Part shown: piece after piece, positions 1 to 64,000 of the stretch
How the letters are laid out: each line of letters opens with the position of its first letter
Numbering within the stretch: position 1 is the stretch's first letter
Assembly (NCBI GenBank): GCA_029962745.1
Contig: CM057167.1
Coordinates: forward strand, 16,732,204-16,796,203
Length of the DNA stretch: 64,000 nt
DNA from: Echinometra lucunter
Lineage: Eukaryota > Echinodermata > Echinoidea > Camarodonta > Echinometridae
Direction of reading: 5' to 3'
The notes under the pieces: model-generated
The model's database searches: none
What the model saw: only the letters and a program-made list of their open reading frames with translations
What the model was told of the DNA's origin: nothing
Position numbers and translations under genes: made by a program

Positions 1-122
1 GTTATATCCATATTTATATTTTTTTCAGACTATGTAAGAGTTGAAAAAAAATTGTTGTTGCCAATTTGAGGATTGGAGATGATTAATTTAGACCTCACGA
101 AAGCTCTGTACTGCTATGGTAA
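1..122 (-). mobile_element. End fragment of a TTAA-type MITE
   Basis: This stretch is close to the reverse complement of about 13090-13200, including the words TGCCAATTTGAGGATTGG and GACCTC..AAAGCTCTGTAC. It is therefore one end of another copy of the TTAA-flanked family described at 13090-13505. The terminal GGGTTAA is degraded here to GGTAAA. The rest of the copy lies outside the window. Confidence 0.6.
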
Positions 123-198
123 AGATAAACTCGAGTTCTCTTCGTGTGATTACAATGAGAAAGGAGCTCGCAGCAGTTGGAAAAGGTTGATTAAGTAG

Positions 199-859
199 TA
201 CAGTCAAACCTGACTAAATAGCAGCCACCTCTCTATAGCATCCACCTTCCTATAGTGGCCTCTGAAATTGATTCCCATGGAGATACATCAAGTGTTTAAA
301 GGGGGTACCCAATGCTGAAACAATGTTAGTTCATTTAAAAGAGCATGATTTTATTAGCAGAAAATCATCTGCCTAATTATTTTTTTTAAAGTCGTGTTGC
401 CAAGGAAACCCCCAAATGTGGTAAGATTTCAGGATATTTTTGACCCCTCTGCTGTGTCCCATTTTCAACTGGGTACCCACTTTGATGTCAAAGTGGGTAC
501 CTTGTCACGCAATTCTAGCTAAATGCGCGCAAAGTATAATACATATTGCACAGTCTAGCGCGCAGCACAACTGCAATGCGCGAAGCTGGGTACCCACTTT
601 TACGTCATACCTCATACTCCAATTTTTTGGTCAACTCTTGACTTTTTATGAGAAAATTAGTCAAAATGCATTGATTTCCATTAAAAATCATCAAATTTTG
701 AATGTTATTCTTCTTAGAATCCTATTCTCGATCATATATCAAAAAAAGATTACTATTGTGTATTCACTTTAAGGACCTGTCTGTAGCAGCCACCTATCTG
801 TAAATGTCATATTTTTTTTGTTTCTTTTGGATGGCCTCTATAGACAGGTTTCACTGTAC
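199..859. mobile_element. Tc1/mariner-like MITE with nested insertion
   Basis: Inverted ends TACAGTCAAACCTG (left) and CAGGTTTCACTGTA (right) flank a non-coding body that also repeats AGCAGCCACCT and TATAG words near both ends. Terminal TA fits a Tc1/mariner-type element, but the class is inferred from the ends only. A second element (296-772) sits inside it, so this one is the older insertion. Confidence 0.6.
296..772 (+). mobile_element. Dispersed non-coding element, TTAA flanked, copy 1
   Basis: TTAA occurs at both borders (296-299 and 769-772). The body starts AAAGGGGGTACCC and ends TCACTTTAA, and is strongly similar along its whole length to 55129-55611. The centre is a hairpin around GGGTACCCACTTTGATGTC, whose complement follows at once. 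A 110-codon open frame inside has no recognisable protein and is treated as chance. The flanks suggest piggyBac-like mobilisation. Confidence 0.65.
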
Positions 860-1013
860 ATAGAGATTGGTGTGTACCTTGAGGTTTGTTCTGAAATGGT
901 CAAAAAGTGCATGCACTACACACAAAAATGGGTATATGGGGCTATGTTATAAAGGGGCCCCATGGACAACAGTATGTGACTACTGATGGGACTACCCTGT
1001 TGAAATACTGTGA

Positions 1014-1062
1014 ATCATCATCATCATCATCATCATAAATGAATGAATAAATGAATTAATAT
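1014..1062. repeat. Short (TCA)n and AAATGAATG-rich tract
   Basis: About seven TCA units are followed by AATGAATGAATAAATGAAT directly before the acceptor of the first visible integrin exon. It is a simple repeat in the polypyrimidine-poor end of the upstream intron. Confidence 0.8.
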
Positions 1063-1075
1063 TGATTTATTCCAG

Positions 1076-1331
1076 ACATAGCCATTGGTGCACCTTATGA
1101 GAACGACGGCGCGGGAGCAGTTTACATCTACCTCGGTCATGCCCAGGACGGTATCAGGCAACCTGCTGCTCAGAAGATCACCCCCGCCGATCTTCCCATG
1201 GGAGTCAATGGTTACCCCTTCCCCAACGCTTCCTTTGGATACTCCATCTCTGGGAAGGTTGATCTCGATGGGAACGGCTTCCCAGAGCTGACCATCGGTG
1301 CCTACGAGGTCCAGCAGATTGCTGTGCTGAG
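1076..1331 (+). CDS. Integrin alpha exon 1 (visible): terminal FG-GAP blade
   Basis: The acceptor is TTTATTCCAG and the donor GTGAGG; the exon enters in phase 1 and leaves in phase 2. It encodes IAIGAPYENDGAGAVYIYLG, then FGYSISGKVDLDGNGFPELTIGA and AVL. The stretch at 1261-1290 (DLDGNGFPEL) is the calcium-binding loop typical of integrin propeller blades, with Glu replacing the last Asp. Upstream blades are not in the window. Confidence 0.93.
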
Positions 1332-4300
1332 GTGAGGAGCACCTTTTGTTCGGTCTAGTCCTTGCTTCCTTTTATCATTCCATGGGAGTTCTGAGTCTTT
1401 GGAAGGTCTGAAAAAAATTAGCTTTCCATCCTCAATCTGGCAGCAATTATTCTTACTTTCATGAATAGAAATGCATACACTTTACTTATAACTGCACTAT
1501 ATTCTTGGTATGTTTAATACCCTAATGTCTTAAAGGGTAAGTCCACCCTAGAAGTTTCACTGTTTCAATAAAAGGAGATAAATTTGAACAGCATTTTAAA
1601 AAAGAAATGAGCAAAATCAGTCAAAGAATAAGAAAATGACACTCATTTACATTTTCTAGTTAACTACTCTCAGCTCTGCAAATTGGCAACACTGATGACA
1701 TCATATGCGAGCAGGTCTCCATTCACTTTGTACATGAAATTTCACATTTTCTCAATTTTCTTGGAAGTTACACATTTTCTAAACCCCATAATCAGTGTAT
1801 GTTCAGAAGAATTGCTTTTTGCATAACATACTTTGACTATGGGGTAAGAAAATGTTTAACTTCCAAGAAAATTGAGAAAATGTGAAATTTCATGTACAAA
1901 ATGAATGAAGACCTGCTCGCATATGATGTCATCAGTGTTGCCAATTTGCAGAGCCGAGAGTAATTTACTAGAAAATGTAAATGAGTGTCATTTTCTTATT
2001 CTTTGACCGATTTTGCTCATTTCTTTTTTTAAATGCTGTTCAAATTTATCTCCTTTTATTGAAACAGTGAAACTTCTAGGGTGGACTTTCCCTTTAATGT
2101 TTTTCACGAATTGTTTTATTTCTCATGTAAAGTGCTTTGATCAGTCTTAAATTGGATGTAGCACTACAAAAGAAGCAATTATTATATAAAACATGAACCG
2201 ATGGGAATAAAAACTGAAAAATGTAGCAAGACAAATCGCCAATTTGAACTTGAAAATAGTAACTATATATTTTACATCACATTGCCAATTTTAGAGTTTA
2301 CTGATTAGCTACAATCAATTCATTCTTATCTATAAATGGTACAACATGCTGCTTTAGAAATAAACTAAAGAAATTTCTGCTCTTTCTGTAATTTATTAGT
2401 TTATCCTAGCATTCTTCATCAAAAGATAATGCAAATATACCAGTAGAAGAGGACACTGTACTACTGCGGGTTAGCTTTTCAGTGGTGCATGTGCTAAACT
2501 GCACCATAATTAAGATTTTAACAACAATGTCTTTTCTGAGATGAAAGCTTTCTTTTTTTTCTCTGAAAGTCAAGAGATGCCCCTGCATTGTGATCCCCTA
2601 AGATGCTGATTGCATCAAGAAAAACAACATTGACAAAAAGAATCATACTTGAAAAAAAGAAAAAAAAAATGGTCCCTTTAATAGCATCTCATAATTGTAA
2701 AATAAGGCTGCAAAATAAAGGCTAATTTGCGATTCACCTTGATTTATGTTTTGCTCAAAATACCATCACAACAGTTTGCAAACATTTATTGGCTTTCTCT
2801 GTTTTGATTTCTTCATCCAGAGGTCGTCCAGTGATTAACATTGAAGCTTCAGTCACACTCAGCCACTCCGTGCTTGACCCTAATTCAACAAATTGTGTGT
2901 ACTCCGGCAGAGATTCCCTGTGGTAGGTAAAAAGGTGCATTGCCACTCGGTCTAATCCCACTTTGTTCAATGCCCACTTGGATTCATCCCACAATGGTCT
3001 AATCCCATTTCGTCCACAGTTAGTTCATCTAATAACCATTTGGTCTAATTGCCACTTAGCCCATTTACCATTTCGTCTAATTTCCAGTTAGGCTATGCCC
3101 ATTTCATCTACTACCCACTTGGTCTAACACCACTTGGTCTATCCGATTAGATGAATTGGTAATAGACCAAATGGTCATGAGACGAAACGAGGAAAACTAA
3201 GTAGACAAAGTGGCAATTAGACCATTTGATCATTAAAGAAAATGACAATTAGCCCGAGTGGGTATTAGACCAAGTGATGATTGGACCAAACAGCAATTAG
3301 ACAAAATTGATAGTAGACCTAATAGATTTAGCCATAATGGTGATAGGTGATCTGGGAATTAGACCAACTGGCCATAAACCAGTAAAAATAGGAGTTTAGG
3401 CTTAACCATATCTACCCCTCGACATTTTACGTGATATATCCATAACGTGAAAAGCTTACACCATGACGTTTCATGACTTTTTTCTTTAAAGTCTCGCGCA
3501 ACTTTTGAGACCAAATTCGCGACGCCCGGGTATGTGGTTCCAAAGTTACGCAACATTTTGTAAGTGCATGACGTTTCATGACTTTTTTCTTTAAAGTCTC
3601 GCGCAACTTTTGAGACCAAATTCGCGACGCCCGGGTATGTGGTTCCAAAGTTACGCAACATTTTGTAAGTGCATGTCATACCCAAAATTGCTCAAAAACG
3701 TGATTTCATGTACAAATCCAATGCAAATTCTGTTTCTAGCAAAAATTCATAAATGTATCATTAATTTTACTTTTACTGATTAAAAAAAATTAATTTCATG
3801 TCGTTTATGATTGGAATAGTGTCGCCGACGATTTCCATCGAAAAAACAATAAAAAACAAAAAGTAAAAAAACAGAAATACATATGAAATTTTAAAAACAA
3901 TAAAATACATAAGAAAAAATTTCGATACTGCCATTTTTTGATGTACATTTGATAAGAATCCTAAAAAGAGTGTCTAGACCAAAATTGAGCAGTTTTGGTG
4001 CTGTATTTACAGATTTACAGCTGAATTCTAATTTTACGCATAAATTAGCATAATTAATTTATCGAAAATAGATTTGATTAATTAATTGATAATTAAACTA
4101 TACAATTTTGGAGATTACATTGTGGGTGACGTGCATGCTGATTTTCGTCACGATCATGCAATCAACGGCCGAGATCTGAGGGGGGCCAAATAACCCCCCC
4201 CCCCCCCCCCCCCGGGCGATGCAATTTCAAAATAGCCCGGGCTATATAGGGTTAATACCAGCCTGTTTGTAATCAAGGGAAAGTAACTGAAATAAGTAAT

Positions 4301-7300
4301 ACGAGCATTCTCGCAAAGTCTCCCTGATTGCAAAGAAGCTGGTCAGTGAGCTGAATGTGTACTGCTTCTAGTATGCTGAGGTTTCTCACTTTGCTTAGTT
4401 CTTTAAACCAAGACGAAGAGGATTGTTTGGCGCAGTCTTGGCTGTTTAGTTAGTGGTGAGCAACAGCAATGGCGCTGTCTACCGTTGTTTGTTTCATAAG
4501 GGCGAGGGTTGTGACTGCATACTAACTGGAGAGGGGCATATGCTGATTTATGCAACCTGGAGGGGTGTTTCACAAAGACTAAAATTGACTAAAATCGCTC
4601 TTAACTATGGCTGGCCATTCATACCACTGTTTTCTTTCACCAAGGATTTGCAAATCATGGTCACAAATCTGCAGAATTGACAACTTATTATAGTTCATTG
4701 ATAAAGAAAACAAAACATGTAAATTCTTCAAATTTCAGACAATGATTTGGGCATCCCTTGAGAGACCAATGGTGAAAGAAAACAGTGGCATGAATCGCCT
4801 GCCAATCTTAGTCTTTGTGAAACACCCCCCTGGTTGGGTAGTACGCCCTATGTAATATTAATGATAATGAGCATTTGTATGGCACTGAAATTTGCATTTC
4901 AAGGACCAAACGAAAAGATCAGAGAAGAAATGAGAGTCCTGGGCCCCGTTGCATAAAACTTACCATTTATGGTAACTTTGCCATCACTGGTAACTTCCAT
5001 GGAAACCTTGATTTGATTGGCTGTTGAGCATTGTTACTACGGTAGTAAGCATTGATGACAGTTACCAGTTTTTTGTCTTGCCCATCGGAGGTGAAGGCAA
5101 GACTAAGGGATCCAAATGGCGTCCGTCCGTCGTCTGTCCGTTGTCCGTCATCCGTCGTCCGTCCTTTACAAATGTTAAAGTTTACCTGCAAGACTCTCTT
5201 ATGATGCGTAACTTGGCAACTACTGGTCCAATGGCAACCAAACTTGGGTGCTAGATGCACTACAGGTACCATCATGTTGTGGTGCTGTCGGAGGTCACAT
5301 GGGGAGGTCAAAGGTCATTTGAGGTCACATTGTTATAGAGCACCTGCAAGACTCTTTTTACATATGTTAAAGTTTACCTGCAAGACTCTCTTATGACACA
5401 TAACTTGGCAACTGTTGGTCCAATGGCAACCAAACTTGGCTGATAGATGCACTAGGGGTAACATCATGTTGTGGTGCTGTCAGAGGTCACATGGTGAGGT
5501 GAAAGGTCATTTGAGGTTAGAGTTTACCTGCAAGACTCTCTTATGACAAATAACTTTGCAACCGTTGCTCCCTTTTCAACTAAACTTGGTTCATAGATGC
5601 ACTTGGGGGACCTTCATGTTATAGTAGCATCGGATGTCACATGGTAGGGTCAAAGGTCATTTTATTTCAAACGTTAAAGTTTACCTGCAAGACTCTCTTA
5701 TGACACATAACTTGACAACTATTGGTCCAATGGCAACCAAACTTAGGTGATCGATGCACTTTGGGTAACACCATGTTGCAGTGCTGTCAGAGGTTAAAGG
5801 TCATTTGAGGTCAAATGTTAAAGTTTACCTGCAAGACTCTCTTATGACAAAAAACTTTGCAACCGTTGCTCCCTTTTCAACTAAACTTGGGTCATAGATG
5901 CACTAGGGGTACATTCATGCTATTGTGCCCTCAGGTCACATGGTGAGGTTAAAGGTCATTTTAGGTCAAACATTAAAGTTTACCTGCAAGACTCTCTTAT
6001 GACAATAACTTGACAACTGTTGGTCCAATGGCAACCATCCTTGGGTGATAGATGCACTAGGGGTAACATCATGTTACGGTGCTGTCAGAGGTCACATGGT
6101 GAGATCAAAGGTCATTTGAGGTCAAACATTAAAGTTCCCCTGCAAGACTTTCTTGTGACATCAAACTTGGTTAGGGATGTACTTGGGGAAACCTTTGTGT
6201 TATTTAGTCACGGATGGGCGAGACACAATCCTGCTATTGCCTTGCATATAACTGGGCCCAGATGCTTGCCATATCCTTTTCTTGCTGAAAGAGATGTTTC
6301 ACTTTAGATCGTTGTGTCAAAGGTCAAAGAAGTCAATTAACCTGTAATTATAGGGTTCTTATTCTTATTTTTATTATTATTTAAATTCAATCACACACCA
6401 AATGTTCTGGCCATGCAATGATGAACAAATTTTACTGATTGGATATCAATTGATTGTAAAAAATGATATACATGTAACATTTTTAATCTAATATTACTTT
6501 ATTTCTATTTCTCCCCCTGTAGTTTTCAAGTTCAGCTGTGTATGTCGTACTATTGCATTGCTCCACAATTCAACGAACCAGTGAGTAAGTAAAAAAGAAT
6601 CTTTCTTCTTGACTACTGAATTCTGTAATTCCCGTGATACATTAAATACAGGGACATGGTTGTTTAGTCCCATGTACCCTGACCTATGTATCGTTCTTTT
6701 CCATTTTGATTTTCTATGAGATACATTAGTCTGTTTATATTATTATTCTTCTTCAAGCATCAAACTTTAAATATAAAAGCCATTGAGAATATCCTGTGGA
6801 CAGTTTCTATTACAATTAGATTTATAGATAGTTATGGTGGCCCTGAAATATGCTCCACAACAGGGGCAAATTCGCGAAAAATTTGCGATTAGGGTTGCGA
6901 AATTCGCGACCACTGGACGCAAATTTTTTGCAGCCCAAGGCACAATGTTCGCATCCAGTAGTCGTGAATTTTGCAACCCAAATCAGAAATTTTACAACTT
7001 GGCTGCGAAATTCACAGCGCATATGACCTGTCGTTGAGCATACTTCAGGGCCACCATAGATAGTTGTATAGTATTTACTAGCTTTAGGGAAGCATTTGCT
7101 TGCGAGAAGAATGGCATTCCTCTTTTTTACTAGCATTTCTTGGGTTTTTACTTGTTTTATATTGTTAGAATCCTGATGAGCATTATCCTGAGTAGATTGG
7201 CTTTTTCTTCACTGAATCTTCTTCTTGTTCCTGTTTCTGCTTTTTCTTCACTGAATCTTCTTCTTGTTCCTGTTTCTTGCAGCCATTAACTTTAATATCG

Positions 7301-10300
7301 AGGCTGAAGGAGTTCGCCGAAGCAAAGTGCTGAATTCCAGGGTGGTGTTTGAGGATAGCGGCATTTACTCCCTCACCAAGCAATCATTGAATATCACACA
7401 AGATGATGTGGCCTGCTCACCAAACTACAATGTTGTACTCAAGGTATTGAGATTTATATCCCCCATACTGAAGCACGCTGCACACTATAAGATCCGTTTG
7501 CAATCCGATTTTGGAAAAATTTGTTATAGCATTTGATATGGACATTTGAACATGAAAAATCATAAAGATCAAAGCTCTGAATATTCGTGTAAATACTAAA
7601 CTGAAAATTTTGGGCTATTGCTAGCTTCCCTGCGGGAATAGAAGCAAATTCAATTCTGAATCGTAGTGACATCTATCAATCTTATGATCAGCTACAATTT
7701 GTAGTCAATTTGGCTTTTACTCTGACCACAAGGCTTGCAGTTGACCAAGATTTTGATTTTAGTATTCCTTTCATTATTCTGAACTTCAAATAAGATAATT
7801 TGATTTGTCGGAACTTTCGTAATTGAGGCTGAATGCCATTTGTTTTAAAATCGTGTTGCAGTTGAATCAAATAGTGTGCAGTGGGCATAAAAATCATGCA
7901 ACATCATTGATCATAGGGCTGTTGCCGAACCGAACGAAAGCTTGCCGAACATGACACTTCCGAACAGGACCGAACCGAACTGAACTCAAAGGCCAAGTTC
8001 AGGAGTTTGGCATTTTATATTACAGGATCATTGATTCGGCCCACAGCGAGGACCTTGTCCTGAATTCATTATGCTTAATTGGAGATACACCCTTACTTTA
8101 TTCAAAAATTAATACATACATTTATTGGTGTAAGATTTCATTAAATTCATGTTTTAAAAGTTTTTCTTAAATAAAAAATAGAAAACCACTAAATACAGCT
8201 TTGTCTCATTTCTCCTTTGATTCTGATTAATTTCATATTTGCCACCATGAATTTAAGTTGTTTTCCACAAAAAAATCATGTTAAAAGCTTGAAAATGTGC
8301 CCAAAGTTAATTAAGATTGTAATCGATTAACAATCATAATCGATCATAATACTAAATAAAAAACACTGCTTTATTGATAATTTCTTTCCATATTTTCATT
8401 CCTCTCCTTTATTTGAATTTTTTAAATTTTCTCTTTTTTACTATTAATCAGTATATGAAAATAATCTTTCTCTTTTGTTCAGAAAAGAAAATGAATAAGA
8501 AAGAATCGTGAAATAAATTCAGAAACTATTTTTTGTCATACAAAATATGTTTATAAGAAACAGTGACTTCCATTGCTGGTTAAATGGAAAGATTTCTAGT
8601 GGTCATCTAATATCGATGCTCACCCCTTTATTTATTTTTTTACTAGCCTTTTAAAGATACTGACGAACCCCGAACCGAACCAAAGTTCGGAAAAAAATTT
8701 CCGAATTCTACCGAACCGAACCGAACCGAACCCGAACATGGTGCTCAATTTACAGCCCTAATTGATCCAATTGAGGTCATATGACAAATTGCATATCTTG
8801 GTGGTGGTAGTGATGTTTCTCACATACAGCCAAGTTAACTGATTCATATTCCCCATACACAGAATCTTGCAGCATGATTGGTCTCATTGAAGTCAAATGA
8901 CAAATCATAAAATTGCATATCTAGGCAGTCGTAGTGATCAAGATCAAGAACATACAATGATAGTCTTTTTTTTTTTTTTTTGGCTGATGCTGCATAGATG
9001 TACACACTTGGAGCAAATGGGTCATGGTTTTGTGAAGTATGGATGTTAGATATGCGTAGGCTTGTGTGACATGGGACACTAGTGATGAGAACTTGTTTAT
9101 GCAACAAATCGCAATCCAACTAGTCTACAGAAATAGATTAAAGTCACATAGATCCCAGGTTTAGAAATACGTCTAATGTTAGGTTTAGGCCTATGTTAGC
9201 TAGACTTAAAGTATTTTTGATGTAGGATATGAAGCAAATTATTACCTTCTTTACTCTGGCAGTTAAACAAACTATCACCACCTTGGTGATCTGGGCTGTA
9301 CCATCTTTCCGGGAAAATAACCCGGAGATCACCTCTAGTTCGTCAATTACATTGCAGTTATTTTGACAAGTATTGAACCACTTGATTGGCCCATTAACTC
9401 TTACAGTGCCAAGGGGTTTTGCTTGTTCCCAAATTCTACCAAATCATGAACAATGCTTGCTTTTCAAATGCTCGTAAGTCTTCAACAGTAATTTCTATAC
9501 AGATAAGTTGTACACAAAAATTGTAGAAAATTTATTACCCTTTCAAAAGATACCAAATATTTTCATTAATTCAATGTCTCGCATGAAAATTATTTGGAAA
9601 TAGAAATGAGCTTCCCCCTTGACCTTTCCGTTTTCATTTCTCATGTGTTTGCTATTGTTTTATGCTGAAATAAGAATGGATCCTTACCAAAATCTGCAGT
9701 TTTCTAAAAAATATCCTTTGGTAGCATATAGTGACTGAAAGATATTTCAAATACTATATTTATCCTCTAAACTTTGACATATTTTCATGACCATATCCAT
9801 TATTCTTAGTGGAGTAATGGTCGATTAAAAATGTAAAGTCTCTTGGGCACATATACGTGCCATCAGCACTGTAAGAGTTAAAGTTCTTATTGATATTTTC
9901 TTAGCACATTTAATAATTCCATTAATTTCTGGTAAAGGCTTGTTCAGCTGTGAGAATACAAACCGCGGGGGATTTTAGACATTTTTTTGTGTTCAAAATG
10001 AATGGCAATGACGCAACAAAGGATTGCACTAAAAATGTCTCGTACTCATTCACTTACTTGTTATAAAATGTGTTAAAAAACACAGCGGTTCTTCCCCCCC
10101 CCCCCATATTTGAATGGGCTTCAAGGTTGTTGTCTATACTTTTCTTTGTTTACACAAACATAAACATTTCGTAGTTATATTTGTATTAATGTTTATATTG
10201 TTGGGCTGATTTCTTTATTTCTTCTCATTCTCTCTCCATTTCTGGAATGTTTGTGTCTCCTGCAGGCTGGCTTTAAGGACATCTTCCGACCCATCCCCAT

Positions 10301-13300
10301 CAATGTGACGTTCTACCTGCCTGAGGAGGAAGCCGTCATGCCCCAGCCTGGAGATCCCCTTCCCAGTATGGCCGATTTCCCCATTCTTCAAGAAGGCCAA
10401 CAAACTATGATCATGCAATATGTGAGTTAATAGTCACCCCCACACGTATCCTTCCCTTTTATACCTTTGAGTACGATCTGATTTCAGTATAAAGGCCTCA
10501 GCACACCGAATCTGGTCCGGGCCACTGTGTCCCAGACCGTATCGAATCGCTTTCAGAGCGATTGCATACCAGTATGGTATGGCAAAAATCATTCACCGAT
10601 GGAAAATGGCCACAAAGCCAACAACAACATTAACAACGACATGGTGTGTGTTTGGTGTGAACAGTCACATTGGAATAGTACAGGACCAATTCATTTCCAC
10701 TGTTTTTGTGCACCGTTGTACTGGAACAGGGCCCGTTCCGTGGCCCGGACTGTGTTCGGTCTGCGGAGGCCTGAACAATGTTACATATATCTCTGGCTTT
10801 TAGTATTCAACGGGTTAAAATCCTTTTGACTCTGTGACTCCTTTTTAATCATTCTCGCAAAAGAAAGTTAGGTAACTACACTCCCAGCACCAATCTCTCT
10901 CCTTCCCATTTAAAGCCAGAGTGAACTGGTACCCTTGTATGAGATTTCGAAATAGCGCCATCTCAGTCCTGAACTACTGATTCTGTCCCGTTTTTTCTCC
11001 CAGCATGTACCATTCTGATCAACGCGAGCTTTATTTTTGAAAAACATCTGTAAAAATGTATATGTACATTCAGACAAAGGCAGTTCACTAGAAGCCAAGA
11101 AGGTGTAATGTTTCTATGACAGTCTCTGGTTGTGAGTATCCGCAAGTTGGCGCTGTTATAAATACATCATTTCAGAGCTTTATAAGCGCCAGTTCACTGT
11201 GGCTTGAAACATTCGGTTCCAAAATAATTGCATTCCTTCTTGTGCCCCTTTCTCATAATGACCCCTCCTTCCATTGTACCCCCTTTCCCCATTATGACCT
11301 TCCTGTGAGTCGAGTCTTCTTTTCAAATGTCTGACATTTTCTCTCATTCTTTTCATGCATATTTCTTTAATCCCACATTACACCCCCATGAGATCTTTTC
11401 GCTTATGCACGTCTAGTTCCCATGTCATTCCTTAAGTTGCAAAATCTTTGGGGGAAAGATCCTTTGCTCAAACATGTCCTGCTTTAGGGAATGGTCTTCC
11501 TGAAGACATAAAGAAGTCTGTAACCTCTGATTTCTTTAAAGATCATGTAAAACGTTTATATTTAAATTCTTTATTATTTCTACATGTGCCTTTAGCACTC
11601 TACAGAGTGGATTTTGGTGCAGTACAGTATATGTTACATTTTTTTTCATGATTATTGTTATTATTGCTATTGTTATTATCATTATCATCCTCATTATCAT
11701 TATCATTATTATTATTATCCTCCCTAAGGTCATTTCTATATTATACTCATAGTTCTATTGTCATTAGTTTTCATGAATGATATTTTTCGTAAGTTTTAAG
11801 AGAGATACATTTGTCTTTTTCAGGTGAACTTCAGCAAAGAATGTGCCAAGGATGATGGAGAGTGTATCACTGATCTCGCTGTCAATGCTTCGATCAATCT
11901 CGGGTAAGTCATTGATTATGTCAAGACTGGACACCCATATAGAACTAGATATGAAACTCTGATAAGAGCCAGTTGAGTTCTAATTATCAGAAATATGGGT
12001 ATTTGTCTTAGTTTTTTACTTAGATGAAATACTTAGCAAAATTTGGTATTCAATTCAATATTTTGGCTAAGTATTTTACTCTAAATTTAAGACACCTACC
12101 CAGGAGACTTAAGCCAATTATGATGGAGGCCTTGATTGGCAGGCATAGGTTTTTATACGCAGTCATCATATGCTGCGCAGAATTATATCATAGCATATTC
12201 GAGCGTATTTGATGCGACATGTTAATTGCGCATTGGAAATATGACGTCACAGTGCTTATCAGTAAGAATTTTGGCTTAAAGTTGGCTTACTAAAGTAAAA
12301 TTCAAAGTATAGAATCGAATATGACTTAAGCAAATTTCTTAGCCAAAGAAAATACTTAGTAAAAGTTTTACTTAATTACTGAATGGAATACTGGTCCAGA
12401 TCATTTGATTTAGATCAACCTCAGGAACTAGATTTACCATCTAGATGGGTTACTTATATACATTATAGACAGTCAGGCTGACATCAGCAGAAAGGTATTA
12501 GACCAGTGAAATTATTGTACAGTTAGCTCAGATTTGAGATCACAGGTCTAGTCTGCACAGCTGCTTTTGGCAAAACCAAGGGCAAAACACTCCTAATCGT
12601 TTCTTTGTCATACAAACGTCTTCTGGCGAAAGTGAGTGAATTTCTTATCAATTCAGTAATCCCCAAATCTCATGCTAAACACATGTGTTTTGTGTACAAC
12701 TACTCCAGCTTTCCCAATTGCTTTGAAATTGTTTCTTTCAAACTGTAATCGTATGACCAGGGGGTTGTTTCACAAAGACTTAAGATTGACTGAAATCGCA
12801 CTTAACTATGGCTGGCCATTCATGCCACCTTTTTTTTTTTCACCACGGGTCTCTCATAGGGTTTGAAAATTGTGGTCACAAATCTGCAAAGTTGACATTT
12901 TCTATAGTTCATTGATGAAGAAAACAAAAAGGGTGAATTCTAAATATATGTGCCCATGATTTTCACATCCCTTGAGAGACCGATAGTGAAAACAAACATT
13001 GGCAGACACTGGAATAGCTTGCCATAGTTAAGTGCGATTTGAGTCAGTCTTAGTCTTTGTGAAACACCCTCCAGAAGTCCAGTTCGTCTTTAACCCATAG
13101 AAGTACAGAGCTTTTTAGAGGTCTAAATTAATCATCTTCAATCCTTAAATTGGCAACAACTATTATTTTTTTCCACTCTTACATAGTTTGAAAAAATTGA
13201 TATCGTTATAACATGAACCAAAATGAATTATGATTGTAAAATTTAAGCGGAAACTGCCAATTTGAACATGGAAATAGGGATTATATAATATTCACTGTGT

Positions 13301-16300
13301 TGCCAATTTAAAAACTTTAATGATTAGTTACATTTAAACTGCTCAAATTTGAGAACGCAACATCATACTGCACTGAAAATGGACTCAAAATTTTCAGTGA
13401 ATTTTTCTCTTTCTACTCATGTATAATGTGTCATGCCCAGCATTCTGGACCAACAGATATTGCCAAAGCGTCTCCTAAAGGAGACACTGTACGTCTATGG
13501 GTTAAACTAATTTGACCTTTATCCCCTGCCCTAGTAAACCACCCCTGCTGAAGGTCGGTGAGCAGCTAGAAGTAACTTTGAGGGTCAGCATTGCTAACAA
13601 AGAAGAGGATGCTTACGATGCCAGGCTGGTTATCACCTATCCTGTCTACTTGGGATTCATCTCACTCACATCAGACTCACAGGTAAAGCCCATAGATGTA
13701 TTAATTCATTTACTAGACAAAAAGCAGCACACGCGGAAATCATTACCCAACTGGCATTAGGCCCCGCCTGTTTTGGATCACTTGAAGGGGTTGATAAGCA
13801 CCCGTTGTCGTCATGGTATGGAGAACACGGTTGCATTATTCATATCTATTGCGTGTGTCAGTTTTATTGTGACACTAGTTTATTGCACATTTATTATGCA
13901 TTTATTGCGCATGATGGGTGTAATGTTTCATAACGGATATGGGACACCTGATGGGTGTAATGTTTCATAACGGATATGGGACAGATTACCAGGACATGTC
14001 ATTCTCCATGGAAACCCAACTACGTTCAGAGAGGCTACACTACCTATCATCAGCATGATGCAGCCTCCTGTTGGGTCCCACATGCTATAAATGGACCAAT
14101 GCATGTTTTTACTCGCACCCCTGCATGCTCATTTTTATTGTATATATGTGAGCCAACCCAAATCCTGCACCTTGTCACCTCCATTGGCACATGACATTAT
14201 TGACATCCCATTATAGCTTCCAAGGAGCTGCGTTTTGGGATTACTGCGACAAGTAACAAGTAACGTGTACAAATGCACACTGCTCGTTGGAAGCATCTTA
14301 CAAAATGTATTATTCATTTTTGATCATGAATATGCAGAGGTGCTTAGGTAGGCCTTCTAATGGATCTGGACAAAATGGGGAAGCTTTCGGGGCCTGGTAT
14401 TGCCACTCACAGTTCAAGGTTAATGAGAAGCTTGAGCTTCGGGTTATGTAATGCATCTAGAGTGCCAGTGATATGTAATCCTTCCTCCATAATAGACATG
14501 ACCCTCCATCACAAAATGACCCATAAGGCGAGATTTGATATTTTAACATTTTAAAGACATTGGCTGACTTTGTGAGCAGCCGCTTTAAAAAATTCTCAAA
14601 TGAAACATGTGTATGAGTACTTGTATTTGTACTAAAAAACCCTGAAATGGACCATAATTTTGAATGAAAAACTGTAAGTTAGAGGCAAACCGCGATTTCA
14701 TTATTTTTCGTCTCAGAGACAATAAACAAGAGGACCATTTTGCTCGAATTAAAAAATACTGTTGTCTGCCTCCCGCTGCATGATACACCAAAACACACAG
14801 TACGGTCCGATGAGCCATGCGCGCNNNNNNNNNNNNNNNNNNNNNNNNNNNNNNNNNNNNNNNNNNNNNNNNNNNNNNNNNNNNNNNNNNNNNNNNNNNN
14901 NNNNNNNNNNNNNNNNNNNNNNNNNNNNNNNNNNNNNNNNNNNNNNNNNNNNNNNNNNNNNNNNNNNNNNNNNNNNNNNNNNNNNNNNNNNNNNNNNNNN
15001 NNNNNNNNNNNNNNNNNNNNNNNNNNNNNNNNNNNNNNNNNNNNNNNNNNNNNNNNNNNNNNNNNNNNNNNNNNNNNNNNNNNNNNNNNNNNNNNNNNNN
15101 NNNNNNNNNNNNNNNNNNNNNNNNNNNNNNNNNNNNNNNNNNNNNNNNNNNNNNNNNNNNNNNNNNNNNNNNNNNNNNNNNNNNNNNNNNNNNNNNNNNN
15201 NNNNNNNNNNNNNNNNNNNNNNNNNNNNNNNNNNNNNNNNNNNNNNNNNNNNNNNNNNNNNNNNNNNNNNNNNNNNNNNNNNNNNNNNNNNNNNNNNNNN
15301 NNNNNNNNNNNNNNNNNNNNNNNNAACGGACAAAATGAAAATACAGATGGGTCACTCTTGACAGGGAAACGAGACCAATCACAAGATTTTCATTTAGCGG
15401 TGCACTTTATCATATTCATATGATGTTGTCTATGTGTATCAGTTATAACGGAATATAAAAGTGTACCTTTGATGTGAAGTTTCCTTATCATTGTTGTCAG
15501 TCAATGTGACCCATGCTATAGTCTATCATGGATGTTTACATGTATACCATGCTTCATACCGGGTAAAAAATACTTTTTTTCCTTCAAGAGCTATTCTCTC
15601 TAAAAAAAACTCCCATCAACAACTTTACAGGAGGTACATGTATTTCTAGGTCAAAGGGAGCTATGCTGAATTGCTGATATTCCAAATTTCTCCTTGTATG
15701 TTGATTTTGCTGCTCCGAGGTCACGATTCACGAATTTATTGCTTATATTCTGAGCCGAGGCAAGAGCGACTGAAGAAAATGGTTGCCCTAAAGAATTGGG
15801 TTTTAAGGATTTTAGGGTGCTATTTAAGCTCCGCCGAGGGTGAAATCTCCCGTCACCGCCGGGTATTTTTTGCCCTGGCTTCATACCATCTCACAGTGAA
15901 TTCTGTTGGGAATTCAGCCAATCAGATGCAAGGATTCCAGTAGCTTATAACAGTTATTGCAACTTGTTATTGATAACAAGTTTTATGAAACGGGGCCCAG
16001 GATGCCACGCAAAGAAGGAACCTTATACCAACCGTCTTTCTGAATGAATAATTCCTCTGTTTGGCCCACTGGACACTTGACCACCTGAATGCTTTTTAAC
16101 ACATATACAGTGTACATGTGTATAGAAATGAAGAGTTTAATATTTAAAATATATATATCCTTTCTGTAAATTGAGATATTTGCAATTGAAGTTGCTAAAA
16201 TATGAAGAAAATGATAAGAAAATATATGATACTTAATATATCACATTTCTAAACATTTTCTTATTATGAGTGAGGTATTAAATGGGAGGCATTATGGGAT

Positions 16301-16692
16301 TTCATAGGATGGTGGTGTTACTTTAAAAAAAAAAAATAGAAAAATGAATGGCCTTATCATTTTTGCAGTTATACTCTTCATTTATTTACTACTTTTTTTG
16401 TTTCCTAGGATGCCTTTGCTGTATTATACGATGCATCAAAGGTACCCCCAGATGCTGAGGAATTCAATATCACGCTCGTTGCTTCCTCGTAAGTCAAAGA
16501 ACAGACATATGATTATGATGATATTCTGTTCTGGTATAGCGTACATCACATTGCGATTTAAAGTCTCTAAATTCAGATTCAGATTCAGATTCAGTTATTG
16601 TCATGCAAAGCAGGAAGTTTGATTTACAGTCTGGTAATTAAAGAATATATGTGAACAGTAACATAGCACAGGATAAAGATCAAAATAATGGC

Positions 16693-16724
<32 letters not shown>

Positions 16725-19700
16725 CAGCAGCAGTACTAGTAATAGTAGTAGTACTAGTAGCAGCAGTAGCAGTAGCAGTAGCAGTAGCAGTAGCAGTAGC
16801 ATAGCAGAAGTAGTAACAGTAGTTAACAGTAGTTGTCTCAGTAGTAGTAGCAGCAGTAGCAGTAGTAGTAGCAGTAGAAGTAGCAGTAGTAGTAGCAGTA
16901 GCAGTAGCAGTAGCAGTAGCAGTAGCATAGCAGAAGTAGTAACAGTAGTAACAGTAGTTGTCTCAGTAGTAGTAGCAGTAGTAGTAGCAGTAGTACTAGC
17001 AGTAGCAGTAGCAGTAGCAGTAGCAGTAGTAGTAGTAGCAGTAGTAGTAGCAGTAGCAGTAGCAGTAGTAGCAGTAGTACTAGCAGTAGCAGTAGCAGTA
17101 GCAGTAGCAGTAGCAGTAGTAGTAGTAGCAGTAGTAGTAGCAGTAGCAGTAGCAGTAGTAGCAGTAGTACTGGCAGTAGTAGTATTAGTAGCATTTTAGT
17201 AGCAGTAGTAGTAGCAGTAGCAGTAATATTGTAACATCAAACACTGATGTTCATTACATTTTTTATTCAAAGAGCAAAAAACAAACAAATGAAAAATGTA
17301 ACACCAAATGCCGACATTCATTGTATCATTGATTCAAAAGTTACTGCCAGTTTTGTGATGCAACTGCTTCTGTCCCTTTTTTTCTGTTTGTCATGTTGTA
17401 GGACCAATTCTGATTCTAACCAGGATGATAACAAACAAGTTATCACAGTAGAAGTCGAGAGCGTCACTGATATTCTCATCAGTGGGTAAGTCAAAGAAAG
17501 TTTTGTTAGTTTTCTTACTTTTTGAAAAAATCTGCTTATGTGAAATAAGAATTTTTGTTACTGAATAGCTATTTGGCTTAAAAGCCGTCAAGTGACACTC
17601 AACAATGTGTACAGCAGTGCTGTCATAGACAGGCCTTCTGTCGACACGTTTCTCGACAAACACTGTTTTTTGACAGAAATCGACATGTCGACAGTGATCC
17701 GATAATGTCAACATAATCAGAGTAGTTCAATCAAGATGAAGTTGAATACGTGGGACTCGGATTAGGGTTCCAGAAAGGGAGAAAATCATTTGAAAAATTC
17801 CATCAGACAAACTAGCTGAAAGTTAAATCTGTGATATAAAAAAAAAGTGAAGACGAAGTCGCAAAAGATAGTCACTCGTGCAGGGATTCCAGCTGCTCCA
17901 GCAGCAACTTACCACTGGCAGTGGCTGGCTCTAGCCATCCGAAAGTCAGTCGAGATCCAATAAGAATGGAAAAGTAAAACTCGTCAGTCCCCATGAATCA
18001 TCAATCACATGATAGCGGCGCCTGGGCAGTAAGTGCGATTGCGATGAAATAAAGACTGCACTGTACTTTCACAGTTTCACGAGAAATCATTTTTAGTTTG
18101 AATGGAAATAATAGAGTATGGATTATGGAATGATATAGGCCTATTGAGTGAGGAATTATTTTCCTTGTTTGTGCAAAAGTAGACACCAGGTATAATTTTT
18201 TTTTTAAATTTGTATTTTGAGGGCAGTTTTTTAGTTCAGTCTGTTGTGAGGTTACTGCCTTTTGGTGAAATACACACTGCAGTGACCGCGTGGGTGCATT
18301 CTCTGTGGTTTCAATTGGCGCACAATATTTTTTGATTGACTGTACGACCCAAATTCCTCAAAATATTACTTACCATGCCCTTTTTGTAAAATGACTTTGG
18401 CCTTGGTGCCCTTTGTAGTGGCCTTAGTGCCCTTAAAAATATGAGGCATTTAAGACCAAACTGGCCTTGCCCTCAAAATTGCCTGAGATAGCAAATACCC
18501 ACAATCTTATTTAACAACTATTGCATGCATATTTTTCTAGATAGCATACATGCACCTTTAATTAATTGAATAGATTAATTTAATAATTCATTAATAAAGG
18601 AATGAATGAAGAAATAAATAATTAGATTAGTAAATAAATAGATCAATGAATAAATAGATTTTTAAAAATAACAAATTAATAAGTACATGGATCAATAAAT
18701 GATTAAATACATGAATAAATGAGTAGATAAATGAATTAATAAAAACCTGACTATCCTGTTTTATTTGTTTCATGAACAGCGAGGGACCAGAGCAGCTTTA
18801 CTTCAGCGGGCAGGTGATTGGAGAGAGTGCTATGCAGTACTTTGAAGACATTGGATTGGCTGTCAACCAGAAATGGACGGTAAGTGCTCTCCTCAATGTT
18901 TGCGTTAAGATGATCACTGTATTGAGTCCATCTTTAAATTGGCATCAAAGTAAATGTTGTGTACCAAAATTTTATTTGTTAATTGGTTGGTAAGAACATA
19001 CATTAAGGACTAAACATGATCAGCTAAAGCTAATTTCCACATGGTCTTGATTGAAAGACTGTACATATAGCTGCAAGGAGTCCACTCATTTATGTTTCCA
19101 TATTAGAGGCACGAATTTTCCTAATTAACCCATTCGTGACAGAGGTCCACATTTTGTGGTTTGGCCTAATTCTTTGATGCAAAGCCCTAAAAATCATACC
19201 AAATACATGAGCAGAAAGAGCAAAATATTCTACATATACTGTGCCCATTTTGGTTCCATCAATATTCGTTGTTTGACGCTGAAATTTTTTAAAGGAAAAT
19301 AAGCAATAAAATCCTTAAATTGGCAATGTGATATAAAGTTTAAAATCACCGTTTTCCCCTGCAAATTGGCAACTTTTTGACTTCTCATAACTTCTGTCAA
19401 TTTATATTCATTTCAGATACATGACGTTTTATAAGAAAAATGTAGCTACTGTGATTGTTACTGTACTAGATCAAAAGATAATGCAAAAATGTCCCTAATA
19501 ATAATACTACTAATAATAGTGGCTACTTGTATAGCGCACAGGTCTGCCTTTTGGCACTCATGGTGCTAAAAAAAAAAAGAGAGAGACATTTTGCTGCTCT
19601 GGGTTAAAGGTAATCTCAACCTTTTGCAAAATCTACGAAAATCCATACAACTTGGCATGAGTTTAGGATATGCCCATCTGGTATTGTGTATTTAATCTTA

Positions 19701-22700
19701 TGGTCATACGTTGGTTAAGCTATTAATGTAAAATGAAAATCTGGCTACCAGTCTTGAATAAGCAAGTCGGATCAGCTCACTGGCAGTGCAGTAGATATGT
19801 ATTGCAGAGCTAGCTCAGCACAGCTTGCTCAGTGGCCACCACATGTACCGCTGAGGGAGCTATTCTAACTAACGGTCAAATTAAATTTTGAATCTTCTGA
19901 TCTATTTTTCGTGACACGAAAAATTTACTTATAAATCTAATAATTAGGAAAATTTTGATTAACACCCATCTTCCAGTTTAATCATTTGGTGGGAAGTTAT
20001 CTTTAATATACTATAATATACTACTAGATTCTTGTAATGTCAGATTTTAGGCTGCAAAAGGTTGAGACAAGCTTTAAAGTTACTGCGATTATGCCTTACG
20101 TTGTTCTTTTTTTTTTTTTTTAAATTTCAGATATTCAATGAAGGCCCTGGAGCAGTGAATACAGCCATAGTGAGAATCAACTTCCCCTACGAGGTGGCTA
20201 ACGGTAAATGGCTTCTATATATGACAGAGATGCCGTACGTCGAGGACAACAAGGGCTCGTGCAACGTTACCCCAGCCATCTACGTCAATGAGCTCGGTCT
20301 AAGGGTAAGAAGCTTGAAGGCTTACAAAAGGCCTCTTGAAACCATACGTTGTCTGTGTCCATGTGCATTGCAGGAATGTACCCACACTGGACTTTGGTTG
20401 AATTGATGATAATGATAATAATAATGATAATAATAGTAGTGATAATGATAATAATAACTGTGAATTTATATTGTTCAGCTTCTTTAGGAATATACTCAAT
20501 TGCACAGTAATGTGCAGAATGGTAACTGAATCCAGTGACCAGGGTGATAATAGCACTGTAAGTGCTTTGGCTAGTTAAAGAGCTTTTTAAGAAACTTGTA
20601 TTATTATTATTTTTACTATGGACTGCAGTATTTGTTTTGTTTACAGCCTAAGGATGGAGGGGTTCCCTACAATCCGGTGGGGGCAGGTGCTGGTGCAGGG
20701 TCTACGTCCCAGTCCAGGAAGAGACGCGAGGCAGAGGCATTAACTTCTACCAGAGAGCTTACAGCAGGCAAGGATGTCACACTTGTAAGTGAACCTTGGA
20801 TATTAAAGAGAAGTTTGAGTTTCGAGTAAGGTGAAACATAATTTGTCAGCTTTCTCATCCTTTTCATGTCTATCAGGAAGAATATCCTAGCAAAAAGGCT
20901 CCTTAGAAAGGATTACTTTTCAAAAGCTCTCATATTGGAAATATGACCAGGAATGAGTTGAGTTGAGTCATGGTTTATTTGTTCAAAAAGATTGTACATG
21001 ACAGGTAGCCAAAGGCTGAAATATGCATGCTTAAATAAATCATATTTGATTCAAACATACATGATAGTTAGTCATTAAGTTTGAAGTAATATGATATGAT
21101 GATATGATACATAGGAACACAAAATGATATAATTCAAAATCATTGTTGATTAATGTAATAAAACAGATTTCAGGCTAAAAGTAATTTGATAACATTGAGG
21201 AATACATTTAAGATTATAATTACAGACATAGACATGATTCACAAATTGCAAATATTACAAATATTGTTTCATGTGTATTCACATAGATACTGGTATATAC
21301 CTTATGTAGATTATTGGTAATTACATTAGAAATAGCTGAAAAGTAGGTGTCGAACATTCATGCCAGATTTATTTGTGGTGCCATATACTTGTTTCTACTG
21401 TGCATCGCAAGTATTTTTCAGTGAATTTCATATCAGTTCAATGATCCTTAAATCTCAGACTAGGCCCTGCCTTTTCTCATATGTACACCTCTTATACAAC
21501 TTTATTTGTATATGAAGGCCATGGTAAACTGCATTTGAAAACAAAAATGATAATAAAAAGTCTGGCGGTTCTTTGTGTACTTAGTGAATGGCTATTGGAA
21601 ATGAGTGATGAAATAAAGGGCTTATATTCTTTTCCTGTGTGTGTTCTAAGATACAACAAGCACTGTAGGCTTAACCCCTCTCCCCCATCCCATGTTTGTC
21701 CAGCCACTGAGGTGGAGCGAGACTAAGGGATCCTTAGCGACATCTGTCCGTCCATCTGTGACGTTTATCAACCTTGAATAACTTTGCACCCCTCTGCTCA
21801 TTTGTAACCAAACTTAGATGATAGATGCTCTGTAGAGACCTCAATGTTATTTGGGGGTCAAAGGTCATGCATGTAGATCAAAGGTCAAATGAGATCAAAT
21901 GTTGAAATTTACTTGCCAGTTTCTACTCAGGTTGGTAACTTTTGAATCATAAGCCCATTTGTAACCTAACTTGGATGGCAGATGCCTTACAGGGACCTTA
22001 GTGTTATTTGGGGTCAAAGGTCACATATGTAGGTCAAAGGTCAAATGTGGTCAAGTGTTACAATTCACCTGCAAGAATGATTGCACGTGAATGTGGTGAG
22101 ACACATTATGGCTATGGCCTTGTTTTTGATCAGTTTACTGCCACATATATTAACAAGTCTTCATATTCTTCAAATGTGAATTTGTTTTTCTTATAGGACT
22201 GTGCGGCTGGTAATGCAAAGTGCTTGACCATTAGGTGTGATCTTGACCCACTGACCAAAGAAAAGGGCATGAACGAGGTCAAAATTATCGTCCGGTCAAG
22301 GCTCTGGAACAGTACTTTCCTTGAGGTAAGGGAATTAATTAAATCCTATCCAGTTAGGGTGCTCTAATAAAATGATATCCCAGTGTAAACTAACCGTTTT
22401 TGTCTCGCCTGCGTAGCGGAGCGAGACATAGGTATCACTATTTCCGGTGTCGGCGTAGGCGGCGTCGTCGTCAACAATTGTGTTGTACACCCAATAACTT
22501 TCTATAGCTTTAAGGTGGGATCACCAAATTCATACCAGAGGTCCATCTCTTGAAGGCGCAGGTCAAGTTCGAATATGAGTCGAATTTGAATAAGGTCAAA
22601 GGTCAAAGGTCAATGAACTTTCCATGACTGGCACTGTGCTATATTGTACACACAATAACTTTTTATACCTTCGAGGTAGGATTGCCAAATTCATACAAGA

Positions 22701-25700
22701 GGTCCATCTCTTGAAGGTGCAGGTCAAGTTCGAATGTGAGTTGAATTTGATTAAGGTCAAAGGTCAAAGGTCAATGAACTTTCCATGACTGGCACTGTGC
22801 TGTGTTGTACACACAATAACTTTCTATAGCTTCGAGGTGGGATCACCAAATTTATACCAGAGGTACATCTCTTGAAGGCACAGGTCAAGTTTGAGTATGA
22901 GTTGAATTTGAATAAGGTCAGAGGTCAAAGGTCAATGAACTTTCCATGACTGGCACTGTGCTATGTTGTACACACAATAACTTTCTATACCTTCGAGGTA
23001 GGATTGCCAAATTCATATGAGAGGTCCATCTCTTGAAGGTGCAGGTCAAGTTCGAATGTGAGTTGAATTTGATTAAGGACAAAGGTCAAAGGTCAATGAA
23101 CTTTTCATAACTGGCACTGTGCTATGTTGTACACCTAATAACTTTCTATAGCTTTGACGTGGAATCACCAAATTCATACCAGAGGTCCATCTCTTGAAGG
23201 TGCAGGTCAAGTTACATTCTTTTTCACTAACATTCATTTCCTTACTTGCATGGAAATAATTATAGCTTCATAGTATTAACAGCATTCTTAGTGTTATCTG
23301 ATTTCCTAGGGATAAAGTAGGCCTATACCATTATTGCATATGTAAACTGTCAGAACCGCAATTCACCCCCTAAACTGCTGACAGCCTCAGAAGTCATATA
23401 GCATAGTTTTGACATGCAGTCTCTTCATGACTGCAATATGCAGGCGAGACAACGCTTGGCGTTTGCCTTGTTATTTGTCATTGCAATAAGTCATATCAGC
23501 AGAAATGATTAATTTTTTTTTTGTGTGTGGGATTCCAGGGCCATAGGCATCAGAGTGTTAGACCTTTGTCGTTGATATAATTGCATCTCAAATTGACTTA
23601 TGAAAATGAAAACATGTAGAAGATTCCAGTATTGTTATGAAAAATTTGAATTCTGTTTACATTATCATGTTTCAAAGAATGTTGTACATGTAATGGATGT
23701 GAAGCAGTGAAGGTTATTGTTTTCAGTAGATGCTTGCATTCTGCATTTTTGTTCTTAATCGACCATTTTGTCTGTAGGATTACATCAACGCCAAGAGCGT
23801 GAGAATTATAACCGAGGGATACATTGAGATAGAGAGCGCCCCCTACATCACCCAGACAAGGACCGACAACGATAGAGCTCAGGTGAGCTATTCAGGTTGC
23901 TCAGAGGATTGTTTGACATATCCAATTACTCCACCGTCAATTTCTAATTGCATTCCTAACTTTAAAACTGGACCCCATATTTTGGAGGTATTGTGGTTTA
24001 GTGGTTGATTCACTTACTCTTAAAGGGTTGAGGATTCAAATCCCAACCCAGCACTTTTTGGCAAGACTTTAATCCACTTTTTGCACCCTCCACTCAGGTG
24101 TTAAATGGGTACCTTGTAGGATACAAACATTAATGTAGTTACATTGGCATGTGTGAGCTTGTAAAATGGCATGGGGCAGGAACAATCCCCAGGGAGTGGA
24201 GACGGTGCACTACTGTATATGTGTGGGACAGCGATTGAAGTGTTGAAAAGGTTGCATTTGAATAAAAATCTTATTTTCGTTTCTCAATTCTTTCAGAGAT
24301 TGAGTCATACAATGAACCTTTGTAATCAGATGAAATTAAATCACGATCTTTCCGTCTCCTTTTCCTTCCCGTCAGCTCTCCCTGAGGATCACCCCCGACA
24401 TCAAGTCTCTACCCCCATCCAAACCACTCCAGTGGTGGATCATTGCCCTGGCCGTCATCGGAGGCCTCATCCTTCTCATCCTCCTCATCATCCTTCTGTG
24501 GAAGGTAAGAATACCATCATGCATTGGAATAATTCAAGATATACCGAGAAGCGCCAACATGGATGTCTATACTGGGTGTCCCAGAAGCGGAATGGTGAAT
24601 TTTCAGTACTTAAAAAAGTAGATATTTTTACATCTGTGGGTAAAGCATCGTCTACCAAAGAGAATGATACCAAGATCATTGAATTTGTGAAGTAATTTTG
24701 ATTCTATGCCTGTTTCTTAAAATAGAGTCATTTTCAAATTTTTGGCGACTGATGAGACTAGCATTGTGTTGGGATGGCCTTTCATAACACGATGGTTGAG
24801 AGAATTCCATTGATGCATGTCAATAACAAAATATGCCATACACATGCCATATGAAAGGCCATTCCCGACACGATTCTGCTCCGTCACAAAAAACATGCAA
24901 AATTCTAAAATTACTGTATTTTAAGAACGGGCATACAACCAAAATTACCTCACCAAATTCAATGATCTTGGTGTCATTCTCTTCGGTAGATGATGCTTTA
25001 CCCAATAATGTAAAAAAGATTATCTTCTTGTTGAAGGTAAAGCACTGAAAATCCACAGTTCCGCTTTTTCTGGGACAAGCGGTATATGTGATACAGTGCT
25101 ATATCTTTGTAGTTTGGGGGTAGCAAATCATTTCTTTTAACAACAGCAATTGGATGGATTGGATAAACTCTATTTGCTGTGCGATGTGAAAGGCAGTGAA
25201 ATGATGTTATTTTCAAATACACGAAAGATTCATGTATGCGACAACCATCTCGGTCACCATATAACTATTTGTTGTTCTTCAGAGTTATTTATTATTTCAT
25301 CATCTGAACATTCAGTTTGTGGAATAGTTTATCATGGCATCGATTTACAACGTTCAATTTCCATCTCTGGACTTTCATTCATTCATAGACAAAAAGACCA
25401 AAATATTGCATTTTAGATTCATTACTTAATTTGTCATACTAGTATTCATGCTGAATTGGGATGAAGCCGTAATGAACAAAAATCCATGGAAGTTTGCACA
25501 TTTGAAAGATATTTTCATTGTGTGTGTATATAAAGTTTACTCAAGCCATAGTCACTACATATCCTCTAGAAGCCCTTTACCCATCAAAATGATTGTCCTC
25601 ACTTCAGTCCCCATACTGCAGTTAAACGTACAAAATGATTGTTCGTTGCCAAGCATTTTCATTCATTCTGTTTACTGTATAAGCTGAAATTTTTGGGGTG

Positions 25701-28700
25701 GTTTAATTTTCCCTAGTTTCGCGATGATGTCCTCGCCAAAATTTCCGCTCAGTAAAATGCCTATATACTCGTGTAGAAATATCTTTTAAAACGTGAAAAT
25801 GATAACTCGCCAATATGTCAAACTTGTCTCAAATCGCTAACGTATCTGTACGCCAAAATATTAGCTTATACAGTACCTTGAAATTACATGGTTTGAAAAG
25901 TTACTGGTATGTCTGCCTCCTCGGTAATTGAATCTTACAAGAATGTGATCATAAACCCAGGCATTGGTGCAATTATGCAGATTGTCTTTTATGTGTAGTG
26001 ATTGCCATGGCAGTCTGCAATTTCCTGATTTCATGTTAATAGTATGTAGAAATGATTCATTCAATACAGCCTTGAGACATCGACTTCATTTGTTGTCAAC
26101 AACATCATTTATATTGTTTGGGTTTACAGTCTGACCATGGTTTATTAATATCATTTTATAGTATTCACATAGTCTAATGCGAAAAGTAAATTCACACTTT
26201 ATTACTGAACTAATCACATATATATATCTGCTTCTCTAAAAAATAAATATAAATCATTATTTGGAAGTTTTTGTAGATGAAATTTTTTTGTTCATATATT
26301 TCATCAAAATCATACAAAGTTTTAAGCTTGTGATGGAACCATTTCTTAGTTGCACCATACTGATATACCTACCATCAGTCATGAAAAGTGAGTTTACATT
26401 TTCTGATGAAATAAATGGATAAGGGAATTTATTTTGTACAGGACCCATTTCACAGAATTGCCCATTAGTAATTTGCTCCCATTTAGTCATATTCTTCACT
26501 GCATAGCCTTCCATTAAAATGATTACATGGCCAGAAACACTGCATCGCCAGCAAAATTACTGTTCCTCAATCTCTTCATTATCTCTTTCATCGATCATGT
26601 TAAGTGTATGCCCTCCTAATCATGTTTGATCCGTGAATTTGCCATTCAATTCCATCATCTCTAGATTACCCAGTACATGTAATGACATTGCACATAGAGT
26701 TATTCAAATCTTTAAGCCTACTGCTATTGAGTTCTCATGACACAGTGTGCAGAGATTGAGGAACATGTATTTGCTTTTGCCATGTTACCATTTATGACAA
26801 TGCTGCTGTTCAATGCAAAAAGGAAGCAACTCTGATATTTTTCAAAATGGACTTTTTCTTGATTTGAGATACATTTTTGTGTGTTCTACATGTACATGAT
26901 AATGAAGAGGATATTGAAGTCCCGTGACCTCCAATTTCCGAAACAGACATGTTAAAAGGAAGCAACTCCATAGATTTCCAGATAAAACAGTGACATATTT
27001 TTTTCATTTACTTAGAAACTCATTCTACAGAGTCGCTTCCTTGTGTCATTGGAAGGCAGAACGGTTATTTCATGTTAACTTTCATTTTTTTTCCCTCATT
27101 GATCTCAGTCTTTAACAGCAAATTATTTCCATCTTTTTAACAGCTTGTAGATTTATTCTTAATCTTATACTAAACAAAGAGACCTGTATATTTTCATGAA
27201 TATCATTTCTTTTTAGCAGCAAATATATATTTGCATGACTAAGCTTGTCAGAAATACCCTGATAAAAAAAAGAAAGATCAGAAAGGGCATTGAAATACGG
27301 TACTACCAGTAAAGATTACACAAATTTATGCCCTTTTTTTTCTCAGGGGACAATATTGGGACTAAGATTTTTAGTCATTTTCTCTGCTAACAGTACAAAA
27401 TGAACATGGTCGCAAACCTTTGAAGATTGACCCAATTTCAATGCCTCATTTTGCTGATTTTTAGAAATCAAAGGCCGTAAAGAGACATTTTATTATGGGA
27501 TGTGACTCAAGATAGAAGGATGGAACCCAGCTGTAGCGAATACCCTTGAATCTAGGAAATAGCTCTGTTTTATTCATACGCTGTACTTTGTAAAACAAGG
27601 TTATGAAATGCATTATAAAACATCAGCTGAAAAAAGAAAGAAAAAAAAAAGCATTTAAGTGATTTAGTGAGTGATTTATTTCTAGAACATTCTAAAAAAA
27701 AAAAAGCTGTGGAAAATCTTGCCACTGCAATACCAAGCAATGAGACCATCAAAATTTAAAATGAAGTTTTTACAACTGTGTTCTTTACAGCATGGGTCTG
27801 GTGTTTGTAAAATAGAAAAAGGTGTTTTCGACTGTGTTTATATACCTAGTACATTGCATAGGCATCATTTCCTGTTATACTCTGATCATCTAACCACATA
27901 TATTTTTTATGGCATGGTGCATTCGTCATCATCGCGCCATTTTTCTACTCATCCAGTGCGGATTTTTCGCACGACCCGGAACGAGAGGAGGCGGACCAGT
28001 GCGTAACGATTGGTTTAACCCTTTCAATGCATCTTGCTTCTGTATTAACATATAATCTTTTGTGTGATGGTCATTTGTGCCTGTGTGTGTTTTGTACGAC
28101 TTTTAATCGCGAGCCTGCAGCTTTTGTTCTCTGGTATTGAGTGCAATACCTCTAAACTTTGGGGATTGTGTAACATTTTCCTGTGTCCACGTATGTTTGT
28201 GATAAAATAAAGTATGTATGTTATATGAAATGATGTTATACTCTTCCCTTTAATGTAGACCTTCTCTTGTCTTCTTTACTTTTGCTCACTCTATTCATTC
28301 TTTGCCTGTCAGTCTCTGTATTTAACCCATTCGTGACAGGAATTATTTAAAGCCTAATTTGATCAGCTTTTATTCTTCAAATTGGCAACACCAACATTTT
28401 TATTTATTGCTACATTTTTCTTATAAAACATCATGTATCTGAAATCAATATAAATTGACAGAAATTATGATGAGAAGTAAAAAAGTTGCCAATTTGTAGG
28501 GAAAAACAGTGATTCTAAACTTTCGATCACATTGCTAATTTAAGGATTTTAATGCTTATTTTCCTTTAAAAAAATTTCAGCATCAAACAACGAATATTGA
28601 CGCAACCAAAATGGGCACAGTTTGTGTAGAATTTTTTTGCTCTTTCTGCTCATGTATTTGGTATGATTTTTAGGGCTTTGCATCAAAAGATATTAGGCCA

Positions 28701-29972
28701 AACCATAAAATGTGGACTTATGTCACGAATGGGTTAAATGTAGACCTTCTCTTGTCTTCTTCACTTTAGCTCACTCTATTCACTCTTTGCCTATCAGTCT
28801 CTGTATTTACATATTTCTCTTTTATTGTATTTATCTTCTTTTCATTCTGTTTGTCTTTATGTTATCCCCTTTATAATCTCTTTTCTGCTATTCAACGGCC
28901 CATTTATATTTCGTTGTTGGCGTCCTTGTTCTTTTTGTGTTTGTAATGCAAAATGCACATACACGTGTGGTGTTTGTGCATTTAAATTATATCTTTAAAT
29001 TGTACACTGTTGCTACTTCTTTACATATCTTCAGATCATGCAGGCACATACACTGTTTCTGTATTTACACAATCACAAATTCTTATTGGTGCACAAAGAG
29101 TGTTCAAACATAGAATGTTGGCCATCATGAAGTAAATTCAGAAGAAATAAATGATTTGTTCACCAAACATTTAACACAATATCAAGAATATAATAAGGAT
29201 GTCTGGGTTGATATTTGATTGTTAAACTGTTTGTTATTTGTACACATCTGTCATTGTAAAACTTGATCTGATAAGAAATGATTGCTGTTGACACTACTTA
29301 GGTTCGCAGGGAATTGTGTTTGCAGTGGTGATGAAGTGATAGCATTGTAGCAAAAAGTTGCTGCTGGGAAAATACCAGATATAAATATTGTCAAAATTTA
29401 ATGATAGGAGAGATTGAGCATTGAAGTGCAATTTTACCAGGCTGGAAATAGGCATTTTGCTTTCTTTTTTCTGCTTACAATGACATTTTTTTGATAATTT
29501 TTTTTCAATTTTCCTGTTTTTGGCTTTCTTCTTATTTTTTTTGTACAAAGTGCTAGGTGTTTTTATTTGCTTTCCTTCAGCTCTTACTTTCTCTATAATA
29601 GATCTGTCTTTCATTTCTGTATAATTTTTGTTGTTTTAAGAATACTTCTTGCATTTACTGCAAGCGTGGAAGGAACAACTGATTTGATAAGCTTTCTGTT
29701 TTATTATCTTTATGGTAGGGTAAATCATTTTGTTAGATGAAAGTTAATTTGAATTGATTTTAACAGTATTACAGGCCCAATACATCCTTTGATTTTGGTG
29801 GTATACATGTGAATGACTCAAAAGCAATCTCCATTATAAAAGTAGGTGTCTACAGTTAAAGCTTATCTGAGTTATTCAGATTTTGAAGAAATATCCATGT
29901 AATTCATCACAAGATGAATTAGAAGGATATCGCAATTTTATTGTTGTGATAATGATAATAATGTTAATAGTA

Positions 29973-30033
<61 letters not shown>

Positions 30034-30479
30034 TAATAATAATAATAATAATGATGATAATGATAATAGTAATAATAATGATAATAATAATAATAATGAT
30101 GATAATAATGATAATAATGATAATAATGATAATAATGATGATAATAATGATGATAATGATAATAATGATGATAATAATAATGATAATGATGATAATGATA
30201 ATGATAATAATGATAATAATGATGATAATAATGATGATAATAATGATAATAATGATGATAATAATAATTATAATGATAATAATGATCATGATAGTAATAA
30301 TAATGATAATAATGATGACAATGATGATAATAATGATAATAATGATCATAATAATAATGATAATGATAATGATAATAATGATGATGATAATAATGATAAT
30401 AATGATAATAATGATAATAATAATGATAATAATGATGATGATAATAATGATAATAATGATGATAATAATGATAATAATG

Positions 30480-30510
<31 letters not shown>

Positions 30511-33381
30511 TGATAATAATACCATATTTATGAAATGAATAATAAGCATACACTATTCTCTGCACTGTAATTTATCATAGCTTGTTTTTTAGGTGGTATC
30601 AAAAGTATTCCTCATGAAATTTCAGCCTATAATTCAGGCAACATCATAATTTAATACCAAGTATTGTAATACAGTAGATGCAGAGGCGTCGGAACGTTCT
30701 GATCAGACAAAACATTGGAGGGGCAAGCCATTGTTAACACACAATGGCTTGCCCCTCCAATGTTTTGTCTGATCAGAACGTTCCGACGCCACTGAGTAGA
30801 TGTATTTGTTAGATTTTTTTTTTTTAAATCCTGGACTGATTGAATTTTCAAAGCTTTTCCTGTAATTGTTGTCTAGCGTCAATTTCGGCAAGATTGGCCT
30901 TCACATGTATGTTAATCCAACTGGGTTGAAGTACATCGTACTTCAGAAACTTTTTTAAAGAACAAAAATAGAAGTGTGATATGTTTTCTGTTTGAGCCAT
31001 GACCTATACTTTTAATGCTTTTGTCAATCAAACCAATAGTACCTACAGTGGTTAAGTCTAAATAATGACCGATTTTCAGCAGATAGAGTAGGTACTTCCC
31101 CGACTGGACTTTGTAAGTGGCCTAATTTCATAATTTTCAATCATATAAAAGGGAGACCTAGTGGCTTCTCAGTATCACTGTAGTTTCACGAGATAGAAGA
31201 TGTACTTCCTTGATTTGAACATTGTACACAGGGGCAGCACCAGGGTATTTTGATAGGGAGCGGGGGCAAAATGACCCATAGGTACATTTATTTACATTTT
31301 AAATGAACAAAATGGGGTATCAATGTATATAGTTGCATGCCCCAGCCCTCTCTTTCCCCATACTCTTCTTTCTTCTTCCTCCTGTTTTTCTTCTTTTTCT
31401 CCTGATTTTTTTCTTTTTTATCACTTGAAAAATCATGGGGGGGGGGGGGGGTGGTCACCCCCCACCTTGCACCGCCCCTGATTGTACATGATTATTTTTA
31501 TTGTGTGAGTCAGAGCAATGGTGGGTACAATGGCTTCTTTAAACAATTACTACATACTTTCACAAGATAGAATAGATGCTATCATAACTGGATATTGTGA
31601 ATGACCTACATTTTGTCAATCAACTGAAACATACATGTAGATAATAATGGCTGTTACTGTATTTTAAACAAAATAGAATGGATACTACCACGAATTTCTG
31701 TTGTTAATTTACCAGAGATTGCAGTTTAGACATTAGTAACACTTGGTGAAATCCATTTTTTCCCGATATTAATTAAGGGATTGCAGTGGGGTGATGGGGT
31801 TTCATAGCATATTGCAAATAAAATACATATGGTAGGCCTACTGAAACTTTTTTTCACAACAGTGCTTTATGTTTGGATTTTGGTTGTTGGTGTGGTTTTT
31901 TTTTTCAATTTGATATCAAGTACATGGATATCAAAACTATACATTTTCCATTTTTACATACATTTTCAGATTGTTATTTGTCAAGTATATTTTACTTATA
32001 TTAGGAGACAGTCAACGAATAAACATATTTAGAGGGGTTATTTTGCTGATCTGTGTTTTTAAACAAAATATAATACAAATTGGATCACCATTATTAGTGC
32101 ATGAGAAGTGCGTTCTTATTGAGAAAAATTTCCTACAAATAAACATATTTAGAGGGCTTATTTTGCTGATCTCTGTTTTTAAACAAAATATGATATAAAT
32201 TGGCATCCCTATTATTAATATACATGTATGAGAAATGGGTCCTTATCAAGGGAATTTTTTTACTTATTTATATAGTCTGAATCTTTACTGAGAAATCTGT
32301 CATGTGATATGACATGCAGATTTGGTTGAGATATACTAGTATCACTTTCAGTAAATTTTTCTTTAAGCTTTAGCTTTCTACTTCTTGTTGGGGATTTGGG
32401 TTTGGGTTTTTTTTTTCCTCTTTGCTGTATTATTGTATTTCAGTATTTACCATACTTCCTTATTTCTTTTTTATTTGCATGATTCTGAGTGAAAAGTTTG
32501 GTCTTTGCTGGTATGATTTGATTTAAAGTATCTTGATGTATTATTATTTTTTGAAATTTGTTTTTAATACTATTTTTCTCTTTGTGTAACATAATTTCCT
32601 CTATTTAGTATTTTTTGTTTTGCATTTAAATGGAGGAGATGATGTATTTTTATTTGTTTATTTATTGCATATTTTTGCCTGGAGTAAATATTGCAACATG
32701 CTGCATTCTTCTCTCTGATTTTTAAGAAAGGATTAGAAGTCTTTTATAAGTATTTAATAGGTAATTGGTCTTTCACAATACCCTTCGTTACTTAACTTAC
32801 TAGGATAAGTCATGAAGTGGTAAAAATTAAATAGATGATGATTGATATTTTTGTAATTGCATATGCACATGGATCGTTACCTTAAATTCATATTTGAAAC
32901 ATCATGTATGCATTGTAAATGTGCCGATCAACATCACTTACTAAATTAACAATAACTCACATATCGAGAGACACATATGAGTTCTGATTACTTAATATCT
33001 TATTGTTTTTGTCATGGATGTAAAGCTTTAGGAACTGGCATTCAGTGTGCATTTTCTATCGGAAAAGAGTTAGGATCTGAAATGCTTAAGTCTGACCCTG
33101 TGCATCTTTCAGTGGTATAATGATCTCATGGTTACACTTATTTTGCATGGAGAATCGGGGATTCTAATCTTATTTGATCTGTGTGTACTCTACTGTTGAG
33201 TACACTTGACGAAAGTCTACAAATTTCGAATTCTAACTCTCCTTTTCCGTATTATCACTCCTTGCAGTGTGGATTCTTTGAGCGCAAGACGGGATACAAG
33301 TACGCCACGGTGACACAGCAGCAAGCCTCAGGCAAGGCCAAGACAGAGAAGACTGCGTACTACGATGACATGTACTATTAA
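1076..33381 (+). CDS. Integrin alpha subunit, laminin-receptor-like class, 3' part of gene
   Basis: The integrin alpha chain pairs with a beta chain at the plasma membrane as a matrix receptor. Sixteen exons join in phase: 1076-1331, 2821-2922, 6523-6584, 7283-7443, 10266-10421, 11824-11903, 13535-13682, 16409-16488, 17402-17485, 18780-18879, 20131-20304, 20647-20784, 22197-22325, 23778-23882, 24376-24504, 33268-33381. They give about 671 codons covering the last FG-GAP blade, thigh, calf-1, calf-2, membrane helix and tail. No I-domain is seen in the visible part. The class call rests on NGKWLLY, RSRLWNSTFLE and LLWKCGFF, which I know from vertebrate alpha6-type chains, and on RKRR cleavage before the light chain. 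The 5' half of the protein lies upstream of the window. About 25-35 calf-1 residues are missing between exons 7 and 8, beside the first N gap. An alternative last exon is at 27957. Confidence 0.93.
1530..2097. mobile_element. Foldback TTAA-type MITE, ~270-bp arms
   Basis: TTAA at 1530-1533 and 2094-2097 bounds two long inverted arms. The left arm starts AGGGTAAGTCCACCCTAGAA; the right arm is its near-perfect complement (one change near the tip). The arms meet around AGAATTGCTTTTTGC near 1812, leaving only a small spacer. There is no coding capacity. TTAA borders point to piggyBac-type mobilisation by inference. It lies in the intron between the first two visible integrin exons. Confidence 0.85.
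2100..2480. repeat. Degenerate copy of the 13090-13505 family
   Basis: GGACACTGTACTACTGCGGGTTA at the right side corresponds to GAGACACTGTACGTCTATGGGTTAA at 13481-13505, and the interior shares TTGCCAATTTTAGAGTTTACTGATTAGCTAC. The left border is unclear because the foldback element ends just before it. Confidence 0.45.
2821..2922 (+). CDS. Integrin alpha exon 2: start of thigh domain
   Basis: The acceptor is CTTCATCCAG and the donor GTAGGT; the exon runs phase 2 to phase 2. It completes the Arg codon of the previous exon and reads GRPVINIEASVTLSHSVLD, then PNSTNCVYSGRDSL and the first two bases of a Cys codon. The R-P-V-I-N-I sequence after the last propeller blade is a hallmark of integrin alpha chains. 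A minus-strand frame over 2755-2994 is only its antisense shadow. Confidence 0.92.
2935..3355. repeat. Palindromic pseudo-satellite of TTGGTCTAAT words
   Basis: The left half (to about 3145) is a run of degenerate ~17-20 bp units such as CCCACTTGGTCTAAT and CCATTTCGTCTAAT. The right half carries the complementary words (ATTAGACCAAATGG, ATGAGACGAAACG), so the block is an imperfect giant palindrome. It begins only about 12 bp after the donor of integrin exon 2. No coding signal is seen. Confidence 0.75.
3463..3672. repeat. 105-bp tandem duplication, two copies
   Basis: Two adjacent copies start at ATGACGTTTCATGAC (3463 and 3568) and are essentially identical. Because 105 is divisible by three, minus-strand frames run open through both copies, which produces spurious 73- and 108-codon reading frames. 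Confidence 0.9.
4191..4215. repeat. Poly-C run
   Basis: About 21 consecutive C residues sit between GGGGGGCCAAATAA and GGGCGATG. Together with the preceding GGGGGG this could form a GC-rich hairpin. The flanking 3673-4560 bases are AT-rich intron in which I see no feature. Confidence 0.8.
4562..4829. mobile_element. MITE, GGGGTGTTTCACAAAGACT ends, copy 1
   Basis: Inverted ends GGGGTGTTTCACAAAGACTA and TAGTCTTTGTGAAACACCCC are flanked by CCTGG-like target duplications. The interior words GGCTGGCCATTCAT and TCTCTTGAGAGACC are shared with the copy at 12761-13071. It is non-coding. Confidence 0.8.
4937..5068. mobile_element. Fragment of GGGCCCCGTTTCATAAAACTT MITE family
   Basis: It begins GGGCCCCGTTGCATAAAACTT and has internal inverted words (TTACCATTTATGGTAA, GTTACTACGGTAGTAA). 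The same family appears at 15898-15999 and 50093-50224. It ends where the AGGTCA-bearing repeat block begins, so it is either truncated by that block or was its insertion target. Confidence 0.6.
5070..6262. repeat. Tandem ~150-bp repeat block with AGGTCA direct repeats
   Basis: The block starts TTTTTTGTCTTGCCCATCGG and ends near GGGCGAGACACAA / ATTGCCTTG. Between these lie about six full units and fragments, each opening TTTACCTGCAAGACTCTC. Two unit types occur: A (AACTTGGCAACTGTTGGTCC) and B (AACTTTGCAACCGTTGCTCC), in the order A-A-B-A-B-A. Most units carry AGGTCAAAGGTCA or a one-base variant, for example 5305-5317. Related material is at 21700-22125, 22408-23470 and 49096-49397. No protein is encoded. 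Confidence 0.8.
6523..6584 (+). CDS. Integrin alpha exon 3: thigh domain
   Basis: The acceptor is CTCCCCCTGTAG and the donor GTAAGT; the exon runs phase 2 to phase 1. It reads (C)FQVQLCMSYYCIAPQFNEPV, matching the Cys-Phe-x-V-x-x-C segment of integrin thigh domains. An alternative donor GTGAGT four bases earlier would shift the frame and hit a stop in the next exon, so GTAAGT is chosen. Confidence 0.9.
6834..7057. mobile_element. 224-bp hAT-like MITE with 8-bp target duplication
   Basis: Inverted ends ATGGTGGCCCTGAAATATGC and its complement at 7037-7057 are flanked by exact AGATAGTT duplications (6826-6833 and 7058-7065). An 8-bp duplication is characteristic of hAT and P superfamilies. The interior is rich in ATTCGCGAA-like words. 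Confidence 0.88.
7201..7278 (+). repeat. 39-bp tandem duplication of a polypyrimidine tract
   Basis: Two copies of a unit starting CTTTTTCTTCACTGAATCTT stand in tandem (7201-7239, 7240-7278). The second copy runs directly into the TTGCAG acceptor of integrin exon 4, so the splice-site pyrimidine tract itself has been duplicated. Confidence 0.92.
7283..7443 (+). CDS. Integrin alpha exon 4: thigh domain
   Basis: The acceptor is TTTCTTGCAG and the donor GTATTG; the exon runs phase 1 to phase 0. It reads INFNIEAEGVRRSKVLNSRV, then VFEDSGIYSLTKQSLNITQ and DDVACSPNYNVVLK. NIT is a possible N-glycosylation site. The pattern (I/E)AE..RRSK..SRV.F resembles the alpha6-class thigh. Confidence 0.93.
7914..8760. 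mobile_element. 847-bp hAT-like element with CCGAAC repeats
   Basis: The ends TAGGGCTGT and ACAGCCCTA are flanked by ATTGATCA (7906-7913) and ATTGATCC (8761-8768), an 8-bp duplication with one change. Subterminal runs of CCGAACCGAAC occur inside both ends. There is no transposase frame, so it is non-autonomous. Confidence 0.82.
9394..9881. mobile_element. TTAA-flanked MITE, CTCTTACAGTGC ends
   Basis: TTAA at 9394-9397 and 9878-9881 flanks inverted ends CTCTTACAGTGC and GCACTGTAAGAG. The body is AT-rich and non-coding. It is a different family from the CCCATTCGTGACA elements but shows the same target choice. Confidence 0.8.
10266..10421 (+). CDS. Integrin alpha exon 5: thigh domain
   Basis: The acceptor is TCTCCTGCAG and the donor GTGAGT; both ends are phase 0. 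It reads AGFKDIFRPIPINVTFYLPE, then EEAVMPQPGDPLPSMADFPI and LQEGQQTMIMQY. KDIFRPI is strongly conserved in integrin thigh domains. NVT is a possible glycosylation site. Confidence 0.94.
10493..10772. mobile_element. 280-bp MITE, AGGCCTC..GTCCGGGCCAC ends
   Basis: The left end (10493-10525) and right end (10740-10772) are imperfect inverted repeats of about 33 bp: AGGCCTCAGCACACCGAAT against AGGCCTCCGCAGACCGAAC on the other strand. Open frames inside have no recognisable product. Confidence 0.75.
10912..11210. mobile_element. MITE with AAGCCAGAGTGAACTGG ends
   Basis: AAGCCAGAGTGAACTGG on the left is mirrored by CCAGTTCACTGTGGCTT on the right, about 300 bp apart; inner words TAGCGCCA and TGGCGCT are also inverted. 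It is non-coding. Bases 11211-11430 are ordinary pyrimidine-rich intron. Confidence 0.65.
11433..11725 (+). mobile_element. 5'-truncated non-LTR retrotransposon end
   Basis: A short frame reads GERSFAQTCPALGNGLPEDI followed by KKSVTSDFFKDHVKRLY. This is the form taken by the extreme C-terminus of many non-LTR reverse-transcriptase proteins (SF...P.LWN.LP..I..S.....FK..LK..L). A short 3' UTR and an ATT/ATC microsatellite tail (11643-11725) follow, as expected for such elements. Confidence 0.7.
11824..11903 (+). CDS. Integrin alpha exon 6: thigh/calf boundary
   Basis: The acceptor is GTCTTTTTCAG and the donor GTAAGT; the exon runs phase 0 to phase 2. It reads VNFSKECAKDDGECITDLAV then NASINLG. 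The Cys pair in KEC..DDGEC is the conserved disulfide of this region. NAS is a possible glycosylation site. Confidence 0.93.
12008..12390. repeat. Imperfect inverted repeat of ACTTAGCAAAATTT words
   Basis: Words such as ACTTAGCAAAATTT, GGCTAAGTATTTTACT and GACTTAAGCC on the left recur inverted on the right (AAATTTCTTAGCCAAAGAAAATACTTAG, GGCTTAAAG). Clear termini are not visible, so it is given as a degenerate foldback repeat. Confidence 0.45.
12761..13071. mobile_element. MITE, GGGGTGTTTCACAAAGACT ends, copy 2
   Basis: Same family as 4562-4829, with ends GGTTGTTTCACAAAGACTTA and AGTCTTTGTGAAACACCCT. CCAG occurs directly outside both ends. Interior words GGCTGGCCATTCATGCC and CTCTTGAGAGACC-like segments are shared. 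Confidence 0.82.
13090..13505. mobile_element. TTAA-flanked MITE with CCCATAGA ends
   Basis: TTAA at 13090-13093 and 13502-13505 flanks ends CCCATAGAAGTACAG and CTGTACGTCTATGGG. TTAA-CCC is the border form of piggyBac-type elements. It ends 29 bases before integrin exon 7, so the remaining splice acceptor region is very short. Confidence 0.83.
13535..13682 (+). CDS. Integrin alpha exon 7: calf-1 domain
   Basis: The acceptor is CCCTGCCCTAG and the donor GTAAAG; the exon runs phase 2 to phase 0. It reads KPPLLKVGEQLEVTLRVSIA, then NKEEDAYDARLVITYPVYLG and FISLTSDSQ. The E.AY.A.L...YP pattern is the usual calf-1 strand. The next expected calf-1 segment, with a Cys pair and a GNP-like turn, is not found before the N gap. 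Confidence 0.92.
13913..13984. repeat. 37-bp tandem duplication
   Basis: GATGGGTGTAATGTTTCATA is repeated at 13913 and 13950 with a 37-bp period. It is followed by unremarkable intron to the N gap. Confidence 0.9.
14825..15324. other. Assembly gap, 500 N
   Basis: Exactly 500 N, probably a placeholder of unknown true length. Reading frames spanning it are artefacts. It lies in the interval where one calf-1 exon of the integrin is expected. Confidence 1.
15898..15999 (-). mobile_element. Fragment of GGGCCCCGTTTCATAAAACTT family
   Basis: The fragment ends AACAAGTTTTATGAAACGGGGCCC and contains TAGCTTATAACAGTTATTGC and CCAATCAGATGCAAGGATT, both shared with 50093-50224 in the opposite orientation. 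The other end is missing. Confidence 0.6.
16409..16488 (+). CDS. Integrin alpha exon 8: calf-1 domain
   Basis: The acceptor is TTTGTTTCCTAG and the donor GTAAGT; the exon runs phase 0 to phase 2. It reads DAFAVLYDASKVPPDAEEFN then ITLVASS. It corresponds to the calf-1 segment downstream of the Cys-loop missing from exon 7, which is why an unseen phase 0/0 exon is proposed. Confidence 0.88.
16563..16590. repeat. (AGATTC)n hexanucleotide tract
   Basis: Four to five tandem AGATTC units, a simple repeat in the intron after exon 8. Confidence 0.85.
16693..17227. repeat. (AGT/AGC)n trinucleotide tract, ~535 bp
   Basis: AGT and AGC units are mixed, with two longer duplicated blocks marked by ATAGCAGAAGTAGTAACAGTAG (about 16800 and 16925) and an internal repeated AGTACTAGC pattern. 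All homopolymeric Ser, Val or Leu frames here are artefacts of the repeat, which is intronic. Confidence 0.95.
17402..17485 (+). CDS. Integrin alpha exon 9: calf-1/calf-2 boundary
   Basis: The acceptor is TCATGTTGTAG and the donor GTAAG; the exon runs phase 2 to phase 2. It reads TNSDSNQDDNKQVITVEVES then VTDILISG. The V.V...D..I.G pattern is the strand leading into calf-2. Confidence 0.88.
17486..18779. other. Intron, no feature beyond AT-rich tract
   Basis: Ordinary intron. The only notable part is 18560-18750, rich in AATGAATAAATAGAT-type words. I see no conserved open frame or transposon ends. Confidence 0.7.
18780..18879 (+). CDS. Integrin alpha exon 10: calf-2 domain
   Basis: The acceptor is TTCATGAACAG and the donor GTAAGT; the exon runs phase 2 to phase 0. 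It reads EGPEQLYFSGQVIGESAMQY then FEDIGLAVNQKWT. The pattern P.Q.YF.G.V.GE.AM is close to the alpha6-class calf-2 start. Confidence 0.94.
19125..19607. mobile_element. TTAA-flanked MITE, CCCATTCGTGACA ends, copy 1
   Basis: TTAA followed by CCCATTCGTGACAG starts the element. Its body matches 28322-28737 in inverse orientation (CAAAGCCCTAAAAATCATAC, TGTGCCCATTTTGGTT). The right end, near GGGTTAA at 19601-19607, is disturbed by an AATAATACTACTAATAATAG / TATAGCGCACAGG insertion. Confidence 0.8.
20131..20304 (+). CDS. Integrin alpha exon 11: calf-2 domain
   Basis: The acceptor has a long T tract then TTTCAG; the donor is GTAAGA; both ends are phase 0. It reads IFNEGPGAVNTAIVRINFPY, then EVANGKWLLYMTEMPYVEDN and KGSCNVTPAIYVNELGLR. 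NGKWLLY is nearly identical to the alpha6-class segment. NVT is a possible glycosylation site. Confidence 0.95.
20405..20457. repeat. (GATAAT)-type microsatellite
   Basis: TGATAATAATGATAATAAT units with interspersed AGTAG, within the 342-base intron between exons 11 and 12. Confidence 0.85.
20647..20784 (+). CDS. Integrin alpha exon 12: calf-2 with RKRR cleavage site
   Basis: The acceptor is TTTGTTTACAG and the donor GTAAGT; both ends are phase 0. It reads PKDGGVPYNPVGAGAGAGST, then SQSRKRREAEALTSTREL and TAGKDVTL. RKRR is at 20716-20727. Such a dibasic site is cut by furin-type proteases to give disulfide-linked heavy and light chains. A Gly-Ala linker (GAGAGAG) precedes it. Confidence 0.95.
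21700..22125. repeat. AGGTCA-bearing repeat block, two units
   Basis: It starts near GAGGTGGAGCGAGACTAAGG (parallel to 5090) and contains two ~180-bp units with CTTAGATGATAGATGC or TTGGATGGCAGATGC. Perfect AGGTCAAAGGTCA occurs in the second unit (about 22031-22043), and GGGTCAAAGGTCA in both units. It ends about 70 bases before integrin exon 13. Confidence 0.75.
22197..22325 (+). CDS. Integrin alpha exon 13: calf-2, light chain
   Basis: The acceptor is TTTTTCTTATAG and the donor GTAAGG; both ends are phase 0. It reads DCAAGNAKCLTIRCDLDPLT, then KEKGMNEVKIIVRSRLWNST and FLE. The Cys pattern DC....KCL.I.C and RSRLWNSTFLE are classic integrin alpha light-chain sequence. NST is a glycosylation site. 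Confidence 0.96.
22408..23470. mobile_element. TIR-bounded tandem array with triple AGGTCA half-sites
   Basis: The left end TTTTTGTCTCGCCTGC and right end GCAGGCGAGACAA are inverted. Between them are about five ~160-bp units (TACACACAATAACTTTCTAT ... GAGGTCCATCTCTTGAAGG). The first two units contain three AGGTCA half-sites spaced by one base (22593-22612 in the first); units three and four carry variants (AGGTCAGAGGTCA, AGGACAAAGGTCA). It is non-coding. The inverted ends suggest it moves or amplifies as a unit. Confidence 0.75.
23778..23882 (+). CDS. Integrin alpha exon 14: calf-2
   Basis: The acceptor is TTTTGTCTGTAG and the donor GTGAGC; both ends are phase 0. It reads DYINAKSVRIITEGYIEIES then APYITQTRTDNDRAQ. 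The position, directly after RSRLWNSTFLE and before the membrane exon, fits. Confidence 0.93.
23985..24245 (+). mobile_element. tRNA-derived SINE
   Basis: The head GGTATTGTGGTTTAGTGGTT resembles a pol III A box, and GGATTCAAATCC (24032-24043) is a B box. The typical body follows: TTTGGCAAGACTTTAATCCAC, ACCCTCCACTCAGGTGTTAAATGGGTACC. The same body type appears at 47012-47425 and 42236-42415. Confidence 0.8.
24376..24504 (+). CDS. Integrin alpha exon 15: membrane helix
   Basis: The acceptor is CCTTCCCGTCAG and the donor GTAAGA; both ends are phase 0. It reads LSLRITPDIKSLPPSKPLQW then WIIALAVIGGLILLILLIIL and LWK. The 23-25 hydrophobic residues after QWW form the membrane span. LLWK must be followed by CGFF, so a terminal exon starting TGY-GGN is required; two candidates exist, at 27957 and 33268. 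Confidence 0.96.
24568..25085. mobile_element. 518-bp mariner-like MITE
   Basis: TATACTGGGTGTCCCAGAAG on the left and CTGGGACAAGCGGTATA on the right are inverted with terminal TA. The interior is also inverted over long stretches (AGCATCGTCTACCAAAGAGAATGA against TCATTCTCTTCGGTAGATGATGC). Short similar open frames occur in both arms but represent no known protein. Confidence 0.78.
25086..27956. other. Intron, no feature identified
   Basis: AT-rich intronic sequence between the MITE and the candidate alternative exon. Short frames of 60-90 codons occur on both strands without recognisable products. I see no paired transposon ends. Confidence 0.6.
27957..28055 (+). CDS. Candidate alternative terminal exon: CGFFAR cytoplasmic tail
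   Basis: The acceptor CATTTTTCTACTCATCCAG is followed by TGC GGA TTT TTC GCA CGA, reading CGFFARPGTRGGGPVRND then WFNPFNASCFCINI and TAA. Joined in phase 0 to LLWK of exon 15 it gives WKCGFFAR, a form of the integrin alpha membrane-proximal GFFKR motif that keeps the essential Arg. GC content is locally higher than in the surrounding intron. AATAAA lies 151 bases after the stop. Vertebrate alpha3/6/7 chains also use alternative tail exons, each opening CGFFKR. The tail after PGTRGG is not one I recognise, and an internal donor or a one-base error could change its end. Transcript evidence is not available here. Confidence 0.72.
   Translation, partial: CGFFARPGTRGGGPVRNDWFNPFNASCFCINI
28206..28211 (+). 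promoter_or_regulatory. Poly(A) signal AATAAA of alternative terminal exon
   Basis: AATAAA followed by GTATGTATGTTATATG (GT-rich) fits a cleavage and polyadenylation signal. It closes a 3' UTR of about 150-170 bases for the 27957 exon. Confidence 0.55.
28254..28812. repeat. ~70-bp direct duplication flanking a MITE
   Basis: ATGTAGACCTTCTCTTGTCT through CAGTCTCTGTATTTA occurs at about 28254-28323 and again at 28738-28811, with a few differences. The TTAA MITE 28322-28737 lies exactly between the two copies. Confidence 0.85.
28322..28737. mobile_element. TTAA-flanked MITE, CCCATTCGTGACA ends, copy 2
   Basis: TTAA at 28322-28325 and 28734-28737, with ends CCCATTCGTGACAGG and TGTCACGAATGGG. It is a full-length copy of the family at 19125-19607. 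TTAA-CCC borders are typical of piggyBac-type elements. Confidence 0.87.
28813..29944. other. Intron, no feature identified
   Basis: AT-rich sequence; only weak short frames, including a Lys-rich minus-strand frame at 29294-29614 made of A-rich codons. Nothing is supported. Confidence 0.6.
29945..30520. repeat. (TAA/TGA)n trinucleotide tract, ~575 bp
   Basis: AATAATGATGATAAT-type units run almost without interruption. Long Ile/Met homopolymer frames on both strands are artefacts. It is intronic. Confidence 0.95.
30681..30794. mobile_element. Near-perfect palindromic hAT MITE, 114 bp
   Basis: The left arm CAGAGGCGTCGGAACGTTCT is mirrored by the right arm ending CCGACGCCACTG. The arms are about 54 bp and differ at one terminal position. 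AGTAGATG is duplicated exactly outside both ends (30673-30680, 30795-30802). CAG ends and an 8-bp duplication are canonical for hAT elements. Confidence 0.93.
31229..31480. mobile_element. 252-bp hAT-like MITE
   Basis: The ends CAGGGGCAG and CCGCCCCTG are flanked by exact ATTGTACA (31221-31228, 31481-31488). The interior includes a poly-G run near 31437-31451 and a pyrimidine tract. It is non-coding. Confidence 0.87.
32018..32257. repeat. 120-bp imperfect tandem duplication
   Basis: AATAAACATATTTAGAGGG recurs at 32018 and 32138, with following TTATTTTGCTGATCT and TTTTTAAACAAAATAT shared. The copies diverge towards their ends. The remaining intron up to 33267 shows no feature. Confidence 0.85.
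33268..33381 (+). CDS. Integrin alpha exon 16: distal terminal exon, CGFFER tail
   Basis: The acceptor is CACTCCTTGCAG and the stop is TAA at 33379-33381. It reads CGFFERKTGYKYATVTQQ then QASGKAKTEKTAYYDDMYY. In the membrane-proximal GFFKR motif the Lys is replaced by Glu, while Arg, used for the inner-membrane salt bridge with the beta chain, is kept. The tail ends in a Tyr/Asp cluster (YYDDMYY). It follows an intron of 8763 bases. Confidence 0.95.
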   Translation, partial: CGFFERKTGYKYATVTQQQASGKAKTEKTAYYDDMYY

Positions 33382-35978
33382 CGGTAAAGGAGTGGTATGA
33401 TCACTTAACATAGTGCTCTGGGGGAGGGATTATGTAATGGTATCTGCAAGAGGCCAGTTTCATAGTCCATTTGAATTTTGATGCATTCATCTACAATTTT
33501 AATGTGTGTTAATTTGAATATATTTTGGAAATGGCCTGATAGACCTGTTTCCTAATTTTATGCATTCTTGTTGAACAAACGTTTCCCTTGACAACTGAGG
33601 GATTGTCAGAGGATTGTCTGACATAGCAACAACTAACGTATGCAAACTTGATTCCAACTAATCAGATGCCATTATGCATAACAGTGAACTGAATAACTGG
33701 TAACCAAGGGTTCTGGAGAGATATGTGTATGAATTTGAATATATTAGTAAATGGGTCTATTATATTCTCTCAATGTCCCATCTTACACAGCATTATGTCA
33801 TAGGTGCTGTCATCGGGATAAGGAGAGGCCAGGGGTCTCAAGCAGGGAGCATCCTGCTTATGATAGTCAAATTCTGACAAACTTGGAATTCGGGGCCGAT
33901 TAGTCTCTGGAGATTTCGCAGTTGAATCCCTAGAGCCGTTTGATTGTCTTCAGTCTTCTGGGTGAATGCCATTGCCAAGACTTCAGTAGAGATTTAAAAG
34001 TAGTAGTGCAGAATTGTAAAATGGCTTTAGATATTGATGAATATAACTACAGCAACAGATGAATATTTGTGGGAGGGGGGGGGGGGGAAAGATGGGTATT
34101 GACAGGGCAACAGTGTGTTAGTATCACCTTGCGAAATGTATTATGATAAAAGAATGCTTTATTCTGATTTGGCAATGGATTAAAAGATTTGAGAGAAATG
34201 TAGAATGAATTTTAAAGGTAGCTTCAAATGTTTGCAAATATATGAAAGATTAGGAAAAACGTGAATCTGTAATCATTTTAGCAGCCAGAAACAACAAATA
34301 GATAATCCAATAGCAAAATTTTAAAAAAATTCAAGGGCCTCATGATCTTAAAAAATATTAGTCCTAGTACTAGAATCTGTCAACTTCTCAAGGCATGTTT
34401 AGTTCTTTTAAGTTAATGTTGCTTGCAAAAAGCTGAAACTACCTTTAAAAGGTTATTTTGAGTGTTAACTATGACAAACGTTTAATAGTTGCTGCTATAT
34501 CTTAAGTTACGTGAGCTGTATTTTATAAGAAGGTTTGAAGATCTTATTTAGAAGTTTTGAAAATGATGCTATTTTCACTTCCTTTTTACATATCATGAAT
34601 AGTACAGTAATTGTTTTTGAATTCAATATTGACTTACATGAAAATTTAACTAATTTTCTAAGAAAATAAAACCATTGAATAATTAGGTAAAATCACTTTA
34701 TAGAAATTTGTAAATATTAGATGATCTATTGCTTAGTTTTAAAAGCATGAATATTGCTGTTTTAAATTCCCCTTTCGTGTTTTTCCGGACCCTTGACAAC
34801 TCTGTACTCCTTTAGTGAAAGATGCAAAGAATTGTTAGTATTAGAAACAAAGTAACTTTAAAATGATTCATATTACAGCTTTAAAATTTCTATAAAAACC
34901 TTTTTTTACCTTTTCTAAATTTGTTTATTTTGCCATTTTCACTCTCTCTTTTCCTCCTTTTTTTTTTTTTTTTTGACTGAAGCAACTTACAGTAACCAAG
35001 AAAAGCCTAGTCAGTAACACTGTTTCGCATAATATCAAATATATACATATTTGTATAAAGTTGGTGCTATTTCATATGTTTGAAGAAAATTCTGCTTTTG
35101 CATTTGTTATGGTAAGTTTGCTGTAGATGTGCTTCTTGGGGGGTATCACAGTATTTATTGAGGATAAGCAATATTTTGGCATGGTCTTCAATTTGGGCAC
35201 TTTCCCCTCTCTTTGTAGTGTACATAACGGAATATTTTTAGTACAAATGTTTCATGTGTACGGATAATCCGTTTTGGTGTAATAGGAAACAGTTTTAGTG
35301 TACATTTGATATGAAAAGGTTTTATACATAATATTAACACACATGTTTCCTTAAGAGTTATTCCTTGCAGTTAGGATGTGATTATTTGATCAACATGTAC
35401 ACTCTTTCATAAGAAACAGCAATATTAGTTTCAAATGAGAACTGTTGTAGCTTGCCTTGTAAATGTGATTCTCTTTAGAATCACTTTCCTTTTGTAGATT
35501 TTTTTTTTTTTTTTTTTTTTTGCTATAAACAGACTGATATTTTGCATGGATTTGATATTTTCCCTCTACTTGATTTATGAAATTTATTTTCATCCAAGAA
35601 TTGGATTGGAGTGTTCTTATTATTTTTCTATATTTAAAAGTAAAGAAATATCATATTTTGAATGTTTAAACCTTGTTTATGTGCCCGTCAAACATCCACA
35701 TGTATCGATGAATAATGTAGTTTTATGTAGCAGAATCTGAGTTGTGGTTGTTTTTGTTTGTATGCCCCATTGTAAATATGGGCCTGTTTTTTGTTGTTTT
35801 TAAAGCAGTCTAACATGTTGCCAGTCTTAAACCCTGCTTAAGTTCTGAGAGTTACTAAGTAGTCACTTTATTTATGGAGTGCCAAATATCAACTTCTTTG
35901 TCTTGTATAAAATTATTTCACTTCTGGAACTGAATGAAAATGCAAAACTTGTCTCATTTCCATTAATGATCAAATAAA
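33382..35978 (+). other. Probable long 3' UTR of the integrin gene
   Basis: No reading frame of interest follows the stop. AATAAA occurs at 34665-34670 and, with a GT-rich follower (TTTGATTTGTTTATATTGTTCTG), at 35973-35978. A poly-G run is at 34074-34087. The true end cannot be fixed from sequence alone. Confidence 0.45.
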
Positions 35979-38500
35979 TTTGATTTGTTTATATTGTTCT
36001 GTAATTGGAATGAGTCGCTTTAGTACATCGGGATTGACATTTGGCCTTCCATAAATCAATAGGCTAACTTAAGCTAGGATTAATTATGGCCATTTTAAAG
36101 AATATGGCCTATTTTTTTCTGATTAATTTTTCTATGTATTAGCAAACAAGTTTATTGTTTTGAAAGCTCTAATGTCTTGTTATCAGAATGAGATGAATAT
36201 TTGAAATTCATATGCTCTTTTAATCAACAAAACTCAATAATGAGGCTATCAAAGTATATGTAATCCATTGTATGTATTTGTAATATGTGATTAAGTTGGA
36301 AATTCTGAAATTCATCTTATGTGCTTTTAGTAGTACTCTTTTTTTCAAATTAATGTACCTGAGCTGAAAAAAGTACTAATTTCTCTTTAGCACAAATTGT
36401 ACTCGATTGAAATAGAAAAACCAAAACAACAGTGCACTGCTGTATACTCCTATTTATTCGCAAGGCCTATATGTATATTGTTTGCAATGAATGTCTTGTA
36501 ATAATCCTTCCCACTGTATGATATATGTATGTGTTGCCCAGTGAAAAATATTTTGTATTATCTTTTTCTTTTTTATTACTTTTTTGTCGCAGATGAAGGA
36601 CTTTATATTGTATTTCATTCCTCACTTTTGTTTATATTGAATCAACTGAAAATTATTAAAGTGAATTTTATTAACGTTAATTCTGTTCAGAAATGAATGG
36701 CAGGGTCAGAGAGGGAGAATTTGTTTTGCCTTTTTTTTAGTTCAATTTTTAAAATTCATACATGAATGGAGATTTTAAAAAGAGTGGTGTTAAATTTGGG
36801 CATGATAGTAACTACTTCTAAAAGTGTTTAGCAGAGTTTGATATACTTCTGTCTACGTATAAACATGAACATCATTTATTGTACAGTGGGTTGGATTAGA
36901 GTTAAAGATGTTGCTATGTAGGGAAAAGTAGTTATGCTCATTGATAATGCACATGGTCATAACTACCTTTCAGTCATAAGCCATTGTTCTTGTTTTGATG
37001 TGTGTATAATAGCTGAATATGCTAATGTTATTGTTGTAGATACCATTTATTCATTTTGAACTTATTTTGATAATAGTAACTAAAATCTGCAGTACTGTTT
37101 ACAATAACTTGTGTTTGGTAAATCATTTCACCAGAATTTTTTTCTTTGAATTTATGCAAAGTACATCACAAATTCTATTGCATTGAACATGAAAGGCAAG
37201 ATTAAATCTATGCATGATATTTTGATCTTTTAATTTGGGATCAATTAAATCATATTAAAATGGAATTCTGAACTCCTCATAGAGCAAAGTTCTATTTCAA
37301 TGTTTTGTTTTGTTTTTGTTGTTGTATATTTACATTGGGTTTTTTTTTCCAATTTATTTTGTGTACACTTCTAGCCATGAGCACACAAACCCATACTTAA
37401 TTTTTTGTCCATTTAGCACGTTCTTTACGGTGTGAACGTGTTCCATTTCCTTTCATTCATACGGCAACAATAGAACACCGTTAGCCTGATTGGTATGTCG
37501 TGGATGTACATTCGACAAATTTTGAAAGTTTGAAGGCCTGTAAAATGTACGTAATGAGATGTATTCAGCTATTTTATGTTTCATTGTGAAGGGCAGCACG
37601 AAAGGAGTTGAAATTCGACAAAATTAGGTTGCCCTGGTTTTCTTCTTAGACTAGAATCTGTAGAATGAAGAAGAACTGACAAAAATGGCACATTTAACCG
37701 ATCAGGCTCTTATGCAAGTCCATTAGTGTTCCACACTAAGTAGTATGAAATGACTCTTTCACCCATCTAACGCACGCTTGGTTTCCGTTCAACCTTTTAA
37801 CCCAGTTCTGCTTAAGACTTTTTATTAAGAACTTGATATTTGCTATACTACATACAATGCCATGACAGGCTGTAATAGAGTAAAAACGTGACCTCTCACG
37901 TAAATGTACGAGAAGAAAGGAGAAATGCATCTTTCGTGTTTGTACAGATTGGAGAGAAAGATTTCGTGGAAATATTGAAGCTTAAAATGCTTTTAGCCTT
38001 TTTTTATCTGGAAGAAATTGTGCACCTACTCTTATTTGAACATAAAGTATCTCCTTTTGATCATTAAGTAACCATTACGATTTGTGTCTTTCCGGCCGCG
38101 GACAGACTATAGTGTATACCATCAAAGGCTCGTTGAGAGAGCCATAGATATCGTGCTACAGTGTGTTCCAGTCATGTCTGCTTTATACTCTCGTCATGTC
38201 TACCAAGTGAGTTCTTCCAACTTTTAGTAGTATTGATGGTTAGAGGAAAAACATTGATCTCTCATAAAAAAACAATTGAATGATATGCCTTGTCTGATCA
38301 TAGTTAATCGTACTCTTGAATCATCTGGTTATGTCTTTTTTCTTTTCCTTTTTCTGGTTTATGTAAGAAATTATCCCATCCTGTTTTGTACTTTGCAATA
38401 TATAGTACTGTGTCTAAATTAAAATTGTGAAAAATAATTGCAGTAAGTACTTGATGGTATTTGTCCTTGGTCAGCGATTCAAATTTGAATGGAGGGAGAG
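35979..38500. other. Intergenic, no gene seen
   Basis: AT-rich sequence with T and A runs. Short frames lack recognisable products, and no paired terminal repeats were found. Confidence 0.6.
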
Positions 38501-39000
38501 NNNNNNNNNNNNNNNNNNNNNNNNNNNNNNNNNNNNNNNNNNNNNNNNNNNNNNNNNNNNNNNNNNNNNNNNNNNNNNNNNNNNNNNNNNNNNNNNNNNN
38601 NNNNNNNNNNNNNNNNNNNNNNNNNNNNNNNNNNNNNNNNNNNNNNNNNNNNNNNNNNNNNNNNNNNNNNNNNNNNNNNNNNNNNNNNNNNNNNNNNNNN
38701 NNNNNNNNNNNNNNNNNNNNNNNNNNNNNNNNNNNNNNNNNNNNNNNNNNNNNNNNNNNNNNNNNNNNNNNNNNNNNNNNNNNNNNNNNNNNNNNNNNNN
38801 NNNNNNNNNNNNNNNNNNNNNNNNNNNNNNNNNNNNNNNNNNNNNNNNNNNNNNNNNNNNNNNNNNNNNNNNNNNNNNNNNNNNNNNNNNNNNNNNNNNN
38901 NNNNNNNNNNNNNNNNNNNNNNNNNNNNNNNNNNNNNNNNNNNNNNNNNNNNNNNNNNNNNNNNNNNNNNNNNNNNNNNNNNNNNNNNNNNNNNNNNNNN
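38501..39000. other. Assembly gap, 500 N
   Basis: Exactly 500 N. Its left edge ends GGAGGGAGAG and its right edge is a polypurine tract, so the unresolved sequence is probably a GA-rich repeat. Confidence 1.
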
Positions 39001-39170
39001 GGAAAGTGGAAAAGAGGAGAGAAAAAACAGAAGGGGAGAGAGGGGAAGGGTGGGGGGGAAGTGAAAGTGGAGGGGTAGGGAGGGTGAAGGAGGAAGAGAA
39101 GGTGAGGAAGGGGGAGAGAAGACAGTGGAGAGGCTGGAAAAGGAGAGAGAAGAGAAGAGTGCAGCACTGA
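39001..39170. repeat. Polypurine (GGA/GAA) tract
   Basis: About 170 bases almost entirely G and A on the + strand. Pro/Ser/Leu-rich frames on the minus strand are artefacts. It probably continues into the N gap. Confidence 0.9.
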
Positions 39171-40040
39171 GCAAACAGGCAATTCGGAAGAAAACAGGCC
39201 ATCCAAGTTCAAGTTCAAGTTCAAATTTATTTAAACCAATCAAGCATAAAATATATTAAAACCAGTTGACAAAGAAGAAATACATTGTATAACATGAAAG
39301 GTTTGGGACCCCGAAGAAGCAGAGCTTGTGAAAGGGGGCCCCTTAATGAAAGGAACAGAAAACTAAAAACAAAAATAATAGATGATAACATACCATAACA
39401 ATAACTGATAAGAAACATATTCACAATGATAACTAAAATAGTAAATGTGGAACAGAAACACACAGACAGATACACCCCCACACGCACACCCACACACAAA
39501 CACACAAACACACTCATGGCTTCCCAAGATTCAATTTAAGGTATTTTGTAACCTCTCAAATAGATATTTTCGACATATATGTTTAAATAGAGGCAGTGTT
39601 GGAATAGATCTGATGTTTTTCGGTAACTTATTCCATTCTTTAATGCAATCAATTACAAAAGAATTCAGAGCAGTTTGTGTTCTTGCAAACGGTTGATGGA
39701 TAAGATTTCTCTGACGAGTATTATACGTATGGACAGTCGAGTTAGAAATAAATGCATCAGTTAAAAATGAATATTTTAACATTCTTACCTTATCCTTAAT
39801 TTGTATTCTCTTTTTCTTTCTGATCACTGTAATTATTATTCACTATTCATCATACGATGTACATGTATTCATTACATTATTTTATGTACTTCTATTTATG
39901 TAAAGTCACATGGATTGGAAAAGAAGACCTTCGGGTTACAGTTATTAAGTTAATTTCTTTCTTTTCCCGGCATCCATGTGACTCTCCTTATATTCTACTA
40001 TTGTTTGTCTTTGTTCTTTGGTTTGTTGATTCTGCCGAAT

Positions 40041-40072
40041 AAAATAATAATAATAATAATAATAATAATAAT

Positions 40073-40155
<83 letters not shown>
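40041..40155. repeat. (TAA)n microsatellite inside the retrotransposon
   Basis: About 38 TAA units with one TTA interruption. On the minus strand it adds a polytyrosine run to the decayed reverse-transcriptase frame. Confidence 0.95.
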
Positions 40156-40157
<2 letters not shown>

Positions 40158-40409
40158 TTGCTGAGCAGATTGTGATTTGTACATAAAAATCAAACAATTC
40201 ATGCTGACTAATTCATTAATAGGCAAAATCATAAGTTGCAAAAATAAAGGAGTAGGCCTACTTGGACTTCTGTAATTTGAGTTTGTAATGAACCTGATAA
40301 CTTTCTTCTGAAGGACTTGTAACTTATTTATATGGCTCCTATAAGTATTTCCCCATGCAACATTACAATACATTAAGTGAGGCATAATAATAGCATTATA
40401 AAGAGTTAC

Positions 40410-40995
40410 AGTAGTTATACTAGTCTCGATAGACAGGAAGTAACTTTCACCGGAAGTAACTAATTAGCATAGACAGGAAGTAATTAATTAGCATAGACAG
40501 GAAGTAATTAATAAGTGAGTAATGAATGACTCATCAATAACGGAAATATGACTAATGAGTTAATACGAATAATTATATAGTTTGCGTTGGGTAGCTTCAT
40601 GGTGGATCACTCTTATACACACATATTAATTGGATACGATGCGATGTCCATGTATTTTTGTCCAATGTATTTCAACATGCCATGTTCATGTTTACAGGCA
40701 TGTATCCAATGTAAACCAAATGTTCATGAGCTTTGTCCAATGTACACAAAGATACCATGTTCATGCGTTGGAGTGCCATGCATAGTATGCGACGAGCGAA
40801 TACAGAGAGAGAGAGAGAGAGATGTGAGAAGACTGAGGAGTTAGGCCCTGAATGATTTTCCTCTGCATGATTATGGATGTGATTACTCACTAATTAATTA
40901 CTTCCTGTCTATGCTAATTAATTACTTCCTGTCTATGCTAATTAGTTACTTCCGGTGAAGGTTACTTCCTGCCTATCGAGACTAGTATAACTACT
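40410..40995. mobile_element. 586-bp MITE with ~110-bp inverted ends
   Basis: The ends AGTAGTTATACTAGTCTCGA are mirrored at 40976-40995. The inverted arms extend about 110 bp and themselves contain direct repeats of AGCATAGACAGGAAGTAATT. AGTTAC flanks both sides exactly (40404-40409, 40996-41001). Removing the element and one AGTTAC rejoins the reverse-transcriptase frame around TLVTLYNA. Confidence 0.9.
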
Positions 40996-41095
40996 AGTTA
41001 CTAAGGTTTGCTGGGGTAAAAAGAACCTTAACTTAGAAATCACACCAACACTCCTCGAGACCTCGGTACATACATTACTGAGGAAGAAAATACAA

Positions 41096-41590
41096 TTTTA
41101 AACATAATTGCAGGGATTCATTTGGGCTTTAAAATTTCTTATATCACTTAAATTTCTGCCCATTCACCTGAATTTTTTTTCTAACCATTGAAATTCGAGA
41201 TCTTTTTATACTTGAAAAGAAGTAAAAGCCAGAAAAAAGGAGCTTAAGTACTCCCTAAAAGCTTTCTGGCTTTTCCGCAGTGACTGCTACTCAGCGATCA
41301 AAAGTCTAAAAACCAATCCAATTAGCGCAACTTATATCGCTCTAAGCGAAGCTCACCCCATTTCTAGTTTCCTGTTACTTTTACAGGATGTGCATGGCAT
41401 CGACCTTCAATTTCACCCAGTAATTCTGACAATAAAAAGAAAGGTGTTATGAGTTATTACGAGTTTCAAAGCCTCTATTAAACTTTCTATAAATCCCTAG
41501 TCCTACAATACTTGTTTACGGGTAAGAAGATAAGTAAGAGTAAATAACCTTTCATCACAACTGCACAACACTAGACTGTTTGCCTAGTAT
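41096..41590. other. No feature identified
   Basis: Ordinary AT-rich intergenic sequence upstream of the retrotransposon remnant. Confidence 0.6.
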
Positions 41591-41600
41591 ATTCTGATAA

Positions 41601-41645
41601 CTTTGTTTGTTTGTTTGTTTGTTTGTTTGTTTGTTTGTTTGTTTT
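41601..41645. repeat. (GTTT)n microsatellite
   Basis: About 11 tandem GTTT units. Confidence 0.95.
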
Positions 41646-41761
41646 TTAAAGCAGCATCACGATTGAGCATGCTTCCAATCCAAATCTGATTTCTGTCTGA
41701 GATTGGCCACAGTAACTAGATTTATTTATCTTCCACAATGCAAAATGATAGCGATGAGCAT

Positions 41762-41787
41762 CATAATGATCGTCATCATGACGGTGG

Positions 41788-41829
<42 letters not shown>

Positions 41830-42113
41830 GGACGGTGCCCGCGATGGTAGTGGTGGTGATGGTAATGATGATGATGTATATGATGATGCTAATGATGATG
41901 ATGATGATGATGATGAGGAGGAGGAGGAGGAGGAGGAGGAGGACGGTGCCCGCGATGGTAGTGGTGGTGATGGTAATGATGATGATGTATATGATGATGC
42001 TAATGATGATGATGATGATGATGATGATGGTGGCGTTGATGACGATGATGATAATGGTGATGGTGGTGGTGGTGGTATAATGGTGATGCTGGTAGTGATG
42101 ATGATGCTGCTAG

Positions 42114-42165
<52 letters not shown>

Positions 42166-42175
42166 GACGATGATG
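41762..42175. repeat. (GAT)n tract with an internal ~115-bp duplication
   Basis: GAT and GGT units are interrupted by two copies of GGACGGTGCCCGCGATGGTA (about 41830 and 41941) and by a GAG run. An open + frame encodes an Asp-rich low-complexity chain. I treat it as repeat DNA because there is no signal peptide, splice context or non-repetitive domain. Confidence 0.85.
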
Positions 42176-42235
42176 ATGTCGTTGCCGCATTTGTAGTCGA
42201 GTGGAGATGCGAAGGTCGTATAGCTGAGAATTCTA

Positions 42236-42415
42236 ACGAGGCACTAGTTTCCTTCGTCAATGCATTAATCTACATACACCTCTCTCCACCCAAGGTGGGT
42301 ACCGATATGAAGGAATTCCTTGGATGCAGTGTGCACTGAAGTTGACGGCCTTTTACAGCTTAAACAGATAATATAGAAGTGCCTTGAAGCCCTGAATGGT
42401 TGATATGAGAGCTAC
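42236..42415 (+). mobile_element. SINE body, degraded
   Basis: CCTCTCTCCACCCAAGGTGGGTACC, AAGGAATTCCTTGGATGCAG and AGTGCCTTGAAGCCC parallel the SINE body at 47262-47380. No clear box A/B head remains. Confidence 0.6.
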
Positions 42416-42444
42416 AAACATCCGATAGTTTTATACTTACGATG

Positions 42445-42464
42445 ATGATGTAGAAGAAGAAGAA

Positions 42465-42513
<49 letters not shown>
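42445..42513. repeat. (GAT)n / (GAA)n microsatellite
   Basis: GATGATGATG and GAAGAAGAAG runs followed by about 16 GAT units, lying at the tail of the SINE body. Confidence 0.9.
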
Positions 42514-42515
<2 letters not shown>

Positions 42516-42681
42516 TATTATTACAATTCAATTTAAACTTTTGTCAGTGACAGGGTGACCTATATAAGTTCAAGGACGGTTAACATCTCTAGAAATTTGA
42601 GGGTCGAAATTTGCTTCTACAAAAGAAAAGCAAACTTTGGAGACATCCTACCCCATTGGAAGTGAGTAATTTCAAAATATC

Positions 42682-43049
42682 TTAAAGGGAACTGGTAACA
42701 TCGTTTCTGGTCTAAAAAATGATTTTCGATCTCATGGGCACAACATTGATAATTGCAAACGTTGTGGCCATAGTGTTAATTTGTTTACTTGTGAAAATAT
42801 TGATGATTTAAAAAAAAAAAAAGAAATATTTGTATCAGACATTTTTTCGCCTTTCATTTGTGTGTCAAAATTGTTTAGAAACTGCAGTAGTTCTTCTTTT
42901 TTTTATAATTTGTAGCACGGTTAATGATATCCGTTTTGATTCGATTTCACATATCGATGATTATATGTCTAACATTAATTTCATGCATACATTAATTATG
43001 ATAACTTTAAAAAACAAACAAACATTACTCAATGTTACCAGTTCCCTTC
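42682..43049. mobile_element. MITE with AAGGGAACTGGTAACAT ends
   Basis: AAAGGGAACTGGTAACATCG on the left is mirrored by AATGTTACCAGTTCCCTT on the right. The interior is AT-rich and non-coding. TTAA is present at the left border only. Confidence 0.72.
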
Positions 43050-44145
43050 AAGATTTTTACGGGTAAGTATCGATTTGAGTGACTTTGCAACTGTTTGAGA
43101 CGTTGTCATTAATTGCATGGCATTGTGTGTGTGTCCTTCTACACCCCCCGCACCCTCACTTGATTATTCGAGTTTCTCTTTCGCATTTTAGCTCTCAGCA
43201 AAAGCATCTTTAGAGATAATGGAGAAAATATGACATTTTGTGTAGCCTGAAAAAACATACTGAGAGTTGTCCTTCTAAACCTGCAAATTTTGAAGCCACA
43301 CGGCCAATTTGAGGATCGTCATAGAAAGTAAATTGAGACTTCAAACTTTTGAAACTTTCTCATTTCGCATAACCGTTTTTGATTGAACTTTTTCAAATTG
43401 CTTCTCTCTATCCTCTCTTTTCATTAACATACTGATTTTTTCCCCATGGGTTTCATTCTCCTTTGATTCATCTGTCATTTCATGTATTGTCACTATATAG
43501 ACTACTGTATTGCCACAATTTCATTCATGATGGCCCCGTTCTCGATATTTCGACCTATCCTTTCTATCGGCTCGAAATCGATTTTTTTCTTTGAACTATT
43601 TCTTTAATCTCTAAACCCTAAAATATCATCCCTTTCTCCCTCTTAGGCCTACCTGAATGTTTCCATGCATTTCAGAAAATAATGTCAGGCAAACGAGGTC
43701 TTTTGAAATCAAATCTTTCAACATCTACCAGTATCTTTTTTGAGAAAGTAACTGGGGCGCTCATGATAGTGAGTGATCAACATTTTTAATATCAAACGCA
43801 AGGGGCACTATCAGAAGGTTTTAGATGTGAGAAGGTTGTAGCCGTTCTTAGTTGAATTTTGATTATCACTTGTCTTTAACTGGTAAGGTTATAAAATTCT
43901 ATTTTCTATTAGGACTGTCTTAATGAAATCTATCCGTACATGTTTAAGAGGAAATGTATGGCATGAATTCTGCAAATTACCGCCACATGAGCAGATACTA
44001 ACTCAAACTGACTTTTCTTAGAACTACAACTGAGTGTAACCGTGCATGATGCCGTTATCCCAGCTCTCTATTTGCTGTTTTTAAGCCAGTGCTTCGCTTA
44101 ATATAGCTGCATGGGCAACATCACTACTGCACCTAGAAACATATT
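43050..44145. other. No feature identified
   Basis: AT-rich intergenic sequence without convincing frames, terminal repeats or RNA-gene signals. Confidence 0.6.
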
Positions 44146-44157
44146 ATGCCTCGTATC

Positions 44158-44301
44158 ATTGTTGTCATCATCATTACTTTTATTATTATTGTAAACATTA
44201 TTGTCATTATTTTTATCATTATTATTATTATCATTATCATAATCATCATCATTGTCATCATTATCATTATTATCATCATCATTATCATTATCATCATCAT
44301 T

Positions 44302-44342
<41 letters not shown>

Positions 44343-44392
44343 TATTATTATTGTTATCATTGTTATTATCATCATTATCATCATATTATTTT
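44158..44392. repeat. (ATC/ATT)n trinucleotide tract
   Basis: Mixed ATT, ATC and GTT units. Ile/Met-rich frames on both strands are artefacts. Bases 44393-45290 hold nothing further that I can name. Confidence 0.93.
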
Positions 44393-45293
44393 TCTTTGAT
44401 TTCACGTTAATTTTTTTTTCATTTCTTCCTCTACCCGTTTCTCTCTTTCCTATACACTACTCGTAAATATACTGTTTAATTGATCAGCTTATTCTGTACT
44501 GTATCATTTCAAAACTTTTAAACCATTTCGAAATTTATTTCCATTTCTACCCCTACCCCGCCCTCTCTTTCCTCATATCCTCTCCATATTGTATGCCGAT
44601 CGGTTAATATTAAATTTGTACAGAACCATTTTTAAATCTTAAATTTACATTTGAAGCGATAACTGACAAACACTATAAAAAACGACGCAACTATTGAAAA
44701 TTAACACATGAACAGATGAAGGGCAACTTCAATATTGCATATGCCATTCAAAAAAAAAAAATCATGGTTGATAACGCAATGCCTGTGATGTACGCATAAA
44801 AGGCTGGCAGTTGATTATTCCAAAGTAGTTTTGGTACTGTTCCTTATGATTAAGAATAGTGGCGAAATCATCAAAGAAGCAGGCCTAGAAAGTGTAGTTT
44901 ATATAAGCGGCCCCTTAACGGAGAGGTTAATTGGCGTATCTTTTTAGTTTAACTTTGCCATGAACACTCTTACTTGACGAGAAGACTATCGCGGTTAAAT
45001 GTCATGAATTATTATAATGTTCTAAAGACTAATTTTCTGTGTACCCTCCTTACGTTATATATGCCATTGAGTGACACATATGACCACTGAATATTTGTTT
45101 AACAAAGTACTGGGAGCGCATTTTAACGTGATTATTATTACTATGGTTATTTGTATAACAATCAGGGTTCCCATCAAATGAGACAGACAGCCGACAAGAA
45201 CAATGATGTACAGTATATAGGTCTTATGAACCCTAACATGTTGTCAAACAACCGGACAGACTGACTTGTCAACCTTTTAGGCCGTCTCGGAGC

Positions 45294-45594
45294 ATTACCG
45301 TACGCACATAGGGGGCAGGAGCAGTGGGTTGCCCCCCCCCCCCCAAAAAAAATAAAAAAAAAAATAAAAAAAATCAACACCCCTTCTTTTCTTTTCTTCT
45401 TACTTTATCGGATTGATTGAAATTTCCGAAATTCCACCCAAAGTGTGCACCTGTGTGCAGATCGTGCAATTTCAATTCTAAAAATGCAAAAGCTCCTGCT
45501 CGGTCGCTTCACTCCATGGCTTGCGTGTTTCCTCAAATATTGAACATATTCTTGCCCCCCCCCCCCCGGATAAAATTTCTGCGTACGGCCTTGT
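45294..45594. mobile_element. MITE with CCGTACGCA ends and poly-C runs
   Basis: ACCGTACGCACATAGGGGGC at the left is matched by GCGTACGGCC at the right (inverse), each with a poly-C run inside. A minus-strand frame containing GRTQKFYPGGGGQ simply translates the right end. Confidence 0.65.
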
Positions 45595-45750
45595 CTCGGA
45601 ACCTTCAAACATTTTCATTACGTGATATTGCTGGTGGCATTCATTTTATCGAATCATATAATTTGGGGTAATTACGAAGAGACTTTATTAAACCTCTGAC
45701 AAAGCCTTGATAACTATTCATGTGAACATTACTGTAAAATTTAATCTGTA

Positions 45751-45993
45751 GTGGCAATTATGAAGGTCCATGGTTTATTGAGAGGCAGACCTACCATATT
45801 ACAAAAGCATCAACATGCATTAAAGGCTTTGTTCATTCATCATTCAGCTACGTTACTAGGGAAACGGATGGACGCGTTACAACAAGATTTGGGCGAGAGT
45901 TTCCGATATTTACGCAGATCGAGAGAGCAAGATATGAATATCGGTGTCTGCACATGTGCACTCGATGAGTTCATGTTATCGGGTATTTCATAA
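45751..45993 (+). other. Unassigned 80-codon open frame
   Basis: The frame begins MAIMKVHGLLRGRPTILQKH and contains DALQQDLGESFRYLRRSREQ. Composition is less repetitive than its surroundings, but I recognise no domain and see no splice context. It may be a decayed transposon frame or chance. Confidence 0.2.
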
Positions 45994-46192
45994 ATGGTTC
46001 TGGGAATGATGTGATTAGAGGTGACTTCAGAACTACAGTATCAAATCTCAAATTCCTGCAAGGTTATTCTTACACATTCCATGACAAGACAGGAGCTAAC
46101 CAAAGTGATGTGAGTACTCTATTTTGATTTATGTGGACCCAAAGTGCATCTTGGCAAATCGCATTTGGTAAAATATCTATAGGTGTTTGCAG

Positions 46193-46966
46193 CCCATTTT
46201 CGTCACCCCTTCATTCAATTTCATCATTTTTCAATTCAATTTCGTCCTGAGAAGATAAGTGCGTTTATAACTTCAATTTCGTTAAAATGTCACTGATATT
46301 CGTATTTTGTCAACCAGATTTAAAAATTAAGCATTCAAATTCGTCATTTGTCACTTGAATTCGTCTCTGCAAGCGAGCAAGGAATGCTAGGATGTTTTAT
46401 TGTTTTTTGTTTTTTCACCTAATCTTAAAATCAGCCAAGTAGCTGAAATGGGCTTTTACCATGTTTAAATAAATAAATCAATCAAATCAAATCAAATTCG
46501 TCATTTTTTCAAGCATATTATGTCATTCGAATTCGTCAAGCATGTCAAGTGCTATATGGGCTTTTATAAGATGGAGAGTTTAACCAGGTCTTTAACCATT
46601 TTTACTTTCTTGTGATATAATTCAATTTTTACTACTTTTCTTTAAAAAATATAAACGATTATACATAATTTGGAATGCTATATCATTGAAAGTAATTTCG
46701 TGTGATGCACCACCCACACGCTATGTATGTACTGGTGTCCGTCAAGTACTACATGGTCAGTAGCAGGGTAGACCGTATATCTGGGCGACGAATTCGAATG
46801 AATCTTTGACGAAAATGAATGCCAAAATGAGAAATTGATTTCGCTGTTTCAAAAATGATAAACCAAAGACGAAATCGAAACAAGCATTCGCACATTCCAG
46901 AGGACCAGAGACGAAATTGAAAGCACATTTAAAAAAAAAAATGAATGAATAGGTGACGAAAATGGG
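46193..46966. mobile_element. Inverted element made of TTCGTCA words
   Basis: CCCATTTTCGTCACC at the left and GGTGACGAAAATGGG at the right are inverted. The left half is filled with degenerate CATTCAAATTCGTC units and the right half with the complementary GACGAAATTGAAT units. No coding. Confidence 0.7.
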
Positions 46967-47011
46967 CGGGAAAACTTTTTTTTTTTTTAATATTAAGAAA
47001 ACATTCCTCCG

Positions 47012-47425
47012 GGTAGAGGCGTTGTGGAACATTGGATAGGTCCCAGGGCTGTTAACCAGGGGAGCGTTTCATGAAGAGTTTTGTCGGTGATTTTCACTGA
47101 CTAATTTGCTTTCAGCCAATCAGATGCGAGGATTTTCAGTAGCTTATAACATTTGTCGGTGATTTTCACCGACAAAACTCTTCATGAAACGCTCCCCAGG
47201 TCCAGGGTTCGAATCCCACCGCGGTACTAATATCCTTTGGCAAGACACTAATCTACATTTGCCACTCTCCACCAAGGGGTAAATGAGTAGCGGCAGGAAG
47301 GAATTCCTTGAATACTGTAGGCACTGAAATTTGTAGCCTAGCTAAGCCGGGGTATTATTGGAGTGCCTTGAGCACCTTGTTTGGTGGATACGTGCGCTAT
47401 ATAAATATCCTTTGTTATTGTTGTT
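47012..47425 (+). mobile_element. tRNA-derived SINE interrupted by a MITE
   Basis: The head GGTAGAGGCGTTGTGGAACA carries an A-box-like segment. The B box GGTTCGAATCCC (47206-47217) follows after a 135-bp insertion. The body CTTTGGCAAGACACTAATCTAC ... GGGTAAATGAGTAG and the end TATATAAATATCCTTTG plus an ATT microsatellite follow. Confidence 0.8.
47061..47195. mobile_element. 135-bp palindromic MITE inside the SINE head
   Basis: GGAGCGTTTCATGAAGAGTT and its exact complement at the right end flank a body with CCAATCAGATGCGAGGATTT. CCAGG is duplicated outside (47056-47060, 47196-47200). It is related to the GTTTCATAAAACTT family at 15898 and 50093. Confidence 0.88.
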
Positions 47426-47475
47426 ATCATTATCATTCTTATCATTATTACTAATATTACTATCATTGTTATAGT

Positions 47476-48812
47476 ATTTCCCGGCCAAATTCGCAAGTTT
47501 GTCATTCAAATTCATTTATTTTGCATTCAAATTCGACGATTTTACTGCTTTCAGGTGTATCTCGGATTCAAATCCGTATTACTAGTTTTCAAATCTATAA
47601 ACTTCTCTTTCGAATCTACATATTTCTCATTCGAATTCATTAAAAACTTGCTTCTTTCACTATCTTGTCTTTCAATTTAGCGCAACACGAATTGCTGACC
47701 TCGCGACGTTGTCATTCCAGCATTCTAATTCGTTTTTAGCATTCAATTTAGCACTTTGAGCAGTTAAATTCGAGGGTTGATATAATATGATTGCTTACAC
47801 ATTTTTATCGCTCATTCATTTTGTCTTTCATGTTTGCATTTTTCTTTTGTATTTTATGACAAATATAGATATCTTTATTTAGCTAACAATCAGAATGGGA
47901 GTTATATCATCAATTTACGTATTTTCCATACTAATGATTTATGAGATTCGTATTCGGGTCAGTGTCTTGTTCTTTTTCATTTCATAACCAAAGATCTATA
48001 TTCAGATTTAATTGTAAATAAAGCAAAGGCAAACAAAATCATCTATTGATATGATTTAACATCTCAAGAGGTTTGTGAATATAAATTGTCTCGTGTTTCT
48101 CGTGTTTCCTCGTAACAAAAGTTCGTGAAAACATAGAAGGATAATGTACATGTAATAATTATTGTGATTTGTGTGGTTACTCATGTCCAAACTTTTGAGT
48201 ATAATTCCTTCTTTAACTTCTAGTCGGAGGGGCGATTAGGGCTCCCTTCCCCCTTGACCCAGGCAATGTACGTGCCCATAAAGCGCCAGCGCCTAGCCCT
48301 GGTTTTCGCCCCTCTTTACTAATTTAGTAAATTTCTGACAGCGCCCCAAATGTACTGTCCCGAAAATACCGTTATTCCATTAAAAGAAATAGCAGAACAG
48401 ACCATACTGACAAAGCATGCATTTTATATTCGCATTATTTGTGATTGTAAAATGTCAAATATCTATATGACTAACAAACAAACATACAAACAGACAAAAC
48501 TGACAAACGAACTAGAACACGTGTGATGCATTACTTCCCTTAACTTGAATGAACATATTGCGAATATGAATGCTCGGCGTTAATTTGAATGCTGAAAATG
48601 ACGCCTCCACAGGTGTCGGCGAATTTAAATGCCAATTAAGCAGTTTTTAAATTGAATGATAAATCTATGAAATCCTTCGATTAAAATGTTCAATCAAAAA
48701 ATGAAACAGGAGAATTGAATGATAATTTACATGGCAAAATCAATTTGGGCGAATTTAAATACAAAGAAAATGAATTCGAATCACAAACTTGCGAATTTGG
48801 CCGGGAAATCCT
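47476..48812. mobile_element. 1.3-kb inverted element of ATTCAAATTCG words
   Basis: ATTTCCCGGCCAAATTCGCA at the left is mirrored at the right by TGCGAATTTGGCCGGGAAAT. The arms carry degenerate ATTCGAATTCA units in opposite orientation on each side of a plain middle (about 47800-48530). ATT microsatellite lies directly outside both ends. Confidence 0.72.
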
Positions 48813-48824
48813 ATATCATTATGA

Positions 48825-49036
<212 letters not shown>

Positions 49037-49038
49037 AA

Positions 49039-49095
49039 AGGATTTCCAGGCCAAATTCGCAAGTTTGTCATTCAAATTCATTTATGTTGCATTCA
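49039..49095 (+). mobile_element. Left-end fragment of the ATTCAAATTCG element
   Basis: GGCCAAATTCGCAAGTTTGT and CATTCAAATTCATTTATGTTGCATTC repeat the left end of 47476-48812. It breaks off exactly where AGGTCA-type repeat sequence starts. Confidence 0.8.
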
Positions 49096-49397
49096 GGTGA
49101 TAGATGCACTAGGGGTAACATCATGTTGTGGTGCTGTCGGAGGTCACATGGTAAGTTCAAAGGTCATTTGACCTCAAATGTTAGAGTTTACCCGCAAGAC
49201 TCTATTATGGCAAATAACTTTGCAACCGTTGCTCCCTTTTCAACTAAACTTGGGTCATAGTTGCACTTGGGGGACCTTCATGTTATAGTGGCATCGGATG
49301 TCACATGGTAAGGTCAAAGGTCATTTTATTTCAAACGTTAAAGTTTACCTGCAAGACTCTCTTATGACACATAACTTGACAACTGTTGGTCCAATGG
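49096..49397 (+). repeat. Fragment of the 5070-6262 AGGTCA repeat family
   Basis: Partial A unit, B unit (AACTTTGCAACCGTTGCTCC) and partial A unit (AACTTGACAACTGTTGGTCC). It carries AGTTCAAAGGTCA and AGGTCAAAGGTCA (about 49311-49323). It ends about 57 bases before the first coding exon of the GPCR. Confidence 0.8.
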
Positions 49398-49453
49398 AAC
49401 GTCTAGGAACGCTTTTGGTGCATTAATTCATTCACGAATTCATTTCTCCTCAG

Positions 49454-51130
49454 ACTGCGACGATGGACGAGCCGCTAAGAACGTATATCTACCATGCTGC
49501 TATACTTGTATTGTCGAGCATAGCTGCAGTGATCAACTTCGTCACCCTGTGTGCCATCTTGTCAAATAAAGCCTTGAGAAAAGAGCAGAACATCTTTACT
49601 TTCAACCTGGCCCTCGCCGATTGCGCCTCGAATGTTGCTCTCTTCGTCCCCAACTTTTATGACTTTCCTGAGGTATGAAATAATGAAATTCATTCCTGAT
49701 AGCCCCCCCCCCCTCACTTTCCTTTTTCTATTGCTTAAAAAAAAAGTCATTTGCAGTTTATGTTTCGATGTGAAATAATGAAGGATCTGAGTTTATCTAC
49801 ATAAGCAATTTGAAGAAATAACTTTCAGCGCAGTTTCAATTGATATAAGTTTCTTGATTTCAAAAGAAAAATGGTTCTATTAATGATCCAAGTGAGACTT
49901 CACAGGACTTTACTTTAAGAGGCACGTATGAATTTTTCATTCATCCTTATTCAGCATTTTATTTTTTTGAAAAAATTGTTTTCTTCCACGACACTTTTTA
50001 ATCTAATGCCCTTTAAGGAATGTGCAGGCCTTTTTGATGTGTTCAATTTTTTTGTTGTAAGGCTTTTTATCATAAGCATCCCCTCCTGGTAAGGGCCCCG
50101 TTTCATAAAACTTGTTATCAGTAACAACTGCCAAATTTCTATGACAAATTTGCTCTCAGTCGATCAGATTGCAAGGATTTCAGTAGCCTATAACAGTTAC
50201 TGCAGCTTGATATTGATAACAAGTTGATTTTCAGGTAGGGTTAGAACTATAGCACCTCGGTAATCTCGAGACGAAGTCGGGGGCATAGTGCAGTGTCGAG
50301 ATTACCTTGAACTATAGTTTTAGCAGTGCCCCTTAAAGAAGTCGCTATTTGTGTACTATTATAGCTGTCTTGATTTATTCATACAGATACCTTTTCGACC
50401 ACAAGGCTCTTCATGGTTCATCCCCCTTTTCACGGTTGGATTATTGCTCTCCATTCTGAGCACCCTAGCCGTCGCCTTCGAACGCCTTATCGTTCTCCGT
50501 TTCGACGCACTGGGAAGTCGTCAAATCGTGACTGCCAAACGATCGATAGCGTTCTGTGTGATGGGATGGGTAATCGTGCCATCGACGTACTTCTTAATTC
50601 ATGGATTTGCTATGCGCGCATCAACAGTCCTTATATATGTGGTGTCTCCGTGCGTAATATTGGCTTGTCTTGTCATCACAGCTTTCTGCTACATTCTCAT
50701 TTACAAGCAAATCGCCTCGATCTCCGACAACATCGGACTCAACGACGCAGCGCTCCAACGTCGTGCGAAAAATAGCAAGAAAATTCTGGTGACCTTTGCG
50801 CTGGTTGTCGCAAGTACATCGGCATGTTGGGTCATCATGTGTAGCGTGCTCCTGGTAGAAACATACGGGAGCGTGGCCGTGAAGGATGCTCTTTGGTTCA
50901 GAGTTCTGGCCGATGTCGGTAATGCTTTGGTGTGCGTCAACGGAATCTTGAATCCTGTGATAATCTGGCTGCGTCTTACCGTATTCAGAAGCCAGCTTAA
51001 TGCCTGCTTCTCTAGACTGATGTGTCGTAGAGCATTTGAATCACAGAATACATCAGATGCTCAAACTGAGGCGACCACCGTGAAACAGTCGATCTCGACA
51101 ATCAACATTGATTTGAATGATATGAATTGA
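49454..51130 (+). CDS. Rhodopsin-class GPCR, two coding exons
   Basis: Exon 1 codes from ATG 49463 to 49672 (acceptor TTTCTCCTCAG at 49453, so a 5' non-coding exon is likely; donor GTATGA). Exon 2 is 50387-51130 (acceptor TTATTCATACAG); phase 0. The 317 residues form seven membrane segments: TM1 about 10-32; TM2 with NLALADCASNVAL; TM3 ending FERLIVLRF, with E102-R103-L104 in place of DRY; TM7 with NPVIIW near residue 259 in place of NPxxY. The conserved Cys at the TM3 start is absent and extracellular loop 2 is very short with no Cys. Those features recall melanocortin/lipid-type class A receptors, but the ligand is unknown. The tail is short and Thr/Ser-rich. It acts at the plasma membrane by G-protein coupling, by family inference. 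Confidence 0.9.
49673..50386 (+). other. Intron of the two-exon GPCR
   Basis: 714 bases with a C run near 49705 and a MITE fragment at 50093-50224. GTATGA..ACAG borders. Nothing else is seen. Confidence 0.85.
50093..50224 (+). mobile_element. GGGCCCCGTTTCATAAAACTT MITE copy
   Basis: It starts GGGCCCCGTTTCATAAAACT and holds TTGTTATCAGTAAC near the start and GTTACTGCAGC..GATAACAAGTT near the end, an inverted arrangement. The last ~10 bases of the right end are replaced. Interior CGATCAGATTGCAAGGATTT is shared with 15898-15999. Confidence 0.75.
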
Positions 51131-51719
51131 GCTTGAGAAGTTAACGCTGAAGACGTTCAGATTTCTTGTACAGTACTGCGATTTTTAACGCCTCATTCAG
51201 AATGCGCGGTCCGAAAATTGCTCATTAGATATATTGCAATACCTTAGCGTAGTTGCTAGCGGCGCACGAAGATGCATGGCGGAGAGATGCGTCGGTGGCA
51301 GTGGCTGACGCAGTCTTTGACGTACGCGTCACTTGAGTGACATAGCACAAACAATAATCACGAATGCACGGTGCAAATACTGTGTAAAATATTAACAGTC
51401 TGTTAGGTCATCTCTTTCTTGGGCTTGATTAGGGCGCGTATGATGACGCATTCAAGATGATGCATTGTTTACAACGAGCGTGTTTATTATGATAATTGTT
51501 ATCGAAGGTAGTCTGGTAGTACATTGCTCAAACTATTCCTGTTTCATTCTTACAAAAGTTAGCAATGAAAATGATATTTCAATTTCGGATACGTCTAATT
51601 AAGATCATCGCCCCGCGCACCGTCCTATACTTACGAACTTCCTATCTCTCTATTCTTTTTAAATATCTATTCTGGTTGTCGGTCATGTTATATCATGTTG
51701 GTCTGTGGTAGCCCATCTC

Positions 51720-52297
51720 CCATCTCCCGTTTCTTTTTCTTCTTTTTTCTTCTTAATTTTTTGCTCTTTTCTCCTCTCTTTTCCATTATGTATCCTGTCT
51801 GCTTCTCTTGTCTTTTCTGTCTTGTCCTTCTTTCGTCTTGTCTTGTCTTGTCTTATCTTGTCCTTTTCCTATCGTCCTTTCCCTTCTCGTCTTGTTCTTA
51901 ATTCGCAATGCATCCTTCATCTGGCGGAGTCCTCGCTGTGTGACTGAACCTGCAACTGTAATACATATTGCTGTTTTACCTAGCTCTGTATCATTTCAGT
52001 ATCTTTTTCTGTTTTCTTTTTCTGTTTTCTTTTCCTAAATTTCCTTTTCCTTTCTTGGAGAATCCACGTAATAACAAACATTGCTTTCTTGTGGATTTCT
52101 CTTTTCCAATATCAATTTCCTTTTTTTTTAAAAAATACATTGTGTCAAGCAGACATTTATTTTGTTTTGATGTTGAAAAAGGAGAGAGAGAAAAAAAAGA
52201 TGTATGTTAATTTACGATATTTTGTTATAAAAAAAGAAAAAAAAATATGTCTCGTGTTATGTTGGAAATAAAACCTGAATGTGAACTTGAACTTGAA
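51720..52297 (+). mobile_element. Possible 3' UTR tail of a non-LTR element
   Basis: The stretch is pyrimidine-rich (TCTTGTCTTGTCTTG) and ends GGAAATAAAACCTGAATGTG followed by GAACTTGAACTTGAACC. The same GAACTT tail closes the retrotransposon at 39195. The coding part is absent, so this is a tentative 5'-truncated insertion. Bases 51131-51719 show nothing notable. Confidence 0.4.
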
Positions 52298-52380
52298 CCT
52301 TACGATTCATTGCTTATACTTATTCAGTATGTGACAAGAAATACGCAAACAACTGCTTTAAATAATTCATGTTATAATGT

Positions 52381-52758
52381 AGAGCCTGATCAGTTAAGAG
52401 TGCACACTTAACTGATCCTTCTATAAAAAAAATTACCACGGTACCCATGGTAGCCTACAACCATGGTAATTTGGTGGTAATTTGATGGTAAATGTTCGAA
52501 TTACCGTGTTTGTAGCATGGGTACCGTGGCACTTTTTTTTTAAGAGTGGCATTTTTGTCCGTCCGTGACAATAAGCGTTTTATGGATTCTAAAGTAGACA
52601 ATCGAGGCAACCAAATTTTATTGAATTTAAATTCCTTCAGTGATACACTTTAAACAATTAAAAAATCTCATTCCAATTAATCACGTGTTTCTTTTACTGG
52701 CCTTCAAGGTTTCAAAATGTGTCAACTGTCCCTCCGTGATTAACTGATCAAGCTCTGA
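52381..52758. mobile_element. MITE with AGAGCYTGATCAGTTAA ends
   Basis: AGAGCCTGATCAGTTAAG at the left and TTAACTGATCAAGCTCT at the right are inverted. The left end is itself a hairpin (GATCAGTTAAG, 8-base loop, complement; 52388-52417). Inside is a second inverted pair TACCACGGTACCCATGG / GCATGGGTACCGTGGCA (about 52434-52532). Confidence 0.65.
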
Positions 52759-54281
52759 AACTCTTTGATATGACTAGTATTTTAGCCATCGTTAATAAAT
52801 ATATGAATACATATTAGGCCTTTTTGAAACCTTCAGCACTTGAAATGTCTTCATTTTTTTTTTTTATTCAGAGATACTCATACTTTTTAAAACAATCACT
52901 ATTCGAATATTGAGACAAAATGGCGTTTATGGCGCCCTCTTCGCATGACCCGTTTTCGATTAGTCGTCGCAGAACGCCCGGCCCTGACGCGAGGAAGATA
53001 GTTCAAATGGGCATATCATGTATATAGCGAGTCATCCACTGGCGTAAATCACGGGGGATGGGTATATACCCCCCCCCCCACACACACACACACACACACT
53101 TTTTAGAGAAGATGTGGCGTGTACAAAATTAATATTCCCCCACACACCCACACACACACACACACTTTTCAAAGAAGAAATAATAAATCTATAAACGACG
53201 GTTATACGGTAGTCTGGTAGTAGACCTAAAATTTATTACAGTGTATACCGGTATAATTGAAATGCTATTAAAACCAGAGATAGGTTAAGACTTTAGAAGG
53301 TCTTGAGAGTATGTGTGTGGATGGTTTACTGAGGGTGCGTGTGTGAACTCGTGTGATTTCACGCTGAAAATTTCGGCAAATTAGGTTATGTATATCTTAT
53401 TATTCATATATCTTATGTTCTAGTATTTTTGTTGTAGGGCCCCGTCTACAAACAGATCTCTGCTTCTTAGGTGTCCTAACCTTCATTATACTGTGATTTA
53501 TTTGGAGATTGTAAATTATTTTTTAACATGTTTAATGAAGAGTTGAATAAATTGAAATTAAATTGCATTAATTATTAAATAATTAAAAGATTTCGATCCC
53601 CCTCCCCCACTGCTCGAAACGGATTTACGCCGATGCTTTCTATAGCAAGTGGGAATCTTTTTCTCCCTATGGAATATCGGAATGGATTAACGAAAAGTGT
53701 TGCTTCTTGAAAAGAGTTTGTATTTTTATTCATGACAGTGCTTTAGTTTGCCCCTCATTTTGTTATAGAGTTGTAAAAAAATGCAAGGAGTGAAGACGTC
53801 GACACTTAGCACTCCTTAAAGAAGTAGACTTTAATAGTCAGTTTTAGTTACTCAATCTTTATAAACTATAAACATAAGGCCATCGACATCGCTTGTATAC
53901 TTTGGGGCCCACATAAATTCACTAACGCCGATTTTAATTGAATAAATGTTTATGTACTTAGCATAATATTTACGATGTGTCAAGTCCTTTGGAATATAAG
54001 TATGAAGCCTTTCGATATGCTTTAGAAACTAAAGACATTAAAAAAATATTTGTCATTGTCGCCATATAATAAGTAAACAAGTCAGTTCTATTTTGTAATG
54101 AATCAATTTTATTATTTGACTGAGGTCAAAAGAAGGGAAGAATGAATGTATATGTATATTGCTGGGTATTTCGAGGAAAAGGAGATCCGATTTCGATATA
54201 TTTTTCATTAGAATGTATTGGAGTTGTTTTTCCTCTACTTGGTTGTTTGCTGTTCTTTTTTTTAAAGTTCCCAGCATGTAC

Positions 54282-54290
<9 letters not shown>
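52759..54290. other. No gene; (CA)n runs only
   Basis: AT-rich intergenic DNA. At 53070-53165 a ~75-bp segment with C run and (CA)n followed by CTTTT..AGAAGA is duplicated. No coding or terminal repeats are seen. Confidence 0.6.
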
Positions 54291-54316
<26 letters not shown>

Positions 54317-54470
54317 ATTTGTGATCAGGTATATTGGATTTGTTTTCCTCTGTTTGGTTGTTTTTTTTAAAGTTTCCAGCATGTGCGTGTGTGTGTGTGT
54401 ATATATATGTATATATACCTATATATATATACCATATATATATATATATATATATATATGGGGAACATTG
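54160..54470. repeat. Duplicated segment with (TA)n tracts
   Basis: GGTTGTTTGCTGTTCTTTTTTTTAAAGTTCCCAGCATG and its near copy about 125 bases later are each followed by GTGTATATATATAT runs (54288-54316, 54390-54460). Confidence 0.8.
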
Positions 54471-54549
54471 AGAGAACTACGCAGTCATTATTCTCCCATT
54501 TTCATTTCTTTCACTATATATATATATTGCTCTCCACAAAAAGTACAAG

Positions 54550-55128
54550 CAGGGTAGGGTAGGGTTTTCTTTTTTTTTTTTTTTGGGGGGGGGTGTCTTA
54601 ACTATCTTAATTATAACTGATTTCATCATTTATTTTTGTTTTAGATTATATATATGATTCGTATATAATCGTATTAAGTTATTGAAAATGAAGAATAATT
54701 TGAAATTTGAAATGTTACATTGTTTAATTTCAAATATCAATTGTTTAGATTGAAATTTTCATCGTTTTGTTTTGATGAATTCAGAATAAAACATTCCCCC
54801 CCAAAATGTTTTGTGTTTACCATGTATTCTGCTTGAATAAAAAGTGCAAATTTGATATTTTCTTCTCTGTTGATGAAGTTTAATGGAATGACTAGCATAT
54901 CCATCAAAGTTTCTATAAAGTATTACGCACTTGACGTGCCTACTTTATCATGATTATGCATTGCATTTACAATCACAAAAAAAAATACATTAAACAATAT
55001 TTGAATCCATAAGTATAGACTGCACATATTCTATTTCTTGTGGAAATTATTATAAATTTGTTATACATGTACAATACCTTTTTTTTCTTTTAGATGTTTG
55101 AATATTCAATAAAACAGACAAGGATATG
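54550..55128. other. No feature identified
   Basis: AT-rich sequence beginning with a T run and poly-G (54569-54593). Nothing coding is seen. Confidence 0.6.
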
Positions 55129-55611
55129 CTAAAGGGGGTACCCAGTGCTGAAACAATGTTAGCCCATTTAAAAGAGCATGATTTTATTAGCAGAAAATCA
55201 TCTGCCTAAAGTTTTTTAAAAGTCGTACTATTGCCATGGAAACCCCCAAATGTGGTAAGATTTCAGGATATTTTTGACCCCTCAGCTGTGACCCAGTTTC
55301 AACTGGGTACCCACTTTTACGTCAAAATGACGTCAAAGTGGGTACCTTGTCGCGCACTTCTAGCAAAATGCGCGCAAGGTATGTTGTACAGTCTAGCGCG
55401 CTGCACAACTGCAGTGCGCGATGCTGGGTACCCACTTTTACGTCATACCTCATACTCAAATTTTTTGGTCAGCTCTTGACTTTTTATGAGAAAATTAGCC
55501 AAAATGCATTGATTTCGATTGAAAAATCATCATATTTTTAATTTAATTTTTCTTAGAATTTTATTCTCGATCATATATTAAAAAAAAATTACCATTGTGT
55601 AATCACTTTAA
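55129..55611 (+). mobile_element. Dispersed non-coding element, copy 2 of 296-772
   Basis: It starts AAAGGGGGTACCCAGTGCTG and ends AATCACTTTAA, matching copy 1 through its length with small substitutions and a longer central hairpin (CACTTTTACGTCAAAATGAC then CAAAGTGGGTACC). Finding it outside any Tc1-like host shows that it moves on its own. Confidence 0.85.
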
Positions 55612-56718
55612 TGGGAAAGCAATCTTTTGAAGGGTAACAATAACTCATACTTGTCTCCTTCCCTGTAATTTATATTCATTGTAACGACTGAAATTCCTAC
55701 AAGGCAGAATTCTGAGATTTCATTAGATTTTCCAGACTGAAAGCCCATGAGAGTTTACTGCAACGTACATAAATCCATTGTAACAAAAATGAGCAGAATA
55801 CATTTTAATGTTTCCAGCTATAATTATCAGTATGTTTATCAAAAACAACACAGTTGAATGAGAAAATAATTTTTCCGAAGCAATTCCGGGTTTATTTAAT
55901 AAATCCTTTACGAATAATATGACGTAAATGTCCTAGCACATGGATATGCGTTGCAGCTCGATACAACCAGGAGACACAGTATAGTATTGTTAATTTCCGC
56001 ATTTACTCTGTCTGATGTTTACTTTAATCATAGACTTTTAAGAACTATGAATAAAATGATATTCTTTGCTTTAGCAGGTATATTGAGCAGGATTTCCGCT
56101 ATTTTTTCAAATAAGCGATAAAAGTGTTTGACATTGAAATACAGGAAACACGTCCCACTTATAGCGGATGTAACGACTTTATACTGCCAAACCGAAAAGC
56201 AGAAAGTGACAAATGTCAAAATAATATGAATCTTTATACTAAGTACTGATTGAAAGTCAAACAAAATGTCATTTACAAGGTAATACATAATGAAAACATT
56301 ACTAGAAGTTTGCTGGGGAAAATGAATTTTTGACGAAACATCCTTCTGCCGATTTTCAAAGGTCATCACCAAAAAAAAAAAAACTTCACAGGGTAACCCT
56401 ATCGCAAAGTCAGAATCAGGGTTTTCGTTCGTTCATTTATTTCATCTTTAAAAGCAAAACAAAGGGAATGTATGTACATGAACATAATCATCATATCATA
56501 TAAACATCCATTAAAATCACATGATATTTGGGTATAATCAAGCCTATATTACAATGTATGAAATGAAAAAGGAGGACTTAAAATAAAGCCACTGATGGCC
56601 ATGTTGAAACAAAAACTGTATTTCAAGGGTTTTGAAATACTGTTTTTCATAGATTGTTTTTGGAAACAGCGTTTCCGCAAAGAAAACAAGTTATCATGAG
56701 ACATAGCAAAATGGAAAA
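55612..56718. other. No feature identified
   Basis: AT-rich intergenic sequence; short minus-strand frames (for example 56028-56372) lack recognisable products. Confidence 0.55.
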
Positions 56719-58255
56719 AAGGTCTACTGAAAGCACTTGTGAATGAGAAGATGAGCATAAAGATAAACAGATTTCGTCAGACATGAATTCTGAAAATATA
56801 AAAAGAAACATCTTTTGTTTGAATTTTATCGAGGTTTTTCTTATGCTGGTTCTTAAAAGTTATAACGAAGACATAGCAAAATGAAAACAAAACCAAACTT
56901 CTCCTGTGAAAGCATTTGGGAATGTGAAAGATAAGGAAGGAAATAAACAGGTTTCATCAGACACAAATTATGAAATTTTAAAAAGAAACGCCTTTTGTTT
57001 GAATTTTAACGAGTTTTTTTTCCTATGCTGTTTTTTTTTAAGGTTATCATGGTTATAATGGGGACATAGTAATGTAAGAAGGTCGTTGGTGGCGGGCTGT
57101 TGGTCCCGTGACCTTCACCCCGCTTTCTCCTTTCCTCAGGTAAGGCTGTCATATATTTGATTTGCTTGTAAAAATTTACTATTTGTTGAATTTGCAGTTA
57201 TATTTTGTTATTATCTTTGTATTAGAAGAACATCCAAAGTATAAGGAAAATTAATGTGTTTAGGTAATAAGATATTTGTTATGAGAAAGTATAATTTTAA
57301 AGTGATTTATAAATGCATGTTATGTAATGTCGAGAGGATGTGGTAGAGTACACGTAAACGGTTTAGTGTGTATTGACCAGCGTAGGGTGAATGCATAGGG
57401 CACGGTCTATTGTGCTTTGTCGGGTGATACGTCATTGAGGTGCTATAGGGCGCTATGGATAATGAGGTTTTGGTTTGAGTTTGTGAGTGAAATAATTTGA
57501 ATATGGAAAAAGGTCGGCTTTGTTTTATTTGGTAGCTTTCTCATTTAAGGCATGAAACTTTTATGAGTCTTCCTCATCGTCAAACAAGTGTATCGAAATA
57601 TGGATTATTAATGTCAAATTATGTTAATTGAGATCAGCTTGGGAAAGTTTTATTATTTAATTGTTCCGGGCAATATTATGTTCATTTTATAAGAAGAATA
57701 TTTCCTTGTTAATTCGTTGTATAATTCAAAACTGTTACTGATATTTAATTGACCCCGCTTTCTCCTTTCCTCAGCGGTGATTCAACCCGGGCTGCATGTC
57801 CATTCTGTCTGCGTCTAGCCCCCATAAGTCCTTACCACTCGGCCCCTCACAGTAAAACTAAAAAAATAAAAAAACACACACAAAAAAAAACTTGTCTATT
57901 GAAAGCACTTGTGAATGCGAAAAATAAGGAAGGAAATAAACAGGTTTCGTCAGACATGAATCATGAAATTAAAAAAAAAACCTCTTTTGCTGGAATTTTC
58001 GCGAGGTTTTTCTTATGTTGGTTATTAAAGTTATAATGGAGACATTGGAAAATGACTACCCCCCCCCAAAAAAAAAATAAAAACAAAAACAAAAACTTGT
58101 CTATTGAAAGCACGTTTGAATGAGGAAGATAAGGAAGTAAATAAACAGGTTTTGTCAGACGTAGATTATGAAATTTGGAAATGAATCATCTTTTGCATGA
58201 ATCTTAAGGAAGCTTTTCTTCGGCTGCTGTCTTAAATGTTATCACAACTTTATCA
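56719..58255. repeat. Four degenerate ~180-bp repeat units, interrupted
   Basis: Units start near 56719, 56897, 57889 and 58094. Each contains TGAAAGCACTTGTGAATG, AAATAAACAGGTTTCGTCAG and CTTTTGTTTGAATTTT-like words. Between units two and three lies about 820 bases of unrelated sequence that includes the intron-like insertion. Confidence 0.8.
57117..57774 (+). other. 23-bp direct repeats bounding an intron-like 612-bp insert
   Basis: ACCCCGCTTTCTCC-TTTCCTCAG occurs perfectly at 57117-57139 and 57752-57774. The insert begins GTAAGG (57140) and the second repeat copy ends as a strong acceptor (pyrimidine tract plus CAG), so GT...AG borders fit an intron exactly. Flanks are GC-richer (GTCGTTGGTGGCGGGCTG before; CGGTGATTCAACCCGGGCTG after) than the AT-rich insert. 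Confidence 0.75.
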
Positions 58256-58282
58256 CAGAAACATCACGTCATAACTTTTTAC

Positions 58283-59076
58283 GTATAGACCAATTCCACA
58301 ACGAAAGAGGGTAGCAGACTATTCGACAATGTTCGACATACTGCGGTGGGCGCTCCAACTTTTATAATACACAAGTCAATAGCGCGTTATGTACATTCGT
58401 TCAATTTTTGTCTATTTTGACCAATATATGCAGATTTCTTTTAATATTTGCAATGAGAAATTATAAGGGAAGTTCAGGTCGCAGCTGTGCGGTGCTCAAA
58501 TGCCACAAGAACTGGAGAAAGTTTAAAAATTGGAAGCTAACTGAGTGCGAAATTCACTCGCTTTTGACTCATGAAGCCCTGTTTGTGTGAGAAGCCTTAC
58601 TCCCTACACAGGTTTCCGCAAGCAATGTGAAGGAATTCGTCGCCAGTGGGTAAAAACATCAACAGAAAGGACTTTGAAGTCAAGAAACATTATCATTATG
58701 TACTTTGGCGTAAAATTTAATGAGTGAAAACATGACTTTGTAAACAGGGTAAGATTGAGGGCTCCCGTTTACTACGGCTTCTGTGCTGCAATCAAACTTT
58801 TACTGACAAAACTAAGTTGAAAAACCATCGAAAGTGCAAAAATACATTATACCTTCATCTGTCAGATATGGCCATTGTCTTACCTCATCTCCCCATATAT
58901 CCATGCTTTATTTTATTGATCTAGAATAAAGTAAATGGAACAGTATCAGGGCATATCTCATATCTTACATTCATTTTGTACACAGAGCCAATCGCGGTCA
59001 GCGCGCTTGCCCACCGCAGCAATGGCGTCGCCGATAGAGGGCCAAATACATAAACCGGAGGTGAAATTGGTCTATA
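58283..59076. mobile_element. TIR-bounded element with THAP-like remnant
   Basis: TATAGACCAATTCCAC at the left and GTGAAATTGGTCTATA at the right are inverted, 794 bases apart; CCGCAGTATG/ACTGCGGTGGGCG-type words also mirror near the ends. No clear target duplication is seen. The interior contains broken zinc-finger-like coding sequence (58459-58700). Confidence 0.65.
58459..58700 (+). pseudogene. THAP-like zinc-finger remnant, frameshifted
   Basis: One frame reads RSCAVLKCHKNWRKFKNWKL then TECEIHSLLTHEA; a second continues CLCEKPYSLHRFPQ; further pieces give RRQWVK and NINRKDFEV. The order C-x4-C, C..H, LHRFP, RRxWV, INRKDF is that of a THAP C2CH domain, found in P-element-type transposases and host proteins. 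At least two frame changes and a stop separate the parts, so it is not functional as it stands. Confidence 0.55.
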
Positions 59077-59500
59077 CTGTTTGTTGCAAATTCAAGCTTG
59101 CTTTTGCTTGACCTTGGTGTGACAATATTAAGAGGGCAAAGCGTTTCTTCTAGCTGCAAGCCATTATAGAACAAAGTTCTGAAGTTCCAGTGATTATGTT
59201 CAATTAATGGAGATCACTGATATCATTACGTAAACACTAAACACATACATGATATAAGGCTGTTATGAAAATTGCTGCAAGCATATTTTCGGAAATACAT
59301 GCATTCATATCGCATCTATCATGACGGTGTCATCTTACATTACTACACTTTGCACCTAAAAATTCAATGTAAACGATATATAAAGGCCTGTTTATAACTC
59401 AGTACTGAAACACCGATGAACTTTCTATTTTTAATTAGGATTTCAATTGCAAAGTTTAATAAAATGATACTCAAATTTCTGAAGTGTCATGAAGCCGATC
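59077..59500. other. No feature identified
   Basis: AT-rich sequence between the THAP-like element and the 3' end of the minus-strand GPCR. Confidence 0.6.
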
Positions 59501-59503
59501 TCT

Positions 59504-59509
59504 TTTATT
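59504..59509 (-). promoter_or_regulatory. Candidate poly(A) signal of minus-strand GPCR
   Basis: TTTATT on the + strand is AATAAA on the minus strand, 131 bases after the stop codon. No other evidence is available. Confidence 0.4.
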
Positions 59510-59640
59510 CGTCCATGCAGGACCATCAATGGAGATTTCCATGTGGTTCTTAACTTTGGCATTATGTTTTCGTCACTTAAAAGCGAAAAAAGAATAAGTC
59601 TCAGAAACGGCACGTTCCCATAGTGAGTGCTCGAACTCTT

Positions 59641-60771
59641 TTAGACAACGGATTGTTTGGTGCCACTTGTCTCAGTGGAGACATTGCTCGTTTCGTCAAT
59701 AACAGCGAAAACCGATTTCAGAGACGGCATGTTTCCACAGAGTTCTCTGAGAGCCTGTCTGAAGTTCGGGTTCCTGGCGGCATAGATGATTGGATTCGCG
59801 CAGGAGTTCACGAAGGCGAGGACTACGAAGGCACGGTAGGTGGGGCTGTTGAAGTGCGAGAAGTCGATGATTCCGACGGTGAAAGCGAGGAAACCGAACT
59901 GATCGGGCGTCCAGCAGATGATGAAGATGACGACGACGATGAATAGCATCTCGATGACGCGACGTCGGGCTTGCAGGAGACGGTTGTTCGATCTGTGGCT
60001 CTGGTTTTCGCCAGAGGTCGGCTTCATGTGAGCGCGCTCGCGAAGAGTTCGTATGGTGAAGACATGAGCGAGGATCATGACTGCCACCGGCACCAAGTAC
60101 TCTGCTACGAAGTAGAAGACACCGATAAATTTCTGATAAGATGGCGTCGCGAAGCCAAAGGCACATATTCCGTTCTCGATGTAATGGACGTAGAAACTGA
60201 CTGTGTTTATGAGGAAAGCGATAAACCATATGCCGCAGAGTGCGAGAGCGGTGGTTCTGGGGGTGAAGAAACGCTGGAATGTGAAGGGGTACCTGACGGC
60301 CATCAGCCTTTCAATGGAGATGGTGGTGAGGGTGAAGATGGAGGCGCAGATGGATGTCCACATGAGGGATTTGGATTGGATGATGCGGCAGTAGAGCTGC
60401 GCTGCTACCGTGTCAGGAAGCGTCTTGACGTCAGCGTGAGGGATGATGAACACTGATGTCAAGAAATCCGCCAGAGCCAACCCAGCAATCAGGGTGTCGG
60501 TGGAACAGAGCTTTCTCTTCACACGGAAGAGAACCAACATCACCAGGAAGTTACCGATGATGCCAGCGATGGCTAGGATAAGCTGGAGGACCTTCCACCA
60601 TTCCCAAATGATAGGTAACCAAGACCAGACGACTGGCAGCGCTGCGTCTGTTGAGTTGATATCGGTCATATTTTGGCCTAGGTTCGCGCCAAAAGTTGTG
60701 AGACCTCTCGAATCTGTGTAAAAGTCGGACGAAGTAGCAGCCATAGTCTCCATTGCCGCAGAAGTGCTCAT
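59641..60771 (-). CDS. Rhodopsin-class GPCR, peptide-receptor-like, intronless
   Basis: 376 residues from ATG 60769-60771; the open frame extends five codons upstream but starts there with GTG, so the ATG is used. The N-terminus has NMT and NST glycosylation sites. TM1 has GIIGNFLV, TM2 LALADFLTSVFI, TM3 opens LYC and ends TTISIERLMAVRYP, extracellular loop 2 holds the partner Cys (ENGICAFGF), TM5 has FVAEYLVPVAVM, TM6 ICWTPDQFGF, and TM7 NSCANPIIYAARNPNFRQAL with intact NPxxY. The third inner loop is basic (LQARRRVIE). The features fit class A neuropeptide-type receptors; the ligand is unknown. A single exon could reflect retrotransposition or simply an intron-free family. Plus-strand frames over it are antisense shadows. 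Confidence 0.93.
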   Translation of the reverse strand: MSTSAAMETMAATSSDFYTDSRGLTTFGANLGQNMTDINSTDAALPVVWSWLPIIWEWWKVLQLILAIAGIIGNFLVMLVLFRVKRKLCSTDTLIAGLALADFLTSVFIIPHADVKTLPDTVAAQLYCRIIQSKSLMWTSICASIFTLTTISIERLMAVRYPFTFQRFFTPRTTALALCGIWFIAFLINTVSFYVHYIENGICAFGFATPSYQKFIGVFYFVAEYLVPVAVMILAHVFTIRTLRERAHMKPTSGENQSHRSNNRLLQARRRVIEMLFIVVVIFIICWTPDQFGFLAFTVGIIDFSHFNSPTYRAFVVLAFVNSCANPIIYAARNPNFRQALRELCGNMPSLKSVFAVIDETSNVSTETSGTKQSVV

Positions 60772-61533
60772 AGTATTCAGTTCCACTCTTTCTTTGCTTG
60801 ATTATCTCAGTCAAATTGTTCGATGGAAATTACATTCTGAAACGAGAAAAGCAATATTGAGGGGGAAAAAAGTTGATCAATATGACCCGGCAAGCGTACA
60901 ACTGCTAATCTCGTCCGCTTTTAAACGATGTTATATCTTCATCGTTTAATTGATATTAAAAACATACATTTTGTCTGGGTTATAAGCTCTATTCGGGGGA
61001 GAGGCGATAATTACTGGCATTCAAATATAATTATAAGCACTTGTTTTGCTTTCGTGGTTTTTGTTTTGTGGTTATGCTTATTACGAATAAATGTTACAGT
61101 CACAATAGATGTGTTTCAGTCATATCGAAACTAAATTTTGAATGTAGATACCAATGTGTTTAATAGAATAGCGGTAACATTTGCCATTAAGTACTTTAGA
61201 CTTTGTTGACGGACATAGCCTACTTGGAAATTCACCCAGATGGGGGAGGGGAGGAGGAGGAGCAGTTGCGTAAACACGACGAAACGTTTTTCGATTCACC
61301 TACTCGTCATCCTACAGCAATAACATTGTATAACACGCGTGCAAAGATTTTCAAGAAATAACTTGAGGCAATTTAAATACTACATATCGCCTATAGATAT
61401 AAATCATATTTGAGTTGCATGTCACTGTAATATTTACATAATTGAAAGATGATGGACAAGACCAATGAAATTGCGAAAGGTTGAGTATTTTTTTAGACTT
61501 TGAGATCGTGTTGTATACGTGTCTATGCCACTA
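60772..61533. other. Upstream region of the minus-strand GPCR, no feature seen
   Basis: AT-rich sequence where promoter and 5' UTR of the receptor would lie. I see no clear TATA or Inr combination, and there is a small GGGGGAGGGGAGGAGGAGG run at 61243-61262. Confidence 0.5.
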
Positions 61534-62062
<529 letters not shown>

Positions 62063-62074
62063 GCAGTGGGGTCC

Positions 62075-64000
62075 GCCCACTTGACCGAAGGCCCGCGAGG
62101 CCGAAGACCCGCGAGACCGAAGGCCCGCGAGACCGAAGGCCCGCGAGGCCGAAGGCCCGCGAGACCGACTTTTTTTTTTTGTATCTTATTTTCCTTCAAC
62201 AGGTGCCGCGGTCGAGTGGTTTAAGGCGCCTTGTTGCAGCGGCGTAACAGGTGCCTGCTATCAGAGGGGGAAGGAGGGCAGACCCAAATATTTCCCGGTA
62301 ACTCCGTCTATAATTAGTGGCGTAGCTAGGATTTCAGTTTAGGGGGCGGTAGTGAGCACGGGAAGCGCGCTCCCAAGGGGGGTGCAGGGAGGGGGAGTGT
62401 CCCCCGCGAGAAGCGCGGAAGCTGCGACGTTCCTTTGAATCGTTCCTTTTCTGCTCCCGCTCATCTTAATACGTCCTCTGCCTGTTATCGGGGGGGGGGG
62501 GGCAGGGCCAAAAATGTCCCCGTAACTTAGTCCAGAATCAGTGGCTTTGCTAGGATTTCATTTTAGGGGGCGGTAGTGAGCACGCAAAACACTTACGAAA
62601 CACTTAATACTGAGCGCGCGAAAGGCGCTCCCTATAAGGGGAGTTTTCTCCCTCCCCACGAAGCACGGAAGCTCCGATGTTTTCTTCGAATAGTTCCTTG
62701 TCTGCTTCTGCTCTTCTAACGTTTTCCCCCTTTTTTTTTTCTTTCTTTCTTTTTTTTTTTGTTGGCGTTTTTTGGGGGGCGCGACTGCCCCCGCCCCCTT
62801 TGCTACGAGGGTGTAATCAATTAATAAATATAGATGTTCATTTATTTATTCATCATTCATGCGTCCATTCATTCATTCATTCATTCAGCTATTGATTCCT
62901 TTTTTAATATCAATTTTCTGAGATAAAATTTCAGCTTCTGCCGGAGTATTAACTTATTAGAATTGGAATAGTTTGCAAAATGCTTTTTATGATACTACGA
63001 AATCGGACACCCCATCCCGTCTCTCACTTCATCGTCTAACGAAATCATGCCAAAGTTTCTGAAGAAATCTACACAACCGTGGTGAAACCAAAAAAATGTT
63101 ACAACAATAATTAGAACATAATTCTTAATGAACTGATGAACCAAAATACTGTGGTGCCGCATCCGAGGGCTCAGTGTTGCAAATATCAAGCTTTTCTTCT
63201 TTTAAAGAAATATTCTAACCCTATTTTGCATATAAACGCACACACTCATCCCACCCACTGATAGACACAGGTTCTGCCCCCCCCCCCCCCCCCCCCCCGA
63301 TAACAGGCAGAGAACGTAAGAAGAGCAGGAGCAGACAAGGAACAATCCGAAGAAAACGTCGGAGCTTCCGCGCTTCGTGGGGGAGGGGGAAAACTCCCCT
63401 TATAGGGAGCGCCTTTCGCGTGCTCAGTATTAAGTGTTTCGCAAGTGTTTATCGTGCTCACTACCGCCCCCTAAAATGAAATCCTAGCAAAGCCACTGAT
63501 TCTGGACCAAGTTACCGGGACATTTTTGGCTCTGCCCCCACCCACCCGCCCCCCGATAACAGGCAGAGGACGTATTAAGATGAGCGGGAGCAGACAAGGA
63601 ACGATTCAAAGGAACGTCGGAGCTTCCGCGCTTCTCGCGGGGGACACTCCCCCCCCCCCCTCCCTGCACCCCCCCCCCCTTGGGAGCGCGCCCCCCGTGC
63701 TCACTACCGCCCCCTAAACTGAAATCCTAGCTACGCCACTAATTCTAGACGGAGTTACCGGGAAATATTTGGCTCTGCCCCCCTCCCCCTCTGATAACAG
63801 GCACCTGTTACGCCGCTGCAACAAGGCGCCTTAAACCACTCGACCGCGGCACCTGATGAAGGAAAATAGGATCCAAAAAAAAAAAAAAGTCGGTCTCGCG
63901 GGCCTTCGGTCTCGCGGGCCTTCGGTCTCGCGGGCCCTCGGTCTCGCGGGCCTTCGGTTTCGCGGGCCCTCGGTCTCGCGGGCCTTCGGTGTAGTGGGCT
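62075..64000. mobile_element. Giant inverted repeat with 16-bp terminal tandem repeats
   Basis: Left arm about 62075-62800, right arm about 63280-64000, running to the window end. Both ends are tandem 16-bp units of CCGAAGGCCCGCGAGA (about 62084-62166 and, inverted, 63888-63990). Next inward, each arm has GGTGCCGCGGTCGAGTGGTT, then TTTAAGGCGCCTTGTTGCAG, GCGTAGCTAGGATTTCAGTT, and GGGGGCGGTAGTGAGCACG, with partial internal duplication (62320 and 62540). Outer words CCCACTTGACCGAAGG and CCTTCGGTGTAGTGGG mirror each other. The ~480-base centre is AT-rich with ATTC repeats. No transposase is seen. Confidence 0.82.

Follow-up and report, generated by a model that had tools for sequence, protein, structure and literature searches.

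A conserved 42-nt block coding for a GFFxR motif in the last intron of an echinoderm laminin-type integrin alpha gene, probably an in-frame cassette exon

The analysed window, a stretch of 64,000 nucleotides from Echinometra lucunter (contig CM057167.1), carries the 3' portion of a gene for an integrin alpha chain on its + strand. The closest protein, P0001 of S. purpuratus ('integrin alpha-6 isoform X2'), gives collinear tblastn matches from 1075 to 33378, which identify 15 exons 5' of the tail exons; residues 1-398 of P0001 are not covered by the window, and for residues 727-754 tblastn gives no match within it, a loss for which the N gap at 14825-15324 could perhaps account. The joined partial protein matches the Pfam families Integrin_A_Ig_1, _2 and _3, all above the cut-off, and neither form of its tail matched PF00357, the integrin alpha cytoplasmic family of Pfam. 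The highest named non-echinoderm matches, among the best 120 of 783, are alpha6-like, alpha-PS1, alpha7 and alpha3. By these similarities the gene appears to encode a laminin-type (alpha6-like) integrin alpha, its grouping with PS1/alpha3,6,7 as against alphaV,5,8 being uncertain: the closest solved structure to the window protein is alphaV, and the tree contains no RGD-type outgroup. Elsewhere in the window, a single-exon rhodopsin-type GPCR of 386 aa is encoded at 59644-60801 on the - strand (PF00001, E 9.8e-42), and a possible second GPCR lies in two pieces at 49427-51130 on the + strand, the first with a weak 7tm_1 match below the cut-off and the second (268 aa) with no Pfam match. The features of the integrin gene are these:

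1076..23882, + strand: 14 exons of this gene 5' of exon 15, found by tblastn with P0001
24376..24504, + strand: exon 15, coding for the end of the ectodomain and the transmembrane segment (..ILLWK), phase 0, donor tggaag followed by gtaaga
27957..27998, + strand: probable in-frame cassette exon CGFFARPGTRGGGP, membrane-proximal GFFxR and Gly/Pro linker (acceptor, donor, homologs)
27999..28004, + strand: predicted donor GTGCGT after GGACCA (GGACCA followed by GTGCGTAA), best of 23 GTs
27999..28055, + strand: read-through frame VRNDWFNPFNASCFCINI and stop, read as intron (frame, GC, chance estimates)
28061..28120, + strand: GU-rich stretch (TGTG/GTGT) with its core at 28061-28090, densest in the intron
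28206..28211, + strand: AATAAA, present at roughly chance frequency, possibly a cryptic poly(A) signal
33268..33381, + strand: distal terminal coding exon CGFFERKTGYKYATVTQQQASGKAKTEKTAYYDDMYY and stop, in phase after LLWK

Exon 15 is 89% identical to P0001 over 44 aa (tblastn), and all residues of the distal exon (37/37) are identical in P0001 and in P0002 of L. variegatus. A preliminary description of this DNA had placed between them, in a last intron of 8763 bases, an additional terminal exon that begins after a good acceptor with CGFFAR in the phase of exon 15, and ends with an in-frame stop and a poly(A) signal of its own. As far as the sequence elements are concerned, this description holds: the intron spans 24505-33267, the acceptor ctactcatccag directly precedes 27957, and a TAA at 28053-28055 and an AATAAA at 28206-28211 follow. 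The first 42 nt read TGC GGA TTT TTC GCA CGA CCC GGA ACG AGA GGA GGC GGA CCA, the first six codons giving CGFFAR, and are succeeded by GTGCGT. Splice sites were scored with a simple self-made matrix of consensus frequencies instead of a trained model. On this scale the 27957 acceptor ranks 6 among the 378 AGs of the intron, and the 27999 donor (1.47) is the top of 23 GTs in 27957-28210, closely followed by a GT at 28191, 3' of the stop (1.34); the same donor is within the top 3.1% of 453 intron GTs and is weak compared with ten used donors of the same gene (2.29-8.73). The GC content is 0.62 inside the 42 nt and 0.35 immediately 3' of them. A poison exon is ruled out, the 42 nt being free of stops.

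The exons at 27957 and 33268 both begin with CGFFxR and share the same phase-0 junction after LLWK; their first 18 nt agree at 12/18 positions, which carries little weight on whether the echinoderm proximal exon and that of vertebrate alpha6 have a common origin. The claim that CGFFxR directly after a splice site would hardly arise by chance is well founded. In 2000 dinucleotide shuffles, AG followed by TGYGGNTTYTTY (the CGFF codons) is expected 0.002 times per intron, against 1 observed; the window peptide is identical to that of Asterias P0008 at 11/14 residues, a level reached by 0/200000 shuffles, and the second-best of 17442 intron frames scores 5/14 against the same peptide. The intron is long and T-rich and contains a second CGFF string at 31891 (ruled out as a further exon because it has no acceptor AG), which might speak for a chance origin, an AG merely happening to precede CGFF codons; against these numbers such an origin is vanishingly improbable, and it is already refuted by homologs that carry the motif twice.

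These homologs come from a protein search that gave 783 matches at E <= 1e-10 from 7995 scored candidates, of which the best 120 were taken; with two follow-up searches, 122 proteins were compared. A double motif was defined as two occurrences of [CVILFM][GD]FF, 11-17 residues apart, within the last 260 residues. Two motifs are present in 6 of the 122 proteins, one in 115, and none in P0030. All six double-motif proteins are from echinoderms or fall on the echinoderm branch:

P0006, Amphiura (brittle star): CGFFKRGVIPGTQSGGP-CGFFERK
P0007, Patiria (sea star): VGFFRRPGTRSGGGGP-CGFFERK
P0008, Asterias (sea star): VGFFRRPGTRSGGP-CGFFERK
P0009 and P0011, sea cucumber branch: IGFFRRPFTSGGSGGP-CGFFERK and IGFFRRPSIGGSGGP-FGFFERK
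P0016, Anneissia (crinoid/feather star): VGFFERHGNSP-CGFFERK

The general pattern is [C/V/I]GFFxR with a linker, then [C/F]GFFERK. In alignment A1, which comprises the window, the six double-motif homologs and four skipped-form rows, the insert of all six homologs directly follows LWK and directly precedes the [C/F]GFFERK that the distal exon encodes. The residue x of the inserted GFFxR is Ala in the window and Arg or Lys in 5/6 relatives; the crinoid insert keeps GFFER and is shorter (11 aa) and less similar. Four of the six inserts come from NCBI-sourced rows, taken as automated models. P0009 and P0011 (contigs of 3.7 and 5.3 kb, proteins of 1094 and 1110 aa) we take as transcripts because the contigs are too compact for a gene with long introns.

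Among the 17 echinoderm or echinoderm-like rows, the six with two motifs are accompanied by 11 with one: P0001-P0005 of the urchin branch, P0010 of Apostichopus (unlike the sea cucumber-branch P0009 and P0011), P0012 of Acanthaster, which shows read-through, P0013-P0015 of crinoids, and P0121, judged by eye to be similar to Amphiura, though without the insert. Crinoids apparently hold two paralogs of this integrin alpha, and the insert is seen in one Anneissia row only (P0013-P0016). A search with the P0007 tail gave 7 rows, none of them new beyond the first protein search. In a tree built from the window together with 25 proteins out of the 122, the window groups with the rows of the urchin branch (100/100). 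Its 17 echinoderm rows, window included, all fall together (100/99), and hemichordates come next (99/97). The insert is therefore most simply viewed as an exon that predates the living echinoderm classes, with loss in some lineages or an independent gain in the crinoid being possible.

The distribution in urchins bears on whether the exon is a relic, that is, an ancestral echinoderm cassette that went out of use in this lineage and persists as sequence alone. The insert is found in 0/5 urchin-branch rows (P0001-P0005), each a representative of a 90% identity cluster behind which isoforms may be hidden (P0001 stands for 6 sequences and P0002 for 7), and a fragment search for the sea urchin inclusion form gave 2 matches, both without the insert; the weakness of the 27999 donor points the same way. 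Nevertheless, in an otherwise AT-rich intron the reading frame is unbroken, acceptor and donor are in place and 11/14 residues are preserved, a state to which long neutral decay is poorly suited, so that a relic is improbable.

Composite terminal exons that combine a splice site with intronic polyadenylation are a known class, and the locus resembles them in having a weak donor within the exon, followed by a stop and AATAAA. Under such a reading, the 27999 donor would be bypassed, translation would end at 28053-28055, and cleavage after the AATAAA at 28206 would yield a tail without the Tyr-rich distal exon. The protein P0012 of the sea star Acanthaster planci (an NCBI model) indeed continues past the donor, GGGP-VRTKT.., with 140 extra residues and the distal tail excluded; this extension may be an error of the gene model or may reflect a genuine composite terminal exon. 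The V-R that it shares with the window is to be expected because a donor in phase 0 (GTGCGT or GTAAGA, for instance) codes for these two residues. Beyond VR, the window and Acanthaster agree at 3/16 residues (shuffle P 0.037), which is slightly above expectation and which we would not regard as conservation. The read-through is 140 aa in Acanthaster versus 18 in the window, and no other of this kind was seen in the 122 tails (best 120 of 783 plus follow-ups). The stop and the AATAAA occur roughly at chance frequency: 18 open codons follow 36% of intron positions, and an AATAAA is found <=255 nt from 18% of them. Furthermore, relatives splice the exon onward, the match to homologs stops at the donor and the GC content drops there, and thus the sequence past 27998 is best read as intron. 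Hence the originally proposed terminal exon, complete with a poly(A) signal, is not supported, given the six homologs and the near-chance AATAAA, with Acanthaster P0012 counting the other way; the Gly/Arg-rich tail that was to replace the distal one came from reading through the in-frame donor at 27999, and homologs contain both blocks. A composite terminal exon at this position is unlikely, and it may coexist with splicing of the block as a cassette.

The region 3' of the donor is unusual in its composition. The TGTG/GTGT density of 28061-28120 is matched by 31 of 8703 overlapping 60-nt segments of the intron, every one of which starts in 28000-28099. The core of this stretch begins 63 nt 3' of the cassette exon, and it is a possible binding site of a splicing regulator, although one spotted post hoc; UGG is barely enriched downstream (4 in 250 nt versus an intron mean of 3.2). 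The combination of a weak donor with the densest TGTG/GTGT cluster would suit regulated splicing. The same intron harbors repeats. An element at 28315-28744, just 3' of the cassette exon, has 24-nt terminal inverted repeats (92%) with 382 nt between them and is flanked by two 76-nt direct repeats (28249-28324 and 28734-28809, 93% alike), so that it looks like a MITE inside a local duplication; at 30681-30794 there is a foldback with 54-nt arms that are 98% complementary and a 6-nt loop.

With predicted flanking splice sites and a length that is a multiple of 3 in the window, and with both products among echinoderm relatives, the block at 27957-27998 is very probably, on sequence comparison, a conserved and alternatively used 42-nt cassette exon of the echinoderm laminin-type integrin alpha gene; we infer its use in this species, its regulation and its function. 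Because the block is 42 nt long and stop-free, the reading frame is preserved. Skipping would produce the tail ..LLWK-CGFFERK.., i.e., K-CGFFERKTGYKY..., and inclusion the tail K-CGFFARPGTRGGGP-CGFFERKTGYKY... with two GFFxR motifs. Inclusion would thus exchange the membrane-proximal GFFER for GFFAR, at the motif position that normally helps to hold the beta tail, and add a Pro/Gly linker, shifting the old GFFER and the tyrosines 14 residues deeper into the cytoplasm; the first Tyr after the proximal motif would move from position 4 (skipped) to position 18 (included). GFFKR is described as holding the alpha tail in association with the beta tail, and the position of a tyrosine that follows it as affecting inside-out activation (PMC5864728). 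The splice switch may accordingly tune the association of the alpha and beta tails and the threshold of inside-out activation, and the second GFFER may be freed for cytosolic partners. More tentatively, and with more doubt than confidence, we consider an echinoderm switch older than the split of the classes, in which, of the two GFFxR motifs, the proximal one, exchanged for another sequence, would set the beta-tail clasp and the released one would recruit partners; failure of the weak donor may additionally end transcripts, making this a three-way tail switch.

In vertebrates, alpha3 and alpha7 also have A/B cytoplasmic splice variants, and the tandem-GFFxR cassette would be a variation on this known tail splicing of alpha3/6/7. 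The alpha6A and alpha6B forms are described as differing by a 130-nt stretch that carries a stop and shifts the frame, so that the tails mutually replace each other, with exon 25 of vertebrate ITGA6 controlled by ESRP1 via downstream UGG motifs (PMC5930856). The parallel lies in the same receptor class, in an alternative choice of tail sequence directly behind the membrane segment, in GFFxR being kept in both forms, and in the proximal exon being optional. Unlike the 130-nt stretch of alpha6, the echinoderm exon is 42 nt, in frame and stop-free, and as a consequence the distal tail is retained and GFFxR is doubled. Mutually exclusive exons of the vertebrate A/B type are rejected in favor of a cassette because six homologs contain both blocks. 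Of the vertebrate-type switch first envisaged, the two exons that start with CGFFxR at the same junction remain, whereas the exchange of tails does not, the proximal exon having no stop and the distal tail being kept. In sea urchin embryos, alphaSU2 is described as a laminin-binding epithelial integrin (PMC2397394), and alphaSU2 of Lytechinus is possibly the same gene as the one in the window. Among the matches listed in the open-licence PMC literature, which most subscription papers lie outside, a tandem-GFFxR isoform or this exon is unreported in echinoderms.

What remains of the original proposal is a real proximal coding exon after LLWK in an alpha gene of the laminin-receptor type, conserved in six homologs, and reading it as a cassette corrects a gene model in which it would otherwise be taken for a truncated terminal exon. 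In integrin alpha tails, GFFxR is the conserved point of control next to the membrane, and a natural isoform with two copies and a flexible linker would put three modes of action of the motif to the test: position at the membrane, sequence, and free docking. The echinoderm exon further suggests that, outside vertebrates too, laminin-type integrins switch their tails by means of alternative exons that follow LLWK.
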